DNA of 64,000 nucleotides from Deltaproteobacteria bacterium (GTDB taxonomy: Bacteria; Desulfobacterota; Syntrophia; Syntrophales; Smithellaceae): the NCBI GenBank assembly GCA_022710585.1, contig JAKLGV010000009.1, positions 1 to 64,000 of the forward strand, given 5' to 3'. Below, piece after piece: positions 1-64,000 of this stretch; within the stretch, counting starts at the first letter, position 1, and every line of letters begins with the position of its first letter. The notes under the pieces are model-generated. The model saw only the letters and a list, made by a program, of their open reading frames with translations, did not search any database and was not told the DNA's origin. The position numbers and the translations under genes are program-made.

Positions 1-23
1 TCTTCCTTCGACTTGGGACTCAT
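1..23 (-). CDS. 5' end of a minus-strand gene (partial), possibly a transposase
   Basis: On the minus strand a strong GGAGG site (complement of 31-35) sits seven bases before an ATG at 23-21, and the frame stays open to the window edge, giving MSPKSKE and one split codon. Seven residues are too few for identification. The N-terminus resembles, from memory, some integrase-core transposases of Desulfobacterota. The same ten bases, TCGGTAACAT, occur at 51-60 and 98-107 upstream of this start, as subterminal repeats of an insertion sequence might. Alternatives include any regulator starting with a similar basic stretch. Confidence 0.4.
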
Positions 24-50
24 AATTTAACCTCCGTTTCCGAATCTTTC

Positions 51-107
51 TCGGTAACATCGGTTTATGAGTCAACGTATCCTTTTTATTCATCCCTTCG
101 GTAACAT
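51..107. repeat. Short direct repeat upstream of the leftmost gene
   Basis: The decamer TCGGTAACAT is present at 51-60 and again at 98-107. If the minus-strand start at 23 belongs to a transposase, these would be the terminal repeats of an insertion sequence that ends just before the tungstate operon. No inverted partner is visible because the rest lies outside the window. The remaining bases to 266 hold the leader of the tup operon; no ModE-type site or molybdenum-cofactor riboswitch was recognised. Confidence 0.35.
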
Positions 108-272
108 TTTATTTGAGGCAATTCGATCAGGATTATTACCTTGAAATTTTGCGCCATATCGTTTATGTCTTTACTGACATTTGGGTGTGGAATATATCCG
201 GATGAAAGGTGTTCAACGTAATTGTCATTCAAATCATTGCAGCACAATCCATAAAAACAAGGAGGTATGAAA

Positions 273-1130
273 ATGAAAGTATGGGTCGGGAGATTAACGG
301 TTTTACTGATGCTGGTCTGGTCGTCTCTGGCAATGGCCGCCGATGGAAGCAAGTTTATCTTTTTATCCAGCACCATCGGGCCGATTGATGCGGGCATTGT
401 CAGCGCTCTGGAAGATCAGTTTGAAAAGGAAACGGGCATCCGTGTTCGTCATGTGGGCGCGGGCACCGGAGCGGCGCTGGATATCGCTCGCAAATGTGAA
501 ATTGATCTGGTTTTGGTCCATGCCAAATCTCTGGAAGAAAAATTTGTTGCCGACGGTTTCGGTACCGAAAGAATTCCTCTGATGTATAATGATTTTGTGA
601 TTGTCGGACCGGCGGCCGATCCGGCGGGTATTAAGGGAATGAAATCAGCCGCGGAGGCGTTAAATAAAATTATGTTCAGTAAGGCTCTATTTATCAGCCG
701 CGGGGATAAATCCGGAACGCATGTGGCGGAACTGGAGCTCTGGAGCAAGGCCGGGGTAAGCAAACCGGAAGGTCCCTGGTACGTCGTTTACGAAAAAGGT
801 TCCGAGGGTAATGCTCCGACACTGAAATATACGGATGAAAAAGAAGCCTACACCGTGATCGATCGGGCAACTTATCTTTCGCTCAAAGACAAAATCAAAC
901 TGGCCATCCTGGTGGAAGGCGACGAGGCCCTTTTGAATTATATTTCCCTGATTCCTGTGAACAAGGCAAAATGCCCGAAAGTCAACACCAAAGACACAAA
1001 AGCGTTTATCAAATGGCTGACCTCTCCCAAGAAAGGCCAGGTGATGATCAGGGATTTCGGCAAGGATAAATACGGTTCACCGCTTTTCTTCCCCAATTCC
1101 ACAGAATGGCAGAAAGCAAAGAAGAAATAA
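273..1130 (+). CDS. TupA-like tungstate-binding paralogue with altered ligand motif
   Basis: Exported periplasmic binding protein of the tungstate (TupA/PBP-like) family. A signal peptide ends near Ala-Met-Ala-Ala. Family motifs are present downstream: NDFVIVGPAADP, the ISRGDKSGTH loop and an IDRATYLSLKDK segment. The first oxyanion loop, normally TTTSTQDTG, reads SSTIGPIDAG, so ligand specificity may differ from the neighbouring true tupA. An ATG at 267 abuts the GGAGGT at 261-266; the in-frame ATG at 273 has the better six-base spacing and is chosen. It leads an operon with tupA, tupB and tupC (31 bases to the next gene). Confidence 0.85.
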   Translation: MKVWVGRLTVLLMLVWSSLAMAADGSKFIFLSSTIGPIDAGIVSALEDQFEKETGIRVRHVGAGTGAALDIARKCEIDLVLVHAKSLEEKFVADGFGTERIPLMYNDFVIVGPAADPAGIKGMKSAAEALNKIMFSKALFISRGDKSGTHVAELELWSKAGVSKPEGPWYVVYEKGSEGNAPTLKYTDEKEAYTVIDRATYLSLKDKIKLAILVEGDEALLNYISLIPVNKAKCPKVNTKDTKAFIKWLTSPKKGQVMIRDFGKDKYGSPLFFPNSTEWQKAKKK

Positions 1131-1160
1131 TCAATATTTAGTATATAAAGGAGAAAAATC

Positions 1161-2036
1161 ATGAAAATTTTTAGAAACAGCAAAGTCATAATCACATTGA
1201 TGATAGCCGCGTTGCTTGTAGCATTTGGAACAACAAGTGTATTCGCAGCGAAGGCAGCGCCCAAACAGAAGAATATTATTCTGGCGACGACCACCAGCAC
1301 ACAGGATACAGGCCTGCTCGATAAACTGATTCCCATATTTGAAAAACAGACCGGATATTTTGTGAAAACCATCGCTGTGGGTTCCGGCCAGGCGATGAAG
1401 ATGGGTGAAAAAGGCGAGGCGGATGTTATGCTGGTTCATTCCCCGGACGCGGAAAAGAAGTTCATAGAAGACGGCTATGGCATCAATCGCCAGTTGGTTA
1501 TGCACAATGATTTTATCATCGTTGGCCCCGGCGCTGATCCAGCCAAAATCAAAGGAACAAAATCATCAGCTGGTGCTATGAAAATGATCGCCCAGACGGA
1601 AAGTTTGTTTTTATCCCGCGGCGATAATTCGGGAACGCATGCCAAGGAAAAAACCTTATGGAAGAAAGCGGCCATAACACCTGCCGGGCAGAAATGGTAT
1701 CAGGAAACCGGATTGGGCATGGGACAGACGTTAAGTGTCGCCGCGGAGAAAAAAGGTTACACCCTGGCGGACCGCGGAACCTATCTGTCTCTGAAGAAAA
1801 ATCTGGGATTGGATATTCTGGTGGAAGGCGACGCAGCCCTGCTCAATATTTACCACGTGATTGAAGTCAACAGCGCCAAATGGCCTAAAGCCAATGCCGC
1901 CGGTGCCAAAGCTTTTGCCGACTTCATCGTTTCGAAAAAGACACAGGAAATTATCAAGACATTCGGTGTTGACAAATACGGTTCTCCTTTATTCTTCCCG
2001 GATGCCGGCAAGAAAGTGGAAGATTTAGGAAAATAA
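1161..2036 (+). CDS. tupA: Tungstate ABC transporter, substrate-binding protein
   Basis: Periplasmic binding protein delivering tungstate to the TupB/TupC importer. After a signal peptide ending near FAAKA it carries the complete family signature: ATTTSTQDTGLLD (residues about 42-54), ADVMLVHS, HNDFIIVGPGADP, LSRGDNSGTH and LADRGTYLSLK. These loops hold the oxyanion through Ser/Thr/Arg contacts in characterised TupA proteins. AAGGAG precedes the ATG at a normal distance. Tungsten uptake fits an anaerobe with W-dependent formate dehydrogenase or aldehyde oxidoreductase. It is similar along its length to the preceding gene, indicating tandem duplication. Confidence 0.95.
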   Translation: MKIFRNSKVIITLMIAALLVAFGTTSVFAAKAAPKQKNIILATTTSTQDTGLLDKLIPIFEKQTGYFVKTIAVGSGQAMKMGEKGEADVMLVHSPDAEKKFIEDGYGINRQLVMHNDFIIVGPGADPAKIKGTKSSAGAMKMIAQTESLFLSRGDNSGTHAKEKTLWKKAAITPAGQKWYQETGLGMGQTLSVAAEKKGYTLADRGTYLSLKKNLGLDILVEGDAALLNIYHVIEVNSAKWPKANAAGAKAFADFIVSKKTQEIIKTFGVDKYGSPLFFPDAGKKVEDLGK

Positions 2037-2042
2037 AACAAT

Positions 2043-2741
2043 ATGGAATTAATTGTTCAGGGGATCATCAAGGCTTTTGAGTTAATCGTTACTTTTGATC
2101 CCGAAGTATTGGGCATCACGTGGCTGTCTTTGAAAATATCAGGGACAGCCACGTTTATCAGTCTTTTTATCGGCGTTTCCATCGGCACAGCTGTTGCGTT
2201 AAACAATTTTTTCGGGAAAAGATTTGTCATCAGTTTAATCAATACGGGTATGGGACTGCCGCCGGTGGTCGTCGGTTTGTTTGTCACCATGCTGATCTGG
2301 CGCAGCGGTCCGTTCGGGTTTCTGGAAATACTCTATACACCCTACGCCATGATTATCGCCCAAGCCATCATCGCCACGCCGATTGTCATGGGTATTTCTC
2401 TGGCATCCATCCAGAATCTGCCGCCGAATCTGCGTTTGCAAATCCTGTCTCTGGGTGCGAGCCGCCTGCAGATGGTGTGGATTCTGATTAAGGAAGCGAA
2501 ACTCCCGCTTCTGGCGGCGGTTATGGCAGGCTTCGGCGGCGTGATTTCCGAAGTCGGCGCTTCCATTATGGTCGGTGGTAATATCAAAGGCTACTCCCGT
2601 GTTCTCACCACCGCAACTGTGATGGAAACCGGAAAGGGAAATTTTGACATCGCCATCGCGCTGGGCATCATTCTTTTAATCCTCGCTTTCATGATCAATG
2701 CCCTGCTTACCCAAATCCAGCAAAGGCAGCATCTCCGATGA
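2043..2741 (+). CDS. tupB: Tungstate ABC transporter, permease
   Basis: Integral membrane permease of the TupB family, 232 residues with about five hydrophobic segments (for example residues 27-49, 73-90 and 207-228). The cytoplasmic coupling loop, of the form SLGASRLQMVWILIKEAKLP near residue 138-157, contacts the ATPase. It starts six bases after tupA and overlaps tupC by four bases (ATGA), so the three are translationally coupled. Confidence 0.93.
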   Translation: MELIVQGIIKAFELIVTFDPEVLGITWLSLKISGTATFISLFIGVSIGTAVALNNFFGKRFVISLINTGMGLPPVVVGLFVTMLIWRSGPFGFLEILYTPYAMIIAQAIIATPIVMGISLASIQNLPPNLRLQILSLGASRLQMVWILIKEAKLPLLAAVMAGFGGVISEVGASIMVGGNIKGYSRVLTTATVMETGKGNFDIAIALGIILLILAFMINALLTQIQQRQHLR

Positions 2742-3829
2742 AATCAGACATCATGATGAAAGCGGAGAATATCGTTTTAAACCGCGGCGGCGTTACCGTG
2801 CTGAATATTCCGGAGTTACGGGTGCAGCAGGGGAGGATTCTGGCGCTGATCGGGCCCAATGGCGCGGGGAAATCGACATTACTGCTGATGATGGCAGGCC
2901 TTTTAAAACCTCAAGAAGGGAGAATCTATTTTCAGGGGCAGCCGGTGCAAACAAGGTCGGAACTGGCCATGCTGCGTCGCCACGTGTCGGTGGTTTTCCA
3001 GGAACCGCTGCTTTTAAACAGCAATGTTTTTGATAACGTCGCTCTGGGATTGAAGTTCCGGAAATTCAAGAATGACGAATTAAAATCTAAAGTCCAGGAG
3101 GCGCTGGAGTATTTCGGGATCACGCATCTGGCCAAGCGTTCGGCACGGGCTCTTTCTGGAGGGGAAGCCAAAAGAGTTTCGCTGGCGCGCGCGTTCGCCA
3201 TCGAACCCAAAATGCTGCTGTTGGACGAGGCTTTTAATTCACTCGATCCGCCTTCCCGGGAAACCATCATCGAAGATCTGAAGAGAATCCTCGAGGAGAC
3301 GAAGATGACGGCGGTTCTGGTTTTGCATGACCGTGAAGAGACGCTGCGTCTGGCGCAGGATGTCAGCGTGATGAACAGCGGAACCATCGTCCAGACCGGG
3401 ACGACGTCCGCAGTATACAATCATCCGGATTCCGAATTTGTCGCCAATTTTGTCGGCACGGAAACGATCTTGGAAGGGACGGTGCAAAGCTGTTCCGAAG
3501 GAAATATCATTGTTACTGTCAGCGGCAGAGAGATTGAAGCGATCGGCAGTTGCAATATCGGGCAGAAAGTCTTCTGCTGCCTGAGGCCGGAGAATGTCAT
3601 TTTATCCGCTCAAATGCCGGAAAAAATCAGTGCCCGCAATGTTTTTGAAGCCAAAGTGACCAAAATCATCCGTCAGGGATTCTTCAATAAGCTGTTTCTG
3701 GACGGCGGTTTCCCCATCGTCGCCTATATTACCGTACCGTCCTGTGAGGATCTGGGCATTCGTCAGGGATCATCAGTGATCGCTTCCTTTAAAGCGACGT
3801 CTGTTCATATCATTCCGCAAAGCAAATAA
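2738..3829 (+). CDS. tupC: Tungstate ABC transporter, ATP-binding protein
   Basis: ABC ATPase energising tungstate import. Walker A GPNGAGKS is at residues 39-46, the signature LSGGEAKRVSLARAF near 139, Walker B LLLDEAFNSLD near 159-169 and the switch His in VLVLHDREE. Beyond about residue 285 lies a TOBE-type domain, usual in molybdate/tungstate ATPases, where the oxyanion may bind and inhibit the transporter. Last gene of the tup operon. Confidence 0.93.
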   Translation: MKSDIMMKAENIVLNRGGVTVLNIPELRVQQGRILALIGPNGAGKSTLLLMMAGLLKPQEGRIYFQGQPVQTRSELAMLRRHVSVVFQEPLLLNSNVFDNVALGLKFRKFKNDELKSKVQEALEYFGITHLAKRSARALSGGEAKRVSLARAFAIEPKMLLLDEAFNSLDPPSRETIIEDLKRILEETKMTAVLVLHDREETLRLAQDVSVMNSGTIVQTGTTSAVYNHPDSEFVANFVGTETILEGTVQSCSEGNIIVTVSGREIEAIGSCNIGQKVFCCLRPENVILSAQMPEKISARNVFEAKVTKIIRQGFFNKLFLDGGFPIVAYITVPSCEDLGIRQGSSVIASFKATSVHIIPQSK

Positions 3830-3954
3830 TTTGCCGATCGTAAAAAATAGCTGAACTCTGATTGAAGATGTGGTAAAAATTATACTTCTTCCATTTTGGA
3901 GATTTTAATATGAAAGCTTAAACAAGCAGCCGGCAGCAAGGAGAATATAATTTT

Positions 3955-4965
3955 ATGTTGATTGTCATGCATCGCAATGCCACGTCCAAACAAATCAGTG
4001 CGGTGATTACAGCGGTGGAGAAAATGGGTTTGCAGGCGTCCTCCATTCCCGGAAGTGAAAGGACGGCGATCGGCGTTCTGGGCAATAAAGGGTATGTGGA
4101 TGATCTTTCCATCCGTGATCTTTCCGGCGTGAAGGATGTGATTCATGTTTCCAAACCCTACAAAATGGTCTCCCGGGATTTTCACCCGCGTCCGACGATT
4201 ATCAAAATCGGCCAGGTGGAAATCGGAGAGGGAAAAAGCCCGGTTGTCATTGCCGGTCCGTGTGCCGTGGAAAGCGAACATCAGATTATCAGGACGGCCC
4301 GGGCGGTCAAGTCAGCCGGCGCCGAGATGCTGCGGGGCGGCGCTTTCAAGCCCCGCACCGGTCCCTATACCTTTCAGGGATTGAAGGAAGAAGGGCTGAA
4401 ACTGTTGGCGATGGCCAAAAAGGAAACCGGCCTGCCGATTGTTTCGGAGGTCATGGCCTCTGAAAACGTGGCCCTGGTGGCCGGTTATGTGGATGTGCTG
4501 CAGATCGGCGCCAGAAATATGCAGAATTTCGATTTGCTGCGCGAAGTGGGGCGTGCCGGGAAACCGGTTTTTCTGAAAAGAGGTCTGAGCGCCACCATTG
4601 AGGAATTTCTGGCGGCAGCCGAATACATTCTCGCGGAGGGCAATTCGCAGGTGATTCTTTGCGAACGGGGCATTCGAACCTATGAAACAGCCACGCGCAA
4701 TACACTGGATCTGTCCGTTGTGCCCATTATCAAAGAGTTGTCTCATCTGCCCATTGTCGTCGATCCGTCGCATGCTACCGGCAAGCGCAGCCTGGTGCCG
4801 CCGATGGCGAAAGCGGCACTGGTGGCCGGGGCTCACGGCGTTATGATTGAGGTTCACCCCGATCCGGAAAAGGCTCTTTCCGATGGACCTCAGTCCCTGA
4901 CGATTCCCGGATTCGAAAAACTGATGGAAGAAATCAGACAGATTAAAAAATTCCTGGGCCATTAA
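3955..4965 (+). CDS. aroF: 3-deoxy-7-phosphoheptulonate synthase (DAHP synthase)
   Basis: Catalyses the first shikimate step, condensing phosphoenolpyruvate with erythrose 4-phosphate. This is the 336-residue type I-beta form: an N-terminal ferredoxin-like regulatory domain (about 1-70, starting [14 protein letters not shown]) and a TIM barrel with GPCAVE (about 101), the KPRTGPY motif (about 131), EVMASENV, and [12 protein letters not shown] for metal and substrate binding. AAGGAG at 3938-3943 lies 11 bases upstream. No leader peptide rich in aromatic codons was seen, so attenuation is not supported. Confidence 0.95.
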
Positions 4966-4999
4966 AAAATTTTTGGCCGGATCCTGAGAGCGCTATGAA

Positions 5000-5593
5000 A
5001 TGAAACTGCTGATCCGAGGCGGAAGTATTGCCGCCGGCTATGGCGTGACAAAAAGTTACGTGGATATTCTTCAGGATTCCCTGAGCAATCAGGGTATTGA
5101 GATCATCAACCGCTCCCGTTTCCGGGAAACCTCTTTTGAAGGTATCGAAACATTCAATGAAGATATCGGGTGTTTTCGACCGGATATTCTTCTTATCCAG
5201 TTCGGCGTCGATGATGCTTTCGGATATGTCTACCGTTCTGAATTTCAGGAAAACATCGTGCAGCTCATCCGGCTGGCGCGTCTTAAATTCAATCCGGTTA
5301 TTTTTCTGGCGACCGCCCAGACGTTTGAAAATCCTTATGATATGGATGCCGTCCACATCTTCTACAGATCTCTGCGTATTGTGGCTTCGGACCTGGCATG
5401 CTGTTTGATACCGGTGCACAGCTACTGGGCGGGCTATCTGGACGAATATCATTTAGGCGTCAGGGATCTGGTGCAGGATGATTGCCGATACCCGAATGAA
5501 CACGGACATCGGGTGATTGCCGAAGCGATCCTTCACGGGCTGGAACTGCACGGAAGCGGCATCTTTTCGCGGGCCGTGAAAAAGATTGGATAA
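5000..5593 (+). CDS. SGNH/GDSL-family hydrolase
   Basis: A 197-residue protein with degenerate SGNH-hydrolase blocks: RGGSIAAGYG (block I, nucleophile Ser with GGS in place of GDS), LIQFGVDDA (block III, normally GxND), and PNEHGHRVIAEAI (block V catalytic His). No signal peptide, so a cytoplasmic esterase or deacetylase is plausible; the substrate is unknown. It follows aroF by 34 bases and may share its transcript. The Asn-to-Asp change in block III makes catalytic competence uncertain. Confidence 0.72.
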   Translation: MKLLIRGGSIAAGYGVTKSYVDILQDSLSNQGIEIINRSRFRETSFEGIETFNEDIGCFRPDILLIQFGVDDAFGYVYRSEFQENIVQLIRLARLKFNPVIFLATAQTFENPYDMDAVHIFYRSLRIVASDLACCLIPVHSYWAGYLDEYHLGVRDLVQDDCRYPNEHGHRVIAEAILHGLELHGSGIFSRAVKKIG

Positions 5594-5643
5594 TGGATCA
5601 AAAAAAATGATATAAAACGCCACGCTTTTGAAGGAGGACGGAA

Positions 5644-6075
5644 ATTATTTTTCATTACGATCTTTACCTGGAAAAATTGAAAAACGGCAGGAAGGGATTA
5701 AATCCCTATCTTGATTTTTTTGGAGTGACGCTGGATGAACTGAAAGACGGCTACGCCCGCTTCCGGATGCCGGTGCGTCCGGAATATCTGCAGGGGGCAG
5801 GGGCCATGCAGGGAGGTCTGATCGTCGCGCTGGCCGATGAGGCCATTGCTCACGCGATGATGACGCAGTTAACGCCTGAAGAGGGACTGACCACCATCGA
5901 GCTGAAAAGCAATTTTCTCGCGGGCGTCAGCGAAGGTGAACTGATTGCCGCCGCCACCGTGTTTAAAAAGGGGCAGAGTCTGGTCATCGGTGACTGCCTG
6001 GTGACCGATCAACGGGAGAGAAAGATCTGCCGTGTTTCGGCGACTTTCCTGCTTTTGAAGAAAAAACAAGAATAA
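5644..6075 (+). CDS. PaaI-type hotdog-fold acyl-CoA thioesterase, probable ATT start
   Basis: Hotdog-fold thioesterase. It has the PaaI signature: NPYLDFFGVTL at the N-terminus, then GAMQGGLIVALADEAIAHAM carrying the active-site helix, and LKSNFLAGVSEGELIAAATV. A TTG at 5677 is in frame but has no ribosome-binding site. AAGGAGG at 5631-5637 is instead placed correctly for an ATT at 5644 (six bases) or 5647 (nine bases), which would add FHYDLYLEKL-type N-terminal residues typical of the family. No ATG, GTG or TTG lies between the site and 5677. Substrate is unknown. Confidence 0.8.
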   Translation: MIFHYDLYLEKLKNGRKGLNPYLDFFGVTLDELKDGYARFRMPVRPEYLQGAGAMQGGLIVALADEAIAHAMMTQLTPEEGLTTIELKSNFLAGVSEGELIAAATVFKKGQSLVIGDCLVTDQRERKICRVSATFLLLKKKQE

Positions 6076-6103
6076 TCCGATATTTCCGAATCCGCATATC
6101 CTT

Positions 6104-6136
6104 GTTGACTCACGGTTTTAAATTTGCTAAGTCAAC
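6104..6136. repeat. Spaced inverted repeat upstream of the PHP gene
   Basis: GTTGACT at 6104-6110 is mirrored by AGTCAAC at 6130-6136 with 19 bases between. It lies upstream of the candidate promoter for the glycan-like operon and might be an operator. No regulator is linked to it by sequence. Confidence 0.35.
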
Positions 6137-6142
6137 GTCAAG

Positions 6143-6170
6143 TTTATGATTTTTTGTAAACCGGTACAAT
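6143..6170 (+). promoter_or_regulatory. Candidate sigma-70 promoter of the PHP/GT4 operon
   Basis: TTTATG at 6143-6148 and TACAAT at 6165-6170 are separated by 16 bases. The -10 is close to consensus, the -35 weak. A start near 6177 would leave a leader of about 15 bases before the TTG at 6192. Confidence 0.35.
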
Positions 6171-6191
6171 TTATCGTCAGGATGTTTTTAA

Positions 6192-6842
6192 TTGATTGAT
6201 CTGCATACTCATTCTATTTTCAGTGATGGGGAATTGGTGCCGGCGGAACTGGCGCAGCGCGCCCTGGCCGCCGGTTATAAATTTGTAGCCATTACGGATC
6301 ATGTCGATCATTCCAATATTGATTTTGTCATTCCCCGGATGGTCAGGGTCTGTGCACAGATCACTGACGCCGGAAAAATTCAGACATTCCCCGGTGTGGA
6401 AATCACCCATGTCGCTCCCGATCAAATAGCCGATCTGGCTGATGAAGCCAGGAAACTGGGCGCGAAAGTTGTCATTGTTCACGGGGAAACCATTGTGGAG
6501 CCGGTTCCCGCGGGCACTAATCTGGCCGCACTCCACTCAGACATCGACATTCTGGCGCATCCCGGATTGCTGACTGAAGAAGAAGCGTGTCTGGCCGCGG
6601 AAAGGGGAATTTATCTGGAGATCACCACACGCCGGGGGCATGGCTTCACAAACGGACTTGTGGCGCAGATGGCGAAGCGGTTCAACGCCGGTCTGATTCT
6701 TAATAATGATGCTCACTCCCCATCTGATTTCGTAGGCCGTACAAGAGCGACCAGCATTGCTCGCGGCGCAGGACTGAATGATGACGAAATATCCGAGATG
6801 CTGGAAAATTCACAAAGGATGGTCAAAAAATTGTCGGTATGA
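6192..6842 (+). CDS. PHP-domain phosphoesterase
   Basis: A 216-residue PHP-superfamily metal-dependent phosphoesterase, related to histidinol-phosphatase-like and YcdX-like proteins. Metal ligands are visible in IDLHTHSIFSDGEL (residues 2-15), ITDHVDHSN, the VHGETI segment, ILAHPGLL and LNNDAHSP. The start is TTG: the in-frame codon just before it overlaps TAA, and AGGA at 6179-6182 is suitably placed. It overlaps the next gene by four bases (ATGA), so it belongs with the glycosyltransferase operon, perhaps removing phosphate from a sugar or polyprenyl intermediate; that role is inference. Confidence 0.85.
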   Translation: MIDLHTHSIFSDGELVPAELAQRALAAGYKFVAITDHVDHSNIDFVIPRMVRVCAQITDAGKIQTFPGVEITHVAPDQIADLADEARKLGAKVVIVHGETIVEPVPAGTNLAALHSDIDILAHPGLLTEEEACLAAERGIYLEITTRRGHGFTNGLVAQMAKRFNAGLILNNDAHSPSDFVGRTRATSIARGAGLNDDEISEMLENSQRMVKKLSV

Positions 6843-8098
6843 AAAGAAAATCCAAATCACAGCCTTTGAAAATTTGCCTGTTGACCTACCGGGGCAACCC
6901 GACGTGCGGCGGGCAGGGCGTTTATATCAAGCATCTGAGCAAGGCGCTGAGTGATCTCGGTCATGAAGTGGATGTGCTCTCTGGACCGCCGTATCCTCAT
7001 CTCGATGCCAAGGTGCATCTGCACCGGCTGCCCAGTCTCGATCTTTATAATTCGGAACATCCCTTTCGCGTCAAGAAAGTCAGCGCGCTGGCCAATCCGC
7101 TTAATGCGTATGAATTTCTGAGCATGTGCACGGGAAGATTTCCCGAGCCCTACACGTTTGGCGTTCGCGCCTACAATTATCTGCAGAGACATAAAAATAA
7201 ATATGATATTGTTCATGACAATCAGTGCCTCGCTTACGGCATCGGCAAGATAGCTCAGCATATCGTTCCCACGATAGCCACCATTCACCACCCCATCACC
7301 GTTGACCGGCAGGAGGAATTCAAATCGGCGACGACCAGAAAGGGCATCAGAAAGGTAAAGCGATGGTATTCCTTCATCCGGATGCAGAAAGAAGTGGCCC
7401 GTCAGCTGTCGCATATTGTGACCGTGTCGGAATGCTCCAAAGTCGATATTGCCGAGGAGTTTTCCATTCCTTCGTCCCGATTCCGTGTCGTTCCCAACGG
7501 CATCAACAAAGAATTCTTTTATCCTGTACACAACGCGTCACGCCCGGAGAATTCTATTATCGTAACCAACAGCGCAGACACGCCGCTGAAGGGGTTGCGC
7601 TATCTGCTGGAGGCTGTCGCGCTGATCCGAAAAACACAGCCGTTGAAATTAACTGTGATCGGTGAGCCCAAGAAAAATGGAATCATTAAAAAACTGGTGG
7701 CAGATCTGGCCATTGAAGATATTGTCCGTTTTACCGGACGCATCGCGAATGAAGAGTTTGCCGGTTATTATTCCAACGCGACGATCGCGGTCGTGCCGTC
7801 CCTGTATGAAGGGTTTGGTTTGCCGGCTGCGGAAGCCATGGCCTGCGGTGTACCGCTGATCAGCACCAGCGGCGGCGCGCTGCCGGAAGTGGTCGGCGAT
7901 GCCGGCATTATCGTTCCCCCAGCCGATGCCGCGTCCCTGGCCAGGGAGATCACATTCCTGTTCAATCATCCGGAACAGCGCAAGAAACTGGCGAAGGCCG
8001 GGATCGAAAGAGTGGATTCTATTTTCAACTGGTCAAAAGCCGCCGGTGACATGGTGGATGTTTACAGAGAGGCGATTCATGATTACCGTGGAAATTAG
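6839..8098 (+). CDS. Glycosyltransferase family 4
   Basis: A 419-residue GT-B glycosyltransferase. The N-terminal acceptor domain has the glycine-rich GNPTCGGQGVYIKHL loop (about residues 19-33); the C-terminal donor domain has the EX7E-type motif in SLYEGFGLPAAEAMACG (about 321-337). It is a cytosolic or membrane-peripheral enzyme using a nucleotide sugar; donor and acceptor are not predictable. Coupled to the PHP gene upstream (ATGA overlap) and overlaps the downstream methyltransferase start by 20 bases. Confidence 0.92.
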   Translation: MKRKSKSQPLKICLLTYRGNPTCGGQGVYIKHLSKALSDLGHEVDVLSGPPYPHLDAKVHLHRLPSLDLYNSEHPFRVKKVSALANPLNAYEFLSMCTGRFPEPYTFGVRAYNYLQRHKNKYDIVHDNQCLAYGIGKIAQHIVPTIATIHHPITVDRQEEFKSATTRKGIRKVKRWYSFIRMQKEVARQLSHIVTVSECSKVDIAEEFSIPSSRFRVVPNGINKEFFYPVHNASRPENSIIVTNSADTPLKGLRYLLEAVALIRKTQPLKLTVIGEPKKNGIIKKLVADLAIEDIVRFTGRIANEEFAGYYSNATIAVVPSLYEGFGLPAAEAMACGVPLISTSGGALPEVVGDAGIIVPPADAASLAREITFLFNHPEQRKKLAKAGIERVDSIFNWSKAAGDMVDVYREAIHDYRGN

Positions 8099-8780
8099 CA
8101 AACTGAATCTGAAGCCCGACGATGTTGTGCTGGATGCCGGCTGTGGATTGGGCAGGCATCTGCGTCATCTGGCCAGGCTTCCGGGTTTGAAAATTTACGG
8201 GATTGATCGCAACACGTGGGCTTTGACGGAAACGTCAAAATCAATGGAGTCGCAGCCGGACGCGGTCTCAAAAGATTATCTGATGTCCGTTGCCGATATC
8301 AATAAACTGCCCTTCGCGGACGCGTCGTTTGACTGCATTATTTGTTCGGAGGTTCTGGAGCATATTCCCGATCATCAAAATGCCATCCGGGAACTCGACA
8401 GAATATTGAAGCCGAACGGCACCCTGGTGGTGAGTGTGCCGCGCTTTTTTGCCGAGAGAATCTGCTGGCTGATTTCGCACGCCTATCATAATGAAGAGGG
8501 CGGCCATATCCGTATCTACAGAAAAAAACAGCTCTATCGGATGCTGACCGGGCAGGGATTCCAATGCTGGAAGATCAATTACAAGCACGCGCTTCACTCT
8601 CCCTACTGGTGGCTCAAATGTATGGTGGGGATTAAGAATGAGGAACATCCGCTGGTCAGGGCTTACCGGAAATTTCTGGAATGGGATATTATGAAAAAGC
8701 CGCGGCCGGTCCGGATGCTGGAAGACTTGCTCAATCCGCTTATGGGCAAAAGCATCGTTTATTATCTTAAAAAAGGTTGA
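8079..8780 (+). CDS. Class I SAM-dependent methyltransferase
   Basis: Methyltransf_11-type enzyme, about 233 residues from the ATG at 8079. Motif I is VVLDAGCGLGRHL (residues 16-28), with IICSEVLEHIPD as the post-II motif. The frame stays open upstream to 7899, but that part overlaps the glycosyltransferase coding sequence, and AGAGAGG just before 8079 supports the shorter start. The C-terminal half is rich in Tyr/Trp/His and may bind a lipid or glycan acceptor. Part of the PHP-GT4 operon. Confidence 0.88.
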   Translation: MITVEISKLNLKPDDVVLDAGCGLGRHLRHLARLPGLKIYGIDRNTWALTETSKSMESQPDAVSKDYLMSVADINKLPFADASFDCIICSEVLEHIPDHQNAIRELDRILKPNGTLVVSVPRFFAERICWLISHAYHNEEGGHIRIYRKKQLYRMLTGQGFQCWKINYKHALHSPYWWLKCMVGIKNEEHPLVRAYRKFLEWDIMKKPRPVRMLEDLLNPLMGKSIVYYLKKG

Positions 8781-8785
8781 TTGGA

Positions 8786-9820
8786 ATGGAATGCAAACTT
8801 TCCATCACGGAAGAATTGGCGCCGATTTCACTGGATAAAATTGCCTCGTTCATCCTGTCTCTTCAGAAGGAAAATGGCGAAATTCCCTGGTCGGCCGGCG
8901 GAAAGACGGATCCGTGGGATCATGTGGAAAGCGCGATGGGACTGAGCATCGGCGGCTGCTGGACAGAAGCCCGGAGAGCTTATGACTGGCTGGCGCAAAC
9001 GCAGCTTCCGGATGGAAGCTGGTGGTCGGAAATTCAGGACGGCAAGATTATTAATTCCAGCAAAGAGTCAAATTTTTCCGCCTATATCGCCGTGGGTGTT
9101 TTTCACCATTACCTGATTACGCGAGACATAATGTTTTTAAAAACCATGTGGCCGACTATATCGCAGGGCGTTCAGTTTGCCGTTAATTTGCAGGCGCCGG
9201 ACGGCGAGATTTACTGGGCCAGAAACAAGCATGACGCCATTGATAAAATGGCGCTCCTTACCGGTTCCAGCTCGATTTATATGAGCATGAAATGTGGTCT
9301 GGCGATTGCCGATATCCTGGGGAAAAAACGTCCGAAATGGCATAAAGCCAAGGACGCCCTCGGCGCGGCGATCAGAAACAGGCCGGATCTGTTCAATATG
9401 ATCAAATCGCGCTATTCGATGGACTGGTATTATCCGGTTTTATGCGGAGCCGTCTCCGGCGCAGAGGCTAAAAAAAGGATTGCTCATTCGTGGGAGAAGT
9501 TCGTTGTTCCCGATTGGGGAGTGCGCTGCGTCAGCGATCGCCCATGGGTGACCATGGCGGAAACAGCGGAGTTTATTTTAACGCTGGCGGCGATTGATGA
9601 TGTGCCGCGGGCGAAAGCCATCTTCAGCTGGCTCAACGATAAAAGATTTTCCGACGGCTCTTTCTGGATGGGAGTGACGTTTCCGGACGGCGTCATCTGG
9701 CCGGAGGAAAAGACGGGCTGGACGGCGGCGGCGGCGATGATGGCTTTCGATGCCCTTAACGACATCACGCCGGCGGCGAAATTGTTTCATCATAAATTCT
9801 GGGCGTCGTTGAGTGAATGA
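8786..9820 (+). CDS. Alpha/alpha-toroid protein (prenyltransferase/six-hairpin-like)
   Basis: About 344 residues with repeated helical-hairpin motifs of the terpenoid-cyclase/prenyltransferase or six-hairpin glycosidase fold: QKENGEIPWSAGG, QLPDGSWWSE, QAPDGEIYWAR, RFSDGSFWMGVTFPDG. It has no signal peptide and no DxDD motif of squalene-hopene cyclases, so it should not be called a cyclase. The motifs suggest either a glycan-processing toroid or a prenyl-binding protein. AAAGG at 8772-8776 is nine bases before the ATG at 8786; a TTG at 8777 overlaps the upstream stop. Its function is unknown. Confidence 0.75.
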   Translation: MECKLSITEELAPISLDKIASFILSLQKENGEIPWSAGGKTDPWDHVESAMGLSIGGCWTEARRAYDWLAQTQLPDGSWWSEIQDGKIINSSKESNFSAYIAVGVFHHYLITRDIMFLKTMWPTISQGVQFAVNLQAPDGEIYWARNKHDAIDKMALLTGSSSIYMSMKCGLAIADILGKKRPKWHKAKDALGAAIRNRPDLFNMIKSRYSMDWYYPVLCGAVSGAEAKKRIAHSWEKFVVPDWGVRCVSDRPWVTMAETAEFILTLAAIDDVPRAKAIFSWLNDKRFSDGSFWMGVTFPDGVIWPEEKTGWTAAAAMMAFDALNDITPAAKLFHHKFWASLSE

Positions 9821-9916
9821 AAATCTTCTGTTAACAGACCGTTCCTCATTTTGTTCTCCATTAATTATTAACGGAAAATTATCTGCGCAGTCATCCTAAT
9901 TTATTAAGGCAGGAAA

Positions 9917-10639
9917 TTGAGAAAAGATCATCGTCCATATTACGTGAAGCGTTGGTATAACCAATACCAGAAATGGTACGCGCGGTATTTTCTCGCCCCG
10001 CAATTTGAATATTTCGGCCGGGGGCTAACCTTTATGAAACCCTGGCACGTTGAGGTTTTCGGCGGCCCTGTCTATCTCGGAGATTACACAACCGTGATTG
10101 CCACGTCGGACCGGAATGTCCGGTTTACCATCTGGCCGGTCTGGATGGGGCAGGGTAGAATCGAAATCGGCAATTACTGTCTGATCTGTCCGGGCACACG
10201 AATCATGTCCGCCACCTCTGTCACGATGGGGGAAGGCTGCATGACCGCGCAAAGCGTCAGCATTTCTGATTCGGATTGGCACGATATCTATGATCGCAGC
10301 AAGCCTGTCGGCAGTACCCAGGCAGTGACTATCGGCAACAATGTCTGGATCGGCGACAGCGCCATCGTCTGCAAGGGCGTGACTATCGGTGATAACGCCG
10401 TGATCGGCGCCGGTTCCATTGTCGTGAAGGACATTCCCGCCAACGCGATCGCGGCCGGCAATCCGGCTTCTGTCATCAAATATCTGGATCCGGACAGACC
10501 CATGAGAACCAGGAAAGACTGGCTTTCCGATCCGGCCAAACTGGCCAGAGATTTTGAAATCATTGATCGTGACCTGATGAAGAACAATACAATGATTGGA
10601 TGGTTCAGGTCATTGCTCTTTCCCCGAAAAGGAGATTAA
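9917..10639 (+). CDS. Hexapeptide-repeat (left-handed beta-helix) acyltransferase
   Basis: A 240-residue acyltransferase with repeated hexapeptides, for example [30 protein letters not shown] and [16 protein letters not shown] (about residues 78-190), as in CatB/LacA acetyltransferases. The catalytic His candidate is in [13 protein letters not shown] start with AAGGC six bases upstream. It likely O- or N-acetylates a sugar in the product of this operon; the acceptor is not known. 96 bases separate it from the toroid gene and hold no clear signal. Confidence 0.85.
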
Positions 10640-10640
10640 A

Positions 10641-12215
10641 ATGCGTATCGCTGTTATCGCACCGCCTTATCCGCTGGAAGAAATGCCGTCCCCACCGCTG
10701 GGGGTGACTTATGTCGCGGCAGCGTTTGCCGCCGCCGGCGCGGAAGTGAAAATATTCGATTATATTGTTTCCGCCTACTCCCGGGAGAAAATAGAACAAG
10801 AACTGGCGGCTTTTCAGCCCGATGCCGTCGGGACGACATCCGTGACGATGAATTTCTATGGAGCTCAGCAAATTCTTCGCGATGTCAAAAATATCAATCC
10901 GGACATCATCACGATGATGGGCGGTCCGCATGTTTCTTTTACGGCAGCGGACACGCTGAGACAGTACCCGGAAATCGATTTGATTGTGATTGGAGAAGGA
11001 GAGGATACGATTGCCGAACTGACGCCCCTCCTGAAACAGCCGGATAAATGGCATGACATTCGCGGCATCGCTTTTCGCAGAGACGGTGAAATCGTCATCA
11101 CCGGCAAGAGAGATTTTATCGTCGATATCGATCGCATTCCATTACCGGCTCGCCATTTGCTGCCGATTTCCCGCTACCGCGCCTTGGGGTTTCCCGTGAG
11201 CATGATCACGGGCCGGGGCTGTCCCTATTCCTGCATCTTTTGTCTGGGGCGCAAAATGGTCGGCTCCAAAGTACGCAAGAGAAATCCCAAACTTGTCGTG
11301 GACGAAATCGAACAAATTCTCGACTACGGTTTTGACCGCATTAACATTGCCGACGATCTGTTCACCACCGATAAAGAGCGTGTAAAAGAAATCTGCACGG
11401 GCATCAAAGAACGTTCCCTGAAGTTTCCGTGGAGCGCTTTTGCCCGTGTGGACACGGTCAGCCGGGAGGTCTTTGATCTGATGGCTGACGCCGGCTGCGA
11501 CAGTGTCAGCTTTGGCGTGGAAACCGGCAATGCCGAAATGCTTAAGAGAATCAAAAAGGGAATTAAACTGGAACAGGTTCATGCCGCGGTCAAAATGTGC
11601 CAGGAGGCCGGATTGATCGCTCATGCTTCTTTCATCATCGGTTTGCCGGGAGAGACAATAGAAACCTTGCGGGAAACGGACCAATTCGCGAAAAGCATGC
11701 AGGCGCTTTACGGTTATCATTTTCTGGCGCCCTTTCCCGGGACAACAGTTCGGGAAAAGATTCAGGATTACGATCTGGAAATTTTAACTGACAACTGGAA
11801 TCTCTATGATGCCAATGATGCCATCGTGAAAACGTCTTCTTTGCTTCCGCAGGAGATGAAAGCATTCGGCGCAGATTATGATAAAGAAATGGAAGCGGAC
11901 TGGAACAAAATACTGCAAAGATATGATCAGGGGACGGGTTCTGTTGAAGATATCATGCAGGTGGAAGGCGACAAGCGGATGAGATTAACCTATCAGCTTT
12001 TAAAAAAAGATATCATCGAAAAGCACGGGTTAATCGAGCCGGATATTTTTAAGGGTTCTCAGGAAAACGCTCAGGAAGAGCTTTGTCGCAGGGTCATCGG
12101 GTGTACAAGCGCCGATACCGGTGTGGTGAAACAGACCATTCGTGATTTTGCGGGACGCGGCTATTTTAGGACCGATATTTCCGATAAGGGCTGTCAGTGG
12201 TCCTGGTCAGTTTGA
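10641..12215 (+). CDS. B12-binding-domain radical SAM protein
   Basis: About 524 residues. The N-terminus (1-140) has the Rossmann-like fold of cobalamin-binding domains (MRIAVIAPPYPLEE, GGPHVSF, GEGEDTI). The radical SAM core has the [4Fe-4S] motif GCPYSCIFC with Cys near 194, 198 and 201, then a TIM-barrel segment with FGVETGN. A canonical DxHxxG cobalamin-ligand motif is not seen, so B12 may bind base-off or not at all. The family includes BchE- and HpnJ-like enzymes acting on lipids or methylating unactivated carbons. GGAG precedes the ATG. Last gene of the operon; its stop touches a palindromic element. Confidence 0.88.
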   Translation: MRIAVIAPPYPLEEMPSPPLGVTYVAAAFAAAGAEVKIFDYIVSAYSREKIEQELAAFQPDAVGTTSVTMNFYGAQQILRDVKNINPDIITMMGGPHVSFTAADTLRQYPEIDLIVIGEGEDTIAELTPLLKQPDKWHDIRGIAFRRDGEIVITGKRDFIVDIDRIPLPARHLLPISRYRALGFPVSMITGRGCPYSCIFCLGRKMVGSKVRKRNPKLVVDEIEQILDYGFDRINIADDLFTTDKERVKEICTGIKERSLKFPWSAFARVDTVSREVFDLMADAGCDSVSFGVETGNAEMLKRIKKGIKLEQVHAAVKMCQEAGLIAHASFIIGLPGETIETLRETDQFAKSMQALYGYHFLAPFPGTTVREKIQDYDLEILTDNWNLYDANDAIVKTSSLLPQEMKAFGADYDKEMEADWNKILQRYDQGTGSVEDIMQVEGDKRMRLTYQLLKKDIIEKHGLIEPDIFKGSQENAQEELCRRVIGCTSADTGVVKQTIRDFAGRGYFRTDISDKGCQWSWSV

Positions 12216-12339
12216 TACAAATTTTAAATCAAAGCGCTATCTTTGTTGGCGTCGTTGTCAGCATCCTCAAAGTATGTATAATACGCCTCGTTACCTCCTC
12301 CTAGCCGCCTCTATATCATCTTTGATTTAGAATTTGTAT
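12215..12339. repeat. 125-bp palindrome-ended element (MITE-like)
   Basis: A 20-base arm at 12215-12234 is the reverse complement of 12320-12339 with a single mismatch. The 85-base interior has no gene-like content. The element fills the space between two convergent genes and its left edge is the last base of the radical SAM stop codon. Size and structure fit a miniature inverted-repeat element or a bidirectional terminator-like hairpin. I have an unverified impression of similar sequences in other Desulfobacterota genomes. No second copy was seen in this window. Confidence 0.65.
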
Positions 12340-12348
12340 TGGATAAGA

Positions 12349-12963
12349 TTACTTGCGAATCAAAATGCCCAGAGATTCACACATCGGCTTTTCTTCATAG
12401 AGTCCGGAAAAGAGTGCCTTCTGATAAACCCGATAAGGCGCCTGTCCGCCTTTCGCCGGATCGGAGAATATATCATGAAATAGCAGATAGCCTCCCTTGA
12501 TGAGTTTTCCACCCCAGATATCATAATCGCTTAACACCGCTTCATACGCGTGGCTGCCGTCAATAAAAATCAGGCTGAGAGGTGTTTCCCATACCCGGCC
12601 GATGGTTGACGAACGGCCGATCAGAGGAATCACCGTATCTTCCAGATCAAAATCAAAAAGTGTTTTGCGGAAGTGTCGGAGCGTATCTATCCTACCGGTT
12701 TCCGGATTCAGCAGATCCGGATCAAAATATTCCTCGCCCGGCTGCTGTTCTTCCGATCCGGTGTGATGATCAATAGAGAAAAGAAGGGTGGAATTGTTTT
12801 TGCAGGCCATACCCAGATAAACAGCGGACTTGCCGCAGTAGCTGCCGATTTCCAGGCAGGGGCCTTTGCGTCCCGCGAGCAAGGCCAGTTCATAAAGGCA
12901 GTGGGCTTCACGTTCATCCAGGAAGCCCTTTACCTGATCAATTTTTGCTTTGTTGATTTCCAT
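12349..12963 (-). CDS. Class I SAM-dependent methyltransferase (Methyltransf_24-like)
   Basis: A 204-residue methyltransferase. Motif I is CLEIGSYCGKSAVYL (about residues 35-49), the acidic ribose-contact segment is FSIDHHTGS, and LIFIDGSHAYEAVLSDYDIW plus GGYLLFHDIF follow, as in enzymes acting on glycans or O-linked substrates. It faces the radical SAM operon across the palindromic element. It may modify the same product, but no direct link is shown. Confidence 0.85.
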   Translation of the reverse strand: MEINKAKIDQVKGFLDEREAHCLYELALLAGRKGPCLEIGSYCGKSAVYLGMACKNNSTLLFSIDHHTGSEEQQPGEEYFDPDLLNPETGRIDTLRHFRKTLFDFDLEDTVIPLIGRSSTIGRVWETPLSLIFIDGSHAYEAVLSDYDIWGGKLIKGGYLLFHDIFSDPAKGGQAPYRVYQKALFSGLYEEKPMCESLGILIRK

Positions 12964-12995
12964 GGTCGAGTCCGTCCGTTTCTGGTTTGCGCACT

Positions 12996-13033
12996 AATAA
13001 AAATGGCAATTGTCTTATTGAACAATTGCCATT
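12996..13033 (-). terminator. Rho-independent terminator of the TPR gene
   Basis: The 12-base arms AATGGCAATTGT (13002-13013) and ACAATTGCCATT (13022-13033) pair perfectly with an eight-base loop. On the minus strand the hairpin is followed by a run of T (A-run at 12999-13003 on the plus strand). It lies just beyond the stop at 13075. Confidence 0.85.
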
Positions 13034-13074
13034 ATAATACGCGCAGTCAAGATTCTTAAATGCCGTTTGTCGGA

Positions 13075-14523
13075 TTACATGATCTCTTTAAATATTTTCC
13101 ATTCGTTGCCAACTTTTTTGAACTCCAGCGTTTTCTTTCCTTTGTCCTGGAAGATAGAGGATTTGTAAGTTTGAATGAAGATCGCTTTGGCTGCGTCCCC
13201 TTCGACAGTTATTTTCAGGTTGCTGACACTGATGTTGATGTTTTTGCTCTTGTCGCGCACGTTTGTTTTGTAGGCAACCCAATCATTGAGATTCATGTTT
13301 TTGGATGTGAAACTTTCATCGTAGCAGCTCCGGTAGGTTTCCATATCTCCGGTTTGCCAGCTCTTCCACCATTTTTTAAATAAAATTCGTACATCTTTGT
13401 CAATGCTAACCTCCGTAGCAGCCTGTTCTGTTGCAGCGGGTTTGGCTTCTACAGCTGCGGCCGGTTCGGTTTTTGCTACGGGTGTCGGTGTTGTTTCTGC
13501 TGCTGCGGGTGCAATCGTGGTTGTGGGGGCGGCGGCAACCGGTGCTGCTTCAGGTACTGACGGCGCTGCGACGGCCGCGGCAGCCGCAGCCACGGCAACG
13601 GGCGCGGCTGCGATATTTAATCTATCTTCGAATATTTTGACAATTTCACCCCGGATATTTCCTGTGTCGGAGTCTCTCTTCGCGGGAAAATATTTCATGA
13701 AATTATCGTAACTTTCTTTGCTGGGATTTTGACCAATGGCCGTTTTATAATCGGCAAGGGATTTATCGTATGCATCCATACCGTAATAAGCCAGTCCCCT
13801 GTTGTAAATCGATGCATTATCATCAGGATTTTTCTCGATGGCGCTGTTGTAGTCGGCGATAGCCTGCTGCAGGTTGCCCTGATTCTGGTATATGATTCCC
13901 CGGTTGGCGTAGAATCCGGCAAATTTGGGATTCAGCTCTATTGCTTTGTTGTAGTCGGCTATGGCTGCCTGGGCGTTTCCCTGGGTCTGATAAACATTTC
14001 CCCGGTTGGAATAAGCGCCGGCAAAATCGGGATTGATTTCGATGGCCTTGTTGTAATCATCGAGGGCCTGCCGGAGATTGCCCTGGGCCTGGTAAACATT
14101 GCCTCTGTTGCAATAGGCTGCCGCGTACTGAGGGTTCGTCGCGATCGCTTTGGTATAACCGGCAATCGCCTCATCCATTTTGCCATGTTTCTCATAGGCA
14201 TTGCCCATATTGTAATAAGCTTCCGTGTACTGAGGATTAATTTCGACGGCTTTGCTGTAGTCGGCAATGGCTTCAGCGAGTTTGCCCTGCTTGCTGTAGG
14301 CGTTGGCGCGGTTGTAATAAGCTTTGACATGTTTTGAATACACCCCGATCGCTTTGCCGTAATCGGCAATCGCCTGATCGAGGTTGCCCTGCTCCCGGTA
14401 CTGGTTGCCGCGGTTGTAATAATCTTCCGCTGTGCCGGCCGGTATATCGGGCACCATTTCAGCGAATACAGATGGAATGAAAAATAGGAAAATCAGCGAT
14501 AAGGTAATTAATAATTTTTTCAT
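13075..14523 (-). CDS. Exported TPR-repeat protein with Cds6-like C-terminal domain
   Basis: 482 residues. Signal peptide 1-21 ends in SVFA. Seven 34-residue TPR units follow (about 27-275), each of the form YxNRGNxYxxQGNxxxAIADYxKAI. An Ala/Pro/Thr-rich linker (about 300-370) leads to an NTF2/SnoaL-like tail (370-482: LFKKWWKSWQTGDMETYRSCY and so on). A similar tail ends the neighbouring L,D-transpeptidase, so both may act on the cell wall in the periplasm. AAGGAAGG precedes the start. The linker's low complexity creates long spurious frames on the other strand. Confidence 0.88.
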   Translation of the reverse strand: MKKLLITLSLIFLFFIPSVFAEMVPDIPAGTAEDYYNRGNQYREQGNLDQAIADYGKAIGVYSKHVKAYYNRANAYSKQGKLAEAIADYSKAVEINPQYTEAYYNMGNAYEKHGKMDEAIAGYTKAIATNPQYAAAYCNRGNVYQAQGNLRQALDDYNKAIEINPDFAGAYSNRGNVYQTQGNAQAAIADYNKAIELNPKFAGFYANRGIIYQNQGNLQQAIADYNSAIEKNPDDNASIYNRGLAYYGMDAYDKSLADYKTAIGQNPSKESYDNFMKYFPAKRDSDTGNIRGEIVKIFEDRLNIAAAPVAVAAAAAAVAAPSVPEAAPVAAAPTTTIAPAAAETTPTPVAKTEPAAAVEAKPAATEQAATEVSIDKDVRILFKKWWKSWQTGDMETYRSCYDESFTSKNMNLNDWVAYKTNVRDKSKNINISVSNLKITVEGDAAKAIFIQTYKSSIFQDKGKKTLEFKKVGNEWKIFKEIM

Positions 14524-14683
14524 AATTATTGCCTTCCTTTAATTTGGATTTATTGTTCTGGAAAGTTTGCAGAATAAAACAAATATTATAAATATTGTCA
14601 AGTTAATTGTTGTTCCGGCCTTTCATGAACAGCCCGGCGGTCAGTGATTTGTATGTCATGAAATCTCAGAGTATTCCAATTGG

Positions 14684-16021
14684 TTAAGGTTCCATGATCT
14701 CTCGATATATTTTCCATTCATGACCTGTTTTCTTCAGGTTCAGAGTCTTCTTTCCTTTGCTTTTCAGAACGGACGAACTGTAATGCTGAATAAATGTGGC
14801 GGTTGCGTTTTCTCCGTTGGCGGATATCTTCAAATCATCAATACTGATTTTGATTTTTTTACTTTTCTGGCGCACGTTTGATTTATGAGCTATCCATGCG
14901 TCCAGATCCATTTCCCTTGATTTAAAATCATGGGTGTAACAATTGCGGTATGCTGTCACATTGCCTGATTCCCAACTGGTCGCCCATTTTTTTATGACGC
15001 TCTGAATGTCCTTATGGATGTTGACGACAGGTGTTTTGACTTCTTTTTGTTTGTGTTCCGCCAGGGCCAGAGCCTGATCGGATGATGTGACATCGTCGAC
15101 AATCAACCACCCATCCTTCACTTTTTCTAAAATTAATTTATTATAAAAACCCTGGAATGTGTTGTTGCCGGCGACGGAGAAAATCTGATCAAAAATAATA
15201 ACCGCATTATTGCCTTCCTGAAGAATGGAGATATCCCGAGGCTCCAGAACGAAATGTTTGTTGATAAAATCCAAATTCCTGATTTTCTCGTTGAGCTCTT
15301 CTCTTCTTTTGCCCTTGATTTCCGTTCCCTGTCTGTACAGAGAATCCATTTTCCGGAGATCCTTTTCAATAAAGGCCTTATTCCAGGCTGTTAATATATT
15401 TTCCAGATCTTTTTTTGCAGGTGACGCTTGATGTTGGGGTACCCAGTTGATGGATTCGGAAATGATCACTGGGGTTCTGTTCAAAAAGATGAATTCGGCA
15501 AGCCGTTTGAGATCGTTGTCTCGCAGAACGACACAGCCCTGTGATTGTTTGGGCAGCAGCGATGCGGTTGTGCCGTGAATCCAGATGTTGCTGCCGTCGC
15601 GCCCCGCTCTCTTGTCGGCAAGCGTGGGGTAATCCAGCGGGAAGGCCATTGATCCGTAAACATCAGGCGGACCGGGATTGCGAAGGATTCTGGTCGTGAA
15701 AAAGACTCCATTGGGTGTTTTCTTGTCACCGGCGATTTGCTTGGAACCGGAGTTCTGGCCGGTGGAACAGGGCGCTTCAAACACTTTGGAAAAATGATCG
15801 GACTTTTGGAAGACATAAATTTTCTGGAACTTTTTGTCGACGACCATGACGTAGCCGGAAGAAAGCGCGACGATCGAATCGGGGATGAGGGCGGTCTTGG
15901 CTGAATCTGCTGAGTGGGATGATTCGGGAGCTTCAGGAACCGAATAAGAAATCTTAATCAGAAAAAAAACAACAATCAGAGCAAGAGGAATATAATAGTA
16001 AATATTTTTTTTGATATTCAT
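14684..16021 (-). CDS. L,D-transpeptidase (YkuD) with two NTF2-like domains
   Basis: Membrane-anchored periplasmic L,D-transpeptidase that would cross-link peptidoglycan or attach proteins to it. A single hydrophobic segment (YYYIPLALIVVFFLI) follows a short basic N-terminus. The YkuD domain has the catalytic HGTT (His about 149) and SQGCVVLRDND (Cys about 163). Two SnoaL/NTF2-like domains follow; the last (KKWATSWESGNVTAYRNCY, ending KIYREIM) matches the tail of the TPR protein. The start is uncertain: TTG at 16063 and GTG at 16057 are in frame upstream, none with a good ribosome site. Confidence 0.9.
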   Translation of the reverse strand: MNIKKNIYYYIPLALIVVFFLIKISYSVPEAPESSHSADSAKTALIPDSIVALSSGYVMVVDKKFQKIYVFQKSDHFSKVFEAPCSTGQNSGSKQIAGDKKTPNGVFFTTRILRNPGPPDVYGSMAFPLDYPTLADKRAGRDGSNIWIHGTTASLLPKQSQGCVVLRDNDLKRLAEFIFLNRTPVIISESINWVPQHQASPAKKDLENILTAWNKAFIEKDLRKMDSLYRQGTEIKGKRREELNEKIRNLDFINKHFVLEPRDISILQEGNNAVIIFDQIFSVAGNNTFQGFYNKLILEKVKDGWLIVDDVTSSDQALALAEHKQKEVKTPVVNIHKDIQSVIKKWATSWESGNVTAYRNCYTHDFKSREMDLDAWIAHKSNVRQKSKKIKISIDDLKISANGENATATFIQHYSSSVLKSKGKKTLNLKKTGHEWKIYREIMEP

Positions 16022-16084
16022 AAGCCGTATAAGATCAATTTTTTTAATGGTCTTCACTAACAAAAAATCTGTGATGATTCAAGA

Positions 16085-16115
16085 TCTATCATTAAAATTT
16101 TTTTTTAATGATAGA
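16085..16115. repeat. Perfect 13-bp inverted repeat between divergent genes
   Basis: TCTATCATTAAAA (16085-16097) and TTTTAATGATAGA (16103-16115) form a perfect dyad around five T residues. It lies between the minus-strand L,D-transpeptidase and the plus-strand pilus operon, upstream of a good sigma-70 promoter. It could be an operator for either direction or an RNA hairpin on the L,D-transpeptidase side. Confidence 0.7.
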
Positions 16116-16167
16116 CGATACACGATCCATTCCTTCTCTGTAAATATGTAAATTATGAAAAAAAATG

Positions 16168-16196
16168 TTTACAAGTCGTTAAAATTAAATTATAAG
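16168..16196 (+). promoter_or_regulatory. Sigma-70 promoter of the MSHA-like operon
   Basis: TTTACA at 16168-16173 and TATAAG at 16191-16196 are exactly 17 bases apart, each one base from consensus. Transcription would begin near 16203 and read into the TTG start at 16260. Confidence 0.75.
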
Positions 16197-16259
16197 AATC
16201 GAAATCTTTTATTTTAATATTTAAAAAATAAATAACAGCAACAGACTCGGGAGATTTTC

Positions 16260-18128
16260 TTGTCCAACATAAAGAAAGACATCAATTCAACTGAAAAGCT
16301 TCTCAATGTTATTCGCGGCAAAAATGAGGAATCTTTCAACGTTCCCGGGAAACAGAGAAATGCTTTTGCGCCTGATCGGAAGCAAAATTATTTTAAATCC
16401 CGTAAAGCAAAATACACGGTCGGCGTTGACATCAACGGGGAATATGTTTGCCTGGTCAAATCAACCCGACAGTCCAACAATGAATATTTATTGGTTGATA
16501 AAAAAATCATTAAGCTTGATTCATCGACGTCCCTCGGTTCTGTCGAATTTAAGAATTTTCTAAAATCTGCTATTGTAAACTTCTGCGGCACCCTCGCCGA
16601 TTGCGACATATGGACGAAAATATCGACTGAAGATGTCAGTGTCAATTTCTTGAGAATTCCCCGCGTTCCCAAGAATCAATTGGAGAAGGTCATCTTTTGG
16701 ACGGCTAAAAAAGAGGGGCTGATTGATGAAGACAAACATATTTTTGATTTCGAGATGCAGGGAGAGGTCGTTGAGCAGGGAAACACAAAATATGCATTGA
16801 TGTTTTACACAGCTCAGAAAGCAGAAGTTCAAAACATCAAGTCGCTTTTCGCCGATATGGGCATCGCGCTTGCCGGCGTGACCATTGTTCCCTTTGCGGT
16901 GCAGAATATCTTTCGGGCGAAATTGATACCCGCCACTGAAGAGACCTTCGCCAGTTTGTTTATCGGCGACAATTATTCCCGCATTGATGTTTATAATAAA
17001 GAAAACCTGGTGATGACCCGGGGCATCAAAACCGGCAGCGGCAACAGCATGGTGGAGGCCATTATTTCGTGCGTCTCCGATAAGGCCGGCGGAAATAAAT
17101 TGGAATACAATGAAGCGAGGAAAATCCTTTCCAGCATGGATTCGGAATCGGAAAAATTGAAAGATCCCGACATCAGCAAGTGTTTTACAAAAGAAGACAT
17201 CATCAAAATGATTTTCCCCGTTTGGGAAAGACTGGCGCGCCAGGTGGATCTGACGTTAAAAACATCTTTGAGCGGGAATCAGAAAATCGAAAAATTGTAT
17301 ATTTTGTCATCGGTGAATATCGATAAATCCTTTATTGATTTCATCAGCGATCAACTAAGCACCCATACAGAATTTTTTGATCCGTTTAAACAGAACATGC
17401 TGTCGGCTTCCGCCGCTTCGCTCAGTTTGTACGACAGAATGCTGCTGTCTCCGGCCTTGGGGTTTTCTTTGTCAGACAACAGCCGAACGCCCAACGCGAT
17501 TTACACGTACCAGGAAAAAAATAAGGAAATCGTCTCCAGGAAAATTGACCGGTATGTTTTGATGGCCTTCCTGGCAGCTTTAGTGCTCGGACTCGGCACT
17601 TTATTTTATCAGGGGACAAACTTAAGTTCGTTCAAGAAAGAAGGACTGGCTCTGGAAAAAGAGTTGTCTGGTTTTCGTCCCCTCTTGTCCAAAGATAAAG
17701 TGCTCAGTGCCGTTGAGGAAGTTAAGACAAAACAAATCGGCGCCCGTCAATACGCTCAGAAGTATCTGGAAGTTGCGGCGATCGGCGAGATTTCTCAACT
17801 GACGCCGCAAAATATACGTTTAATAAAATTAAGAATGTCGGATGTCAACGCGGCAAATCCGGATGATACCAATAAGCAGGCGAAGGAAAACGCTCCACAA
17901 GCGCCAAAAGAAGGCGCCGCGCAAGCGCCGGCAGCGGAGCCTGACAACGTGATCATTGAAGGAATTATCTTGGGCGGCAGGGACACTCTGGAATCAAGCC
18001 TGACGCAGTATACGGCGAAGTTGGACGGTTCTCCCATCTTCAATAAAGTGACCGTAAAGAAAAAAGATATGGTTAAATTCAAAAAAGATGAAGTGCTTCA
18101 CTTTATCTTGGGCGCAAAAGTAGGTTAG
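16260..18128 (+). CDS. mshI: MSHA biogenesis protein MshI-like (PilM-PilN fusion type)
   Basis: 622 residues. After a polar N-terminus (1-55) comes an actin-like PilM/GspL-type ATPase fold (YTVGVDINGEYVCLVKS, then IDVYNKENLVMTRGI). One membrane segment lies near residues 431-452, followed by a periplasmic PilN-like region with an Ala/Pro/Gln-rich insert. Such proteins form the inner-membrane alignment subcomplex of type IV pili. TTG start with a GGGAGA site at about 16250. First gene of an operon in the order I-J-K-L-M-E-G known from MSHA pili. Confidence 0.85.
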   Translation: MSNIKKDINSTEKLLNVIRGKNEESFNVPGKQRNAFAPDRKQNYFKSRKAKYTVGVDINGEYVCLVKSTRQSNNEYLLVDKKIIKLDSSTSLGSVEFKNFLKSAIVNFCGTLADCDIWTKISTEDVSVNFLRIPRVPKNQLEKVIFWTAKKEGLIDEDKHIFDFEMQGEVVEQGNTKYALMFYTAQKAEVQNIKSLFADMGIALAGVTIVPFAVQNIFRAKLIPATEETFASLFIGDNYSRIDVYNKENLVMTRGIKTGSGNSMVEAIISCVSDKAGGNKLEYNEARKILSSMDSESEKLKDPDISKCFTKEDIIKMIFPVWERLARQVDLTLKTSLSGNQKIEKLYILSSVNIDKSFIDFISDQLSTHTEFFDPFKQNMLSASAASLSLYDRMLLSPALGFSLSDNSRTPNAIYTYQEKNKEIVSRKIDRYVLMAFLAALVLGLGTLFYQGTNLSSFKKEGLALEKELSGFRPLLSKDKVLSAVEEVKTKQIGARQYAQKYLEVAAIGEISQLTPQNIRLIKLRMSDVNAANPDDTNKQAKENAPQAPKEGAAQAPAAEPDNVIIEGIILGGRDTLESSLTQYTAKLDGSPIFNKVTVKKKDMVKFKKDEVLHFILGAKVG

Positions 18129-18133
18129 AGGCC

Positions 18134-18667
18134 ATGAAAAAGCTTAATCTTAATATTAACCCCAAAAGTTTTATCTATATCGTCATTTACGGCGCCGTGA
18201 TCCTGGGCATTATTTTATTGGGTATGCTGCCGCTTTACCTGAAGACTGTCAACCGGGTGCAGGAAAATGATAAATTAAAAGCTCAGATCAAAGAACAAAA
18301 AGAACTGGCCCCTGTTTATGCCACAGTCCTCAACGCCGGCAAGGAAAAAACATTATTGGTGCTGTCCCATCCCGAAAAAAAAGCATTGGCCCGTTCCGAG
18401 TCCGGAAAATTCCAGTCCGATTTTCAGATGATCGCTCAAAAATCAGGCATTAAAGTGGTTTCATTGACGCCCGATGTGAATACATCGGCCGCCCCTTCAA
18501 CATCTTTTTTACATCATGCGGTTCTGAACGGGGAGTGGAATGATTTGCGAAAACTGCTGATAGAATTGGGAGGACTTCCGTATCTGGATAAAATTGAAGA
18601 AGTCGTAATGCAGCAGGGTACCGGATTCATGGAATTTAGAATGAAGATTTGGATAGCGCTCAAATAG
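18134..18667 (+). CDS. mshJ: MshJ-like pilus alignment protein (PilO type)
   Basis: 177 residues with an N-terminal membrane helix (about 12-34, FIYIVIYGAVILGIILLGML), then a short coiled coil and a periplasmic ferredoxin-like domain. This matches the PilO/GspM architecture. It would pair with MshI in the inner membrane. Starts six bases after mshI. Sequence similarity in this family is low, so the call rests on architecture and position. Confidence 0.75.
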   Translation: MKKLNLNINPKSFIYIVIYGAVILGIILLGMLPLYLKTVNRVQENDKLKAQIKEQKELAPVYATVLNAGKEKTLLVLSHPEKKALARSESGKFQSDFQMIAQKSGIKVVSLTPDVNTSAAPSTSFLHHAVLNGEWNDLRKLLIELGGLPYLDKIEEVVMQQGTGFMEFRMKIWIALK

Positions 18668-18680
18668 GCGATAAAAAATT

Positions 18681-19175
18681 ATGGCGAACTTAAAGAAAAG
18701 AGAGATAATCATTCTGGCACTGGCGGGATTAGCCGTGCTGTACGGTGTTTATGAATATTTCCTCGCGGATCGTCTGTTCGGTAAAAAAGTTCCAATAAGT
18801 ACTGAATCCCAAACAACCGCAACCTTAACCGGCTCCATCGCTGATGAACTGAACAAAAATAAATTATCCGATTCTGAGAATTATATTATTAAACAGGCCG
18901 GAGTGGACTGGGGAAGCAATCCTTTCTTAAACAAAGATTTGTACCGGGCCTGGATCTCCAAAGATATCGCGGCCGCCGCCAATGCTTTGAAACTTAATTA
19001 TTCCGGCTATGTCGATTCCGGCAAAAGAAGAATGGCGATTATCAACAATGTGGAATACCGCGTTGATGAAGAGCTGATAGAAGAGGGCTATGTCGTCAAA
19101 CAGATTACGCCTTCCAAGGTAGTCATTTTAGATAAACGATCGGGAAATACTGTAGAAATTCCCATTCAGGAATAA
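18681..19175 (+). CDS. mshK: MshK-like pilus biogenesis protein (PilP/GspB-like)
   Basis: 164 residues. A membrane helix (about 8-24, IIILALAGLAVLYGVYE) is followed by a linker and a small C-terminal beta domain (LNYSGYVDSGKRRMAIIN, then VVKQITPSKVVILDKRSGN). That domain resembles the PilP/GspC HR domain that docks onto the secretin. The position between MshJ and the secretin supports the role. Confidence 0.72.
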   Translation: MANLKKREIIILALAGLAVLYGVYEYFLADRLFGKKVPISTESQTTATLTGSIADELNKNKLSDSENYIIKQAGVDWGSNPFLNKDLYRAWISKDIAAAANALKLNYSGYVDSGKRRMAIINNVEYRVDEELIEEGYVVKQITPSKVVILDKRSGNTVEIPIQE

Positions 19176-19199
19176 AATTTGTAACTGGAGGATATCGCC

Positions 19200-20744
19200 T
19201 TGAAATACTCTATAGTCCATAAAAAAAATACAAGGGCCGTTTTTTGTTTTCTTGCGCTGATTTGTTTTGTGGGATGCGCTCAAGGACTCAAAAACGAGAA
19301 GAAAGATGCTTTTTTTGATAAGTGGACAACACTCGCGGAAAATTCTCAAGGCCATTCTCCGTCCGCGCAATCGAAAGCCATTGATATGTCGGTGTTAAAC
19401 AAGAAAAAAATTACAACATCTCCCTTGGGTGAAACAAATGACAGTAAACTGCCTCACGGGCCCATTACGCTGACGATGCGTCAGGCTGATTTAAAATCCG
19501 TTTTACGGGCAATGGCCAAGTCCGTTGGCGTCAACCTTCTGGTCAAAAACGAACTGAAGGGTGAAATCAGTGTCGATTTTCGAGGGGTTGCCTGGGATAA
19601 GGCCTTTACCGGCTTGCTGCGCACCTACGGTTTGTCTTATATCTGGGAAGATAACATCATCCGGGTGATGACCGTCGAGGATGTGGATCAGGAATTAAAA
19701 CGGAAGGTTCAACTGCGCGACATTCAATGGGTGGAGCCGCTCTTGGAACCTGTTGTTATAAAAATTGATTATGCCGATGCCAATAAATTGGCGGAGATGA
19801 TTAAAGATCTTTTAACGAAAGATAAGGACGGAAAACCGAGAGGTACTGTGAAAGTTGATGACCATACGAATTCTCTGATTCTTTCTGCTATGCGCGATGA
19901 TCTGACCAAAATATTGCCGATTATTGAAAAACTGGACAAGCCGACATCTCAAATTCTCATAAAAGCTAATATCATTGAAACAAGCAAAGGTGTAGCCCGT
20001 GATCTGGGAATTATGTGGGGTGGCTATAGGAACGCCACACAAGGTAATAATGATCTGATTATTAGAAGCGGCGGCACCCGCGCGACATCCGATGGCGATC
20101 TTAATCCAACCGGTAATGCGATTGGAATAGGGGGGAAAGGTCTGGGTGTGGTTTTCCCGGCAAAAAATATCTCAGATGCCGCGGCAGCATCTTTGGGGTT
20201 GGTTTTTGGAAAAATAGATGGGAATTTTCTGGAAGTTCAGTTGCAGGCCCTGCAGAATGACAATAAATTGAACATCTTGTCCAGTCCTTCCATAACGACA
20301 TTGGATAACCAGAAAGCATTTACAGAAAATGGAGAGAAGGTTCCCTATGTGACAACGGAAACAAGCGGTGGCACAACAACTCAAACGACCAAATTTGAAG
20401 ACGTTGTACTGCGTCTGGAAATAACACCGCATGTAATAGATGGTAAAAATTTAAAGATGACTATTTTAGTGAAAAAAGATGAAGTAGATATGTCCAGAAA
20501 ATCCGCAATTGGCGATCCCTATATTGTTAAGAAACAAACTCAAACAGAATTAATTGTTAAAGACGGTGAGACGATTGTTATTTCGGGATTGACCAAGCAA
20601 ACGAACTCGATTGGGCAAAGTGGTGTGCCGTGGCTGAAGGATATTCCTTTTCTGGGATGGGCTTTCAAGCTGGATAGCAAGAGCGACAGTATGGAAGAAG
20701 TGCTGATATTTATCACGCCGCACATTTTGCCAATAGGAAGTTAG
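19200..20744 (+). CDS. mshL: Secretin lipoprotein, MshL/PilQ-like
   Basis: 514-residue outer-membrane secretin through which the pilus exits. A lipoprotein signal ends with Cys26 (lipobox-like FVGC). A STN/N0 domain is near 80-145 (ITLTMRQADLKSVLRAM), with one N1-type domain near 165-250. The secretin barrel follows (IEKLDKPTSQILIKANIIE; QLQALQNDNKLNILSSPSI; EVLIFITPHI). TTG start; CTGGAGG at 19185-19191 is the ribosome site. The large insertion near 270-320 is Gly/Asn-rich. Confidence 0.92.
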   Translation: MKYSIVHKKNTRAVFCFLALICFVGCAQGLKNEKKDAFFDKWTTLAENSQGHSPSAQSKAIDMSVLNKKKITTSPLGETNDSKLPHGPITLTMRQADLKSVLRAMAKSVGVNLLVKNELKGEISVDFRGVAWDKAFTGLLRTYGLSYIWEDNIIRVMTVEDVDQELKRKVQLRDIQWVEPLLEPVVIKIDYADANKLAEMIKDLLTKDKDGKPRGTVKVDDHTNSLILSAMRDDLTKILPIIEKLDKPTSQILIKANIIETSKGVARDLGIMWGGYRNATQGNNDLIIRSGGTRATSDGDLNPTGNAIGIGGKGLGVVFPAKNISDAAAASLGLVFGKIDGNFLEVQLQALQNDNKLNILSSPSITTLDNQKAFTENGEKVPYVTTETSGGTTTQTTKFEDVVLRLEITPHVIDGKNLKMTILVKKDEVDMSRKSAIGDPYIVKKQTQTELIVKDGETIVISGLTKQTNSIGQSGVPWLKDIPFLGWAFKLDSKSDSMEEVLIFITPHILPIGS

Positions 20745-20867
20745 TGCGGGCGTTCGAAAATATCAAAAAAAATAAAAGCGCTTTAAAGCTAAGATTTCCG
20801 GAATAAGAAACCAAACTTAAACTGACTCCGAGAATAAAAATGTCAAAGAGCAAGATGGCATTTAGAA

Positions 20868-22424
20868 ATGAATTATTACAGCCTTCTCAATTTTAAAAAG
20901 GAGCCATTCTCGAATTCACCGGAACCGGAATTTCTTTTTCAACTGCCCCAATACAGCGATTGTCTGCAGAAACTGGAACTGGCCGTACGTCTCCGCCGGG
21001 GGCTGAATGTTGTCATCGGAGACATCGGAACGGGCAAAACAACTTTATGCCGCAAGCTCATCCAGAATTTTTCTTCAACTTCACCGGATTCCACCCACAT
21101 CGAAACCCATCTTTTGCTTGATCCCGCCTTCAACAGTCCTCTGGATTTTCTCCAGACGGTTACGTTTATGCTGGGTATCAAAGATCCGGATGACGACGAT
21201 AAAGGCGAATGGCACTTAAAAGAAAAAATCAAGGATTACCTTTTCCGGAAAGGCGTGGATGAAAAAAGAATTGTTGTCCTGATTATTGATGAAGGACAGA
21301 AAATCTCCGAGCAGTGTCTGGAAATATTGCGTGAATTCCTGAACTACGAAACCAATACATTTAAGCTGCTGCAGATCATCATTTTTGCTCAACAGGAATT
21401 TCAATCAACGCTTGACAAAAAGGCCAATCTGCTGGATCGGGTCAACCTTCTCTATCATCTTCAGCCGTTGAGCTTCAGCCAGATGCGGGAGATGATCAAT
21501 TATCGTTTAAACGTCGCCAGGAATTTTGAAAATGTGTCACCGGTATTTAGCACTCCGGGTTTTCTCGCCCTGTATCTGCACACCGGCGGCTATCCAAGAA
21601 AAGCGGTTTTTCTTTGCCACCAGGTGATCTTGAAAATGATTATCCGGGGGAAGGAGAGGGCCGGATGGTTTCTGGTCAGAAGTTGTTTAACCGAAAAGGA
21701 AGCGCCTCTGTTCAGAAAATTAACGTGGACGCTGGCTGGCATCCTGTTGATTCTTATTGGTGGATTGGCGGTCAGCTCCATCGCGCTCAACCGGATCAGC
21801 AAAGACGCCGATCAGCAAAAAACTGTAGCACTGGCCAAACCGTCTGCCGTTCCCGTTTCTCAGATTCCAGTCATGAATCATGCGTCCAATGTTCCTGTCG
21901 GCAGCACCGGCGGCGTTCACGATTTGAAAATGCCCGATCATATCGGCACAATATCCATGACCCCTAAAAGAACAATCTGGTGGACACTTTATAATATTTA
22001 TGGCGACAATACGAATCCGGAAATCATTAAGAAATTTTTTGCAGCCAATCTCCATTTAAAAAATAAGGATTACGTGACCGTGGGAACGACAGTCACGCTT
22101 CCGGCCATTCCCGCCGACACCAGTCCTGTCAAGGCGGGCGATGTCATTGTCGTTTTAGACAGTGGACAAGATCTGGAAAAAATGTATAATGTTTTTCGCA
22201 ATCATCCCGACTCGCAAATTCTGCCTGCATTGGCCTTTCTGGCCTCCTGGAATAAAAACAGGGGATTTGGATTTGCCGTGGTAATCGATAAATGTTTCAG
22301 CAATATGCGTTCCGCCGAAGAAGCAAGGCGGGCGCTCCCTTCCGGGATTGCGGGCAGGGCGACGATTCTATCGCATTGGGATGATGAAACAGTTTTTTTC
22401 AGCCGCCGGACATTGCCGAATTGA
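20868..22424 (+). CDS. mshM: MshM-like AAA ATPase with LysM-like and SPOR-like tail
   Basis: 518 residues. The N-terminal ExeA/GspA-type ATPase has Walker A GDIGTGKT (51-58) and Walker B VVLIIDE (136-142). A membrane helix lies near 287-307. The periplasmic part has a LysM-like segment (IWWTLYNIYGDNTN to VGTTVTLPAI) and a C-terminal SPOR-like segment. In ExeA/GspA systems such ATPases with a peptidoglycan-binding tail help insert the secretin through the wall. 123 bases separate it from mshL. Confidence 0.85.
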   Translation: MNYYSLLNFKKEPFSNSPEPEFLFQLPQYSDCLQKLELAVRLRRGLNVVIGDIGTGKTTLCRKLIQNFSSTSPDSTHIETHLLLDPAFNSPLDFLQTVTFMLGIKDPDDDDKGEWHLKEKIKDYLFRKGVDEKRIVVLIIDEGQKISEQCLEILREFLNYETNTFKLLQIIIFAQQEFQSTLDKKANLLDRVNLLYHLQPLSFSQMREMINYRLNVARNFENVSPVFSTPGFLALYLHTGGYPRKAVFLCHQVILKMIIRGKERAGWFLVRSCLTEKEAPLFRKLTWTLAGILLILIGGLAVSSIALNRISKDADQQKTVALAKPSAVPVSQIPVMNHASNVPVGSTGGVHDLKMPDHIGTISMTPKRTIWWTLYNIYGDNTNPEIIKKFFAANLHLKNKDYVTVGTTVTLPAIPADTSPVKAGDVIVVLDSGQDLEKMYNVFRNHPDSQILPALAFLASWNKNRGFGFAVVIDKCFSNMRSAEEARRALPSGIAGRATILSHWDDETVFFSRRTLPN

Positions 22425-22441
22425 GTTGAAGTGGAGGATCG

Positions 22442-24145
22442 ATGAAACAAAAAAAACGCCTGGGTGAAATACTGGTGAACGAGGGTATTTTAACCGAGGA
22501 AACGCTGGACAAACTTTTAATTGAACAAAAGAAAACAAATTTGAAATTGGGGCAGCATTTAATACGCCAGGGTATTGTTAATGAAGCTCAGATCATTTCT
22601 TTATTGAGCAAGCAGTTGAACTTAAAAAAATACCATGTTCAGGACTATCCGCTGGATCTGGAAATCGTGCGCTATATCCCCATTGATGTCGTCCAGAAAT
22701 ATCAGATCGTTCCCTTAAGAATCAAAGGCAAGCTACTGGAGGTTGGTATTGCCGATCCTTTGGCGGTTAAGTCACTCGATTATATTGAAAAACTGACCAA
22801 TCTGGAAGTTGAGCCGGTAATTTGTTCCGAGATGGAGATCAATCAGCTCATTAACAGCTTGTATGGAGCGCAGTCGGAACTGGGCGATTTAATGGATAAC
22901 ATGGAAATAGAATCCAAATCGGAAGAGGAGGCGGAGACGCCGGATTCTATCCATATCACATCGACTCAGGATCAGGCTGGTGAAGCGCTGGTGATGCGCC
23001 TGACGAATTCTATTTTCGCTCAGGCCGTTCGCAATAAAGCCAGCGATATTCATGTCAGCCCCCGGCAAAACAACGTGCAGCTACGTTTCCGTATAGACGG
23101 CCGGCTGATTGAGATGCCTTCGCCTCCGAAGGCCATATTTCTGTCCGTGATTGCCCGCATTAAGATCATCGCCAATATGGATATTACCGTTTCCAGGGTT
23201 CCTCAGGACGGCCGGTTTACGCTGAAAACAGAAAACAAGGAGATCAACGTCCGAGTATCGTCCATACCAACCATATACGGCGAAAATATTGTCATGCGTT
23301 TGTTGGATATGAGCGCCGGCATTTATACGCTGGACCATTTGGGGATGGACGCGGATGATATGGCTAAAATTGAGACTATGAGCAACAAACCTTACGGCAT
23401 GATTTTAAGCACCGGTCCGACCGGCAGTGGCAAAAGCACCAGTCTTTATTCGATCTTGAATGCCATCAATCAGCCGGATATCAATATCATCACGCTGGAA
23501 GATCCCGTGGAATACAGAATAAATGATATTCGTCAGGTCCAGTTAAATACCAAAGCGGGTATGACCTTTGCCAGCGGGTTGCGCTCCATTCTTCGTCAGG
23601 ATCCCGACGTCATTATGGTCGGTGAAATCCGGGATGCGGAAACAGCGGCGATATCGGTTCAGGCGGCGCAAACCGGGCATCGGGTCTTGAGCACCGTGCA
23701 TACCAATGATGCCGCCGGTGTGATTACGCGATTTATTGATATGGGGATTGAGCCTTTTCTCATTGCTTCGGTTTTGATGGTATCATTTGCCCAGAGATTG
23801 TTGCGCCGGGTTTGTCCCTATTGCAAAGAGTCTTATCGTCCCCCGATGAAGGCTCTGAACGCTTTTGGAATTACGGCGGAGGAAGCGCAAAACGCCGATT
23901 TTCAGCGCGGCAAGGGGTGTACGCAATGCAACAATACGGGCTATAAAGGAAGAACCGGTGTTTTTGAGGTGCTGGCGGTTGACGAAATGGTGCAGGATAT
24001 GATCGTCAGTCAAAGGCCCAGCCCCGAAATTACAAGAGCCGCGGTCGCCGCTGGAAAATTAAAAACGCTGCAGAAAGACGCGGCGCAAAAAGTTATGCGG
24101 GGAATTACATCGCTTGAAGAAGCTGTGACAGTCATTATGTCTTAA
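22442..24145 (+). CDS. mshE: Pilus extension ATPase, MshE/PilB type
   Basis: 567-residue GspE/PilB-family motor. The N-terminus has the tandem MshEN pattern: RLGEILVNEG (6-15) and KLGQHLIRQG (35-44). In Vibrio MshE this module binds cyclic di-GMP, so second-messenger control is inferred. The ATPase core has Walker A GPTGSGKS (about 325-332) and Walker B MVGEIRDAETA (about 395). Tetracysteine zinc motifs are CPYC (about 458) and CTQC (about 493). GGAGG just before the ATG. Confidence 0.95.
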   Translation: MKQKKRLGEILVNEGILTEETLDKLLIEQKKTNLKLGQHLIRQGIVNEAQIISLLSKQLNLKKYHVQDYPLDLEIVRYIPIDVVQKYQIVPLRIKGKLLEVGIADPLAVKSLDYIEKLTNLEVEPVICSEMEINQLINSLYGAQSELGDLMDNMEIESKSEEEAETPDSIHITSTQDQAGEALVMRLTNSIFAQAVRNKASDIHVSPRQNNVQLRFRIDGRLIEMPSPPKAIFLSVIARIKIIANMDITVSRVPQDGRFTLKTENKEINVRVSSIPTIYGENIVMRLLDMSAGIYTLDHLGMDADDMAKIETMSNKPYGMILSTGPTGSGKSTSLYSILNAINQPDINIITLEDPVEYRINDIRQVQLNTKAGMTFASGLRSILRQDPDVIMVGEIRDAETAAISVQAAQTGHRVLSTVHTNDAAGVITRFIDMGIEPFLIASVLMVSFAQRLLRRVCPYCKESYRPPMKALNAFGITAEEAQNADFQRGKGCTQCNNTGYKGRTGVFEVLAVDEMVQDMIVSQRPSPEITRAAVAAGKLKTLQKDAAQKVMRGITSLEEAVTVIMS

Positions 24146-24160
24146 GTCAAAGGATAGAAT

Positions 24161-25381
24161 ATGCCCAAATCAAATTATGCTTATAAGGCCATTAATCAGC
24201 AGGGAGAAAATGTTTCCGGAAAAATTGAGGCGGAATCCATTGAAAATGCCAATTTGATACTGGCTGCACGGGAACTGATGCCCTTACAGATTAAAGAAGA
24301 GCAATCAGGGGAAATGAATTGGCTGAAGAATTTGATGGGCTCCGGCGGCATCAAAATTACTGATCTGGTCATGTTTACCAAGCAATTTCATTCGATGCTG
24401 GTTGCCGGTATACCGATCTTGAGGATTTTGGCAATTATCGAAGGCCAGACAGAAAATGCTGCCTTAAAGAACGCAACATCAAATGTTGTCAAGGATATCA
24501 ACCAAGGTTCGTCACTTTCAGATGCCCTGCAGAAATTCCCCAAAATATTTGACCCGCTTTACTGTGACATGGTCAGAGCTGGCGAAACCAGTGGAAATCT
24601 GCCCAGCGTTCTGGAACGATTGATTTATATTATTGAACACGAGGCAAAAATCAAGGAGGATATTAAATCGGCGTTAAGATATCCCATTATGGTTCTTATT
24701 GCTCTGGTCGCGGCTTTTGTACTTCTTCTGACGTTCGTCATTCCGACATTTGCCAAAGTTTTTATTGGTGCCGGCATAGACTTGCCCTGGCCGACCAAGG
24801 TGGCGATGATGTTATACGATTTTATTCATAATTACTGGTATTTCATTGTCGGAGCAATGGTTGCAGTCACTGTCAGTCTCTATTACTACTTTAAAACAAG
24901 TAACGGACGATTTGTCCGGGATTCATTCATGCTGGAAATTCCCATCTTAGGGCCGCTTTTTAAGAAATCTGCGCTGTCACGGTTTGCCAGCATCTTTGCA
25001 ATTCTGCAGTCCAGCGGAATTCCGATTATGCAGTCCCTGACAGTTCTTTCCGCAACGATGGGCAATGAAGCGCTGACCCGTTCTTTTGATAATGTTCGCG
25101 AGCGCATTAAAGAGGGTGCCGGGATCGCGACGCCTTTAAAATCCGTAAAATATTTTACTCCCATGGTCATCGACATGATCGCGATTGGTGAGGAATCAGG
25201 CAAAATTGACGAAATGATGCGCGCGGTCGCAACTCACTATGACAGCGAAGTAGAATACGCGGTGAAAGGTCTTTCGGATTCTCTGACGCCGATCCTCATT
25301 GTCGGACTGGCCGCGATTGTCGGCTTTTTTGCCATGGCCATATTTTTGCCGATGTGGGATCTTACAAAGATAGTCAAATAA
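24161..25381 (+). CDS. mshG: Pilus inner-membrane platform protein, MshG/PilC type
   Basis: 406-residue GspF/PilC-family protein with the usual N-terminal YAYKAINQQGENVSGKIEAE and two cytoplasmic GspF domains (about 65-190 and 270-395). Membrane segments lie near 170-195, 215-240 and 375-400. It anchors the extension ATPase and the growing pilus. Both GspF repeats carry the AGETSGNLP / IGEESGKIDEM signature. Follows mshE by 15 bases. Confidence 0.94.
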   Translation: MPKSNYAYKAINQQGENVSGKIEAESIENANLILAARELMPLQIKEEQSGEMNWLKNLMGSGGIKITDLVMFTKQFHSMLVAGIPILRILAIIEGQTENAALKNATSNVVKDINQGSSLSDALQKFPKIFDPLYCDMVRAGETSGNLPSVLERLIYIIEHEAKIKEDIKSALRYPIMVLIALVAAFVLLLTFVIPTFAKVFIGAGIDLPWPTKVAMMLYDFIHNYWYFIVGAMVAVTVSLYYYFKTSNGRFVRDSFMLEIPILGPLFKKSALSRFASIFAILQSSGIPIMQSLTVLSATMGNEALTRSFDNVRERIKEGAGIATPLKSVKYFTPMVIDMIAIGEESGKIDEMMRAVATHYDSEVEYAVKGLSDSLTPILIVGLAAIVGFFAMAIFLPMWDLTKIVK

Positions 25382-25423
25382 GAAGTTTCACGAAAACTTA
25401 ATGATTTCATTTATGAATTAATA

Positions 25424-26746
25424 ATGAAGAAAAAAAATATACATGTAAGCCTGTATATATTAGTTCCTCTAATTTATTCTGGCATATCAATTATCGGAAT
25501 TATTATCACCTATGAATTATTTAAACAGAAAGGAAGCGCGGCACAAATAAGCGTCCTGGATTTTTTTTATGTCATTGCGGTCATAACCTTCATCACGGTA
25601 ATTACCAGTATTTTAATCGTGAGATTATTTTTCCAGCCGTTAATTAAATTCATCAACAAAACGGAAAAAATGACTATTATTTCTCAGACGCAGTCAACGA
25701 AACAAAAAAATATCACGAGCGATTTAAACCAGCTTAACGAAATTTTCGACAATGTGACCAATATCTTGAGCAATATTGAAGCTAAAGAATTATTTCCGGA
25801 AATTGTCGGATCCAGTGCAGCCATGCGCCATATTTTTACACAAATTATGAAAGTAGCCGCTACCGATTCCACAGTATTAATTTGCGGTGAAAGCGGAACA
25901 GGAAAAGAATTAATTGCCTCCAGCATTTATCAGCACAGTATGAGAAAAGGCAGGCCTTTCATCAAAATCAACTGCGTAGCCATACCGGAAGGATTGCTGG
26001 AAAGTGAATTGTTCGGGCATGAAAAGGGGGCATTTACCGGCGCCATTGAGCAGAAAAAAGGTAAGTTTGAAATAGCCGACGGAGGCACTGTTTTTCTGGA
26101 TGAAATAGGCGATATGCCGCTCAACACTCAAGCCAAACTTCTCAGAGTTTTACAGGAAAAAGAATTCGAACGGGTTGGCGGCATCAAGCCGATCAAAGTC
26201 AACACCCGTTTTTTAGCCGCCACCAATAAAAATCTGCCGGAAATGATTAACCAGGGAAAATTCCGCGAAGACCTTTATTTTCGCTTAAATGTTTTTCCTA
26301 TTAATATTCCGGCTCTCAGAGACAGGAAAGAAGATATTATTTTTCTGGCCAATCATTTTCTGAAATCTCAGGGATCCCAGGCCAGGATTTCCAATGCAAC
26401 CTTGCAGAAAATTATCAGTTACTACTGGCCGGGCAATGTTCGTGAACTGAAAAATGTTATGGAACATGCCGCCATACTCTGTGACGATAATTTAATTGAG
26501 CCGAAACACCTGCCGGCATCCATGATTGATTTAAAAGATTTCAGCCCCGTCAATTCACAGGACACAGATATGCCGCTTGATGATAAGTTGAATTTAATGG
26601 AAAGGGAGATAATCCTTGAGGCCTTGAGGAAAACCGGTGGAGTTCAGGTGAAGGCGGCAAATATGCTTGGAATCAATCAAAGAAGTCTTTGGCACAGAAT
26701 CAAAAAGCTGCAGATAGATGTCAATACAATAAAAAATCTACATTAA
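25424..26746 (+). CDS. Membrane-anchored sigma-54-dependent activator
   Basis: 440 residues. Two N-terminal membrane helices (about 7-29 and 46-68) and a HAMP-like linker take the place of the receiver domain usual in PilR/NtrC. The AAA+ domain has Walker A GESGTGKE (about 155-162), the sigma-54 contact loop GAFTGA (about 203-208) and the R-finger region. A Fis-type helix-turn-helix ends the protein ([18 protein letters not shown]). It lies just upstream of the pilin gene, whose promoter is a sigma-54 type, so it most likely activates the pilin. The signal it senses is unknown. Confidence 0.9.
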
Positions 26747-26903
26747 TTGTAGATAAGGCAACAAAAAGTGATTAAATTAGTGGATAATAAAAAAGAAGTT
26801 TGAAAAAAGAATTATCTTGAAAAGAAAGAAAAAATGAGTTAATTAGCTAACAAAGATCAAACATATTAGTCATAAATGACAAAAAAACAGAGGTATTTTT
26901 AAG

Positions 26904-26918
26904 TGGCACGATACTTGC
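26904..26918 (+). promoter_or_regulatory. Sigma-54 (-24/-12) promoter of the major pilin
   Basis: TGGCACGATACTTGC at 26904-26918 matches the sigma-54 consensus TGGCAC-N5-TTGC, with the GG and GC doublets 12 bases apart. Transcription would start near 26930, about 60 bases before the pilin ATG. The AT-rich stretch 26747-26900 would hold enhancer sites; one imperfect dyad (GTTAATTAGCTAAC, about 26838) is visible but is not strong evidence. Confidence 0.92.
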
Positions 26919-26991
26919 TTTTTATTTAAGCAATAAAAAGCACTAAAAATGTGTTTATATTAAAAATTTTTTTTAAGAAAGGAGAAAATTT

Positions 26992-27366
26992 ATGTTAAGA
27001 AATCAGAAAGGTTTTACGTTAATTGAAATCATTGCGGTTCTTGTTATTTTGGGTATATTGGCGGCAGTAGCGATACCCAAGTATATGGATCTGCAAGTTC
27101 AGGCTAACCAAAAAGCATTACAAGGTGCAGCAGCGGAAGGATTATCAACGCTGTCAATGCAGTTTGGGAGACTCGCTCTGTCCACTGGTGGAGTGCCGAC
27201 TGTTTCTGATATCGTGACTGCAGCAAACAATAGTAAACCACAATCAAATGATTTTACTTATACTTTTGTTGCAGGTGCGGGTAGTTCTATCGACGTAACT
27301 GTAAATTGGACGGCTGGTGGAAAAAGTGGCGTCGATCCGGTTTCGAAAAATTGGTTGAGGCCATGA
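26992..27366 (+). CDS. mshA: Type IV major pilin, MshA-like
   Basis: 124-residue type IVa prepilin. A short basic leader MLRNQKG precedes cleavage before Phe8; FTLIEIIAVLVILGILAAVA follows with Glu at +5. The C-terminal half is Ser/Gly/Asn-rich and short (mature protein about 117 residues), without the usual disulfide-loop cysteines. AAGGAG precedes the start. Own sigma-54 promoter and strong terminator mark it as a separately and highly expressed gene, consistent with the major subunit. Confidence 0.93.
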   Translation: MLRNQKGFTLIEIIAVLVILGILAAVAIPKYMDLQVQANQKALQGAAAEGLSTLSMQFGRLALSTGGVPTVSDIVTAANNSKPQSNDFTYTFVAGAGSSIDVTVNWTAGGKSGVDPVSKNWLRP

Positions 27367-27397
27367 TTTAATGGGAAGATAGACCATATCAGATAAG

Positions 27398-27438
27398 AGA
27401 GAAAGCTGATCATAACATAGATCAGCTTTCTCTTTTTT
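27398..27438 (+). terminator. Rho-independent terminator after the pilin
   Basis: AGAGAAAGCTGATC (27398-27411) pairs perfectly with GATCAGCTTTCTCT (27420-27433) across an eight-base loop and runs into a T tract. Confidence 0.95.
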
Positions 27439-27597
27439 ATAGACTCAACTTGTTTTTTCTGTTTATCAAAATCAAAGATAAACTTCGATAAATTCAAAAA
27501 AATAACGTTAATAAAAAATTTTCGATTTATTATTTAAGCAATTTATACAGATTAAATTTGGTAGACATGTCAACAGCAATTTATTAGAGGGAATGTA

Positions 27598-29673
27598 TTG
27601 GAAAACTTCATGCACCGTATTGATCAAAAGGAAGAATTTGAATGCGCTTATTCCTTAAACCAAAAAACAAAACGATACATCTTTGCTTTTTCATCGCTGT
27701 TTATTCTGCTTTGTCTTGCCTACGGAAACAGTTTGGATGGCGTGTGGATATTTGACGACCATCACGATATCCTGCAGAACAAGATCGTGTCTTCCTTTAC
27801 CTGGCCTGATTTCCTGCAACAAAATGTCATCAAAAATCTTTCCAGACCTGTAGTTGTTCTGAGTTTTGTTTTGAATTACCGTCTCGGCGGTTATGACATT
27901 TATAGCTACCACCTTTTTAATTTTGCCGTTCATTATGTCTCTGCCATTTTTATTTTCCTGTTCGTTTATAAAACGATGTTGCTTCCATCACTTGCTGTCC
28001 AATATCGTGCTTACGCATACTCCATTGCGCTATTAACGGCTGCGTTCTGGTGCACATCTCCTGTTCATGTAACGGTCGTAACGTACATTACCCAAAGATA
28101 TACAAGCCTTGCCGGAATGTTTTATTTTATGGCTTTGTTTTTTTTCGTCCAGGGAAGGACTGCCGGCACGAAGTCTGCGGCGATCCGGCAATACATCTTT
28201 TGTTTCATCTCAACAACCTTGGCATTTTTCTCCAAAGAAAATGCGGCCATGATACCTGTCACCATTTATTTGTATGATTTATTGCTTATCAGGGGCGCAA
28301 GTCGGGAGAATGTGCGTCAAGACCTGAAAATAGCTATCTGGCCTTTGTCGGGATTGCTGATTATCGGGATCCTTTATCTGACGACAACCGGCTTTCCGCT
28401 GGACTACTCAGCATATAACTTTACGATGAAGGAAAGGCTTCTTACGGAACCTCGGGTTATCCTTCTTTATCTGTCGCTCCTCCTTTATCCGATGCCGTCT
28501 CGATTGACGCTTGATCACGATTACGTGCTTTCTACGTCTCTCTTGAATCCCTGGACAACAGTAATTGCCATTTTAGTAATATTGGGATTAATCGGATATT
28601 CATTGAGCTGTATGCGAAAGAGACCATTGGTCGCATTCTGTATCCTGTTTTTTTTCATTAATCATGTGATTGAAAGTTCCATCATTCCTATTGAAATTGT
28701 CTGGGAATATAGAAATTACGTTCCCTCGTTATCTTTTTTTATTCTGGTGGTTCTGTTTATAATATGGGCATTTCAGTTCTTCCAGAAAAAAAAGGTAATA
28801 TTTTTTATGATAGTAGGTTGCATTGTCTTTCTTCTTATTGCTCAGTCTGATACAACCTATCGAAGAAATACATTATTTTTCTCTGAGAAACTTGTTTGGA
28901 TCGACAGTTCCTTGAAATCACCGGGCCTGAGCCGTCCGCATACCAATCTGGCATATATATATTCATTGGAAGGCGATAATAAAAAAGCATTAGCCGAAGC
29001 AGGGAAAGCAGTCACTGCAAATAAACATCCAAATGGTTTATCAAAAGCCAGAATGCTCACAAATTTAAGTGTTTATCAAATTCAGGCCAATGATCGAGAA
29101 GCGGCGTTGAAAAATGTTCGTTATGCTCTGTCGATACACCCTTATTATGACTACGGTCATGCCGCTGCAGCAATATTAATGATGCAGAAGAGAGATCTGA
29201 AGTCGGCCGCCATTTATATCTCACAAGCACTTTTATTGTCACCCGAGGACAACGGACTGCATGGAAAATACGCATTAATTCTGTTTCATCAAGGCAAGTA
29301 TAAAAAAGCCCTCACAGAAGCACGTAAAGCTCTGACCTTAAATAATAAGACTTCCGACTCTAAAATGGTAATTGCTGAAATAATGCGGCAGCAAAAATTA
29401 TATGGGAAAGCGATTTTATACTGGAATGATTACCTTCAAAGTGCCCCCAACGACCGCCGGGCCATTCTAGCTTTAATAGAGTTGTATCATTTAACCAACG
29501 AATCCGATCAAGCAAAAATCAGACTGAATTATTTGCTTGCTCTGGAGAATGGGAATTTGCAAAACCTGCTTGCTCAGAAAAATACTTACGATCATGTTTA
29601 TGCGATTGACGGGAAAGTATTGAAACCGATCATTAAAAAATTACTCTCCGAGATGGGTGAATGCTGCCAATGA
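27598..29673 (+). CDS. TMTC-like GT-C membrane protein with TPR domain
   Basis: 691 residues with about ten membrane helices (about 20-430) and C-terminal TPRs (about 440-640). The first periplasmic loop has the GT-C features GNSLDGVWIFDDHHDILQN and RPVVVLSFVLNYRLGGYD, then YHLFNFAVHY. These resemble the TMTC/O-mannosyltransferase and related bacterial families that use polyprenyl-phosphate sugars. Its place directly after the pilin gene suggests it may glycosylate the pilin; this is inference. TTG start with AGAGGGA at 27586-27592. An alternative ATG is at 27610. Confidence 0.8.
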   Translation: MENFMHRIDQKEEFECAYSLNQKTKRYIFAFSSLFILLCLAYGNSLDGVWIFDDHHDILQNKIVSSFTWPDFLQQNVIKNLSRPVVVLSFVLNYRLGGYDIYSYHLFNFAVHYVSAIFIFLFVYKTMLLPSLAVQYRAYAYSIALLTAAFWCTSPVHVTVVTYITQRYTSLAGMFYFMALFFFVQGRTAGTKSAAIRQYIFCFISTTLAFFSKENAAMIPVTIYLYDLLLIRGASRENVRQDLKIAIWPLSGLLIIGILYLTTTGFPLDYSAYNFTMKERLLTEPRVILLYLSLLLYPMPSRLTLDHDYVLSTSLLNPWTTVIAILVILGLIGYSLSCMRKRPLVAFCILFFFINHVIESSIIPIEIVWEYRNYVPSLSFFILVVLFIIWAFQFFQKKKVIFFMIVGCIVFLLIAQSDTTYRRNTLFFSEKLVWIDSSLKSPGLSRPHTNLAYIYSLEGDNKKALAEAGKAVTANKHPNGLSKARMLTNLSVYQIQANDREAALKNVRYALSIHPYYDYGHAAAAILMMQKRDLKSAAIYISQALLLSPEDNGLHGKYALILFHQGKYKKALTEARKALTLNNKTSDSKMVIAEIMRQQKLYGKAILYWNDYLQSAPNDRRAILALIELYHLTNESDQAKIRLNYLLALENGNLQNLLAQKNTYDHVYAIDGKVLKPIIKKLLSEMGECCQ

Positions 29674-29813
29674 GTCATGAATGCTTGACATATCCATTTG
29701 CGTTCTGAATTTGATATGAAGGTTCTTTCTCCTGAATCTCCATGTTGTAAGAAGCAGGGGAGATTGGAAGTTGATCCCCTGATATCATGTGATGTATTCA
29801 AAGGAAATGATAG

Positions 29814-30908
29814 ATGGTACATTTTTTCATAGGAACGAAAGCGCAGTTCATCAAGATGGCGACGGTAATGGTCGAGATGCAGAAACGCGGCATCGCTTAC
29901 CGGTATATAGACAGCGGGCAGCATGGTGAATTGACGCGTTCGTTGCGTCAGATTTTTGGCATAAAAGAACCTGATGTGAATTTAAGTAAAGATGGCCGTG
30001 ATATTACGACCATGAGTGCCGCGGTAAAATGGACGTTCCGGCTTTGGAGCTATTGTATTTTTAACAAGAAATGGTTACGCGAAAATGTATTTTCCGATGG
30101 AGGGATCTGTCTGGTTCATGGCGACACCCTGAGTACTTTACTGGGGCTGAAGATGGCCAAAGCGGCGGGACTTGCGGTAGGGCATGTTGAAGCCGGTTTA
30201 CGGAGTTATAATTATTTTAATCCGTTTCCCGAAGAACTGATAAGATTGTACTGCATGAAGCGCTGCGATGTTTTATTTGCTCCTTCTCAAGAAGCCTTGC
30301 AGAACCTTTGTAAAATGAGGATTGCCGGAGAGATTGTGCCGGTGGACGGTAACACGGTTGTCGATGCGTTGCGTCTTGTTGAAAAAGCGAAAGTAACGGT
30401 TAAAATACCGTCGGAACCGTATGCCCTTGCTGCATGTCATCGTCTCGAAACGATAACCAATCGCCAGCGATTGGAAAAGATTGTTGACCTCTTGAATCGC
30501 GTATCAAGTGAGATGAAGGTCATATTTGTAACCCATAAACCGACTCAGCAGTATCTGGAAAAATTCGATTTGAAAAATAAAATTTCATCCAGGGTGGATG
30601 TTTTCGGAATGCAGGATTACATGAATTTTACGGCACTGATGCGGAATGCAAAAATGGTTCTTGCGGATGGTGGGAGCATTCAGGAGGAATGCAGATACCT
30701 TAACAAACCATGCCTGATATTGCGGAATAAAACTGAAAGGCCCGATGGCCTGGGAAAGAACGCGATGCTGTGGGAGTTTAAAACGGAAATGTTAAATGCA
30801 TTTCTGGAAAAAATACAAAATGTTAATTATCCTGAAGAGGAATTACCGAAACCTTCCAAGCAGATAGTCGAGTATTTAGCGAAACATTATGCTCAGAGTA
30901 TGGCGTAA
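29814..30908 (+). CDS. UDP-N-acetylglucosamine 2-epimerase family protein
   Basis: 364-residue member of the WecB/NeuC/WbpI epimerase fold (GT-B-like). Motifs seen: FIGTKAQFIKM at the N-terminus, LVHGDTLSTLLG (about 99-110), GHVEAGLRSYNYFNPFPEEL with the catalytic acids, LAACHRLET, and LADGGSIQEE. It would epimerise C2 of UDP-GlcNAc or a derivative to the manno form. The motif usually ending PEExNR is PEELIRLY here. It is the only plus-strand gene of the polysaccharide block and ends convergently with it. Confidence 0.85.
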   Translation: MVHFFIGTKAQFIKMATVMVEMQKRGIAYRYIDSGQHGELTRSLRQIFGIKEPDVNLSKDGRDITTMSAAVKWTFRLWSYCIFNKKWLRENVFSDGGICLVHGDTLSTLLGLKMAKAAGLAVGHVEAGLRSYNYFNPFPEELIRLYCMKRCDVLFAPSQEALQNLCKMRIAGEIVPVDGNTVVDALRLVEKAKVTVKIPSEPYALAACHRLETITNRQRLEKIVDLLNRVSSEMKVIFVTHKPTQQYLEKFDLKNKISSRVDVFGMQDYMNFTALMRNAKMVLADGGSIQEECRYLNKPCLILRNKTERPDGLGKNAMLWEFKTEMLNAFLEKIQNVNYPEEELPKPSKQIVEYLAKHYAQSMA

Positions 30909-30989
30909 TCTGTGTTCAATATTTAATTTATCTAAGAAAAGCTCAATAATTTATCATAAAACTATATTGTTTATTTCAAGAGAAAGTAT

Positions 30990-32111
30990 TTAAAATCTTG
31001 ATTTTTTAATACAAGTGCCAAAAAAATCTTCAAGTTTTTTCCCTTGCTTAATCCATGTCGGCACTTCCAAGGTCAACTCAACAGGGTTATCAATTTGTCG
31101 ACTTAAAACTGCCGCAAGCTCTTCGGCATTTTCAGGTTCAAACAGATTTTCCGGCTTATCTTTTAACAATTCCAGCATTGAACCGGTTGCTGCGGCTACG
31201 ACAGGTACGCAGCAAGCAACGCTTTCATAGAATTTCTGAGGGAAGCAATATTTGCCGAAAGACGACTCGCGATTACATATTACTGAAATATTGAGAGCGG
31301 ATAGAAAAATAGGAACCTTTTCAGACGGCAACATTCCCAGATAATGAATTCGACTGTTTTTGGGAAGAGCAAGTCCTTTATCGCAGAAGCCGGCCAATGC
31401 AAGGTGAACGTCCAAACGTTCTTTTGAAATTATTTCAAAAGCCTTGAAGAGTGTCTCAATCCCGCGAGATTTTGAAATAGCACCTGCGGTGCCGATTAAA
31501 ATACCGTCACGCGGAAGTCCTAAGTCACTGCGACAACTTTCTTGATCCATAGGATGAAATTGGCCTTTGGGAACGGCATTTTCAATAACTTCGATCGGAC
31601 AAGTACAGTTGCTAGTTTCACGAACATAACGTGCCAGTGGATGACTGACACAGGTAATGCCATCGGCGCAACGCAGTGCGTGACGAAAAGCCTGCGTCAT
31701 TCCAGGAAGTTTTGTGACCGGGAAACTTTCGAAATTGTCGTACAAATCGATGACCAGAGATGCTCCTAATCTTTTGGCGATACGTGTTCCCAGGATCGCA
31801 TGCAGCGCATCCGAACAGGCCCAAACCAAATCAGGATGGAAATCTTCAGTGATATTATCGATCGTGTGCCAATAGCTTTTTGAACCCCAGGACAATAGCC
31901 TTTTAAAGTTCAACGTATGCCAGGCAACCTGCGCGTTTTCCACGACATCATCGCGTCTGCCTTCATCACGAGACCGGTAACTGAGACAGATTCCCGTAAC
32001 GTCATGTCCAGCAGCAGCCAGCGAAAGCGGCAGTTCCCGAAGACGGCCGAAACGATCATCGATCAGATCCAGATTTGTATATTGACGCTTGGTAAGAATG
32101 AGAATGCGCAT
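30990..32111 (-). CDS. Glycosyltransferase family 4
   Basis: 373-residue GT-B glycosyltransferase. The N-terminal domain has an RELPLSLAAAGHDVTG acceptor helix. The donor domain has GTAGAISKSRGIETL and the PQKFYESVACCVPVVAAATG segment, in place of the usual EX7E acidic motif. It is last in the minus-strand polysaccharide operon and starts two bases after the preceding gene. Confidence 0.88.
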   Translation of the reverse strand: MRILILTKRQYTNLDLIDDRFGRLRELPLSLAAAGHDVTGICLSYRSRDEGRRDDVVENAQVAWHTLNFKRLLSWGSKSYWHTIDNITEDFHPDLVWACSDALHAILGTRIAKRLGASLVIDLYDNFESFPVTKLPGMTQAFRHALRCADGITCVSHPLARYVRETSNCTCPIEVIENAVPKGQFHPMDQESCRSDLGLPRDGILIGTAGAISKSRGIETLFKAFEIISKERLDVHLALAGFCDKGLALPKNSRIHYLGMLPSEKVPIFLSALNISVICNRESSFGKYCFPQKFYESVACCVPVVAAATGSMLELLKDKPENLFEPENAEELAAVLSRQIDNPVELTLEVPTWIKQGKKLEDFFGTCIKKSRF

Positions 32112-32113
32112 TA

Positions 32114-32992
32114 TTAATTACGATTATAATGATGCAGAAGAAAATGCTTTCGCAACGACTGTCCCCATGCCTTTATGGGAACTAAGGACCGGTATCTAGC
32201 TATTCGTACAATGGCGCGTGTGGTAAATGTCACGATTCTTCCGAAATAGAAAAGAGGTATCTCCCATTGTTTTCTGGCAAGTTTGCGCACCAATAAAAGA
32301 TGACCGTATGTCATATGGTATTCATAAAAATAACCGCCCTGACGACTGGAACCTACTCCTTCATGTTGAACTGTGGCTTCGTTTACACAGGCAATCTTCC
32401 AATCTGATGATCGTATGCGCCAGTTAAGCTCAACATCCTCCCCGTACATAAAAAATTCCTCATTAAATAAGGCATCTCCAATGATTCTTTGATCAACGAG
32501 GAGGCAGCAGCCAGTCAGATAATGAAATGACCCGATTACAGGACGGAAAAACATCAGACCAGTTAGGCGATGATACCAAAAGCCTTTCAACTGTTGATAA
32601 CCAACGTCAATCACTGGCGCAGCTAGTGCCACTCTTTTATTTTCTTGCATGAATTTAAGCAATTGCGAAAGCATCCCAGGCGTTGCTTCCGCATCGTTAT
32701 TAATTAGAAGATAGTAACGGTGCGGTTGATTTTTCTCCAACCAGCGTAAGGCGTCGTTGACGCCTTTTGCAAAACCAAGATTATGTTGGTTGATGATTCG
32801 ATGTACAGTCAATGGCGCATGTCTTTGGCTAAAATTATCCAGCGCTGCTTTTAACTGCGCATTGGCATTCTGATCGCCTGAATTATCGACGATCATGACG
32901 GTATCAAGCCCCTGATCCATCAGAGAGGCAAGGCAGGTCATTGTCTTGCTGCTTCCAAAATAATCAAGAATTATTGCACAAACTGTGAGCAT
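32114..32992 (-). CDS. Glycosyltransferase family 2, WbbL (rhamnosyltransferase)-like
   Basis: GT-A glycosyltransferase of about 292 residues. Motifs: VMIVDNSGD, NQHNLGFAKGVNDALRWL, the DxD-equivalent LLINNDAEATPGML, and EEFFMYGEDVELNWRIR. This pattern is shared with dTDP-rhamnose transferases such as WbbL, but the donor is not certain. The ATG at 32992 is preferred over a TTG at 33010; neither has a clear ribosome site. Confidence 0.88.
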   Translation of the reverse strand: MLTVCAIILDYFGSSKTMTCLASLMDQGLDTVMIVDNSGDQNANAQLKAALDNFSQRHAPLTVHRIINQHNLGFAKGVNDALRWLEKNQPHRYYLLINNDAEATPGMLSQLLKFMQENKRVALAAPVIDVGYQQLKGFWYHRLTGLMFFRPVIGSFHYLTGCCLLVDQRIIGDALFNEEFFMYGEDVELNWRIRSSDWKIACVNEATVQHEGVGSSRQGGYFYEYHMTYGHLLLVRKLARKQWEIPLFYFGRIVTFTTRAIVRIARYRSLVPIKAWGQSLRKHFLLHHYNRN

Positions 32993-33020
32993 TTTAAATT
33001 TAAGTTTCAATTACTGTTGG

Positions 33021-34331
33021 TCATTTTAGAATATTAAGCAATTTTTCACTTTGTAATTTTCTGGAAAACTCACTTATATTTTCTATGATTATTTTCTTGC
33101 TTAAGCAAGAATTGTTGTATTTGGCAGAACTAATGATTTTCAATTCTTCAGCAATTTTTTCTAAATCTGATCCAAGGCATTTTCCTCTGCCCGTGCTTTT
33201 GCATATAACACCCACTGAAGAGTTTTCATCGATTCCAATACCAATAATCGGAGGACCGGCGAACAGATATTCGAAAAGTTTTCCTGTCAGAATACCTTTG
33301 ACTTCTTTTGATTCAGACTCTAAAAAGAGCAACATATTGGCATCTCTCTGCATTTGTAATGCCTGTTGCCGCGGTAAAAAACCAGCATATTCTACAAAAT
33401 CTTCCACTTGATTTATATGTGCAAGTTGCTTGACATCAGAATTACTGCCACAAAAAATAATCTTCAAAAATTCTGGACGAACTTGCTTCTGCATATGGAG
33501 TTTATGCACTGCTTTAAAAAGCGGTGTTGGATCCCTTTGGCCTGGATAAATAGACCCCGTATAAACAATACGAAAAACATTATCTTGGGGGAAAATATTT
33601 TCTTTAGGAAGGCTTGCGTAATCCTCTGGATCAAAGCCGTTATAAATTACGTGAACTTTATTTCCGTATTTCTCACGTAAAATTTCGGCAAGAGGTTCAG
33701 AAACTGTTGTAATGGCATCTGCTAAGCGCGACCATTGATTTTCCATCATCCTTTCTAATGATCGAAAACCGGGAATACCTGGATACATATGATTATCTGT
33801 CCACAAATCTCGCCAATCTGTGATCCAATAGGAAGCCCTGCCAGATTTCTTTAATTTATAACCCGGGCGATGCACACCGTAAGGCCACGCTGTGCTGACG
33901 ACCAGATCCCAATGTTGATGCCTGACTGCCTTGTAAGCGACTCTACCCCATAAATCTAGAACGTCTGGCATACGGCAACCCGAAAAAATACCGTAGCGGT
34001 GTAAAAACTCAATCAATATTTTGTAAATCAAATCTTTCATCGACATTGATCCATGACGAATTTTGTTGGCTTTCCTATGGGACGAATGTGTATCTGAAGG
34101 TTTTCTTTTGCCGAATATAGATGATAAAATTGACCAGATAGGTATTGGTACTTCTAAAACTTGAAAGCCATTGATAGGTTGTGGCGCATCTTGAGGACCA
34201 ACAATTTTGGGTACGGTAAGGACAGTCACATCGTGACCTGACCTTGACCAATATTTTGCCCATGAATAAGGCCGATGTGATGCTATGGAATTTTGCGGAG
34301 GAAAAGCTTTTGTTATAATAAGAATTTTCAA
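33021..34331 (-). CDS. Glycosyltransferase family 4
   Basis: 436-residue GT-B glycosyltransferase starting MKILIITKAFPPQNSIASHRPYSWA. It resembles WbuB-type aminosugar transferases at its N-terminus and has DAITTVSEPLAEILREKYG, FRIVYTGSIYPGQRDP and GKLFEYLFAGPPIIGIG in the donor domain. This arrangement is typical of O-antigen clusters with acetamidino-sugars. The coding sequence is AT-rich compared with the genes before 27 kb. Confidence 0.88.
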   Translation of the reverse strand: MKILIITKAFPPQNSIASHRPYSWAKYWSRSGHDVTVLTVPKIVGPQDAPQPINGFQVLEVPIPIWSILSSIFGKRKPSDTHSSHRKANKIRHGSMSMKDLIYKILIEFLHRYGIFSGCRMPDVLDLWGRVAYKAVRHQHWDLVVSTAWPYGVHRPGYKLKKSGRASYWITDWRDLWTDNHMYPGIPGFRSLERMMENQWSRLADAITTVSEPLAEILREKYGNKVHVIYNGFDPEDYASLPKENIFPQDNVFRIVYTGSIYPGQRDPTPLFKAVHKLHMQKQVRPEFLKIIFCGSNSDVKQLAHINQVEDFVEYAGFLPRQQALQMQRDANMLLFLESESKEVKGILTGKLFEYLFAGPPIIGIGIDENSSVGVICKSTGRGKCLGSDLEKIAEELKIISSAKYNNSCLSKKIIIENISEFSRKLQSEKLLNILK

Positions 34332-34400
34332 AGTTTATCCAAATTCAAGCTGAAAACATTTTTGACATTATTAGCATACCTTCGTCGAGCAATATTACTT

Positions 34401-35207
34401 TTATACCGCGGGTTTTCGTGTGATAAATAATTCTGAATGTGTTTCCGTTTGATCGCGTCCCTCGATTCCTGCGCATACATTACGGATACGATGATATGTC
34501 GTCTCAAGTCCAGTGGCGCTTTTAATCAAGTCCATGATATCTGTGCCCCAATCTGTGAATACAAGTGAACCTTCTGGGTCTATGGGATTGCCATGATAAT
34601 GCGGTTCAATGATATGAATGATTTCCCCCTCGATGTATTTTGTTCTAGTCACACTGTGTATTCGTCCGGCGATAGGAACGGTAAATATATGGGCGCCGCC
34701 CGGCTTCAGTGTGCGCACAACCTCTTTAAATGCTCTTCCCGGGTCAGGGATGTGCTCAAATACGTCCTGGGTCAGCACCAAGTCAAAGGTGTCATTTCCA
34801 AAAGTCTGGTTCTGAAGATCCTCGCATCTGAAACCATCTTTTTCTATTCCGGTTGGTACGTCAGGCCAGTAAAATGTCGGAATATAGTTCTTACATACAT
34901 TAGCGAACATTTGGAAGCTGGCTCCGGATGGTGATGATTCATGGATGGACATTCGTTCCCATCCGGGAAATTGGTCGTTCATGATGCTGACAAGCGCTCG
35001 CTGGCGACCAACGCTGCCACATCGAATGCAAACGAGTTTTTCGCCACCCAGATGAACTGCATGAAGTCCGCTTGACTTGCATATGCAGCAATAGCAACTG
35101 CGATACCGTCCTCGACTTCGGATAAAACGGCTGACCATTCGGATAGTATGGTTCTTCCGAATCAAGCTCATAAGTTTAAAACCGAGGCTGGAAATATGAA
35201 AACCCAT
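34401..35207 (-). CDS. SAM-dependent methyltransferase with Cys-rich N-terminus
   Basis: 268 residues. The N-terminal 55 residues carry paired cysteines (CYCCICKSSG and LVCIRCGSVGRQRAL) that look like a zinc ribbon. The Methyltransf_11 core follows with FGNDTFDLVLTQDVFEHIPDPG and TLKPGGAHIFTVPI. A canonical motif I is weak. Probably acts on a sugar in the polysaccharide; the exact target is unknown. Confidence 0.82.
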   Translation of the reverse strand: MGFHISSLGFKLMSLIRKNHTIRMVSRFIRSRGRYRSCYCCICKSSGLHAVHLGGEKLVCIRCGSVGRQRALVSIMNDQFPGWERMSIHESSPSGASFQMFANVCKNYIPTFYWPDVPTGIEKDGFRCEDLQNQTFGNDTFDLVLTQDVFEHIPDPGRAFKEVVRTLKPGGAHIFTVPIAGRIHSVTRTKYIEGEIIHIIEPHYHGNPIDPEGSLVFTDWGTDIMDLIKSATGLETTYHRIRNVCAGIEGRDQTETHSELFITRKPAV

Positions 35208-35237
35208 AAATCATCATTTTTTAGATATTAAAAAATA

Positions 35238-36380
35238 TCAAACAATCTTTTTGTTGAGAAAACGATAGACCTTACGTAAACCGTGAAATAACAATGTCTT
35301 CTTTACCCGACCATAAGGTGCGTAGTCCCAATAGGTCTTTTTAGGCAAATGAAGAAGAGTATCTAACTGATCTTGAGACAAATCTAATTTTTTTAGTACA
35401 TAGGTAGTGTCTTCCTTCTGCAATTCAAGAGGGTAGGATGGTTTAGTCAATTCTTCTAATGCCACGCTCCTTATCATTTCACCCGCACAGATGAGGCTGG
35501 AAAAATGAGATTTACGTTTGTCATAACCGAACTTAAGCGGCAACCAGTAACCCTGGTACCAACGCGTATATATTGATTCGTAATGCTTACCGCCATAATA
35601 TTTCCAAGACAATTCTTTTTCGAGTACCGGTATAGCATCTTTTTTTGAATAGTCGATGTAATCAAGCAGGTTAATAAACCTTTTATTATATGTTTGTAAA
35701 AGAAAATCAATGAAACTTAAATGAGGAAAGCTCTTCAATTGAACAGATCCGAAGCATTTTTGAATATTTTTTATGTACCCCCAATCAAAATGACCTTGTG
35801 ACCACGTGGTAGGAAGATGAGATTCTGTTCTTGCATTATAACCCGTGATTATTTTTTTGACTCCAATCATCATAGCCGTATTGACCATGGCTGCTACGAT
35901 GGCATGATCACTGGGGATTTCCGAATCAGGCGTAGATGCCTTCAGAAATGATAGCTGGAGGTCTTTGAATTCGTTCCAATCCAGCACAATAGTATGCAGA
36001 TCAATCTGAAGTTTGCGACAGATATTTTCGATGTTCTTTATTGCAAGTTCTGAATCCCAACCATTATCGAGGTGAACAGCTAGAGGGCGAAGTCCCATTT
36101 CTTTAACTTTATAGGCGACAAAAGTGCTGTCCACCCCGCCACTGACACCGATGACGCAGTCATACGGTTTGTTTTGATTATTCTCTTTGATTCTGTTAGC
36201 GATTTCAGCTAATTTATTTTTACCTTCCTCTCCAGTCGGAATCTTTCTTGATGTCATATGCTCATATGTGTGACAATGATTACAAATTCCGTTCTCATCA
36301 AAAAAAATATCGGGGTCCGTGGTGTCCATAACACATCGGGTGCACATCTTATTATTTTTGTCGTCTATAATTTGTTCCAT
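35238..36380 (-). CDS. N-acetyl sugar amidotransferase, WbpG/WbuX family
   Basis: About 380 residues. N-terminal zinc-binding cysteines (CTRC at 13-16, CNHC at 33-36) and the PP-loop SGGVDS (80-85) define the family that turns an N-acetyl group into an acetamidino group, using ammonia from the partner HisH/HisF-like proteins encoded upstream. ATG at 36378-36380 with AAGGTGA before it; an upstream open extension overlaps the HisF-like gene and is rejected. Related systems make ManNAc3NAmA in P. aeruginosa and FucNAm in E. coli. Confidence 0.9.
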   Translation of the reverse strand: MEQIIDDKNNKMCTRCVMDTTDPDIFFDENGICNHCHTYEHMTSRKIPTGEEGKNKLAEIANRIKENNQNKPYDCVIGVSGGVDSTFVAYKVKEMGLRPLAVHLDNGWDSELAIKNIENICRKLQIDLHTIVLDWNEFKDLQLSFLKASTPDSEIPSDHAIVAAMVNTAMMIGVKKIITGYNARTESHLPTTWSQGHFDWGYIKNIQKCFGSVQLKSFPHLSFIDFLLQTYNKRFINLLDYIDYSKKDAIPVLEKELSWKYYGGKHYESIYTRWYQGYWLPLKFGYDKRKSHFSSLICAGEMIRSVALEELTKPSYPLELQKEDTTYVLKKLDLSQDQLDTLLHLPKKTYWDYAPYGRVKKTLLFHGLRKVYRFLNKKIV

Positions 36381-36385
36381 TAAAT

Positions 36386-37147
36386 TCACCTTGCCATATC
36401 CTTTAGCTCCGCTTCCGATGGATAGCTGATTAAAACCGCACGATGCGGTCCTTGAAAAACAAACATACTCCCAGCGCCTGCAGCGGATGCACCACCCTGG
36501 TGAACTGCTGCATTCAAATCCAATATTGTCCCAGCGCCTCCGCAAGCTACTACGGGAATCTTTATAACGGAGGTGATGCGCTTTATTATATCAATGTCAT
36601 ATCCTTTCATCCTGCCGTCTTGATCAATCGAACAAAGAATCAGCTCACCAGCGCCTTGCTTTTCCATGATTTTTGCGAATTCAACAGGATTCAAACCTGT
36701 AGATTTCTTTCCCCTGTGTAATCGCACCTCATATTTGCCGAGCAAGTTTTTCTTAACATCAATGGATACAACGGTGCTCTGATTGCCTGCAAAATTGGCA
36801 ATAGCGCGGATGAATGTTGGATCTTCAATTGCGCGCGTATTGACGATGATCTTTTCGATCCCAAGTCCAAGTATGGTCTTGACATCATCTATATTCCGCA
36901 CGCCCCCGCCGTATCCCAAAGGCATAAATGCTTCACTGGCCAGTTTCTCAATGAGTTCAAAAGGCGGTCGTTTGTTTTCAACGGTTGCAGTTATGTCTAA
37001 GATTACCAATTCATCAACCTCTTTATCATTGAATATTTTGACAATATTCATTGGATCGCCGAGATATTTTTCATCCCCGAATTTAATCGTCTTAACCAAG
37101 CCGTTATTACGCAGTAAAAGACAGGGAATGACGCGAGGGATCAGCAT
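36386..37147 (-). CDS. HisF-like (WbuZ-type) cyclase subunit for sugar amidination
   Basis: 253-residue TIM barrel of the HisF family: VIPCLLLRNNGLVKTIKF, LGYGGGVRNIDDVKTIL, AGELILCSIDQDGRMKGYD and VACGGAGTI. It lies in a three-gene set with the HisH-like glutaminase and the WbpG-like amidotransferase, not with histidine genes, so it serves sugar amidination by channelling ammonia. It overlaps the HisH-like gene by seven bases. Confidence 0.9.
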   Translation of the reverse strand: MLIPRVIPCLLLRNNGLVKTIKFGDEKYLGDPMNIVKIFNDKEVDELVILDITATVENKRPPFELIEKLASEAFMPLGYGGGVRNIDDVKTILGLGIEKIIVNTRAIEDPTFIRAIANFAGNQSTVVSIDVKKNLLGKYEVRLHRGKKSTGLNPVEFAKIMEKQGAGELILCSIDQDGRMKGYDIDIIKRITSVIKIPVVACGGAGTILDLNAAVHQGGASAAGAGSMFVFQGPHRAVLISYPSEAELKDMAR

Positions 37148-37764
37148 AACTCTTGCTCTGCAAAATTTTTTAACAGCTGCATGCCAAACTTGTGACTTTT
37201 TTCCGGATGAAACTGAACGCCCAATATATTATTTTTCGCAACTGCCGAAGCGAAATTGAAGCCGTAATGTGTTGTTGCCAAAATATTTTTGGGATTTGCA
37301 CAAACAACATGATAGGAGTGGACGAAATAGAAACGACTGGTCTCCTTCAAATCAGCAAGTAAACGGTGATTCTGTTTGAAAGTAATTTGATTCCATCCCA
37401 TATGTGGTATTTTCAAATCTGAGTCTTCACCGTCAAATTTGAATTTAATCGTCTCTGCATCCAACCATCCCAAACCGGGTAATTGTCCTTCCTCACTTCT
37501 CTTGCTTAATAACTGCATGCCAAGACACACCCCCAAAATGGGTATTCTCTCATTGATAACACGTTTTTCAATTATCGATATTAAATTACGGGATTTCAAT
37601 CTTTCCATTCCAGCATCAAATGAACCAACACCCGGCAGAATTAATTTGTCTGCTTTTTTAATACACTCCTGATCTGAGGAAACCTTGGCTTCAGCACCGA
37701 CTTTCTTTAACATGTTAAGCATGGATCCCAGATTACCTAAACCATAGTCAATGATGATAATCAT
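37141..37764 (-). CDS. HisH-like (WbuY-type) glutamine amidotransferase
   Basis: 207-residue class I glutaminase: MIIIIDYGLGNLGSML, oxyanion LPGVGSFD, nucleophile Cys80 in GVCLGMQLL, and the C-terminal HPEKS with catalytic His and Glu. It releases ammonia for the WbpG-like enzyme via the HisF-like partner. First of the trio in transcription order. Confidence 0.9.
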   Translation of the reverse strand: MIIIIDYGLGNLGSMLNMLKKVGAEAKVSSDQECIKKADKLILPGVGSFDAGMERLKSRNLISIIEKRVINERIPILGVCLGMQLLSKRSEEGQLPGLGWLDAETIKFKFDGEDSDLKIPHMGWNQITFKQNHRLLADLKETSRFYFVHSYHVVCANPKNILATTHYGFNFASAVAKNNILGVQFHPEKSHKFGMQLLKNFAEQELC

Positions 37765-37831
37765 TTAATACGCCTTGGAGTTTAATGAACGGATAATAAA
37801 AGTATTTTGATAAAATGAATGATTTGCATTA

Positions 37832-38986
37832 TTAATGCATCAAGTATTCGCACAAATGTTTAATTCTTTGAAAGACAACATCTTTCCCATAATGATTTTT
37901 AAGGGCTTTCCTGTTTGCCAGGACTTCATTATTGGATAAAGGTTGTAAAGTTTGAGGTTTTGTGAGGTCAAAGTCTTCATTAAGTTTGAAATAAATAATA
38001 CCCAACCTCTTTAGAAATTGGGCAACAGGATTTGACTCCTGTAAGTACAGTCTCATGCCCAACCATATTAATAAAACTATATTGCCCAGTGCCTGCTGCC
38101 GATTATGGTTCATAATGGCCACAGAGCATTTTTTCAGGATTTCGGTGTATTCATTTAGCGGAAGAAATTCTGCCATGGGAACAAATTGGTCTCCCAGAAT
38201 CGTTTTACCTTTTATGGCGATTATTTTTTTATATGCTTCATCTCCATAACTGAGTGGGGTATAAACTTTTATGTCCGCCCTATATAAATGCAAATCTTTC
38301 AATAATGGAAATGCGTCCAGATGATTGTTTGTCCAAGAACTTGAATTTCCCAACAAAATATGTTGTCCCTGATTATAGGGTTCCAAGTTTATCGGAACCA
38401 AGTTTTCCAAGTAATCGTAATTGAATGGAACGTGTTTTGCCTTTGATCCGGAAAGCATTTTAAATAAATTAAAATCTTCATCAATGATCATGGAACATGA
38501 TTTAACTTTATTCATGGCCGATTTAAAAAGTTGCTTATGCCCCATTTCTATTCCTGTAGTCTTATGAATAGTTCTCTTTAAAAAATCTGTTAATAATCCC
38601 AAACTATGATTATTTCGAAACACTTTTTTCGTTTCCGGTTGAAGCAAACAAGAATTAAGTTCGTCATATGTACCATAAAGGTCGTAACCCGTACACATCC
38701 AATGAAAATGAATGTCATCACCAAATTTGATAATTGCTTCTGCGGCTTGTTTAGTCATGCCGTGAATAATCACTGCTTTAATTTTAGTTTTATCAAAGAA
38801 TGACAAAAATTCATTTGTTCCACACGGAGCATACTTAATCTGACTGATGTTTCTGATGTATTTGATATTATGATCATGTGTCTCATTAGAGAGAAGATAG
38901 ATATTTTGATTTGGTGCAACAGTATTGAAAATTTCGATCACAAAGTCTGTAAAAACAAGATCATCCTGTATGAGGTGTAAAAGCAT
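37832..38986 (-). CDS. GT56-like TDP-Fuc4NAc transferase (WecF-like)
   Basis: 384 residues resembling the 4-acetamido-4,6-dideoxygalactose transferase family (GT56, WecF). Evidence: an N-terminal MLLHLIQDDLVFTDF, ILLGNSSSWTNNHLDAF, VYTPLSYGDEAYKK and AIMNHNRQQALGNIVLLIWLG. This fits the aminotransferase and acetyltransferase upstream, which could make dTDP-Fuc4NAc or an isomer. The gene is noticeably AT-rich. Confidence 0.78.
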   Translation of the reverse strand: MLLHLIQDDLVFTDFVIEIFNTVAPNQNIYLLSNETHDHNIKYIRNISQIKYAPCGTNEFLSFFDKTKIKAVIIHGMTKQAAEAIIKFGDDIHFHWMCTGYDLYGTYDELNSCLLQPETKKVFRNNHSLGLLTDFLKRTIHKTTGIEMGHKQLFKSAMNKVKSCSMIIDEDFNLFKMLSGSKAKHVPFNYDYLENLVPINLEPYNQGQHILLGNSSSWTNNHLDAFPLLKDLHLYRADIKVYTPLSYGDEAYKKIIAIKGKTILGDQFVPMAEFLPLNEYTEILKKCSVAIMNHNRQQALGNIVLLIWLGMRLYLQESNPVAQFLKRLGIIYFKLNEDFDLTKPQTLQPLSNNEVLANRKALKNHYGKDVVFQRIKHLCEYLMH

Positions 38987-38994
38987 AATTCTAT

Positions 38995-40452
38995 CTATGG
39001 GTTTCCTTGATTCAAAAGTGTTTTTTGAAAATCTTTGGCCAGTATTAATGAATCTGCATATATGGATTTACGACCGATGAATACGATTAATCCATAAACT
39101 GTTACACCGACGATGCATTGCAGTATGATTAACAACCAGTCATTTAGATAATTGATCTTTAAAACCATCCATACAGTGCTGCCGGTTAAAAGGCTTACTA
39201 AAAAAATGGGAAGCAAATCTTTCCCCTGTTCCAACCATTTATAATGAAGAAGCTTATTTGAATAATATCCATTAATACCGTAACAAAGAATCGATAAAAT
39301 GAGAAAACCCCAGACAATGGCCATAACGCCGTACCGATATGTCACACTAAGTAAAATAACCGTCAATATTTTTTTTGCAATTTCTAATTTAAAAAATAAA
39401 TCACTTCGTCCTAGTGCCATAAGTACATTCAAATGCATGGCATGTAAAGGATGTAGCAGTCCTGAAAAACAGAGAATCTGTAAATAAGGGACACATGGCA
39501 GCCATTTTTCGGTCAGCAGAAATCTTACCAATGGTTCGGATGCAGCAGCTAGACAGATCATAAAAGGAAAGTGGACCACTGCCAGTGCTCGTAGAGACTT
39601 GCGGAAAGTGGCCTTAAGAAGACATTCATTATCCTGCAACCTGGAAAAAAAAGGTAATGTAAATCGGCCGACAATTCCTCCTATGACGTTTGCCGGCATT
39701 TGGCTGATGCTGGATGCTCGTGAAAAAAATCCCAAATCTGCGGGTCTATATAATCGACCAATAACAATTGAATACATATTGAGGAATAGAGTATTAAGTA
39801 AATCAGATGCAAGCAAACTGGAGCTGAACGGCCAGAGTGATTTTATGCATGACCATCGGAAACGACCGACAGGCCGCCATGAATAAACAGACCAAACAAG
39901 AACAACATTCATTATACTGCTGGAAAGGTTAAGCCCAACCAAGCTCCAGACACCAAAACCTTGAAAAGCCATAAAAATACCCACTGTTCCGGAAAATAAG
40001 TTTACTATCGTACTGATGATAGCTTGTTTCTTGAAATCTAGATTTCTGGTTAGCAGGGCGTTTTGAACTATAACGAAAGATGAAAAGAATATCTGTAAAG
40101 ATGAAACACAGAGAATCATCGTCAGTAATGGTTGTTTGAAAAATATTGCCACGAGAGGCGATAAAACACACAAGAAAATCATTAAAATTAGTCCGGCAAC
40201 GATGTTAAGAATGAAGACAGACGTTTCTTCGTCTATACTGATTTCCTTTCGTTGAATTAAACCATAACTAAAACCAGCATCGGCAAAGGCCGTCGCCAAT
40301 GCAAAAAAAATCGCCAGCATCGCCATTAATCCGTACTCAGCCGGCAATAAAAGACGTGCGATGATTATAGAAATGCCAAATTGTATAATTTGAGGAATGA
40401 GGCGATGGACCGCAGACCACATAAAGCTGTTTATTAAAAATTGTCTAGTCAT
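38995..40452 (-). CDS. Wzx-like polysaccharide flippase
   Basis: 485-residue MOP-superfamily membrane protein of the MviM/Polysacc_synt_3 type with about 12-14 hydrophobic segments. It begins LINSFMWSAVHRLIPQIIQFG and includes LLLPAEYGLMAMLAIFFALATAFADAGFSYGLIQRKE, quoted in parts and typical of WzxC-like transporters. It would flip undecaprenyl-linked repeat units. No Wzy polymerase or Wzz was recognised in the window. Confidence 0.88.
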   Translation of the reverse strand: MTRQFLINSFMWSAVHRLIPQIIQFGISIIIARLLLPAEYGLMAMLAIFFALATAFADAGFSYGLIQRKEISIDEETSVFILNIVAGLILMIFLCVLSPLVAIFFKQPLLTMILCVSSLQIFFSSFVIVQNALLTRNLDFKKQAIISTIVNLFSGTVGIFMAFQGFGVWSLVGLNLSSSIMNVVLVWSVYSWRPVGRFRWSCIKSLWPFSSSLLASDLLNTLFLNMYSIVIGRLYRPADLGFFSRASSISQMPANVIGGIVGRFTLPFFSRLQDNECLLKATFRKSLRALAVVHFPFMICLAAASEPLVRFLLTEKWLPCVPYLQILCFSGLLHPLHAMHLNVLMALGRSDLFFKLEIAKKILTVILLSVTYRYGVMAIVWGFLILSILCYGINGYYSNKLLHYKWLEQGKDLLPIFLVSLLTGSTVWMVLKINYLNDWLLIILQCIVGVTVYGLIVFIGRKSIYADSLILAKDFQKTLLNQGNP

Positions 40453-40465
40453 GAATAAATTTATT

Positions 40466-41677
40466 TTAAGAAATATCCATCAATTTGTTCTTTATGAAAG
40501 AAGAGTTATCTATGGCAACTCTTATAATGGAACAAATAGTCTTGATTTGTGTATCATCGATGGAAGTTCCGGTGGGCATAACAAGAACACGGTGTGCAAC
40601 CCTGTCAGTTTCTTCAAGGAGAAGACCCGCATGAGGAAAGTAAGCATTATAAGGCGCCATACAATGACATCCCGGATAAAAGTAGCGCCTTGCCAGCACA
40701 TTTTCGGAGTGGAGCACTTTCAGAATATCATCACGATTCAAACCTGCTTTTGTCTCATCAATTTCCAGAACGATATACTGATAATTTTGTTTTTCATTCT
40801 TATTATAGGGAAGAAGACTAATTCCCGGAATGTTTCTAAGCTCAGCCTTGTAGCATTCATAATTATTGCAATTTACAGCAACGATGTCCTCAAAGCCTTC
40901 CAGATTGGTCAGTCCCATTGCGGCGCATACTTCTGTTATTTTCCCGTTGGTTCCGATATAAATGACATTGTCATATCCGGCAAATCCGAAGTTTTTCATT
41001 AATCTTATTTTCTCAGCCAGAGCATCATTATTAGTTAAAACCGCTCCGCCCTCAAATGTATTGAAACATTTTGTTGCATGAAAGCTGAAGACTTCCGCAC
41101 TGCCGAAATTACCGATCATTTTACCATTATATGAACATCCAAAAGCATGTGCGGCATCAAAAATCAGTTTCAGCTTGTACTTCAAAGCAAGGCTTTCCAA
41201 TGTTGTGATATCGCATGGGCGGCCCCAGGTATGCACTCCCAGGATGCCAGTTGTGCGGGGAGTGATCATCTTTTCGATTTTATTTACATCTATAAGATGA
41301 GTACGTGAATCAATGTCGCAGAACACTGGTGTAATTTCCTGCCACTGCAGTGAATGAGCTGTCGCAATAAAGGTAAAGGATGGAACAATAACCTCACCTT
41401 TTAATTCCAACGCCCGAATGACGATTTCAAGGGCGATTGTTCCATTACACATGGCAATACAATGTTTTGCACCGGTATATTCGGAGATTTTTTTTTCAAA
41501 TGCCGTTACGTAAGGTCCATCATTAGTAAGCCATTTTCTATCGAGCATGTCATTGATAAGCTGAAGAAAGTGTTGCCGGTTGCCGATGTTGGGTCGTCCG
41601 ACGTGGAGAGGTTCTTTAAAAGAAGGCGCATTGCCCCAAATTGCCAGATCATGAATTGCTTTCTTCTGTGTTCCCAT
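40466..41677 (-). CDS. DegT/DnrJ/EryC1 sugar aminotransferase
   Basis: 403-residue PLP enzyme. Motifs: VPSFTFIATAHSL, GVHTWGRPCDI, LIFDAAHAFG (cofactor-binding Asp/Ala-His) and the Schiff-base Lys in FSFHATKCFNTFEGG. It aminates a keto sugar nucleotide, probably a dTDP-4-keto or 3-keto-6-deoxyhexose (WecE/FdtB-like). AGAGGGA precedes the ATG. Its first 29 bases overlap the upstream acetyltransferase gene, so the two are coupled. Confidence 0.88.
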   Translation of the reverse strand: MGTQKKAIHDLAIWGNAPSFKEPLHVGRPNIGNRQHFLQLINDMLDRKWLTNDGPYVTAFEKKISEYTGAKHCIAMCNGTIALEIVIRALELKGEVIVPSFTFIATAHSLQWQEITPVFCDIDSRTHLIDVNKIEKMITPRTTGILGVHTWGRPCDITTLESLALKYKLKLIFDAAHAFGCSYNGKMIGNFGSAEVFSFHATKCFNTFEGGAVLTNNDALAEKIRLMKNFGFAGYDNVIYIGTNGKITEVCAAMGLTNLEGFEDIVAVNCNNYECYKAELRNIPGISLLPYNKNEKQNYQYIVLEIDETKAGLNRDDILKVLHSENVLARRYFYPGCHCMAPYNAYFPHAGLLLEETDRVAHRVLVMPTGTSIDDTQIKTICSIIRVAIDNSSFIKNKLMDIS

Positions 41678-42269
41678 AATTCCCTCTCTCCTTTACGGGT
41701 ATGTAATTTCCGTGTGAATCATATAATTTATGACATAATTGAGTTTCCAGCTCCAAGATACGTTTTCGTGGTCTCTCTCGCACAGGTTTAGCGGGTGAGC
41801 CAACATAAATTGTCCACGGTTTGCAGTCTTGTGTAATCAGCGAATTTGCGCCAATAGCTACACCTTCGCCTATTGTAACGCCTGGGAGAATAACGGAATT
41901 TGCACCGATGATAGCATGCTTTTTAATGTAAACGAAAGAGCGATTTGGTATGCGATATGGGTGGGGTACGGCTGGATTTGTCATGTATGAACCCGAGTAG
42001 TCTTCATTACCCGTGTATATTCTGACACCGCCGGAAAGTCCCGAAAAGTCCTCCATGACAAGTTCGCCACCGCCTGTGACGGATGTAAATGACGCTATAT
42101 GAACAAAGCTACCTATGCTGATTTTTCCCCCACCCATGATAAATACAAAATCATCAATAATGACTGAATCACCGATAGATATTGATCCGGGAGATGTAAT
42201 CTTTGCCTGTGGCCAAATCATAACATCTTTGCCCACTTTCATTAATCCAATATTGTATGCTTGATTCAT
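41649..42269 (-). CDS. Hexapeptide-repeat sugar acyltransferase
   Basis: 206 residues of left-handed beta-helix repeats: ISIGDSVIIDDFVFI, ISIGSFVHIASFTSV, and AIIGANSVILPGVTIGEGVAIG. It likely N-acetylates the amino sugar made by the overlapping aminotransferase, as FdtC/QdtC/WecD-type partners do. First gene after the regulator in the operon. Confidence 0.87.
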   Translation of the reverse strand: MNQAYNIGLMKVGKDVMIWPQAKITSPGSISIGDSVIIDDFVFIMGGGKISIGSFVHIASFTSVTGGGELVMEDFSGLSGGVRIYTGNEDYSGSYMTNPAVPHPYRIPNRSFVYIKKHAIIGANSVILPGVTIGEGVAIGANSLITQDCKPWTIYVGSPAKPVRERPRKRILELETQLCHKLYDSHGNYIPVKERGNYGNTEESNS

Positions 42270-42364
42270 TTTTCTTAACTTTTAAAATTTTGCATTTATT
42301 GAATTATTCTTAATTCAGCTTCGCCCCGTGAGTTACATTGCGGGAATGTTACCCAAGAGGAAAA

Positions 42365-42394
42365 TGTATAAAATCAATATTTTAACGCAGACAA
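42365..42394 (-). promoter_or_regulatory. Candidate promoter of the polysaccharide operon
   Basis: On the minus strand TTGTCT (42394-42389) and TATACA (42370-42365) lie 18 bases apart, between the regulator's stop and the acyltransferase start. The match is moderate and the resulting leader would be about 88 bases. Confidence 0.33.
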
Positions 42395-42401
42395 CGAATT
42401 A

Positions 42402-42953
42402 TTATTTCTTCGCCTGCCGCTGCCAGACCAGAAAATTAGGGCGGTTTTCCAGCTTCGGGATAAAATCTTTAAACTCTTCTCTGGTCATGACCAGAGAACG
42501 GATCTTGCGTTTGATATATCGTTCAGTTTTTCTGCTCAAGTCATTCAGATGATACTGGTCAATGTTTCCCACCAGCACTAAATCAATAATTCCGTTGTCT
42601 TTTCCTTCAGCGTAGTCATCGATGATATAGGCTTTTTCCAGGTCTCCCAGCCGGATCAGGATGCTGTCGACAACCTGATCCAGCCCGATGACTTTGCTGA
42701 CCATGGATTTCAATTCCGGGAAGAGGGGATGATCGTTATTGGCTGAGTAAAAAACATTGCGACCTTCTTTTTCAGATGTAAGCAGTTTTGTTTTGGTCAG
42801 TTGGTTCAGTTCTTCCCGGACGGCGTTGGAAGATACATTAAGATCCTTTGATAATTCGCGCAGATAGGACTTTGTGCCGGGATTAAAGAAAAAGCGCGTC
42901 AGCAGGCTGATTCTTGTTTTTGAGGAAATTAGTCCCGCAAAAAGGTCTGTCAT
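42402..42953 (-). CDS. Winged-helix regulator with nucleotidyltransferase-like domain
   Basis: 183 residues. The N-terminus (1-75) is an ArsR/MarR-type winged helix (SYLRELSKDLNVSSNAVREELNQL, then LLTSEKEGRNVFYSAN). The C-terminus (about 100-165) resembles the MNT/nucleotidyltransferase fold (YIIDDYAEGKDNGIIDLVLVGNID), but the GSxxRG catalytic loop is altered. It heads the polysaccharide cluster, and a perfect palindrome overlaps its promoter, suggesting autoregulation. The DNA-binding role is likely; a signal-sensing or NTP-binding role of the second domain is inference. Confidence 0.82.
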   Translation of the reverse strand: MTDLFAGLISSKTRISLLTRFFFNPGTKSYLRELSKDLNVSSNAVREELNQLTKTKLLTSEKEGRNVFYSANNDHPLFPELKSMVSKVIGLDQVVDSILIRLGDLEKAYIIDDYAEGKDNGIIDLVLVGNIDQYHLNDLSRKTERYIKRKIRSLVMTREEFKDFIPKLENRPNFLVWQRQAKK

Positions 42954-42963
42954 AACTTATCCT

Positions 42964-42988
42964 TTATGAGTAGTTAATCTACTCATAA
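42964..42988. promoter_or_regulatory. Perfect palindromic operator at the regulator promoter
   Basis: TTATGAGTAG (42964-42973) and CTACTCATAA (42979-42988) form a perfect 10-base inverted repeat around five bases, about 11 bases upstream of the regulator's ATG. Its distal arm overlaps the likely -10 hexamer. The symmetry suits a dimeric winged-helix protein, most simply the one it precedes. Confidence 0.8.
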
Positions 42989-43009
42989 CACATTTGTGAT
43001 AATTGTCAA
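42982..43009 (-). promoter_or_regulatory. Sigma-70 promoter of the winged-helix regulator
   Basis: On the minus strand a consensus TTGACA (43009-43004) is followed after 16 bases by TATGAG (42987-42982), which lies inside the palindrome. Repressor binding there would block the promoter. Confidence 0.6.
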
Positions 43010-43072
43010 TATTTTTTTCGGATACGAGACAGTCGGATTAAAATGTAAAGGAAAAATTTCAGATGAAGGGCG

Positions 43073-43957
43073 TCAATCCCTTCTTTCGCGTCTGTCGTAA
43101 TGGAGCTGAGCGATCTGTTCAGAGACAAGACCCACCATAAAGATTAAGACAGCCATGCTGATAAGCATGGCGGAAGTCGGGCCATATCGCACATCCAGGA
43201 AGAAGATTTTATAAAGACCATAGAGCAATCCGATAAGAAAAACAGAAAAGCTTACAGGGAGAAACACCCGCAAAGGCGAGAAAAGCGTGGCTATCTTGAC
43301 GATGATTAAAAAGAAGCGTGAGCCGTCGCGCAGCAGTCTTATTTTGCTCTTTCCCGTGCGGCGGTTTGTTTTGATCGGCACATAGGCGAGGCTGAATCCG
43401 GAGCGCAGCACGGCCATCGTAATTGTGGTCGGATAGGAAAAAGTATTGGGCAATAGCGAAACAAACTGGCGGGCAATCACCGCTTTAATCGCCCGGAAGC
43501 CGGATGTTAAATCCTGTATTTTTTTATTGCAGATGTAAGACGCGAAAAGATTGTATACCCCGTTGGCAATGTCGCGGTGAAGATACGATTCAGAATCCCC
43601 GGTGCGCGCTCCCACAACCATGTCAAACTGTCCGATCTTGTCCAGCAGTTGAGGAATGTATTCCGGATTATGTTGACCGTCGCCGTCCATCATCACCAGA
43701 ACATCGCCTTTTGCGTTACGGATTCCTGTCTTCACCGCGGCGCCGTTGCCGATGTTATAGGGGTGAGAGATCACCACCGCGCCGGCATTGTGCGCTTTTT
43801 CATACGTATCATCTCTTGATCCGTCGTCAATCACCAGAATCTCGTATGATCGCTTCAGTGTGCCCATGATTTTATGAATACTACCGATGACATCGGTAAT
43901 AATTCTGCCTTCATTATACGTCGGTATAATAATGCTGACTTCGGGTTGATGGTTCAT
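43073..43957 (-). CDS. DPM1/GtrB-like glycosyltransferase family 2
   Basis: 294 residues. The GT-A domain has IIIPTYNEGRIITDVI, EILVIDDGSRDDT, GNGAAVKTGIRNAKGDVLVMMDGDGQHNPEY and LTSGFRAIK. Two C-terminal membrane helices (about 215-240 and 255-280) follow. This layout is that of polyprenyl-phosphate hexose synthases. Such an enzyme would make the lipid-linked donor used by GT-C proteins such as the one at 27.6 kb; that link is inference. Confidence 0.88.
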   Translation of the reverse strand: MNHQPEVSIIIPTYNEGRIITDVIGSIHKIMGTLKRSYEILVIDDGSRDDTYEKAHNAGAVVISHPYNIGNGAAVKTGIRNAKGDVLVMMDGDGQHNPEYIPQLLDKIGQFDMVVGARTGDSESYLHRDIANGVYNLFASYICNKKIQDLTSGFRAIKAVIARQFVSLLPNTFSYPTTITMAVLRSGFSLAYVPIKTNRRTGKSKIRLLRDGSRFFLIIVKIATLFSPLRVFLPVSFSVFLIGLLYGLYKIFFLDVRYGPTSAMLISMAVLIFMVGLVSEQIAQLHYDRRERRD

Positions 43958-44116
43958 TGGACATCCTTTCTTTGAGAAAAACGTACTATTTTTTATTTGA
44001 TTTGTCCAAAAATATTTAGCCGCAAAGTCATTTTATAAATTAATATTCTGTTGAATTTACTTGATATTAAGTTTCCCCGGTAATATTATGAAACATCTTT
44101 ATAGTATTGCAGAAAT

Positions 44117-44262
44117 CGGGATGAGCTCCCGAGCAAGCCATCTGAAAAATCGGATGTAGGGTACGTTCCCCGAACGCGCCGTTTATGAGACAGGATGGGG
44201 TTCGCACCCGGATAAACCGTGTGTAATGAATGTAGGGCGCGATCCCCGAGCGCGCCGGTTGG
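44117..44262. repeat. Intergenic repeat cluster with two direct copies
   Basis: The 353-base gap between the GT2 and the sigma-factor start holds two 26-base copies, at 44155-44180 and 44231-44256, that agree at 22 positions and begin TGTAGGG and end CGCGCC. The second contains a GGCGCG/CGCGCC hairpin; CGGG/CCCG pairs occur nearby. The look is that of a dispersed palindromic repeat family. The AT-rich part 43958-44110 holds no other recognised feature apart from likely promoters. Confidence 0.65.
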
Positions 44263-44310
44263 TGCTTGAAAATATTAACTGTTATAAAAAAGATCCTAAA
44301 AAAGGTATCC

Positions 44311-44865
44311 GTGGATCAAAAAACCGAAGCTGAAATCGTTATCAGGGTTTTAAAGGGAGACAGGCAGGCGTACGCGCTGCTTGTCGACGAATACAAAAAT
44401 CCCATTTACAATTTGGCTTACCGGATGACCAATAATTTGCACGATGCCGAAGACCTGGCGCAGGAAACCTTTATCCGCGCCTATCAGAACCTCTCCCGAT
44501 ATGACCAGAACAGAATATTCTTCACCTGGCTTTATACCATCGGCATCAATCTCATCCGCAACCATTTGAAAAAAAATGACCGGCGTAGCGAGCCCTTGAC
44601 GGATGCGCATATCGCGTCCGCCTCCCGGGCGCGGGAAAAACAAACCACAGAAGAAAATATTCCGGCCGAAGAAAAAATGCTGCAACTTGAAAAATCGCTG
44701 CAAAAACTGCCTGTCGATTTGCGCGAAGCAATCGTTTTGAAATATTATCAGGGGCTTACCTTTGAAGAAGTATCCGTCATCACGGGCGATTCGCAAAGCG
44801 CTGTGAAGATGCGCGTTTATCGGGGTTTGGAGAAATTAAAGAAAATGCTGGAATATGTTGAATAG
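44311..44865 (+). CDS. ECF-type RNA polymerase sigma factor
   Basis: About 184 residues from the GTG at 44311, which has AAAGG six bases upstream; an open TTG at 44266 lies inside the repeat and is less likely. Region 2 (about 20-90) has NLAYRMTNNLHDAEDLAQETFIRAY in two parts; region 4 (about 125-180) has LPVDLREAIVLKYYQGLTFEEV and an HTH. Sigma-E type. Its usual anti-sigma partner would follow immediately, but a repeat-protein gene and a broken copy of this gene's 3' end intervene before an anti-sigma-like gene at 47.4 kb. Confidence 0.92.
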   Translation: MDQKTEAEIVIRVLKGDRQAYALLVDEYKNPIYNLAYRMTNNLHDAEDLAQETFIRAYQNLSRYDQNRIFFTWLYTIGINLIRNHLKKNDRRSEPLTDAHIASASRAREKQTTEENIPAEEKMLQLEKSLQKLPVDLREAIVLKYYQGLTFEEVSVITGDSQSAVKMRVYRGLEKLKKMLEYVE

Positions 44866-44874
44866 AATTGCTCT

Positions 44875-44903
44875 TTGACATATATTATACAAGGTGTCAT
44901 AAA
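44875..44903 (+). promoter_or_regulatory. Sigma-70 promoter of the repeat-protein gene
   Basis: A perfect TTGACA at 44875-44880 is followed after 17 bases by CATAAA at 44898-44903. It would give the exported repeat protein its own transcript. Confidence 0.6.
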
Positions 44904-44953
44904 AGTACATCAACCATAAAGAATGCTCAATAACAATGAAGGAGGAATCCCTT

Positions 44954-47131
44954 ATGAAAAAGTTTATAACTATAATCGTGACATTGCTTTGTATTTTGCT
45001 TCATGTCGAAATACTTTTTGCAGGGTCAGGTGATTTTAATGCCGATTCCATCACAGATATTCTCTGGCGAAATACATCCACCGGCCAGGTGAACCTCTGG
45101 TTTATGAATGCTGACGGAACCAGAAGCAGTTCCAAGACTCTTCTTACGGATATCAGTTGGACTGTTGCAGAAACAGGCGATGTAAACAATAATGGTATAG
45201 CCGATATATTCTGGCGACAGGCCTCCACCGGAAAAGTGAATTTATGGTTTATGAATGTCGATGGAAGCAGGGCAAGCGCCAGAACGTTGATTACCGATCC
45301 CAGTTGGACGGTTGCGGGAACCGGTGATTTCAACGCTGACGGAAAAAGTGATGTTCTCTGGCGACAGGCGTCCACCGGCAAAGTAACTTTGTGGTTTCTG
45401 AATGCCGATGGAAGCAGAGCCAGTGCTAAAACGCTTATTACGGACGCAAGCTGGACAGTAGCGGGGACCTGTAAATTCAACACGGATGCCATAACCGATA
45501 TTCTCTGGCGACAGGCGTCCACCGGCAAAGTGACTTTATGGTTGATGAACGCTGATGGCACAAGAGCAAGCGCCAGGACGCTGATTACCGATGCCAGTTG
45601 GACGGTAGCGGGAACGGGTTATTTTAATTCTGACAATGTATCGGATATTCTTTGGCGACAAGCGTCCACCGGCAAAGTGACTTTATGGTTGATGAACGCT
45701 GATGGCACAAGAGCAAGCGCCAAGACGTTGATTACCGATGCCAGTTGGACGGTAGCGGGCACCGGCAATATCAACGCCGATTCCATAACCGATATTTTCT
45801 GGCGGCAGGCGTCCACCGGCAAAGTGACTTTATGGTTTATGAAAAATGACGGCACAAGGTTAAGCTATAAAACACTCATGACCGATATGAATCAGACCAT
45901 AGTACCTTTACCATTACCATCCTCGACTCCCGCCTCCGGCAGTCTGGACACGACGTTTGGCGGAGACGGCATTGTCACCACAGCATTAGGCAGCGGGAAT
46001 GAACAAGCCAATGCTGTTGCCATCCAGACAGATGGCAAAATTGTCGTAGCGGGCTATTCCAGTAATGGCAGCAACAATGATTTTGCTGTGGTAAGGTATA
46101 ATACAGACGGCAGTCCGGACGCAACTTTTGGTGGAGGTGACGGCATCGTCACGACTCCGGTTGGCAGCAGTGATGATTATGCCACTGCCATTGGCATCCA
46201 GTCAGACGGCAACATTGTTGTGGCGGGATATTCATGGAATGGCAGTGATTATGATTTTGCCGTAGTGAGATACAATACAGTTGGCAATCTGGATACAACA
46301 TTTGATTCAGATGGCAAGGTAACCACACCGGTTGGCATTGGAGATGACCAGGCCAACGCCGTGGCCATTCAATCAGATGGCAAGATTGTGGTGGCGGGAT
46401 ATTCATGGAATGGCAGCGATTATGATTTTGCCGTAGTGAGATACAATACAGGCGGCAGTCTGGATACAACATTTGATTCAGATGGCAAGATAATCACACC
46501 GATCGGGAGCGGTGATGATCAAGCTTATGCGATGGTCATTCAATCTGACGGAAAGATTATAGTAGCGGGACAGTCAAGTAATGGCAGTGACAACGATTTT
46601 GCTGCAGCTAGGTATAATACGGATGGCAATCTTGATACAACCTTTGGCGGAAACGACGGCATAGTCGTCACATCGTTGGGTGGGGATGATTATGCGCGTG
46701 CAGTTGCTGTTCAGCCTGATAACAAGATCGTGGTCGGGGGATGCAGCGATTATGATTTTGCGTTAATTAGATATGACTCAGGTGGCAATTTGGATACAAC
46801 CTTTGGGGGTGGGGACGGTATTGTGATCACACCCATTGGCAGTGGGATAGACATTGCCGCTGCGCTCACTATCCAACAAGGGAATATAGTAATGGCAGGT
46901 GTTTCTCAGAATGTTAGCAATTTTGATTTTGCATTGGTTAGATACAATATAGATGGCATTATTGATACAACTTTTGGTGGAGTTGATGGTAAAGTAATGA
47001 CACCAATTGGGAGCGGTTGGGATGTGGCCTATGACATTACCATTCAGCCTGCCGACGGCAGAATAGTGGTAGTAGGATATTTCAACAATGGCAGCAACGA
47101 TGATTTTGCCCTTGTAAGGTATTGGCCGTAA
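44954..47131 (+). CDS. Exported FG-GAP/VCBS and delta-60 repeat protein
   Basis: About 725 residues. Signal peptide ends near LFAGS. Six 49-residue FG-GAP/VCBS-like units follow (about 25-320), each containing DILWRQASTGKVxLWxMNADGTR; the DNA repeats with an exact period of 147 bases. Then seven delta-60-type units (about 335-720) of the form LDTTFGGxDGIVxTPxGSG plus DGKIVVAGYSxNGSDxDFAVVRYN. Both parts should form beta-propeller-like blades outside the cell. AAGGAGG lies between an ATG at 44936 and the ATG at 44954, so the latter is chosen. Function is unknown. Confidence 0.9.
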   Translation: MKKFITIIVTLLCILLHVEILFAGSGDFNADSITDILWRNTSTGQVNLWFMNADGTRSSSKTLLTDISWTVAETGDVNNNGIADIFWRQASTGKVNLWFMNVDGSRASARTLITDPSWTVAGTGDFNADGKSDVLWRQASTGKVTLWFLNADGSRASAKTLITDASWTVAGTCKFNTDAITDILWRQASTGKVTLWLMNADGTRASARTLITDASWTVAGTGYFNSDNVSDILWRQASTGKVTLWLMNADGTRASAKTLITDASWTVAGTGNINADSITDIFWRQASTGKVTLWFMKNDGTRLSYKTLMTDMNQTIVPLPLPSSTPASGSLDTTFGGDGIVTTALGSGNEQANAVAIQTDGKIVVAGYSSNGSNNDFAVVRYNTDGSPDATFGGGDGIVTTPVGSSDDYATAIGIQSDGNIVVAGYSWNGSDYDFAVVRYNTVGNLDTTFDSDGKVTTPVGIGDDQANAVAIQSDGKIVVAGYSWNGSDYDFAVVRYNTGGSLDTTFDSDGKIITPIGSGDDQAYAMVIQSDGKIIVAGQSSNGSDNDFAAARYNTDGNLDTTFGGNDGIVVTSLGGDDYARAVAVQPDNKIVVGGCSDYDFALIRYDSGGNLDTTFGGGDGIVITPIGSGIDIAAALTIQQGNIVMAGVSQNVSNFDFALVRYNIDGIIDTTFGGVDGKVMTPIGSGWDVAYDITIQPADGRIVVVGYFNNGSNDDFALVRYWP
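45056..45871 (+). repeat. 147-bp tandem coding repeats
   Basis: Six coding units start at about 45056, 45203, 45350, 45497, 45644 and 45791, exactly 147 bases apart. Units three to six are near-identical over the stretch encoding RQASTGKVTLW, which indicates recent expansion or gene conversion. Confidence 0.85.
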
Positions 47132-47167
47132 TAAGAATTAGAAAACTCTACGGGTAACCGAGATTAA

Positions 47168-47204
47168 AAAGGAGGGCGGCATTAAATTGCCTCCCTTCTT
47201 TTTG
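47168..47204 (+). terminator. Probable terminator after the repeat-protein gene
   Basis: AAGGAGG and CCTCCCTT arms, with one bulge, enclose about 14 bases and run into TTCTTTTTG. It lies about 40 bases past the stop codon. Confidence 0.7.
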
Positions 47205-47258
47205 TTTCTGATTTTCAGACTTTAAATTTAGTCCGAATTCAACGGGAATGAGTTAATA

Positions 47259-47368
47259 GCGCTTACCTTTGAAGAAGTGTCCGCCATCACGGGCGATTCG
47301 CCAAGCGCGGCAAGATGCGCATCTATCGGGGATTGGAAACCCTGAAAAAAATAATTCAAGAAATGTGA
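47259..47368 (+). pseudogene. Frameshifted remnant of a sigma-factor 3' end
   Basis: This stretch aligns with the end of the ECF sigma gene (44754-44865): the remnant reads ALTFEEVSAITGDSPSA, loses one base, and continues KMRIYRGLETLKKIIQEM before a stop. No 5' part is present. It sits directly before the anti-sigma-like gene, where a sigma gene would normally end. It is either the end of the original sigma gene or a duplicate left by insertion of the repeat-protein gene. Confidence 0.88.
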
Positions 47369-47416
47369 CTTTGAGCGTTTGAGATTGTATATAAAACATA
47401 AGGGAGATTTTGAAGT

Positions 47417-48019
47417 ATGTTTGGAAAACAGGATGAAAACTGGTCTCAATTCAGTGATCTAATCGAAATCATTGAAAATTCCGGACAAAAACAGGCGCCG
47501 GAAAATTTTACACCCCATATCATGGCTAGGATTTCTGAAGTAAAAGAAACCGATAAGTCATTATCATTGAGGAATTCATTTGCTACAAAATTTGATTTTG
47601 GATTTAACGCAGCCGTGACCCGCGCGGAATGCGCTTTCTACTTTTTAATTACAGGTTTTTTCTATTTTGTTCTCGGTCTCATTATGATGATCGGCCTTCC
47701 ACTTCCGATCATTATGCAAAACAATGAATGGTTATCTTTTCAGCCTGTCTTTGGTCTTTTACTTGCCGCGGAACTTACACTCCTCGGTATTATAATATAC
47801 AAAAAAGGCGATTCAGCAGTACTGTTCGCTCGTTTGGGGACTGTTTTATACGCGGCTTTGATCATTCTTAATTGTTGGATAGGTGCCTTTTATATTCAAC
47901 CTGCCACAGCTTTATTATTTATAGGGGTTTTTTCTATGACCGGCTTAGTCCTGGCTGTTTTGTTGGGATTAGCGGTTGCGCATTACGATACGGAGAATAT
48001 TTGTTCGGAGGTTAACTGA
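47417..48019 (+). CDS. Anti-sigma-factor-like membrane protein
   Basis: 200 residues. The N-terminus (1-45: FSDLIEIIENSGQKQ, then PENFTPHIMARISEVKE) has the P-x-x-F-x-x-x-I-M-x-x-I pattern common at the start of anti-sigma factor membrane proteins. Four membrane helices follow (about 72-96, 108-127, 135-155 and 160-188). No zinc-binding HxxxCxxC is seen. The position behind sigma-factor sequence supports the call. Its stop overlaps the following prepilin start (TGATG), coupling sigma control to the minor pilins. Confidence 0.65.
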   Translation: MFGKQDENWSQFSDLIEIIENSGQKQAPENFTPHIMARISEVKETDKSLSLRNSFATKFDFGFNAAVTRAECAFYFLITGFFYFVLGLIMMIGLPLPIIMQNNEWLSFQPVFGLLLAAELTLLGIIIYKKGDSAVLFARLGTVLYAALIILNCWIGAFYIQPATALLFIGVFSMTGLVLAVLLGLAVAHYDTENICSEVN

Positions 48020-48486
48020 TGCATCATGTTCTCGGGAAGTTAAAAAATAAACACGGTTTTACAATGATTGAAATCATTTGTATTCTAGTGATCGTAGGTA
48101 TTATTGGAGTCTTTGCGATCACGCGAATGACCAGCACGCAAGATATTGATCTTGCCTCGCAGATTGAAGTTGTTAAGACGCATCTGCGTCAGGCACAAGC
48201 GCGAGCGATGAGTTCCGGCAGACCATGGGGCATCTTTTTTCATAGCAATAAAAAAAGATATTACCTGTTTGACGATGCAGCTAATACAACGAAGGTTTTG
48301 CTTTTAGGTGAAAAAAACGCAGAGGTCGACCTTCAACAAGACAAGAACTCTGCATTGCGCATCGACCCGCCCAGCGGTAACAGGGTGACCTTTAATGCCT
48401 ACGGCAGTCCCGGCACAGCAAATATTGTTCTGACGACGAATGGCGGCAATATTACCATAACAAAGAATACAGGATTTATTCCCTGA
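48019..48486 (+). CDS. Minor prepilin, MshC/GspH-like
   Basis: 155 residues. Leader of 13 ends NKHG; then FTMIEIICILVIVGIIGVFA with Glu at +5. The body has the GspH-type QARAMSSGRPWGIFFHSNKKRYYLF. GGAGG precedes the ATG. It is translationally coupled to the anti-sigma-like gene. It probably forms part of the pilus tip or priming complex. Confidence 0.88.
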   Translation: MHHVLGKLKNKHGFTMIEIICILVIVGIIGVFAITRMTSTQDIDLASQIEVVKTHLRQAQARAMSSGRPWGIFFHSNKKRYYLFDDAANTTKVLLLGEKNAEVDLQQDKNSALRIDPPSGNRVTFNAYGSPGTANIVLTTNGGNITITKNTGFIP

Positions 48487-48506
48487 AGCTTAGCAGGAGG
48501 AATTTT

Positions 48507-48950
48507 ATGCGATCTAGACAAAAATATCAAACACGAAGCGACCGGGGCTTCACGTTGATAGAGGTTATTGTTTCACTTATTGTGGCAGGTATCCTCGGTG
48601 CCATGCTTGTAGCCTTTATGGGATCCCAAATGATGCATAGCGGGGATCCGGTGATTCTCGCGAAAAACGGGGCTTATCTCAATCAGATTATGGAAAAAAT
48701 GGTAGCCGACTATACACGTCTGCAAATTACAAGTCCGGGACCTGCCGGCCTGCAAACATTTGAAGGAAGAGTTAAAACAGCAAATCTATATGGCAGCGGC
48801 TATACCGCAACAGCTACCTATGTTTCGATTCCCGCTACTGGCGCCAATGTCACTGTCTCAAGTTCTTCTTATAATGCCAATGCCAATAACAATCTTCAGG
48901 TTAGTGTTACTTACAAGGGTCTGACAGTGACCGAAATTTTTGGGGGCTAA
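48507..48950 (+). CDS. Minor prepilin, MshD/PilV-like
   Basis: 147 residues. Leader ends SDRG; then FTLIEVIVSLIVAGILGAML. The C-terminus is Ser/Asn/Thr-rich (GANVTVSSSSYNANANNN). AGGAGGA precedes the ATG. It sits between two other prepilin genes and ends five bases before the next start. Confidence 0.87.
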   Translation: MRSRQKYQTRSDRGFTLIEVIVSLIVAGILGAMLVAFMGSQMMHSGDPVILAKNGAYLNQIMEKMVADYTRLQITSPGPAGLQTFEGRVKTANLYGSGYTATATYVSIPATGANVTVSSSSYNANANNNLQVSVTYKGLTVTEIFGG

Positions 48951-48954
48951 AACT

Positions 48955-51900
48955 ATGTTGATGAAAAGATTTTCAGAGATCGGTAAGAGAAAAGTCATCG
49001 AATCAAAAAAAGGTTTTACGCTGATAGAAGTTATCGCCGTGCTGCTGATTGTTGGTGTAATGGCAGCGCTGGGCGGAATGGGTATCGTTCAGGCGGTTAA
49101 AGGATATCTTGCAGTCAAAGAAAACGCAGCGATAACCCAAAAAGCGCAATTGGCCATGTCACGGATCACACGGGAAATCCAGGAAATGATTAGTATGGAA
49201 TCCGGCACTGCCGGAGGAGATAGTGAGGTTCTGCGCATAGTTGGTACAGCCAACTGCCTGACTGATGACAACTGCGTTCGGAGATTGGGGCGTCCCGCTT
49301 CCTCTAATCCCATTAATGTTCGAAATACGGTAAAAATTGTTTTCGGTTCCAATCCTATAAGAGACGGGGATACTCTGATAGACAACGTCACCAATTTTCA
49401 GTTTACCTATTACAGCGGCAATGTGAGCAGTACTTCATGGGCGCCCGGGAATGATGTAAATCTCACAGGTATTGGTGTTAACATGACTGTTAACAGGTCT
49501 GATGGTAAGGCAATCAGTTTCCAGAGCCTTATCGATCCTCGAAACAATGGGAATATGGGGGGTGCAAATGTCCCCTCGGCGGTGCCCCCCGGCACACCGG
49601 CACAGTGGAATGTTAATTGCTTTGTAGCTACCGCCGCTTATGGTGATGCAACACATCCCATGGTACAGATATTACGGGATTTTCGGGACAGAGAACTGAT
49701 TCACTGGCCGGGCGGGAAGGCCTTTATTCATTTGTACTATCAAAACGGCCCGAAGGTGGCCGATATGATTCGCAACCATCCGGCGGCCATGTGGGCTGTT
49801 CGATGTCTGCTGGCACCCATTGTTTACTTTGCCTTTTGCTTGATGTACGCGCCGATGGCAATTCCTTTTATGTTTTTAGTGTCTGTCTTTATTACATTGG
49901 CAGTGTTTTCAGTTTACCGTCGGAAAACCGTTCTCAGTGCCGCTATTGTACGATCACGGGGTAGTATCCTGATTGCCCTAATCATCACGATGGTTGTTAT
50001 GGCTTTGCTGGCGGCGGCCATGCTTCCTATGTTTTCCTCTTCTTATATGAATCAGTTCCATGCCGACCAGGGCCGCAAAGCTTATTTTCTCGCGGAATCC
50101 GGTTACCGATACGCGGCCGGCCGTTTTCTCTGGGCCGGCACTGATCCAGCGCGAGATGCTGTCATACTGGACTTGAACGGCGCAGCGAACGCGGGGAAAA
50201 TCGTCAATCTGCTCAACAATGCCGGCTCATTCAGGACACAGATACAGCCCTTCTGGTTCAATGTGAATTCATTCACCGCAGGTTCCAATAGTCTTGTTAC
50301 AAATGCCCTGGGCAAGATTCCCACGGAGTTTAACAGTAGTTGCAGCGGAGGTACACCTTCTTCGCCTTGCGGATATCTTAAAGTGGGAGACGGCAATACC
50401 TATTCATACAATGTCCGCACTGTCGCCTCAAATGGCATTACTTTCGGCGGTCTTTACAGTTCCTCATCGTCAACTATTTCATCCGGCCAGACAGTTTTGC
50501 CTGTGGCGCAAACTTCCAATGCCACTGCCACGCAGACCCTCACGAATAAAGGAAAACTGAATTTGAGTTCTTACGGTGCCGAACAGTTTCCGGAGTATAA
50601 CGGTATTTTTACTTTTGATTTTATGCCGGGAACAACATTTAACTACATATACCGAAAGGGCACAGTACTTTATAATATTACTCTTGGTGACAAGTCCAGG
50701 CCGTGGTCTAACGTGATTGTGCCTTCAAATACTAAATTGATTCTTGAAAAGTTCCTACGCATCACCTCAACCGGTACAACGAAAGGCGGGGCTACCCGTC
50801 AGGTGAGTTATGACACATCGCTTACATGGCTTTCGGGAGCAGGCGGAAAAGTGCCTGTGGAGGATCAAATTGGCGAAAAAGAATCCGATTTAATCTTTCC
50901 GCCAAATACCGTTACCGTTACTAATACGATTAATGTCGCACAGATGAAGGACATACCTGCACTTAGCTCATTATTTCCGGGCTTTGTGGGATGGATACTG
51001 AGTATTGTCGAAGCCATATTTGGATTTTTCGATCTAGTGCATGATTGGGTATTTAGCGATTGCGACAGTTTTAATCCTGCGTTAAACTTTATTGCAGCCA
51101 ATCCAACCCAATTGACTTATGACCCTGCCCAGGCATGGGTGGATGGCCAGGGTTTCCTGTCCTACGACATTCAGGTGAAAGTTGAAGCAGAGGGTCAAAA
51201 ACACTTCTTTGCCGGGCCGACCTTCCGGGGAAGAAATGACGCGTCGGGGCGATTTGCTTCGTACGGTGTTTCTTTTGCCAGGGCAAAACGTTATTCACAC
51301 CCGGGTGATTTAGGAGGCTGTACTGCCTGCTACGCAGTTGACCAATTCGGTCCCTTGTTTGGCCCGGTGGAAGATACACCACTATGGCGATATGGTCCGA
51401 TCGGTTCATGTCCTGTTGCTCCTTCTGCCGGCTTGGAGAAGGAAGGTGACCCCGACGTGTGTAGTGCCGGTCCGGACCGTCCTGAATTTGAATATAGCCT
51501 GCCTGCAATCATCCTCTGGAAAATTGTTGGGGGCAAACCGCAGATGATTGCTTACCGGATTCTATCTGCGGCCGACGGCATCGTTTCTTACGACTCTTCC
51601 ACGAATGCATGGCGACTGAATCCGAATTATTCCACGCTGATGGTTCGCGTTGCCGAGGGATACGCCATAACTTTTAATAATGGCACTTCAGAGATTAAAA
51701 AGAATGATATCATCACCAATGCAGGCAATACCAGAAGAGCCCAGGTTGTGGCGGCGATTCTGGACAGCGGATCCTGGGCCGATGGTAACGCCGCCGGTAC
51801 CCTGGTTGTTAGTAATGTTCGCAATGGATCCGGCACATTCAGCGGGGCGATTAATAAAGGCGGCACGCAGGTGGCCAATGCTACCAACTTTGATCAGAAC

Positions 51901-52767
51901 AAGAGAAATTACATCAGTGCTTATTTCAGCCATCCGGGACCGGCTGACCAGGGCACACCCAATAACGTGGTAACAGACAACAACAGACATGCCAATCAAA
52001 TTGGCCAGCATAACTGGCCGCCTGATAATCCGTCCGATCTTGCCGCCGGCAATGATTACTTTACGCTGGTCCAATGGGCAGGAACGGCAAATGATACAAA
52101 AGCTGATACCGTATTCTATTCAGATTGTTCATCAGGTTGGTCATTTGAGAAAAAGCATAGTTTCTTTGGCATTCCCTATAGCAACTGGAGTCACATATTG
52201 GGTAATATGTTTGTTGCCGCAGGAAACCTTGAAGAATTTGCCACATCCCCAACCTTTACGGTTAACGCCGGCGTGACCTATGAAGTGGATGTTGTTCTTG
52301 GCCTTGCCTCTCTAGATGCCGGGATGCATGTTTATTTCGGGTGCCAGCGAGCTTACATTCCCTTGCAGCACGGCATGGCTGCCAAACATTTTAAGGTACA
52401 ATTCAGGCCGACTGTTGCAGATCTTGGTGGTACCAGCAAAGACATTTCAATTCGATTCCGTCCGGATGAACCGACCAGTGCCACCATTTATTCTGTTACA
52501 GTAACCCCCTTTATTAATGGTGCGTTAGGGTCACAGAAAGCCGTCATCAGGGATTCAGATCTAACAAGTCCAAGTCCAAATACCTGCCTAACGAATACTT
52601 CGTTTACCTGCGGGGCGTCAGATTTTGAATTCGGCATCAATAATGCCGGTGATACATTCGGCCTGCTGACCATCGGTGAGACTGGGAAGTACATTTCCTA
52701 TGATGACTGGTGGATTAGAATGGATTTAAAAAAGGGGACTTCGTTATACCCGCCCATTCAGCATTAA
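48955..52767 (+). CDS. Fused minor prepilin, CFI-box/CTERM-like region and PilX/MshQ-like protein
   Basis: About 1270 residues in one uninterrupted frame. Part one (1-220) is a PilW/MshO-like prepilin: leader to Gly20, FTLIEVIAVLLIVGVMAALG. Part two (about 222-325) begins CFVATAAYGDATHP and ends in hydrophobic segments and YRRKT, the layout of a CFI-box C-terminal sorting region. Part three (about 333 on) begins RSRGSILIALIITMVVMALL and FLAESGYRYAAGR, as PilX-like proteins do, then a large beta-rich MshQ-like body. The ATG at 48955 has GGGGG upstream. It looks like two genes joined by loss of a stop; proteolytic processing could separate them. Confidence 0.85.
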   Translation: MLMKRFSEIGKRKVIESKKGFTLIEVIAVLLIVGVMAALGGMGIVQAVKGYLAVKENAAITQKAQLAMSRITREIQEMISMESGTAGGDSEVLRIVGTANCLTDDNCVRRLGRPASSNPINVRNTVKIVFGSNPIRDGDTLIDNVTNFQFTYYSGNVSSTSWAPGNDVNLTGIGVNMTVNRSDGKAISFQSLIDPRNNGNMGGANVPSAVPPGTPAQWNVNCFVATAAYGDATHPMVQILRDFRDRELIHWPGGKAFIHLYYQNGPKVADMIRNHPAAMWAVRCLLAPIVYFAFCLMYAPMAIPFMFLVSVFITLAVFSVYRRKTVLSAAIVRSRGSILIALIITMVVMALLAAAMLPMFSSSYMNQFHADQGRKAYFLAESGYRYAAGRFLWAGTDPARDAVILDLNGAANAGKIVNLLNNAGSFRTQIQPFWFNVNSFTAGSNSLVTNALGKIPTEFNSSCSGGTPSSPCGYLKVGDGNTYSYNVRTVASNGITFGGLYSSSSSTISSGQTVLPVAQTSNATATQTLTNKGKLNLSSYGAEQFPEYNGIFTFDFMPGTTFNYIYRKGTVLYNITLGDKSRPWSNVIVPSNTKLILEKFLRITSTGTTKGGATRQVSYDTSLTWLSGAGGKVPVEDQIGEKESDLIFPPNTVTVTNTINVAQMKDIPALSSLFPGFVGWILSIVEAIFGFFDLVHDWVFSDCDSFNPALNFIAANPTQLTYDPAQAWVDGQGFLSYDIQVKVEAEGQKHFFAGPTFRGRNDASGRFASYGVSFARAKRYSHPGDLGGCTACYAVDQFGPLFGPVEDTPLWRYGPIGSCPVAPSAGLEKEGDPDVCSAGPDRPEFEYSLPAIILWKIVGGKPQMIAYRILSAADGIVSYDSSTNAWRLNPNYSTLMVRVAEGYAITFNNGTSEIKKNDIITNAGNTRRAQVVAAILDSGSWADGNAAGTLVVSNVRNGSGTFSGAINKGGTQVANATNFDQNKRNYISAYFSHPGPADQGTPNNVVTDNNRHANQIGQHNWPPDNPSDLAAGNDYFTLVQWAGTANDTKADTVFYSDCSSGWSFEKKHSFFGIPYSNWSHILGNMFVAAGNLEEFATSPTFTVNAGVTYEVDVVLGLASLDAGMHVYFGCQRAYIPLQHGMAAKHFKVQFRPTVADLGGTSKDISIRFRPDEPTSATIYSVTVTPFINGALGSQKAVIRDSDLTSPSPNTCLTNTSFTCGASDFEFGINNAGDTFGLLTIGETGKYISYDDWWIRMDLKKGTSLYPPIQH

Positions 52768-52787
52768 AATTTTGCTGCGAATCAACA

Positions 52788-52830
52788 AAGGCCGGCATCT
52801 TCACGCAAGATGCCGGCCTTCTTCTTTTGT
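52788..52830 (+). terminator. Strong terminator after the prepilin operon
   Basis: AAGGCCGGCATCTT (52788-52801) pairs perfectly with AAGATGCCGGCCTT (52807-52820) over a five-base loop, followed by CTTCTTTTG. Confidence 0.93.
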
Positions 52831-52852
52831 GAAATAATCCTTGCGTTAATAT

Positions 52853-52880
52853 TTGACTTTTTTCTCTTATGTGTTATCTT
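52853..52880 (+). promoter_or_regulatory. Probable sigma-70 promoter of pepA
   Basis: TTGACT (52853-52858) and TATCTT (52875-52880) are 16 bases apart, directly after the terminator and about 50 bases before the pepA start. Confidence 0.5.
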
Positions 52881-52931
52881 CCGTGGCCAATCAACAAATA
52901 AAATTGATTTCTGAACAGGAGGGGGAGAGTA

Positions 52932-54431
52932 GTGAAAATTATTGTCAAAAAAGGCATGCTGGCGGACGCGGAAAGCCAGGCGATTATTCTGGCGCTGTTT
53001 GAAGACAGCAAAAAACTGACCGGAGTCGCGCTGGAAATTGATAAAATCAGTGGGGGATTAATCAGCGATTTAATCGGCAGCGGCGATTTCGCGGGCAAAC
53101 CTTCTCAAATATCAGTCGTCTATACCAGAGGCGCAATGCCGGCAAAGCGGCTGGCGCTGGTCGGTCTGGGCAAACATCAGGAATGCAATCTGGAAAAAAT
53201 CAGAGGGGCTTATGCCTCGGTGATGCGCCATCTGCGTGGCCTGGGCGTTAAAGAAGCTGCGACGGCCATCAATGTCAATCTCCTGCCGGGTAAAAAAGAG
53301 CAGACCGCGCAGGCCGTGGCAGAGGGAGCACTGCTGGGGCTTTATCAGTACACGCCTTACAAGACCGTCGGCCGTGAAGATTTGAAGGAGATGGATGAAT
53401 TGACGGTGATTGCCGACGTGAAGGATTTTTCTGTCATTGAATCGAATGTCAAAAAAGCGCGTCTGATTGCAGACGCTGTTTGCTTCGTGCGTGATCTTAT
53501 TTCCGCTCCGTCCAATGAAATGACGCCCACTATTCTGGCCCAGAAGGCCGGTGAGCTGACGGACAGAAAAAATGTTTCCTGCCGGGTTCTGGATAAAAGC
53601 AAATTGAAAGAAATGGGCATGAACGCGCTTCTGGCCGTAGCTTCGGGAAGCCATGAAGAGCCGAAGCTGATTGTCCTGGAATACGCGGGAGGCAAAAAGA
53701 AAGACGCGCCGATTGTTCTGGTGGGGAAGGGGCTGACGTTCGACAGCGGCGGAATTTCCATCAAGCCGGCGGAGAAAATGGATGAGATGAAAACGGATAT
53801 GTCCGGCGGCGCGGCGGTGATCGGCGCGATCCGGGCGGCTGCGGATCTGCAGCTCCCTTTGAATATTACGGGGCTCATTCCTGCCACGGAAAATCTGCCC
53901 GGCGGCTCAGCCTATAAACCGGGCGACATTATCAAATCCTATTCCGGAAAAACTATCGAGGTTCTCAATACCGATGCCGAAGGCCGCCTGATTCTGGCGG
54001 ACGCTCTGGCTTACGCCTCCGAGTTCAAGCCGGAAGCGGTGATCGACCTGGCGACTCTCACCGGCGCCTGCATTATTGCGCTGGGCGATGATGTCATCGG
54101 TCTGCTGGGAACGGACGACAAACTGAAAAAAGAAATCAATAGCGCGGCGCAAACGACCGGCGAACTGGTCTGGGAGCTGCCGCTGTGGGAACAGTATCAC
54201 GAACAGATCAAAAGCGATATCGCCGATTATAAGAATACCGGCGGACGCCCTGCCGGCACGATTACGGCGGCCGCTTTCCTGAGCAAGTTTGTCGGGGATC
54301 ATCCGTGGGTGCATCTGGATATCGCCGGTCCTGCCTGGACCACCAAAGACAAACCCTACATTCCCAAAGGAGCGGCGGGCGTCGGTGTCCGGCTGCTGGT
54401 GGAATTCCTGACCCATCGCGCTAAAAAATAG
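52932..54431 (+). CDS. pepA: Leucyl aminopeptidase (M17)
   Basis: 499-residue cytosolic metallo-aminopeptidase. The C-terminal catalytic domain has GKGLTFDSGGISIKP (metal and Lys ligands, about 266-280), KTDMSGGAAV and the signature NTDAEGRLILADAL (about 346-359). The N-terminal macro-like domain is diverged, as usual. GTG start with AGGAGG closely upstream. Three bases separate it from the oligopeptide ATPase gene, hinting at linked peptide use. Confidence 0.95.
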   Translation: MKIIVKKGMLADAESQAIILALFEDSKKLTGVALEIDKISGGLISDLIGSGDFAGKPSQISVVYTRGAMPAKRLALVGLGKHQECNLEKIRGAYASVMRHLRGLGVKEAATAINVNLLPGKKEQTAQAVAEGALLGLYQYTPYKTVGREDLKEMDELTVIADVKDFSVIESNVKKARLIADAVCFVRDLISAPSNEMTPTILAQKAGELTDRKNVSCRVLDKSKLKEMGMNALLAVASGSHEEPKLIVLEYAGGKKKDAPIVLVGKGLTFDSGGISIKPAEKMDEMKTDMSGGAAVIGAIRAAADLQLPLNITGLIPATENLPGGSAYKPGDIIKSYSGKTIEVLNTDAEGRLILADALAYASEFKPEAVIDLATLTGACIIALGDDVIGLLGTDDKLKKEINSAAQTTGELVWELPLWEQYHEQIKSDIADYKNTGGRPAGTITAAAFLSKFVGDHPWVHLDIAGPAWTTKDKPYIPKGAAGVGVRLLVEFLTHRAKK

Positions 54432-54434
54432 TTC

Positions 54435-55421
54435 ATGCGGACGCCTCTTCTGGAAATAAAAAACCTGGAGACGGTTTTTGATACGGCTCGGGGCAGCATC
54501 AAAGCCGTGGACGGCGTTTCCCTGCGGGTTCAATCCGGCGAAACGCTGGGTGTGGTCGGGGAGTCCGGCTGCGGCAAAACCATGCTGGCGCTTTCCATTA
54601 TGCGACTGGTACCCGGCAACGGCCGCATCGCGAACGGCGAAATCATCTTTTCCGGCCATGATTTGCTGAAATTATCCGAAGACGAGATGCGCGCCCGCCG
54701 CGGCAGTGAGATCTCGATGATTTTTCAGGAGCCGATGACGTCGCTCAATCCCGTGCTGCGCATCGGTGAACAAATCGCCGAGGCCATCCGTCTGCACCAG
54801 AATCTGCCGGCCAAAAAGGCGCTGGAGTTGAGCGTTGAACTTCTGCGCGACGTGGGCATTCCCGATCCGCAAAAAAGGATTCGCGACTATCCGCATCATC
54901 TCAGCGGCGGTATGCGGCAGCGCGTGATGATCGCGATGGCGATGTCCTGCCATCCGCAGTTGCTGCTGGCCGATGAGCCCACGACGGCGCTCGATGTCAC
55001 CATTCAGGCGCAGATTCTGGATCTGATTTCCGGTCTGAAAGAAAAGAATAATATGGCGGTGATTTTTATCACGCACGATCTGGGCGTCATTGCGCAGAAT
55101 GCCCAAACCGTCGCGGTGATGTACGCGGGCAAGATTGTGGAAAGCGCGCCGGTGGAAGCTTTGTTTGCCGCGCCGCTGCATCCTTATACCCGCGGGCTTC
55201 TGGAATCCATCCCCGCCGTTTGCGCGGCGTCCGGCCGGAAAGGGGAGCATCTGAAAACGATTCCCGGCACGGTGCCCGGCCTGTATGATTTAACCGCGGG
55301 CTGCCGTTTTTGCGACCGCTGCCCGGACACTTTTGCCGATTGTAAATCGAAAGAGCCAACGCTTCAGGAAGTTCAAGCGGGTCATTTTGTTTCCTGCTGG
55401 AAATACGACGGAAAAAATTAA
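54435..55421 (+). CDS. Oligopeptide/dipeptide ABC transporter ATPase (DppD/OppD)
   Basis: 328 residues with Walker A GESGCGKT (about 41-48), signature [12 protein letters not shown], Walker [12 protein letters not shown] and switch HDLGV. The C-terminal oligopeptide-transporter motif carries a cysteine cluster ([14 protein letters not shown]) that in related proteins binds an iron-sulfur cluster. Pairs with the next gene; no permease or binding protein is nearby. Confidence 0.92.
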
Positions 55422-55436
55422 TTGGATGATGGAATC

Positions 55437-56405
55437 ATGTCCGACGCGCTTGTCGAAATCAGCGGATTAAATAAAAAGTATGCTTTGAGCGGCGGGTTTC
55501 TGAGCCCTCAGAAAAGAATCGTTCATGCCGTCAATGACGTCAACCTGCAGGTTTTCAGAGGCGAGACGCTGGGTGTGGTCGGGGAGTCCGGCTGTGGGAA
55601 ATCAACGCTGGCGCGCCTGATGACCAGACTGGAAAAACCTACCGGCGGTTCAATCAGCTTCAAAGGCGAAAATATTTTTTCCTATACGAAGGGGGCGCTG
55701 AAGTCTTATCGCCGCGGCGTCCAGATCATTTTTCAGGATACGTATTCGTCGCTCAATCCGCGCAAAACGGCTTTGAGTATGATTCAGGAGCCGCTCACCA
55801 TTCATCGTCTGGGCAGCGCCAGGGAGCGCGAGGAGAAGGCGCTGGAAATCATGAACAGGGTCGGCTTGAAGAAGGAACACGCGAATCGTTATCCCCACGA
55901 GTTCAGCGGCGGACAGCGGCAGCGCATCGGCATCGCGCGGGCGCTGGTGTTGAATCCGGAGCTGATGATTGCCGATGAGCCGGTTTCTTCACTGGATGTT
56001 TCCATTCAGGCACAGATCCTGAACCTGCTTCTGGATCTGAAAAACGATTTTCATCTGACGTATCTGTTTATTTCCCATGACCTCAATGTTATCCGGTTCA
56101 TTTCCGATCGCATTGCCGTGATGTATCTGGGCAGAATCGTCGAGTTGACAACCAATGAAAATATTTATGGCCGGCCGCTGCATCCCTACACCCGGATGTT
56201 GCTGGATGCCGTGCCTTCCTGCGATCCGCAGCAGAAGGAGCGGAAAATGAAAATTAAAGGCGAGGCAAGACCCCAAAACGGCGAGGGCTGTGCTTTTCAA
56301 AACCGCTGCGAGCACAGGGTAGAGATTTGCGAAAAAGAAGCGCCTCCTTTGAAAAAATACGATGAACAGAGCCATTGCGCCTGCCACCGGGCGGGAACAA
56401 TTTAG
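55437..56405 (+). CDS. Oligopeptide/dipeptide ABC transporter ATPase (DppF/OppF)
   Basis: About 322 residues from the ATG at 55437 (a TTG at 55422 is also in frame). Walker A GESGCGKST near 49, signature FSGGQRQRIGIARAL, Walker B MIADEPVSSLD, and a C-terminal cysteine motif (GEGCAFQNRCEHRVEICEKE). It would form the heterodimer with the preceding ATPase. Permease genes must lie elsewhere. Confidence 0.92.
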   Translation: MSDALVEISGLNKKYALSGGFLSPQKRIVHAVNDVNLQVFRGETLGVVGESGCGKSTLARLMTRLEKPTGGSISFKGENIFSYTKGALKSYRRGVQIIFQDTYSSLNPRKTALSMIQEPLTIHRLGSAREREEKALEIMNRVGLKKEHANRYPHEFSGGQRQRIGIARALVLNPELMIADEPVSSLDVSIQAQILNLLLDLKNDFHLTYLFISHDLNVIRFISDRIAVMYLGRIVELTTNENIYGRPLHPYTRMLLDAVPSCDPQQKERKMKIKGEARPQNGEGCAFQNRCEHRVEICEKEAPPLKKYDEQSHCACHRAGTI

Positions 56406-56417
56406 GCGTTTAATAAA

Positions 56418-56482
56418 TGTCATTCCGAATCCCCGACTTGTCGGGGTGAGGAATCTTAAAGATTTCTCCCTGCGGTCGACAG
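56418..56482. repeat. Truncated palindromic intergenic repeat
   Basis: A TCATTCCGAA start, a CCCCGAC/GTCGGGG hairpin and GAGGAATCTTAAAGATTTCTC mark this as the same kind of element as that at 57.7 kb, but lacking the matching outer arm on the right. It lies between the DppF-like gene and the hydrolase. Confidence 0.65.
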
Positions 56483-56516
56483 AGCGGGAGCTTCACAATT
56501 GACTTGAGAGGTTGAT

Positions 56517-57131
56517 ATGAGTGAAGAACGAATATTCATTCACAACGGCCCGTTGGTGATCGAAGGCCTTTTGCATCAGGCGAGCGCGGAAAAAGCCGCG
56601 GTGATCTGCCATCCGCATTCGCAGATGGGCGGTTCGATGCATAATAATGTCGTCGAAGCGCTGCAGGATGCTTTTGCCGCTCTCAATTATTCAACGCTGA
56701 GATTCAACTTCCGGGGAGTCGGCGCCAGCACGGGAAATTATGATGAAGGTAGAGGCGAGCAGCGCGATATCATCGCCGTATGTGACTATTTGCGTCAGCG
56801 AGGATTTTCAGAACTGGTCTTTGCCGGCTATTCGTTCGGTTCCTGGGTGGGATCCAAAATGATTCAGGAAGGAGATTCTTCCTTTTCTTTTTCTCTCTTT
56901 GTGGCGCCGCCGCTGGATTATTTTGATTTTGAATGGAGGAAGCTGAAAGGGAAAGTCGATTTAATCATTGCCGGCGATTCCGATCAGTTCTGTTCCCTGA
57001 ATGTTTTGAAGCGGGAAGCCGGGAACATCGGTGTTCCGCTGGAAGTGATTCGCGGCGCTGATCATTTTTATTTTGGAAAAGAAGAAGATATTGCGGAGAT
57101 TCTCAAAAAAAATGGGTTAAACAAAACATAA
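56517..57131 (+). CDS. Alpha/beta hydrolase
   Basis: 204-residue hydrolase: CHPHSQMGGSMHNNVV near the N-terminus, LRFNFRGVGASTG, the nucleophile elbow GYSFGSWVG (Ser about 110) and the late His in GADHFYFG. This set matches the family of small cytosolic hydrolases similar to CocE/YsgA-like proteins. Substrate unknown. GAGAGG before the ATG. Confidence 0.88.
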   Translation: MSEERIFIHNGPLVIEGLLHQASAEKAAVICHPHSQMGGSMHNNVVEALQDAFAALNYSTLRFNFRGVGASTGNYDEGRGEQRDIIAVCDYLRQRGFSELVFAGYSFGSWVGSKMIQEGDSSFSFSLFVAPPLDYFDFEWRKLKGKVDLIIAGDSDQFCSLNVLKREAGNIGVPLEVIRGADHFYFGKEEDIAEILKKNGLNKT

Positions 57132-57284
57132 TTAATTGATAAAAAATGCTTGATTTCCAAAATTCAAGATGATAAACAATTACGCAACTTCACAAAATTA
57201 CATTGATTAAAGTTGTTTTGGCTAAGATTCAGGTGTTTTGTTGTCAGGAAAATTTTTAGTGTCAGGCTTTATAAAAAATAAAAT

Positions 57285-57329
57285 AACCGCAGAAAATTCT
57301 TGATTTAAAGAATTGATGCGGTTTTTTTT
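57285..57329 (+). terminator. Terminator-like hairpin upstream of the cold-shock gene
   Basis: AACCGCA (57285-57291) pairs with TGCGGTT (57317-57323), with an inner AATTCTT/AAGAATT stem, and runs into T residues. It ends the hydrolase transcript or, if the cold-shock promoter lies upstream, acts inside its leader. The remaining bases 57132-57284 are AT-rich with no clear gene. Confidence 0.75.
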
Positions 57330-57389
57330 ATGCTTCCCGCAAATTCTTATCCGGCAGGAAGCGAATTTTTAAAAGGAGGGTTTTTAGCT

Positions 57390-57590
57390 TTGGCAGAAGG
57401 AAAAGTAAAGTGGTTCAACGAGAAGAAGGGGTTTGGTTTTATTGAAAATGATGAAGGTGGAGATGTTTTTGTTCATTATAGTGCTATCAGCGGAACAGGA
57501 TTCAAGACGCTTTACGAAGGTCAGAAAATTCGTTTCGATATTGAGCAGGGAAACAAAGGTCCCAGCGCAACAAATGTTACGCCACTATAA
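57390..57590 (+). CDS. Cold-shock protein (CspA family)
   Basis: 66-residue single cold-shock domain with RNP-1 KGFGFIE and RNP-2 DVFVHYSAI, preceded by VKWFNEKK. It binds single-stranded nucleic acid. The TTG at 57390 has AAAAGGAGGG nine bases upstream; the longer frame from 57330 covers the leader and is rejected. The leader may carry thermosensing structure, as other csp mRNAs do. Confidence 0.94.
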
Positions 57591-57622
57591 TCGTCTTAAC
57601 TAATCCAGATTATTAAACCAGA

Positions 57623-57652
57623 AATGCCTCGTTTTACGGGGCATTTTTTTTA
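57623..57652 (+). terminator. Terminator after the cold-shock gene
   Basis: AATGCCTCG (57623-57631) pairs with CGGGGCATT (57637-57645), with one G-U pair, followed by a T run. Confidence 0.9.
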
Positions 57653-57698
57653 ATGCGGATCATACAATGAAAGAAATTAAAACGTTATGAATTTATTC

Positions 57699-57782
57699 TT
57701 GTCATTTCGACCGAAGGGAGAAATCTCACCATCAATAAGATTTCTCGTCGTCCCAAAAAGTCGGGACTCCTCGAAATGACAA
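57699..57782. repeat. 84-bp palindrome-ended element (MITE-like)
   Basis: TTGTCATTTCGA (57699-57710) is mirrored exactly by TCGAAATGACAA (57771-57782). Inside are GGGAGAAATCTC and AAGATTTCTC blocks and a CCC/GGG pair. Elements of this kind are widespread in bacterial intergenic regions. A truncated relative lies at 56.4 kb. Confidence 0.85.
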
Positions 57783-57861
57783 CTTTAATTTTCTGAGACG
57801 TCTATTGCATATTCGTTAACCTGACAATACACAGTAGCTTGCTGCGATCAAGGTTCTTTTC

Positions 57862-58770
57862 ATGTCCAAAAATCTTATCGTTATTCTCGGCCCTACCGCT
57901 TCGGGGAAGACCCGTCTGGCGGCTAGGCTTGCCTGTGATTTGAATGGCGAAATCATTTCCGCCGATTCCCGTCAGGTCTATCGGCATATGAATATCGGCA
58001 CCGGCAAGGATTTAAACGAATTCATCATCGACGGCCGGGAAATTCCTTATCACATGATTGATCTGGTTGAGCCGGAGGATGAATTCAATCTGTTTGAGTT
58101 TCAAAATAGATTTTATTCCATCTTTAATGCGCTTCAAAACAAAGGCGCCCTGCCGGTTCTGGTCGGGGGGACCGGTCTTTATCTGGAATCCGTTCTTTGC
58201 GGCTACGATCTTCCCGCCGCGCCGATCCATAAAAACCAAAGGGAAACTTTGAGTGGCAAAACAAAGGATGAGCTTCAAAAACTCCTTTGGGAATTAAAGC
58301 CGCAAATGCACAACAGAACCGATCTGGATGATCCGGATCGATTGATCAGAGCCATCGAAATTGAACGGGCGCGCATGGGAGCCGCAAAGACGCGGGAGGG
58401 AAAGCCTGAAATTGACGCGGCGGTTTTCGGAATCAAATGGGAAAGAGCCGCGCTCAGAGAAAGCATCACCCGCAGGCTGGAAGAGCGGCTTGATCAGGGC
58501 ATGGTGGAGGAGGTCTCCGGTCTTCATGCCGCGGGATTGGGCTGGGATCGGCTTGATCGTTTCGGCCTGGAATACCGCTTTGTCTCTCAATATCTCCGGA
58601 ATCAAATCCCGTATGATGAAATGAAAAACAGACTGAACACCGCCATCCATCAGTTCGCGAAAAGACAGGAAACCTGGTTTCGGCGGATGGAGAAAAAGGG
58701 TGTGGTGATTCGCTGGATTCCCGGCGATGATTATCACCTGCTGAAGAATAGCGTTATGGAAGCTCTATGA
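57862..58770 (+). CDS. miaA: tRNA dimethylallyltransferase
   Basis: 302 residues. Adds an isopentenyl group to A37 of tRNAs reading UNN codons. Walker A GPTASGKT (10-17), ADSRQVYRHMNIGTGK, VGGTGLYLESVL and QFAKRQETWFRR all match MiaA. AAGG precedes the ATG. It overlaps the following glycosyltransferase by four bases (ATGA). Confidence 0.96.
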   Translation: MSKNLIVILGPTASGKTRLAARLACDLNGEIISADSRQVYRHMNIGTGKDLNEFIIDGREIPYHMIDLVEPEDEFNLFEFQNRFYSIFNALQNKGALPVLVGGTGLYLESVLCGYDLPAAPIHKNQRETLSGKTKDELQKLLWELKPQMHNRTDLDDPDRLIRAIEIERARMGAAKTREGKPEIDAAVFGIKWERAALRESITRRLEERLDQGMVEEVSGLHAAGLGWDRLDRFGLEYRFVSQYLRNQIPYDEMKNRLNTAIHQFAKRQETWFRRMEKKGVVIRWIPGDDYHLLKNSVMEAL

Positions 58771-60125
58771 TGAAAAAAAAATCGCTGATCGACGACTATC
58801 TGAAAAATTATTCCGTGGGTAAAAATTGGGAATTCAGGGCCAACGGTGTCGGAGATATTTCTCAAGTCGTTGTGATACCGGCTTACGCGGAGAAGGAATA
58901 TCTTTTTCACACGCTGGCGTCGTTGGCGAAAAATAATCCGTCAGACCGTGAACAGTCGCTGATTCTCTGTGTTGTGAATAACAGGGTGGATGCGTCCGGG
59001 GACGTCAAAGAGAATAACCGGCAAACGATGGAATGTCTGGGGGCGCTGGTCGGTCAAAAATCCATCAGCGGTTTTGCCGGCGATCGGGCACTTCATCCGC
59101 TCCTGGCGATTGTTGCCGATGCAGGAATGAAGCTCGGATACGTTGACGCTTCCTCACCGGGGCGTGAAATGCCGGCCAGCACCGGAGGTGTGGGGATGGC
59201 CAGAAAAATCGGCATGGACATCGCGCTCACTCTTTTGCGTGACATGGAAGGGGTAGCGAAAGTCATTGTCAGTCTTGATGCCGATACGCTGGTGCGGGAA
59301 AATTATTTATCGGTCATCCGCCATCATTTTCAGTCGGATGCCCGAACCGCTATTGTTGCCTATGAACATCAGCTTCCTCAGGATCCGCGGCATCAGGCGG
59401 CGATCATCTGCTATGAAATATTTTTGCGCTACTGGATTCTGGGGTTGAAGTTTGCCCGGTCGCCGTGGGCGTTTCATACCATCGGATCAACCATTGCCGT
59501 TTCCCCCGACGCCTATCTGCAGGTCAGGGGAATGAATAAGAGGGAAGCGGGCGAAGACTTTTATTTTCTCAACAAGCTGGCCAAAATCGGCAGCATTGAC
59601 TGCCTGCAGGAAACCCGTGTTTATCCGTCAGCCCGCGCTTCATTGCGTGTGCCATTTGGAACCGGCAAACGGATTCAGCGATTTCTGGACGGCGGTTGTC
59701 CGGATGAATATTGCCTGTATGATCCGCGCGTGTTTTCCGTTCTGGGGGAGTGGCTTCAGCTTGCCGGCAATATGTTTTTCGGCCGCGGGGAGGAAGTGCT
59801 TGAAAAAGCCGGACAGATTCATCCGCGATTAAATGCTTTTCTGATGGAGAATAATTTTCTCATCTTCTGGTCGAAGATTCATCGCACGGCGAAGGATAAA
59901 AAAACGCTTGCCCGGCATTTCCATGACTGGTTTGACGGCTTCAAGACGTTAAAAATGATTCATGATTTGACCCGGGATGTATATCCGCAAATCAATATGT
60001 TTGACGCTCTGGAAAAAATGGCGGATCATCCGGGCTTTGCCGGACTGAATTTCAGCAGGGAGCGGGATGTCCCGCCATTGCCGGAACAATTGGCAATTTT
60101 GCGCCGTTTGCGGGGGATCACCTGA
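58767..60125 (+). CDS. Glycosyltransferase family 2-like protein
   Basis: 452 residues. The GT-A start VVVIPAYAEKEYLFHTL and DxD-type VSLDADTLV (about 168-176) are clear; GVGMARKIGMDIAL and a YxREAGEDFYFLNKL acceptor-type segment follow. It lacks membrane helices. Coupled to miaA, with no other sugar gene close by. Specificity cannot be told. Confidence 0.82.
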   Translation: MMKKKSLIDDYLKNYSVGKNWEFRANGVGDISQVVVIPAYAEKEYLFHTLASLAKNNPSDREQSLILCVVNNRVDASGDVKENNRQTMECLGALVGQKSISGFAGDRALHPLLAIVADAGMKLGYVDASSPGREMPASTGGVGMARKIGMDIALTLLRDMEGVAKVIVSLDADTLVRENYLSVIRHHFQSDARTAIVAYEHQLPQDPRHQAAIICYEIFLRYWILGLKFARSPWAFHTIGSTIAVSPDAYLQVRGMNKREAGEDFYFLNKLAKIGSIDCLQETRVYPSARASLRVPFGTGKRIQRFLDGGCPDEYCLYDPRVFSVLGEWLQLAGNMFFGRGEEVLEKAGQIHPRLNAFLMENNFLIFWSKIHRTAKDKKTLARHFHDWFDGFKTLKMIHDLTRDVYPQINMFDALEKMADHPGFAGLNFSRERDVPPLPEQLAILRRLRGIT

Positions 60126-60160
60126 TGCTGCTATGGTTTGAAAATATCAGGAAAATTGTC

Positions 60161-60189
60161 TTGACGTTCGTAGTTATTTTACATATAAG
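60161..60189 (+). promoter_or_regulatory. Sigma-70 promoter of the parvulin gene
   Basis: TTGACG (60161-60166) and TATAAG (60184-60189) lie 17 bases apart, each one mismatch from consensus. Confidence 0.78.
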
Positions 60190-60235
60190 CCACAAAAAAA
60201 GTGAAATACTTTCAAATATTTTCGGGAGGAAATGA

Positions 60236-61294
60236 ATGAATAATCAATTAAGAAAAAGCTGGCCAATTATTTTTGTTTTGTTTTTTGTTTTAATCATTGG
60301 AGGCTGCGAGAGCGGGAAAAAAGAATCCGCGCCAGGCGCGAACGCGATTCAGAGTTCAAACACAGCAGTGCCGGCAGGCACCAACGCGGCTGCTGTAGAA
60401 GCGGGGAATGCGTTATCCGGTGATATCGCGGTGAGTGTTGACGGCGTCGTGTTGAAAAAAGCTGATCTGGAGAAAGACCTGCAGGCGGCATTTAATATGT
60501 ACAAAAACAAGGTTCCCGCTGATAAGCAGAAGGAAATGAAAGAGCAGCTCCGGAAACAGATCATTGACGTGTTCATTATGAGAACCCTGTTGTCCAGGGA
60601 AGTAGAGAAAAGGAAAATAACGGCCAGCAAAGAAGAAATCGCTAAAGCCGTTGAAAAGATCAAGGCCCAGGTGGCCCCGAACAAATCGGTGGATGAGTTT
60701 ATGAAAGAAAACAAGATCACCAATGAAGATATTGCTCTGGCCGTGAAGATCGAGAAATTCCAGAATATGGAAGTCGGCCAGAAAGGGAAGCCGACGGATA
60801 AAGAAATTACCAAATTCTACAACGACAATCGTGAAAAATTCTTCAGCCAGCCGGCCGGCGTGCATGTCCGCCACATCCTGATCGCGGTGAAAAAAGAAGA
60901 TGATGCAAAAACAAAAGCGCAAAAGAAAGCCAAAATAGAGGATTTACGCAAGCAACTGCTCAGCGGCGGAGATTTCGCGGAACTGGCGCGCAAAAACTCC
61001 GATTGTCCCAGCAAGGAAATGGGCGGCGATTTGGGCGATGTCAAGAAAGGCCAGATGGTCAAAGAATTTGAGGCTGCGGCTTTTTCGCAGGAAAAAAATG
61101 CGATCGGTCCCGTCATTACAACTCAGTACGGGTATCATATTGTTCAGGTTCTGGATAAGCAACCGGAGAAAAAAGTTGCGCTCAACGAAGTCAAAGACAA
61201 GATTTCCAAGCACCTGGAACAGACCAAAAAGATGGAAGCGTTCAAAGCCATCGTGAAGAAAATTCGGGATGAGGCCAAGGTCGTTATTAATTAA
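60236..61294 (+). CDS. Peptidyl-prolyl isomerase lipoprotein (parvulin, PrsA/SurA-like)
   Basis: 352 residues. Lipoprotein signal with lipobox LIIGGC (Cys24), then an Ala/Ser-rich linker. A SurA-N-type chaperone domain spans about 65-195 and a rotamase domain about 207-305 (VHVRHILIAVKKEDD, GGDFAELARKNSDCPS, GGDLGDVKKGQMV, YGYHIVQV). It would fold outer-membrane or exported proteins. GGGAGGA ends five bases before the ATG. Confidence 0.94.
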   Translation: MNNQLRKSWPIIFVLFFVLIIGGCESGKKESAPGANAIQSSNTAVPAGTNAAAVEAGNALSGDIAVSVDGVVLKKADLEKDLQAAFNMYKNKVPADKQKEMKEQLRKQIIDVFIMRTLLSREVEKRKITASKEEIAKAVEKIKAQVAPNKSVDEFMKENKITNEDIALAVKIEKFQNMEVGQKGKPTDKEITKFYNDNREKFFSQPAGVHVRHILIAVKKEDDAKTKAQKKAKIEDLRKQLLSGGDFAELARKNSDCPSKEMGGDLGDVKKGQMVKEFEAAAFSQEKNAIGPVITTQYGYHIVQVLDKQPEKKVALNEVKDKISKHLEQTKKMEAFKAIVKKIRDEAKVVIN

Positions 61295-61317
61295 ACCGCA
61301 TCCATTATTTCATAAAT

Positions 61318-62136
61318 TTATTTGAAACTGTGTTCACTATCGGGGAAGTTGCCGTGTTTGACTTCCCCGATATAATTTTTAACGGCTTTCTTGATTTCTG
61401 AATTCAGATTCGCGTATTTTTTCACAAATTTGGGCGTGAATCTTTCATTGATGCCCAGCAAGTCGTTAATGACCAGCACCTGTCCGTCGCAGTGAACGCC
61501 GGCGCCGATGCCGATGGTTGGGATGGTCAGGGACTGCGTGATTTCTTCCGCCAGTCCTTCCGGAATGCACTCCAGAACAACGGAAAACGCTCCCGCTTCT
61601 TCCAGCATGATGGCGTCCTCAATTATTTTCCGGGCGGCATCTTCCTTTTTTCCCTGCACCTTGTAGCCGCCAAGCTGATGAATGGATTGTGGCGTCAGCC
61701 CCAGATGTGCCATCACCGGGATGCCGGAGTCGGTAATTCTGCGCACCGTTTCTGAAAATTCTCTTCCGCCTTCCAGCTTGACCGATTGGGCGTTGGCTTC
61801 TTTCAGAAAACGTCCGGCATTTCTGACCGCTTCCTCTACGGACACCTGATAGGATAAGAAAGGCATATCGGCGACAATCAGAGCGTTGTTCGCGCCACGG
61901 GCGACGGCTTTGGTATGGTGCAGCATATCGTCCATGGTGACGGGCAGCGTCGTGTCGTAACCCAGAACGACATTTCCCAGCGAGTCGCCAACCAGAATGA
62001 TATCGATGCTGCATTCATCCATAATGGACGCCATGGCGTAATCGTAAGCCGTCAGCATGCTAATCTTTTCGCCCGAGGCTTTCATTTTTTTGATGTCCGT
62101 AATGGTTTTGCGGATTATTTTTGTCTGCGTACTCAT
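61318..62136 (-). CDS. panB: 3-methyl-2-oxobutanoate hydroxymethyltransferase
   Basis: 272-residue PanB, making ketopantoate from 2-ketoisovalerate and methylene-THF. Motifs: [36 protein letters not shown] (in two parts), [14 protein letters not shown] and [15 protein letters not shown]. It overlaps the upstream DUF2520 gene by four bases, so they form one operon for pantothenate synthesis. Confidence 0.96.
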
Positions 62137-63020
62137 GATTTTACTCCTTTCAGAAGGGCTTTCATTTTTTTGGTCTGTCCGGCGTTCAACGTGCCTTTTT
62201 GCTGAGCGATTTTAGCGGCGAGAAATCCAAGCTCCGAATAAACAGAAGCATACTCGGGCAGGCTTTGATGAAGAGACTGGATATGTTTCCTGACGGTCCC
62301 CGCATCGCCGCGGGCAATGGGGCCGGTTAACGATAAGATCGATCCTGACTTTTCAATATTTTTCAGGCTGCCGTAAACCAGCGGCAGATAGGCCTGGCGG
62401 GCGTCTTTATCGCTGATACCGATGGATTTGGAGATGGATTCCACAATGTTCATTAACGTGACCAGGTAATTGGAGGCAAAGCACGCGGCGGCATGATAGA
62501 GCGGCTTCTGGTCCGGCGAAATCACGATGGGAATGCCTTTCAGATTACGGACGATTTTCCTGGCCCGCGATAAGGCTTTCTTGTCCGCCGTGATGCCGAA
62601 ATAGCTTCCGGGAATGTTCCGGATGGCCTGCTCAATTGATGAAAAGCTTTGCAGGGGATGAATGCTGGCCACAGAAGCGCCGGCTTGTCTGGCCGGCTCC
62701 AGAAGATCCAGTCCGCCCGCACCGCTCATATGCAAAACAAATTTTTTTTTGATTTCCGGTTCCAGCGCGATCTCCGAGCAGGCGGACGCGATGGTGTCAT
62801 CGGGCGTGGTGATTAAGATGTAGTCGGCATGCCGCAAGACTTCCCGGGGGGACAGAGCGATTTTTCCGCCTGTGTAGGGGAGGGCTCTTTTGAGCGCGGC
62901 CGGCGACTGGTCGTAAAGGGAGGCAATGGTATAGCCGGATTTTTTCAAAAGATATCCGATGGCGGTTCCCACCATTCCGGTGCCGATGATGGCAAATTTA
63001 TGCGCATGTCGGTTCTTCAT
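62133..63020 (-). CDS. Rossmann/DUF2520 protein, candidate ketopantoate reductase
   Basis: About 295 residues from the ATG at 63020. The NADP-binding Rossmann motif [22 protein letters not shown] begins near residue 8 (first part shown); [20 protein letters not shown] and a helical C-terminal DUF2520 domain with [18 protein letters not shown] follow. It is fused translationally to panB and no panE is seen, so it may supply ketopantoate reductase activity. The longer start at 63065 would translate a terminator-like hairpin and is rejected. Confidence 0.85.
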
Positions 63021-63023
63021 AAA

Positions 63024-63056
63024 AAATAAAAGGCCTTCCACGCATGGAAGACCTTT
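63024..63056 (-). terminator. Terminator-like hairpin just before the DUF2520 start
   Basis: On the minus strand AAAGGTCTTCCA, a four-base loop and TGGAAGGCCTTT form a 12-base stem (one G-T pair), followed by TATTTTTT and then the ATG. Either it ends an upstream short transcript or it attenuates the DUF2520-panB operon. Confidence 0.72.
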
Positions 63057-63084
63057 GTTCGACATGTTCTGCTACCGTCTCAGT

Positions 63085-63113
63085 CGATTAAAGTGATCCA
63101 AGCGGTTTGGTTC
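63085..63113 (-). promoter_or_regulatory. Candidate promoter for the DUF2520-panB operon
   Basis: On the minus strand a TTGACT hexamer followed after 17 bases by TAAAAA is seen between the divergent HAD and DUF2520 genes, in the region around 63110-63145. It would give a leader of about 80 bases that contains the terminator-like hairpin. Exact coordinates are approximate. Confidence 0.35.
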
Positions 63114-63232
63114 TTTTTAGCACCGGCCCGGCGCTTAGTCAAACACTTTTTGAGCACTTTTTATGCGGGGATTGCCTTAGAAACCAGCTTGTTTTTATAG
63201 GGGCACTTCGCTATAAGAAAACGGGAGGTCCC

Positions 63233-63877
63233 ATGAAGAAAATTGATTTTATGATATTTGATTTTGACGGCACGCTGGTGGATACCGGCGCGGATCTGGT
63301 GAAGAGCATCAATTACACGCTCGGCACGCTCGGTCTTCCGGAAAGACCGGCGCATGAAATCATCAGTTTTGTCGGTGACGGCGTCAATAAATTGATGGAA
63401 AAATCTCTGGGAAAGGATCACGCCGGACGGCACGCGGACGCAATGAAGATCTTTACGGATTACTACGCGGAACATTTGATGGATCACACGGTCCTTTATC
63501 CGGGCGTGAGAGAAATACTGGAAAATTATCGAAATAAAACAAAGATGATTCTGACCAACAAACGGCATCGCTTTACGATGCGGATTGCCGAGTCGTTAAA
63601 GATTGAAAAGTATTTTGCCGACATCATCGGCGCCGATTCCATGCCGTTTATGAAGCCGGATCAGCGGGTGATGGATCACATCTTCAGCAAGTATCCGTCC
63701 GCAAAAGGAAGCGCTGTGGTAATTGGTGACGGCGTTAATGATGTCCTCATTGCCAGAAAAACAGGTGTTCTGAGCTGCGCTCTGTTGAACGGATTGGGGA
63801 ATCGGGACGAGTTGCTCAAGCTCCGGGCCGATTATTACTGTGAGGATATCCTGGAGCTGAAGGATTTGTTTGAATAG
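63233..63877 (+). CDS. HAD-family phosphatase (phosphoglycolate phosphatase-like)
   Basis: 214 residues. HAD motif I is DFDGTLVDTG (Asp10, Asp12), motif II LTNKR, the conserved Lys is in MPFMKPDQRVMDHI, and motif III is VIGDGVNDVLIA. This matches Gph-like enzymes. The GGGAGG at 63223-63228 is four bases before the ATG at 63233; a longer open frame from 63107 runs through the shared promoter region. Confidence 0.88.
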   Translation: MKKIDFMIFDFDGTLVDTGADLVKSINYTLGTLGLPERPAHEIISFVGDGVNKLMEKSLGKDHAGRHADAMKIFTDYYAEHLMDHTVLYPGVREILENYRNKTKMILTNKRHRFTMRIAESLKIEKYFADIIGADSMPFMKPDQRVMDHIFSKYPSAKGSAVVIGDGVNDVLIARKTGVLSCALLNGLGNRDELLKLRADYYCEDILELKDLFE

Positions 63878-63880
63878 ACG

Positions 63881-64000
63881 ATGATTAAAAAAGTTCTGCG
63901 AACGATCGAAAAATATCATCTTCTGGAAAGGGGCGAACGGGTACTGGCGGCGCTTTCCGGCGGTCCCGATTCCACGGCGCTGCTGATGGCATTGGCAGAA
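63881..64000 (+). CDS. tilS: tRNA(Ile)-lysidine synthase, N-terminus (partial)
   Basis: The frame opens at the ATG at 63881, three bases after the HAD gene stop, and runs off the window: 40 residues are visible. The PP-loop ATP-binding motif SGGPDS is at 26-31 after MIKKVLRTIEKYHLL, as in TilS, which adds lysine to C34 of tRNA-Ile. The rest is outside the window. Confidence 0.88.
   Translation, partial: MIKKVLRTIEKYHLLERGERVLAALSGGPDSTALLMALAE

Follow-up and report, generated by a model that had tools for sequence, protein, structure and literature searches.

A CFI-box CTERM tag between two prepilins in one open reading frame: a candidate pilin polyprotein in Deltaproteobacteria

The window analysed here is the whole stretch of 64,000 nucleotides at the start of contig JAKLGV010000009.1 (assembly GCA_022710585.1, Smithellaceae). 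A single uninterrupted open reading frame of 1270 amino acids can be recognized on its forward strand (ATG at 48955, stop at 52767; an in-frame TTG at 48940, beside the ATG, is an alternative start), in which a prepilin, a CFI-box CTERM domain and a second pilin-like protein follow each other in one chain (Table 1). The gene order at the locus is H-like, I-like, J-like, second pilin; type II secretion systems have their minor-pseudopilin genes in this order. A prepilin at the relative position of the H-like gene is found upstream of most of the fused loci described below, and 34 of 35 have a counterpart of the GspI/PilV-like gene some 0.4-0.6 kb ahead of the fusion. Judging by its proximity, the pilus assembly machinery of Table 1 is probably linked to the fused pilin, and the probable major pilin would presumably belong to the same pilus. 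The secretin of this machinery scores 102 bits with the MshL model TIGR02519 (cut-off 250) and 322 bits with the PilQ model TIGR02515 (cut-off 284). No prepilin peptidase was seen within the pilus assembly locus; the single Peptidase_A24 (prepilin peptidase) match of the genome is on a different contig, next to a conventional minor-pilin and PilY1 set.

Table 1. Coordinates of the fused frame, its predicted parts and the associated pilus genes in the window.
Feature	Positions	Strand	Evidence or remark
Pilus assembly machinery: PilM/MshI-like, secretin, ExeA/MshM-like ATPase, PilB/MshE, PilC/MshG	16260..25381	+	
Probable major pilin, 124 aa, GFTLIEIIAVLVILGILAAVAIPK	26992..27366	+	Sequence
Upstream prepilin 1, GspH/FimU-like, first of the minor-pilin run	48019..48486	+	GspH PF12019 E 3.1e-7; N_methyl PF07963
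Upstream prepilin 2, GspI/PilV-like	48507..48950	+	N_methyl 8.6e-8; TIGR02523 pilV 8e-4, below cut-off
Fused frame: prepilin (PilW/GspJ-like), CFI-box CTERM, second prepilin (PilX/GspK position)	48955..52767	+	35 fused homologues
First class III prepilin leader, residues 1-20	48955..49014	+	KKG/FTLIE; TIGR02532 and PF07963; predicted cut G20/F21
PilW/GspJ-like pilin domain, residues 21-205	49015..49569	+	AlphaFold2 model resembles EpsJ
CFI-box CTERM core, residues 222-290	49618..49824	+	Starts at Cys222 (CFVATAAYG); NF041770 E 2.7e-22
Predicted membrane segment, about residues 302-321	49858..49917	+	Hydrophobicity scan; single hydrophobic segment here in short-linker fusions
Basic loop RRKTVLSAAIVRSRG, residues 322-336, presumably cytoplasmic	49918..49962	+	Ends at Gly336; predicted site G336/S337
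Second pilin-like protein, residues 337-1270	49963..52764	+	PilX/GspK position; homologous to separate downstream pilin genes at 36 split loci

The first part of the frame matches the prepilin N-terminal motif at residues 18-40 (TIGR02532, E 3.8e-6; PF07963, E 4.6e-5; both above cut-off), in agreement with a sequence-only reading of this DNA that had placed a class III prepilin leader at the frame start. The site (KKG/FTLIEV, with the slash at the predicted cut) has the features of its class: a basic leader, Gly at -1, Phe at +1, Glu at +5 and a hydrophobic helix. In a fold search, an AlphaFold2 model of residues 18-640 (13 sequences, pLDDT 67) is similar to the pseudopilin EpsJ (3cfi chain B and 2ret chain H; probability 0.97-0.99, E 0.006-0.016); the PilW/GspJ family models stay below cut-off (T2SSJ PF11612, E 0.061; gspJ TIGR01711, E 0.057).

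The CFI-box CTERM model NF041770 is matched over its full length (positions 1-69 of 69, 78.3 bits with a cut-off of 40), and also in all of the 13 aligned fusions, so that the CFVATAAYG block, followed by a hydrophobic stretch and basic residues, is as the sequence-only reading had described it. The domain is not C-terminal here: 980 residues follow its 69, and 934 follow the loop; it would become C-terminal only if the chain were cut at G336. The same reading had remarked that such a region normally ends a protein, and this is borne out by a set of 51 other CFI frames that reach a genuine stop codon (48 of them end within 121 residues of the cysteine) and by a further check, mostly of long open reading frames, in which 20 of 20 CFI frames end within 126 residues of it (a few of these overlap with the set of 51). 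The three exceptions are L169, L188 and L150. In L169 and L188 the CFI tag is followed, as judged by eye only, by a basic stretch, an apparent Sec signal peptide and a beta-barrel-like protein; no second export signal was seen when L150 was inspected in the same way.

After the CFI region the predicted pilin-like start at S337 (SILIALIITMVVMALL; RSRG/SILIALI) can be recognized, where the sequence-only reading had also found one. This second site, RSRG/SILIALIITMVV, has a basic loop, Gly at -1 and a hydrophobic helix. It has no Glu at +5, a position occupied by Ala here and by Gly, Thr, Ser and similar residues in relatives, likewise in those with separate genes. Neither the second half of this frame nor that of the 13 aligned fusions matches the PilX_N or GspK family models, and there is a weak match to the ComGE minor pilin at residues 335-381. 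The label PilX, given earlier to the second half, would thus rest on position and features only: the pilin-like start and the PilX/GspK position stand, the family match does not. The second pilin is long (about 930 residues), with an extended beta-rich C-terminal part (AlphaFold2 model of residues 640-1269, pLDDT 61) that weakly resembles the CBM35/CBM6 sugar-binding folds, with no match below E 0.001 in the fold search.

The domain combination is real and beyond chance, as confirmed by its recurrence. Among 60 related genomes, 12 more loci had the complete fusion open in a single frame of 1100-1380 codons; when the search was widened to 155 genomes of the order, 395 of the phylum and the contigs of named genomes, 35 distinct fused loci were obtained after removal of duplicates. 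They occur in Smithella, Syntrophaceae, Desulfobacteraceae, Desulfosarcinaceae and other Deltaproteobacteria, which upholds the earlier description of one 1270-residue frame joining the three parts. A further 36 loci carry the two pilins as separate, neighbouring genes with no CFI domain. The sequence-only reading had proposed looking for such genes in relatives; nearly all of them lack the CFI tag, and the exception comes from one genome (L086/L136), where a PilW-CFI gene lies directly upstream of the second pilin, its product ending in a CFI tag plus GHFKRRSP and its stop codon overlapping the start of the second pilin (ATGA). In eight pairs of sequences, dN/dS ranged over 0.13-0.31 (first pilin), 0.06-0.28 (CFI core) and 0.10-0.23 (second pilin). 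The stretch with the membrane segment and the loop is less constrained (0.21-1.18), as expected if hydrophobicity and charge count more than the exact letters.

These data bear on the earlier suggestions of a lost stop codon and of an assembly error near 49900-49990. The ATGA overlap in the split relative indicates that one frame change would fuse both genes; nevertheless, an accident limited to one genome, whether stop loss or misassembly, is hardly credible and is already refuted by conservation, given the 35 distinct fused loci in independent assemblies, the low dN/dS across the domains and the near-constant length of the linker. With at least 35 distinct fused loci and domains under purifying selection, an accidental loss of the stop is unsupported, and the assembly error is excluded by a frame that stays open across many independent assemblies. 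It is also very unlikely that two proteins arise from an internal translation start and not from cleavage: this locus has in-frame TTG and GTG codons after the CFI core and ahead of the second pilin, but no start is conserved, and L007, L008 and L013 have no ATG, GTG or TTG from the end of the last membrane segment to the second-pilin helix, on which ground this explanation was rejected. An uninterrupted frame at 35 distinct loci, low dN/dS and the lack of a conserved internal start make it likely that a single product is translated.

The history of the fusion was studied with a tree of both pilin domains from 60 loci (W+X tree). The CTERM-bearing set (n=36, that is, 35 fused loci and the one split locus with a CFI tag) does not form one clade, and a single origin in this tree is rejected (p-AU 4e-7). 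As the starred branches force at least 4 state changes in addition, the fused and separate states have been interchanged repeatedly; the tree is unrooted and so does not distinguish fusion from fission. Two loci look like products of fission, namely L090, with a CFITTVSHGW remnant, and L137, with a hydrophobic leader on the second pilin. An independent-pairs test gave agreement in 4 of 4 informative pairs (p 0.125), too small a test, and one whose outcome is partly predetermined since the short linkers had been counted as CTERM. In a poorly resolved tree of the CFI domain only, the fused CFI boxes cluster, though not demonstrably as one clade.

The junction retains a small number of features in all its forms. 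The first pilin is followed in 35 of 35 fusions by Cys-Phe-Val/Ile, a hydrophobic segment and a loop in which K+R exceed D+E, and none of the 35 is without a hydrophobic segment at this place. With L130 as the exception, 34 of 35 have a Gly directly before the second helix, where prepilin peptidase would cut internally, and the separate second-pilin genes have a Gly at the same position; the loop positions around it vary freely. Because the anchor of the scan for loop variation required Gly or Asn, the Gly count was taken from other scans; these junction counts come from a scan for hydrophobic segments with a loosened anchor and segment rule. In the CFI form the distance from Cys to Gly is 109-117 residues, and 115-117 in all but one. 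In six short-linker fusions (L097, L098, L135, L140, L152 and L155) the CFI core is reduced or replaced, as in CFVTTAGFE of L097 and CFVAIAGFE of L098; all six keep the Cys motif, one hydrophobic segment and the basic loop, and the linker of L152 has a weak match to TIGR03901 (MYXO-CTERM; E 0.009, below cut-off). The features that survive loss of the core (Cys motif, one membrane segment, basic loop and Gly) point to a tag that turns the chain around and presents it for processing.

A prepilin has its N-terminus on the cytoplasmic side, which is also where prepilin peptidase works, and its body on the periplasmic side; for this reason one chain that holds two prepilins must cross the membrane back once. 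We infer the topology, both cuts, any processing at the cysteine and a role of the fusion at the tip of a type IV pilus as follows. The signal of the first pilin would insert the chain so that the N-terminus stays cytoplasmic and the PilW/GspJ-like domain comes to lie in the periplasm; through the CTERM segment, made up of the Cys motif, the CFI core, one membrane helix and the basic loop, the chain would return to the cytoplasm; the second prepilin signal would then insert in the same orientation, delivering the large PilX/GspK-like domain to the periplasm. Prepilin peptidase would cut at G20/F21 and at G336/S337. The second cut would free the second pilin, and the first would now truly end in its CTERM tag, which could then function in sorting or processing as such tags ordinarily do, perhaps through the invariant cysteine; the outcome would be two neighbouring tip pilins produced 1:1. 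That the frame encodes such a two-pilin polyprotein is, in our judgement, probable though well short of certain. The conservation of the internal Gly, as in the separate genes, suggests cleavage at G336/S337, and of the two options offered by the sequence-only reading, a lost stop or a cleavable linker, the latter is the better one. Counting against the polyprotein are the second start without Glu at +5, the lack of a PilX_N match, L130 without the internal Gly and a genome in which an Rce1-like protease was looked for and not found; to our knowledge, no prepilin peptidase accepts a leader the size of an entire folded protein.

The number of membrane crossings deserves attention, as the full CFI form has a second hydrophobic stretch inside the core, additional to the segment at about residues 302-321, and the AlphaFold2 model, uninformative on topology, has a pair of hydrophobic helices in the CFI region, where its confidence is low (pLDDT about 50). 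Some CFI proteins elsewhere stop right past the hydrophobic stretch of the core, 76-81 residues from the cysteine, without a further helix, which suggests that the stretch need not span the membrane. If both helices do span it, the topology argument fails for the full-length form and holds for the single-segment linkers, which provide the clearer evidence on topology.

Two other fates of a single translated chain have to be weighed. The chain could stay whole, as a tip protein in which the two pilin helices run parallel and a linker helix runs antiparallel to them, fixing PilW and PilX together, similar to the fused tip protein with two membrane anchors imagined in the sequence-only reading. 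GspJ and GspK are neighbours at the tip of type II secretion pseudopili, so that a permanent link is conceivable, and the fused frame is conserved; against this, the subunit would have to pull an extra membrane helix and a charged cytoplasmic loop out of the membrane, and the internal Gly, kept in 34 of 35 fusions while its neighbours vary, would be unneeded without a cut. We regard an uncut chain as rather unlikely: such a protein is possible, and both the Gly and the topology favour cutting into two pilins. Even less probable, in our estimate, is processing at the CTERM cysteine only, with a sortase-like enzyme cutting near Cys222, the first pilin being released and the tag staying on the second as its membrane leader. 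In favour of this, Cys-Phe-Val/Ile alone among the linker motifs is retained in 35 of 35 fusions, including those without the CFI core; yet the internal prepilin site would be left without a reason for its retention, and we know of no sorting enzyme for CFI tags. An Rce1-like protease was not found in this genome (95% complete), and was rejected as the enzyme for the CFI tag on that ground. We also count in favour of cysteine-only processing that cleavage of MYXO-CTERM proteins requires their cysteine (PMC11980579).

A literature search of open-licence papers returned none on CFI tags and no report of a pilin polyprotein or of an internal CTERM tag joining two prepilins. The component parts are of known kinds; their arrangement was not found described. 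CTERM-type tags are defined by their terminal position, and here one lies mid-chain in dozens of genomes. If the chain is cut as proposed, the locus would provide a pilin polyprotein and a means of setting two pilus-tip subunits at a constant ratio. The invariant Cys-Phe-Val/Ile is a concrete lead towards an enzyme that acts on CFI tags. In more general terms, and with less confidence than for the pilins themselves, we put forward tentatively that CTERM tags may act as internal membrane-reversing linkers for polyproteins of two separately exported proteins, with the pilin case as the widespread one and L169/L188 as a second kind.

These results can be compared with known systems. MSHA-type systems (PMC6668835) share with this genome a cluster of secretin, ExeA/MshM-like ATPase, MshE-like and MshG-like genes in a locus where no prepilin peptidase was seen; here, in contrast, the MshL model stays below and the PilQ model above cut-off, and the minor pilins lie about 22 kb from the cluster. 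With the MYXO-CTERM/myxosortase system (PMC11980579) the fusion shares a tripartite tag of Cys motif, membrane helix and basic cytoplasmic end, whereas the MYXO-CTERM tag is C-terminal; an Rce1-like protease was not found in this genome. Compared with the GspJ/PilW and GspK/PilX minor (pseudo)pilins, it has two pilins per chain and a second pilin of about 930 residues with a large beta-rich tail and no PilX_N/GspK match, and it shares with them the position after GspH-like and GspI-like genes, the EpsJ-like first domain and the class III start. Finally, as in the fusion, NF041770 CFI_box_CTERM proteins, among them tagged proteins of the same genome, have the full domain and, after it, a hydrophobic segment and then basic residues; in those the tag ends the protein, whereas in the fusion 934 more residues follow the loop.

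At two related loci where the PilW-like protein and the second pilin are encoded by neighbouring genes, apparent remnants of the CTERM linker can be recognized: PilW of L090 ends in CFITTVSHGW, and the second pilin of L137 carries a hydrophobic leader. These remnants suggest that both loci are split products of an earlier fusion. The CFI core may itself be a stand-alone domain, because several CFI-box proteins (L184, L185, L166, L153, L172) end 76-81 residues past the Cys, with neither a membrane helix nor a basic tail. CFI tags also occur inside two longer non-pilin frames (L169, L188). After the tag, each has in turn a basic stretch, what seems to be a Sec signal peptide, and a beta-barrel-like protein; these frames are possibly a second kind of CTERM-linked polyprotein.

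Coordinates of the features in the window and in the compared sequences
Feature	Location	Strand
Frame with internal CFI tag	L169:2407-4233	
Frame with internal CFI tag	L188:3327-6332	
Adjoining TPR and L,D-transpeptidase-like protein genes	window 13075-16063	-
Pilus machinery, including ExeA/MshM-like ATPase	window 16260-25381	
Major-pilin-like gene (124 aa)	window 26992-27366	
Sigma-70-family factor gene, ahead of the repeat protein gene	window 44266-44865	
Repeat protein (731 aa)	window 44936-47131	
Second, conventional set: prepilin peptidase, FimT-like and PilV-like prepilins, PilY1-like frame	G000:C41 (L190:3989-11206)	

Elsewhere in the window, the repeat protein has FG-GAP-like repeats rich in W, and after them delta-60 repeats (TIGR02608, E 2e-115). 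The TPR and L,D-transpeptidase-like proteins have in common a similar C-terminal domain (IQSVIKKWATSWESGNVTAYRNCY), which looks as if it had been duplicated.

No prepilin peptidase was seen within the window's pilus machinery cluster; the conventional set, whose PilY1-like frame has 1366 codons, lies on another contig of the source genome. The top NCBIfam match of the ExeA/MshM-like ATPase, below the cut-off, is the PEP-CTERM-associated ATPase.
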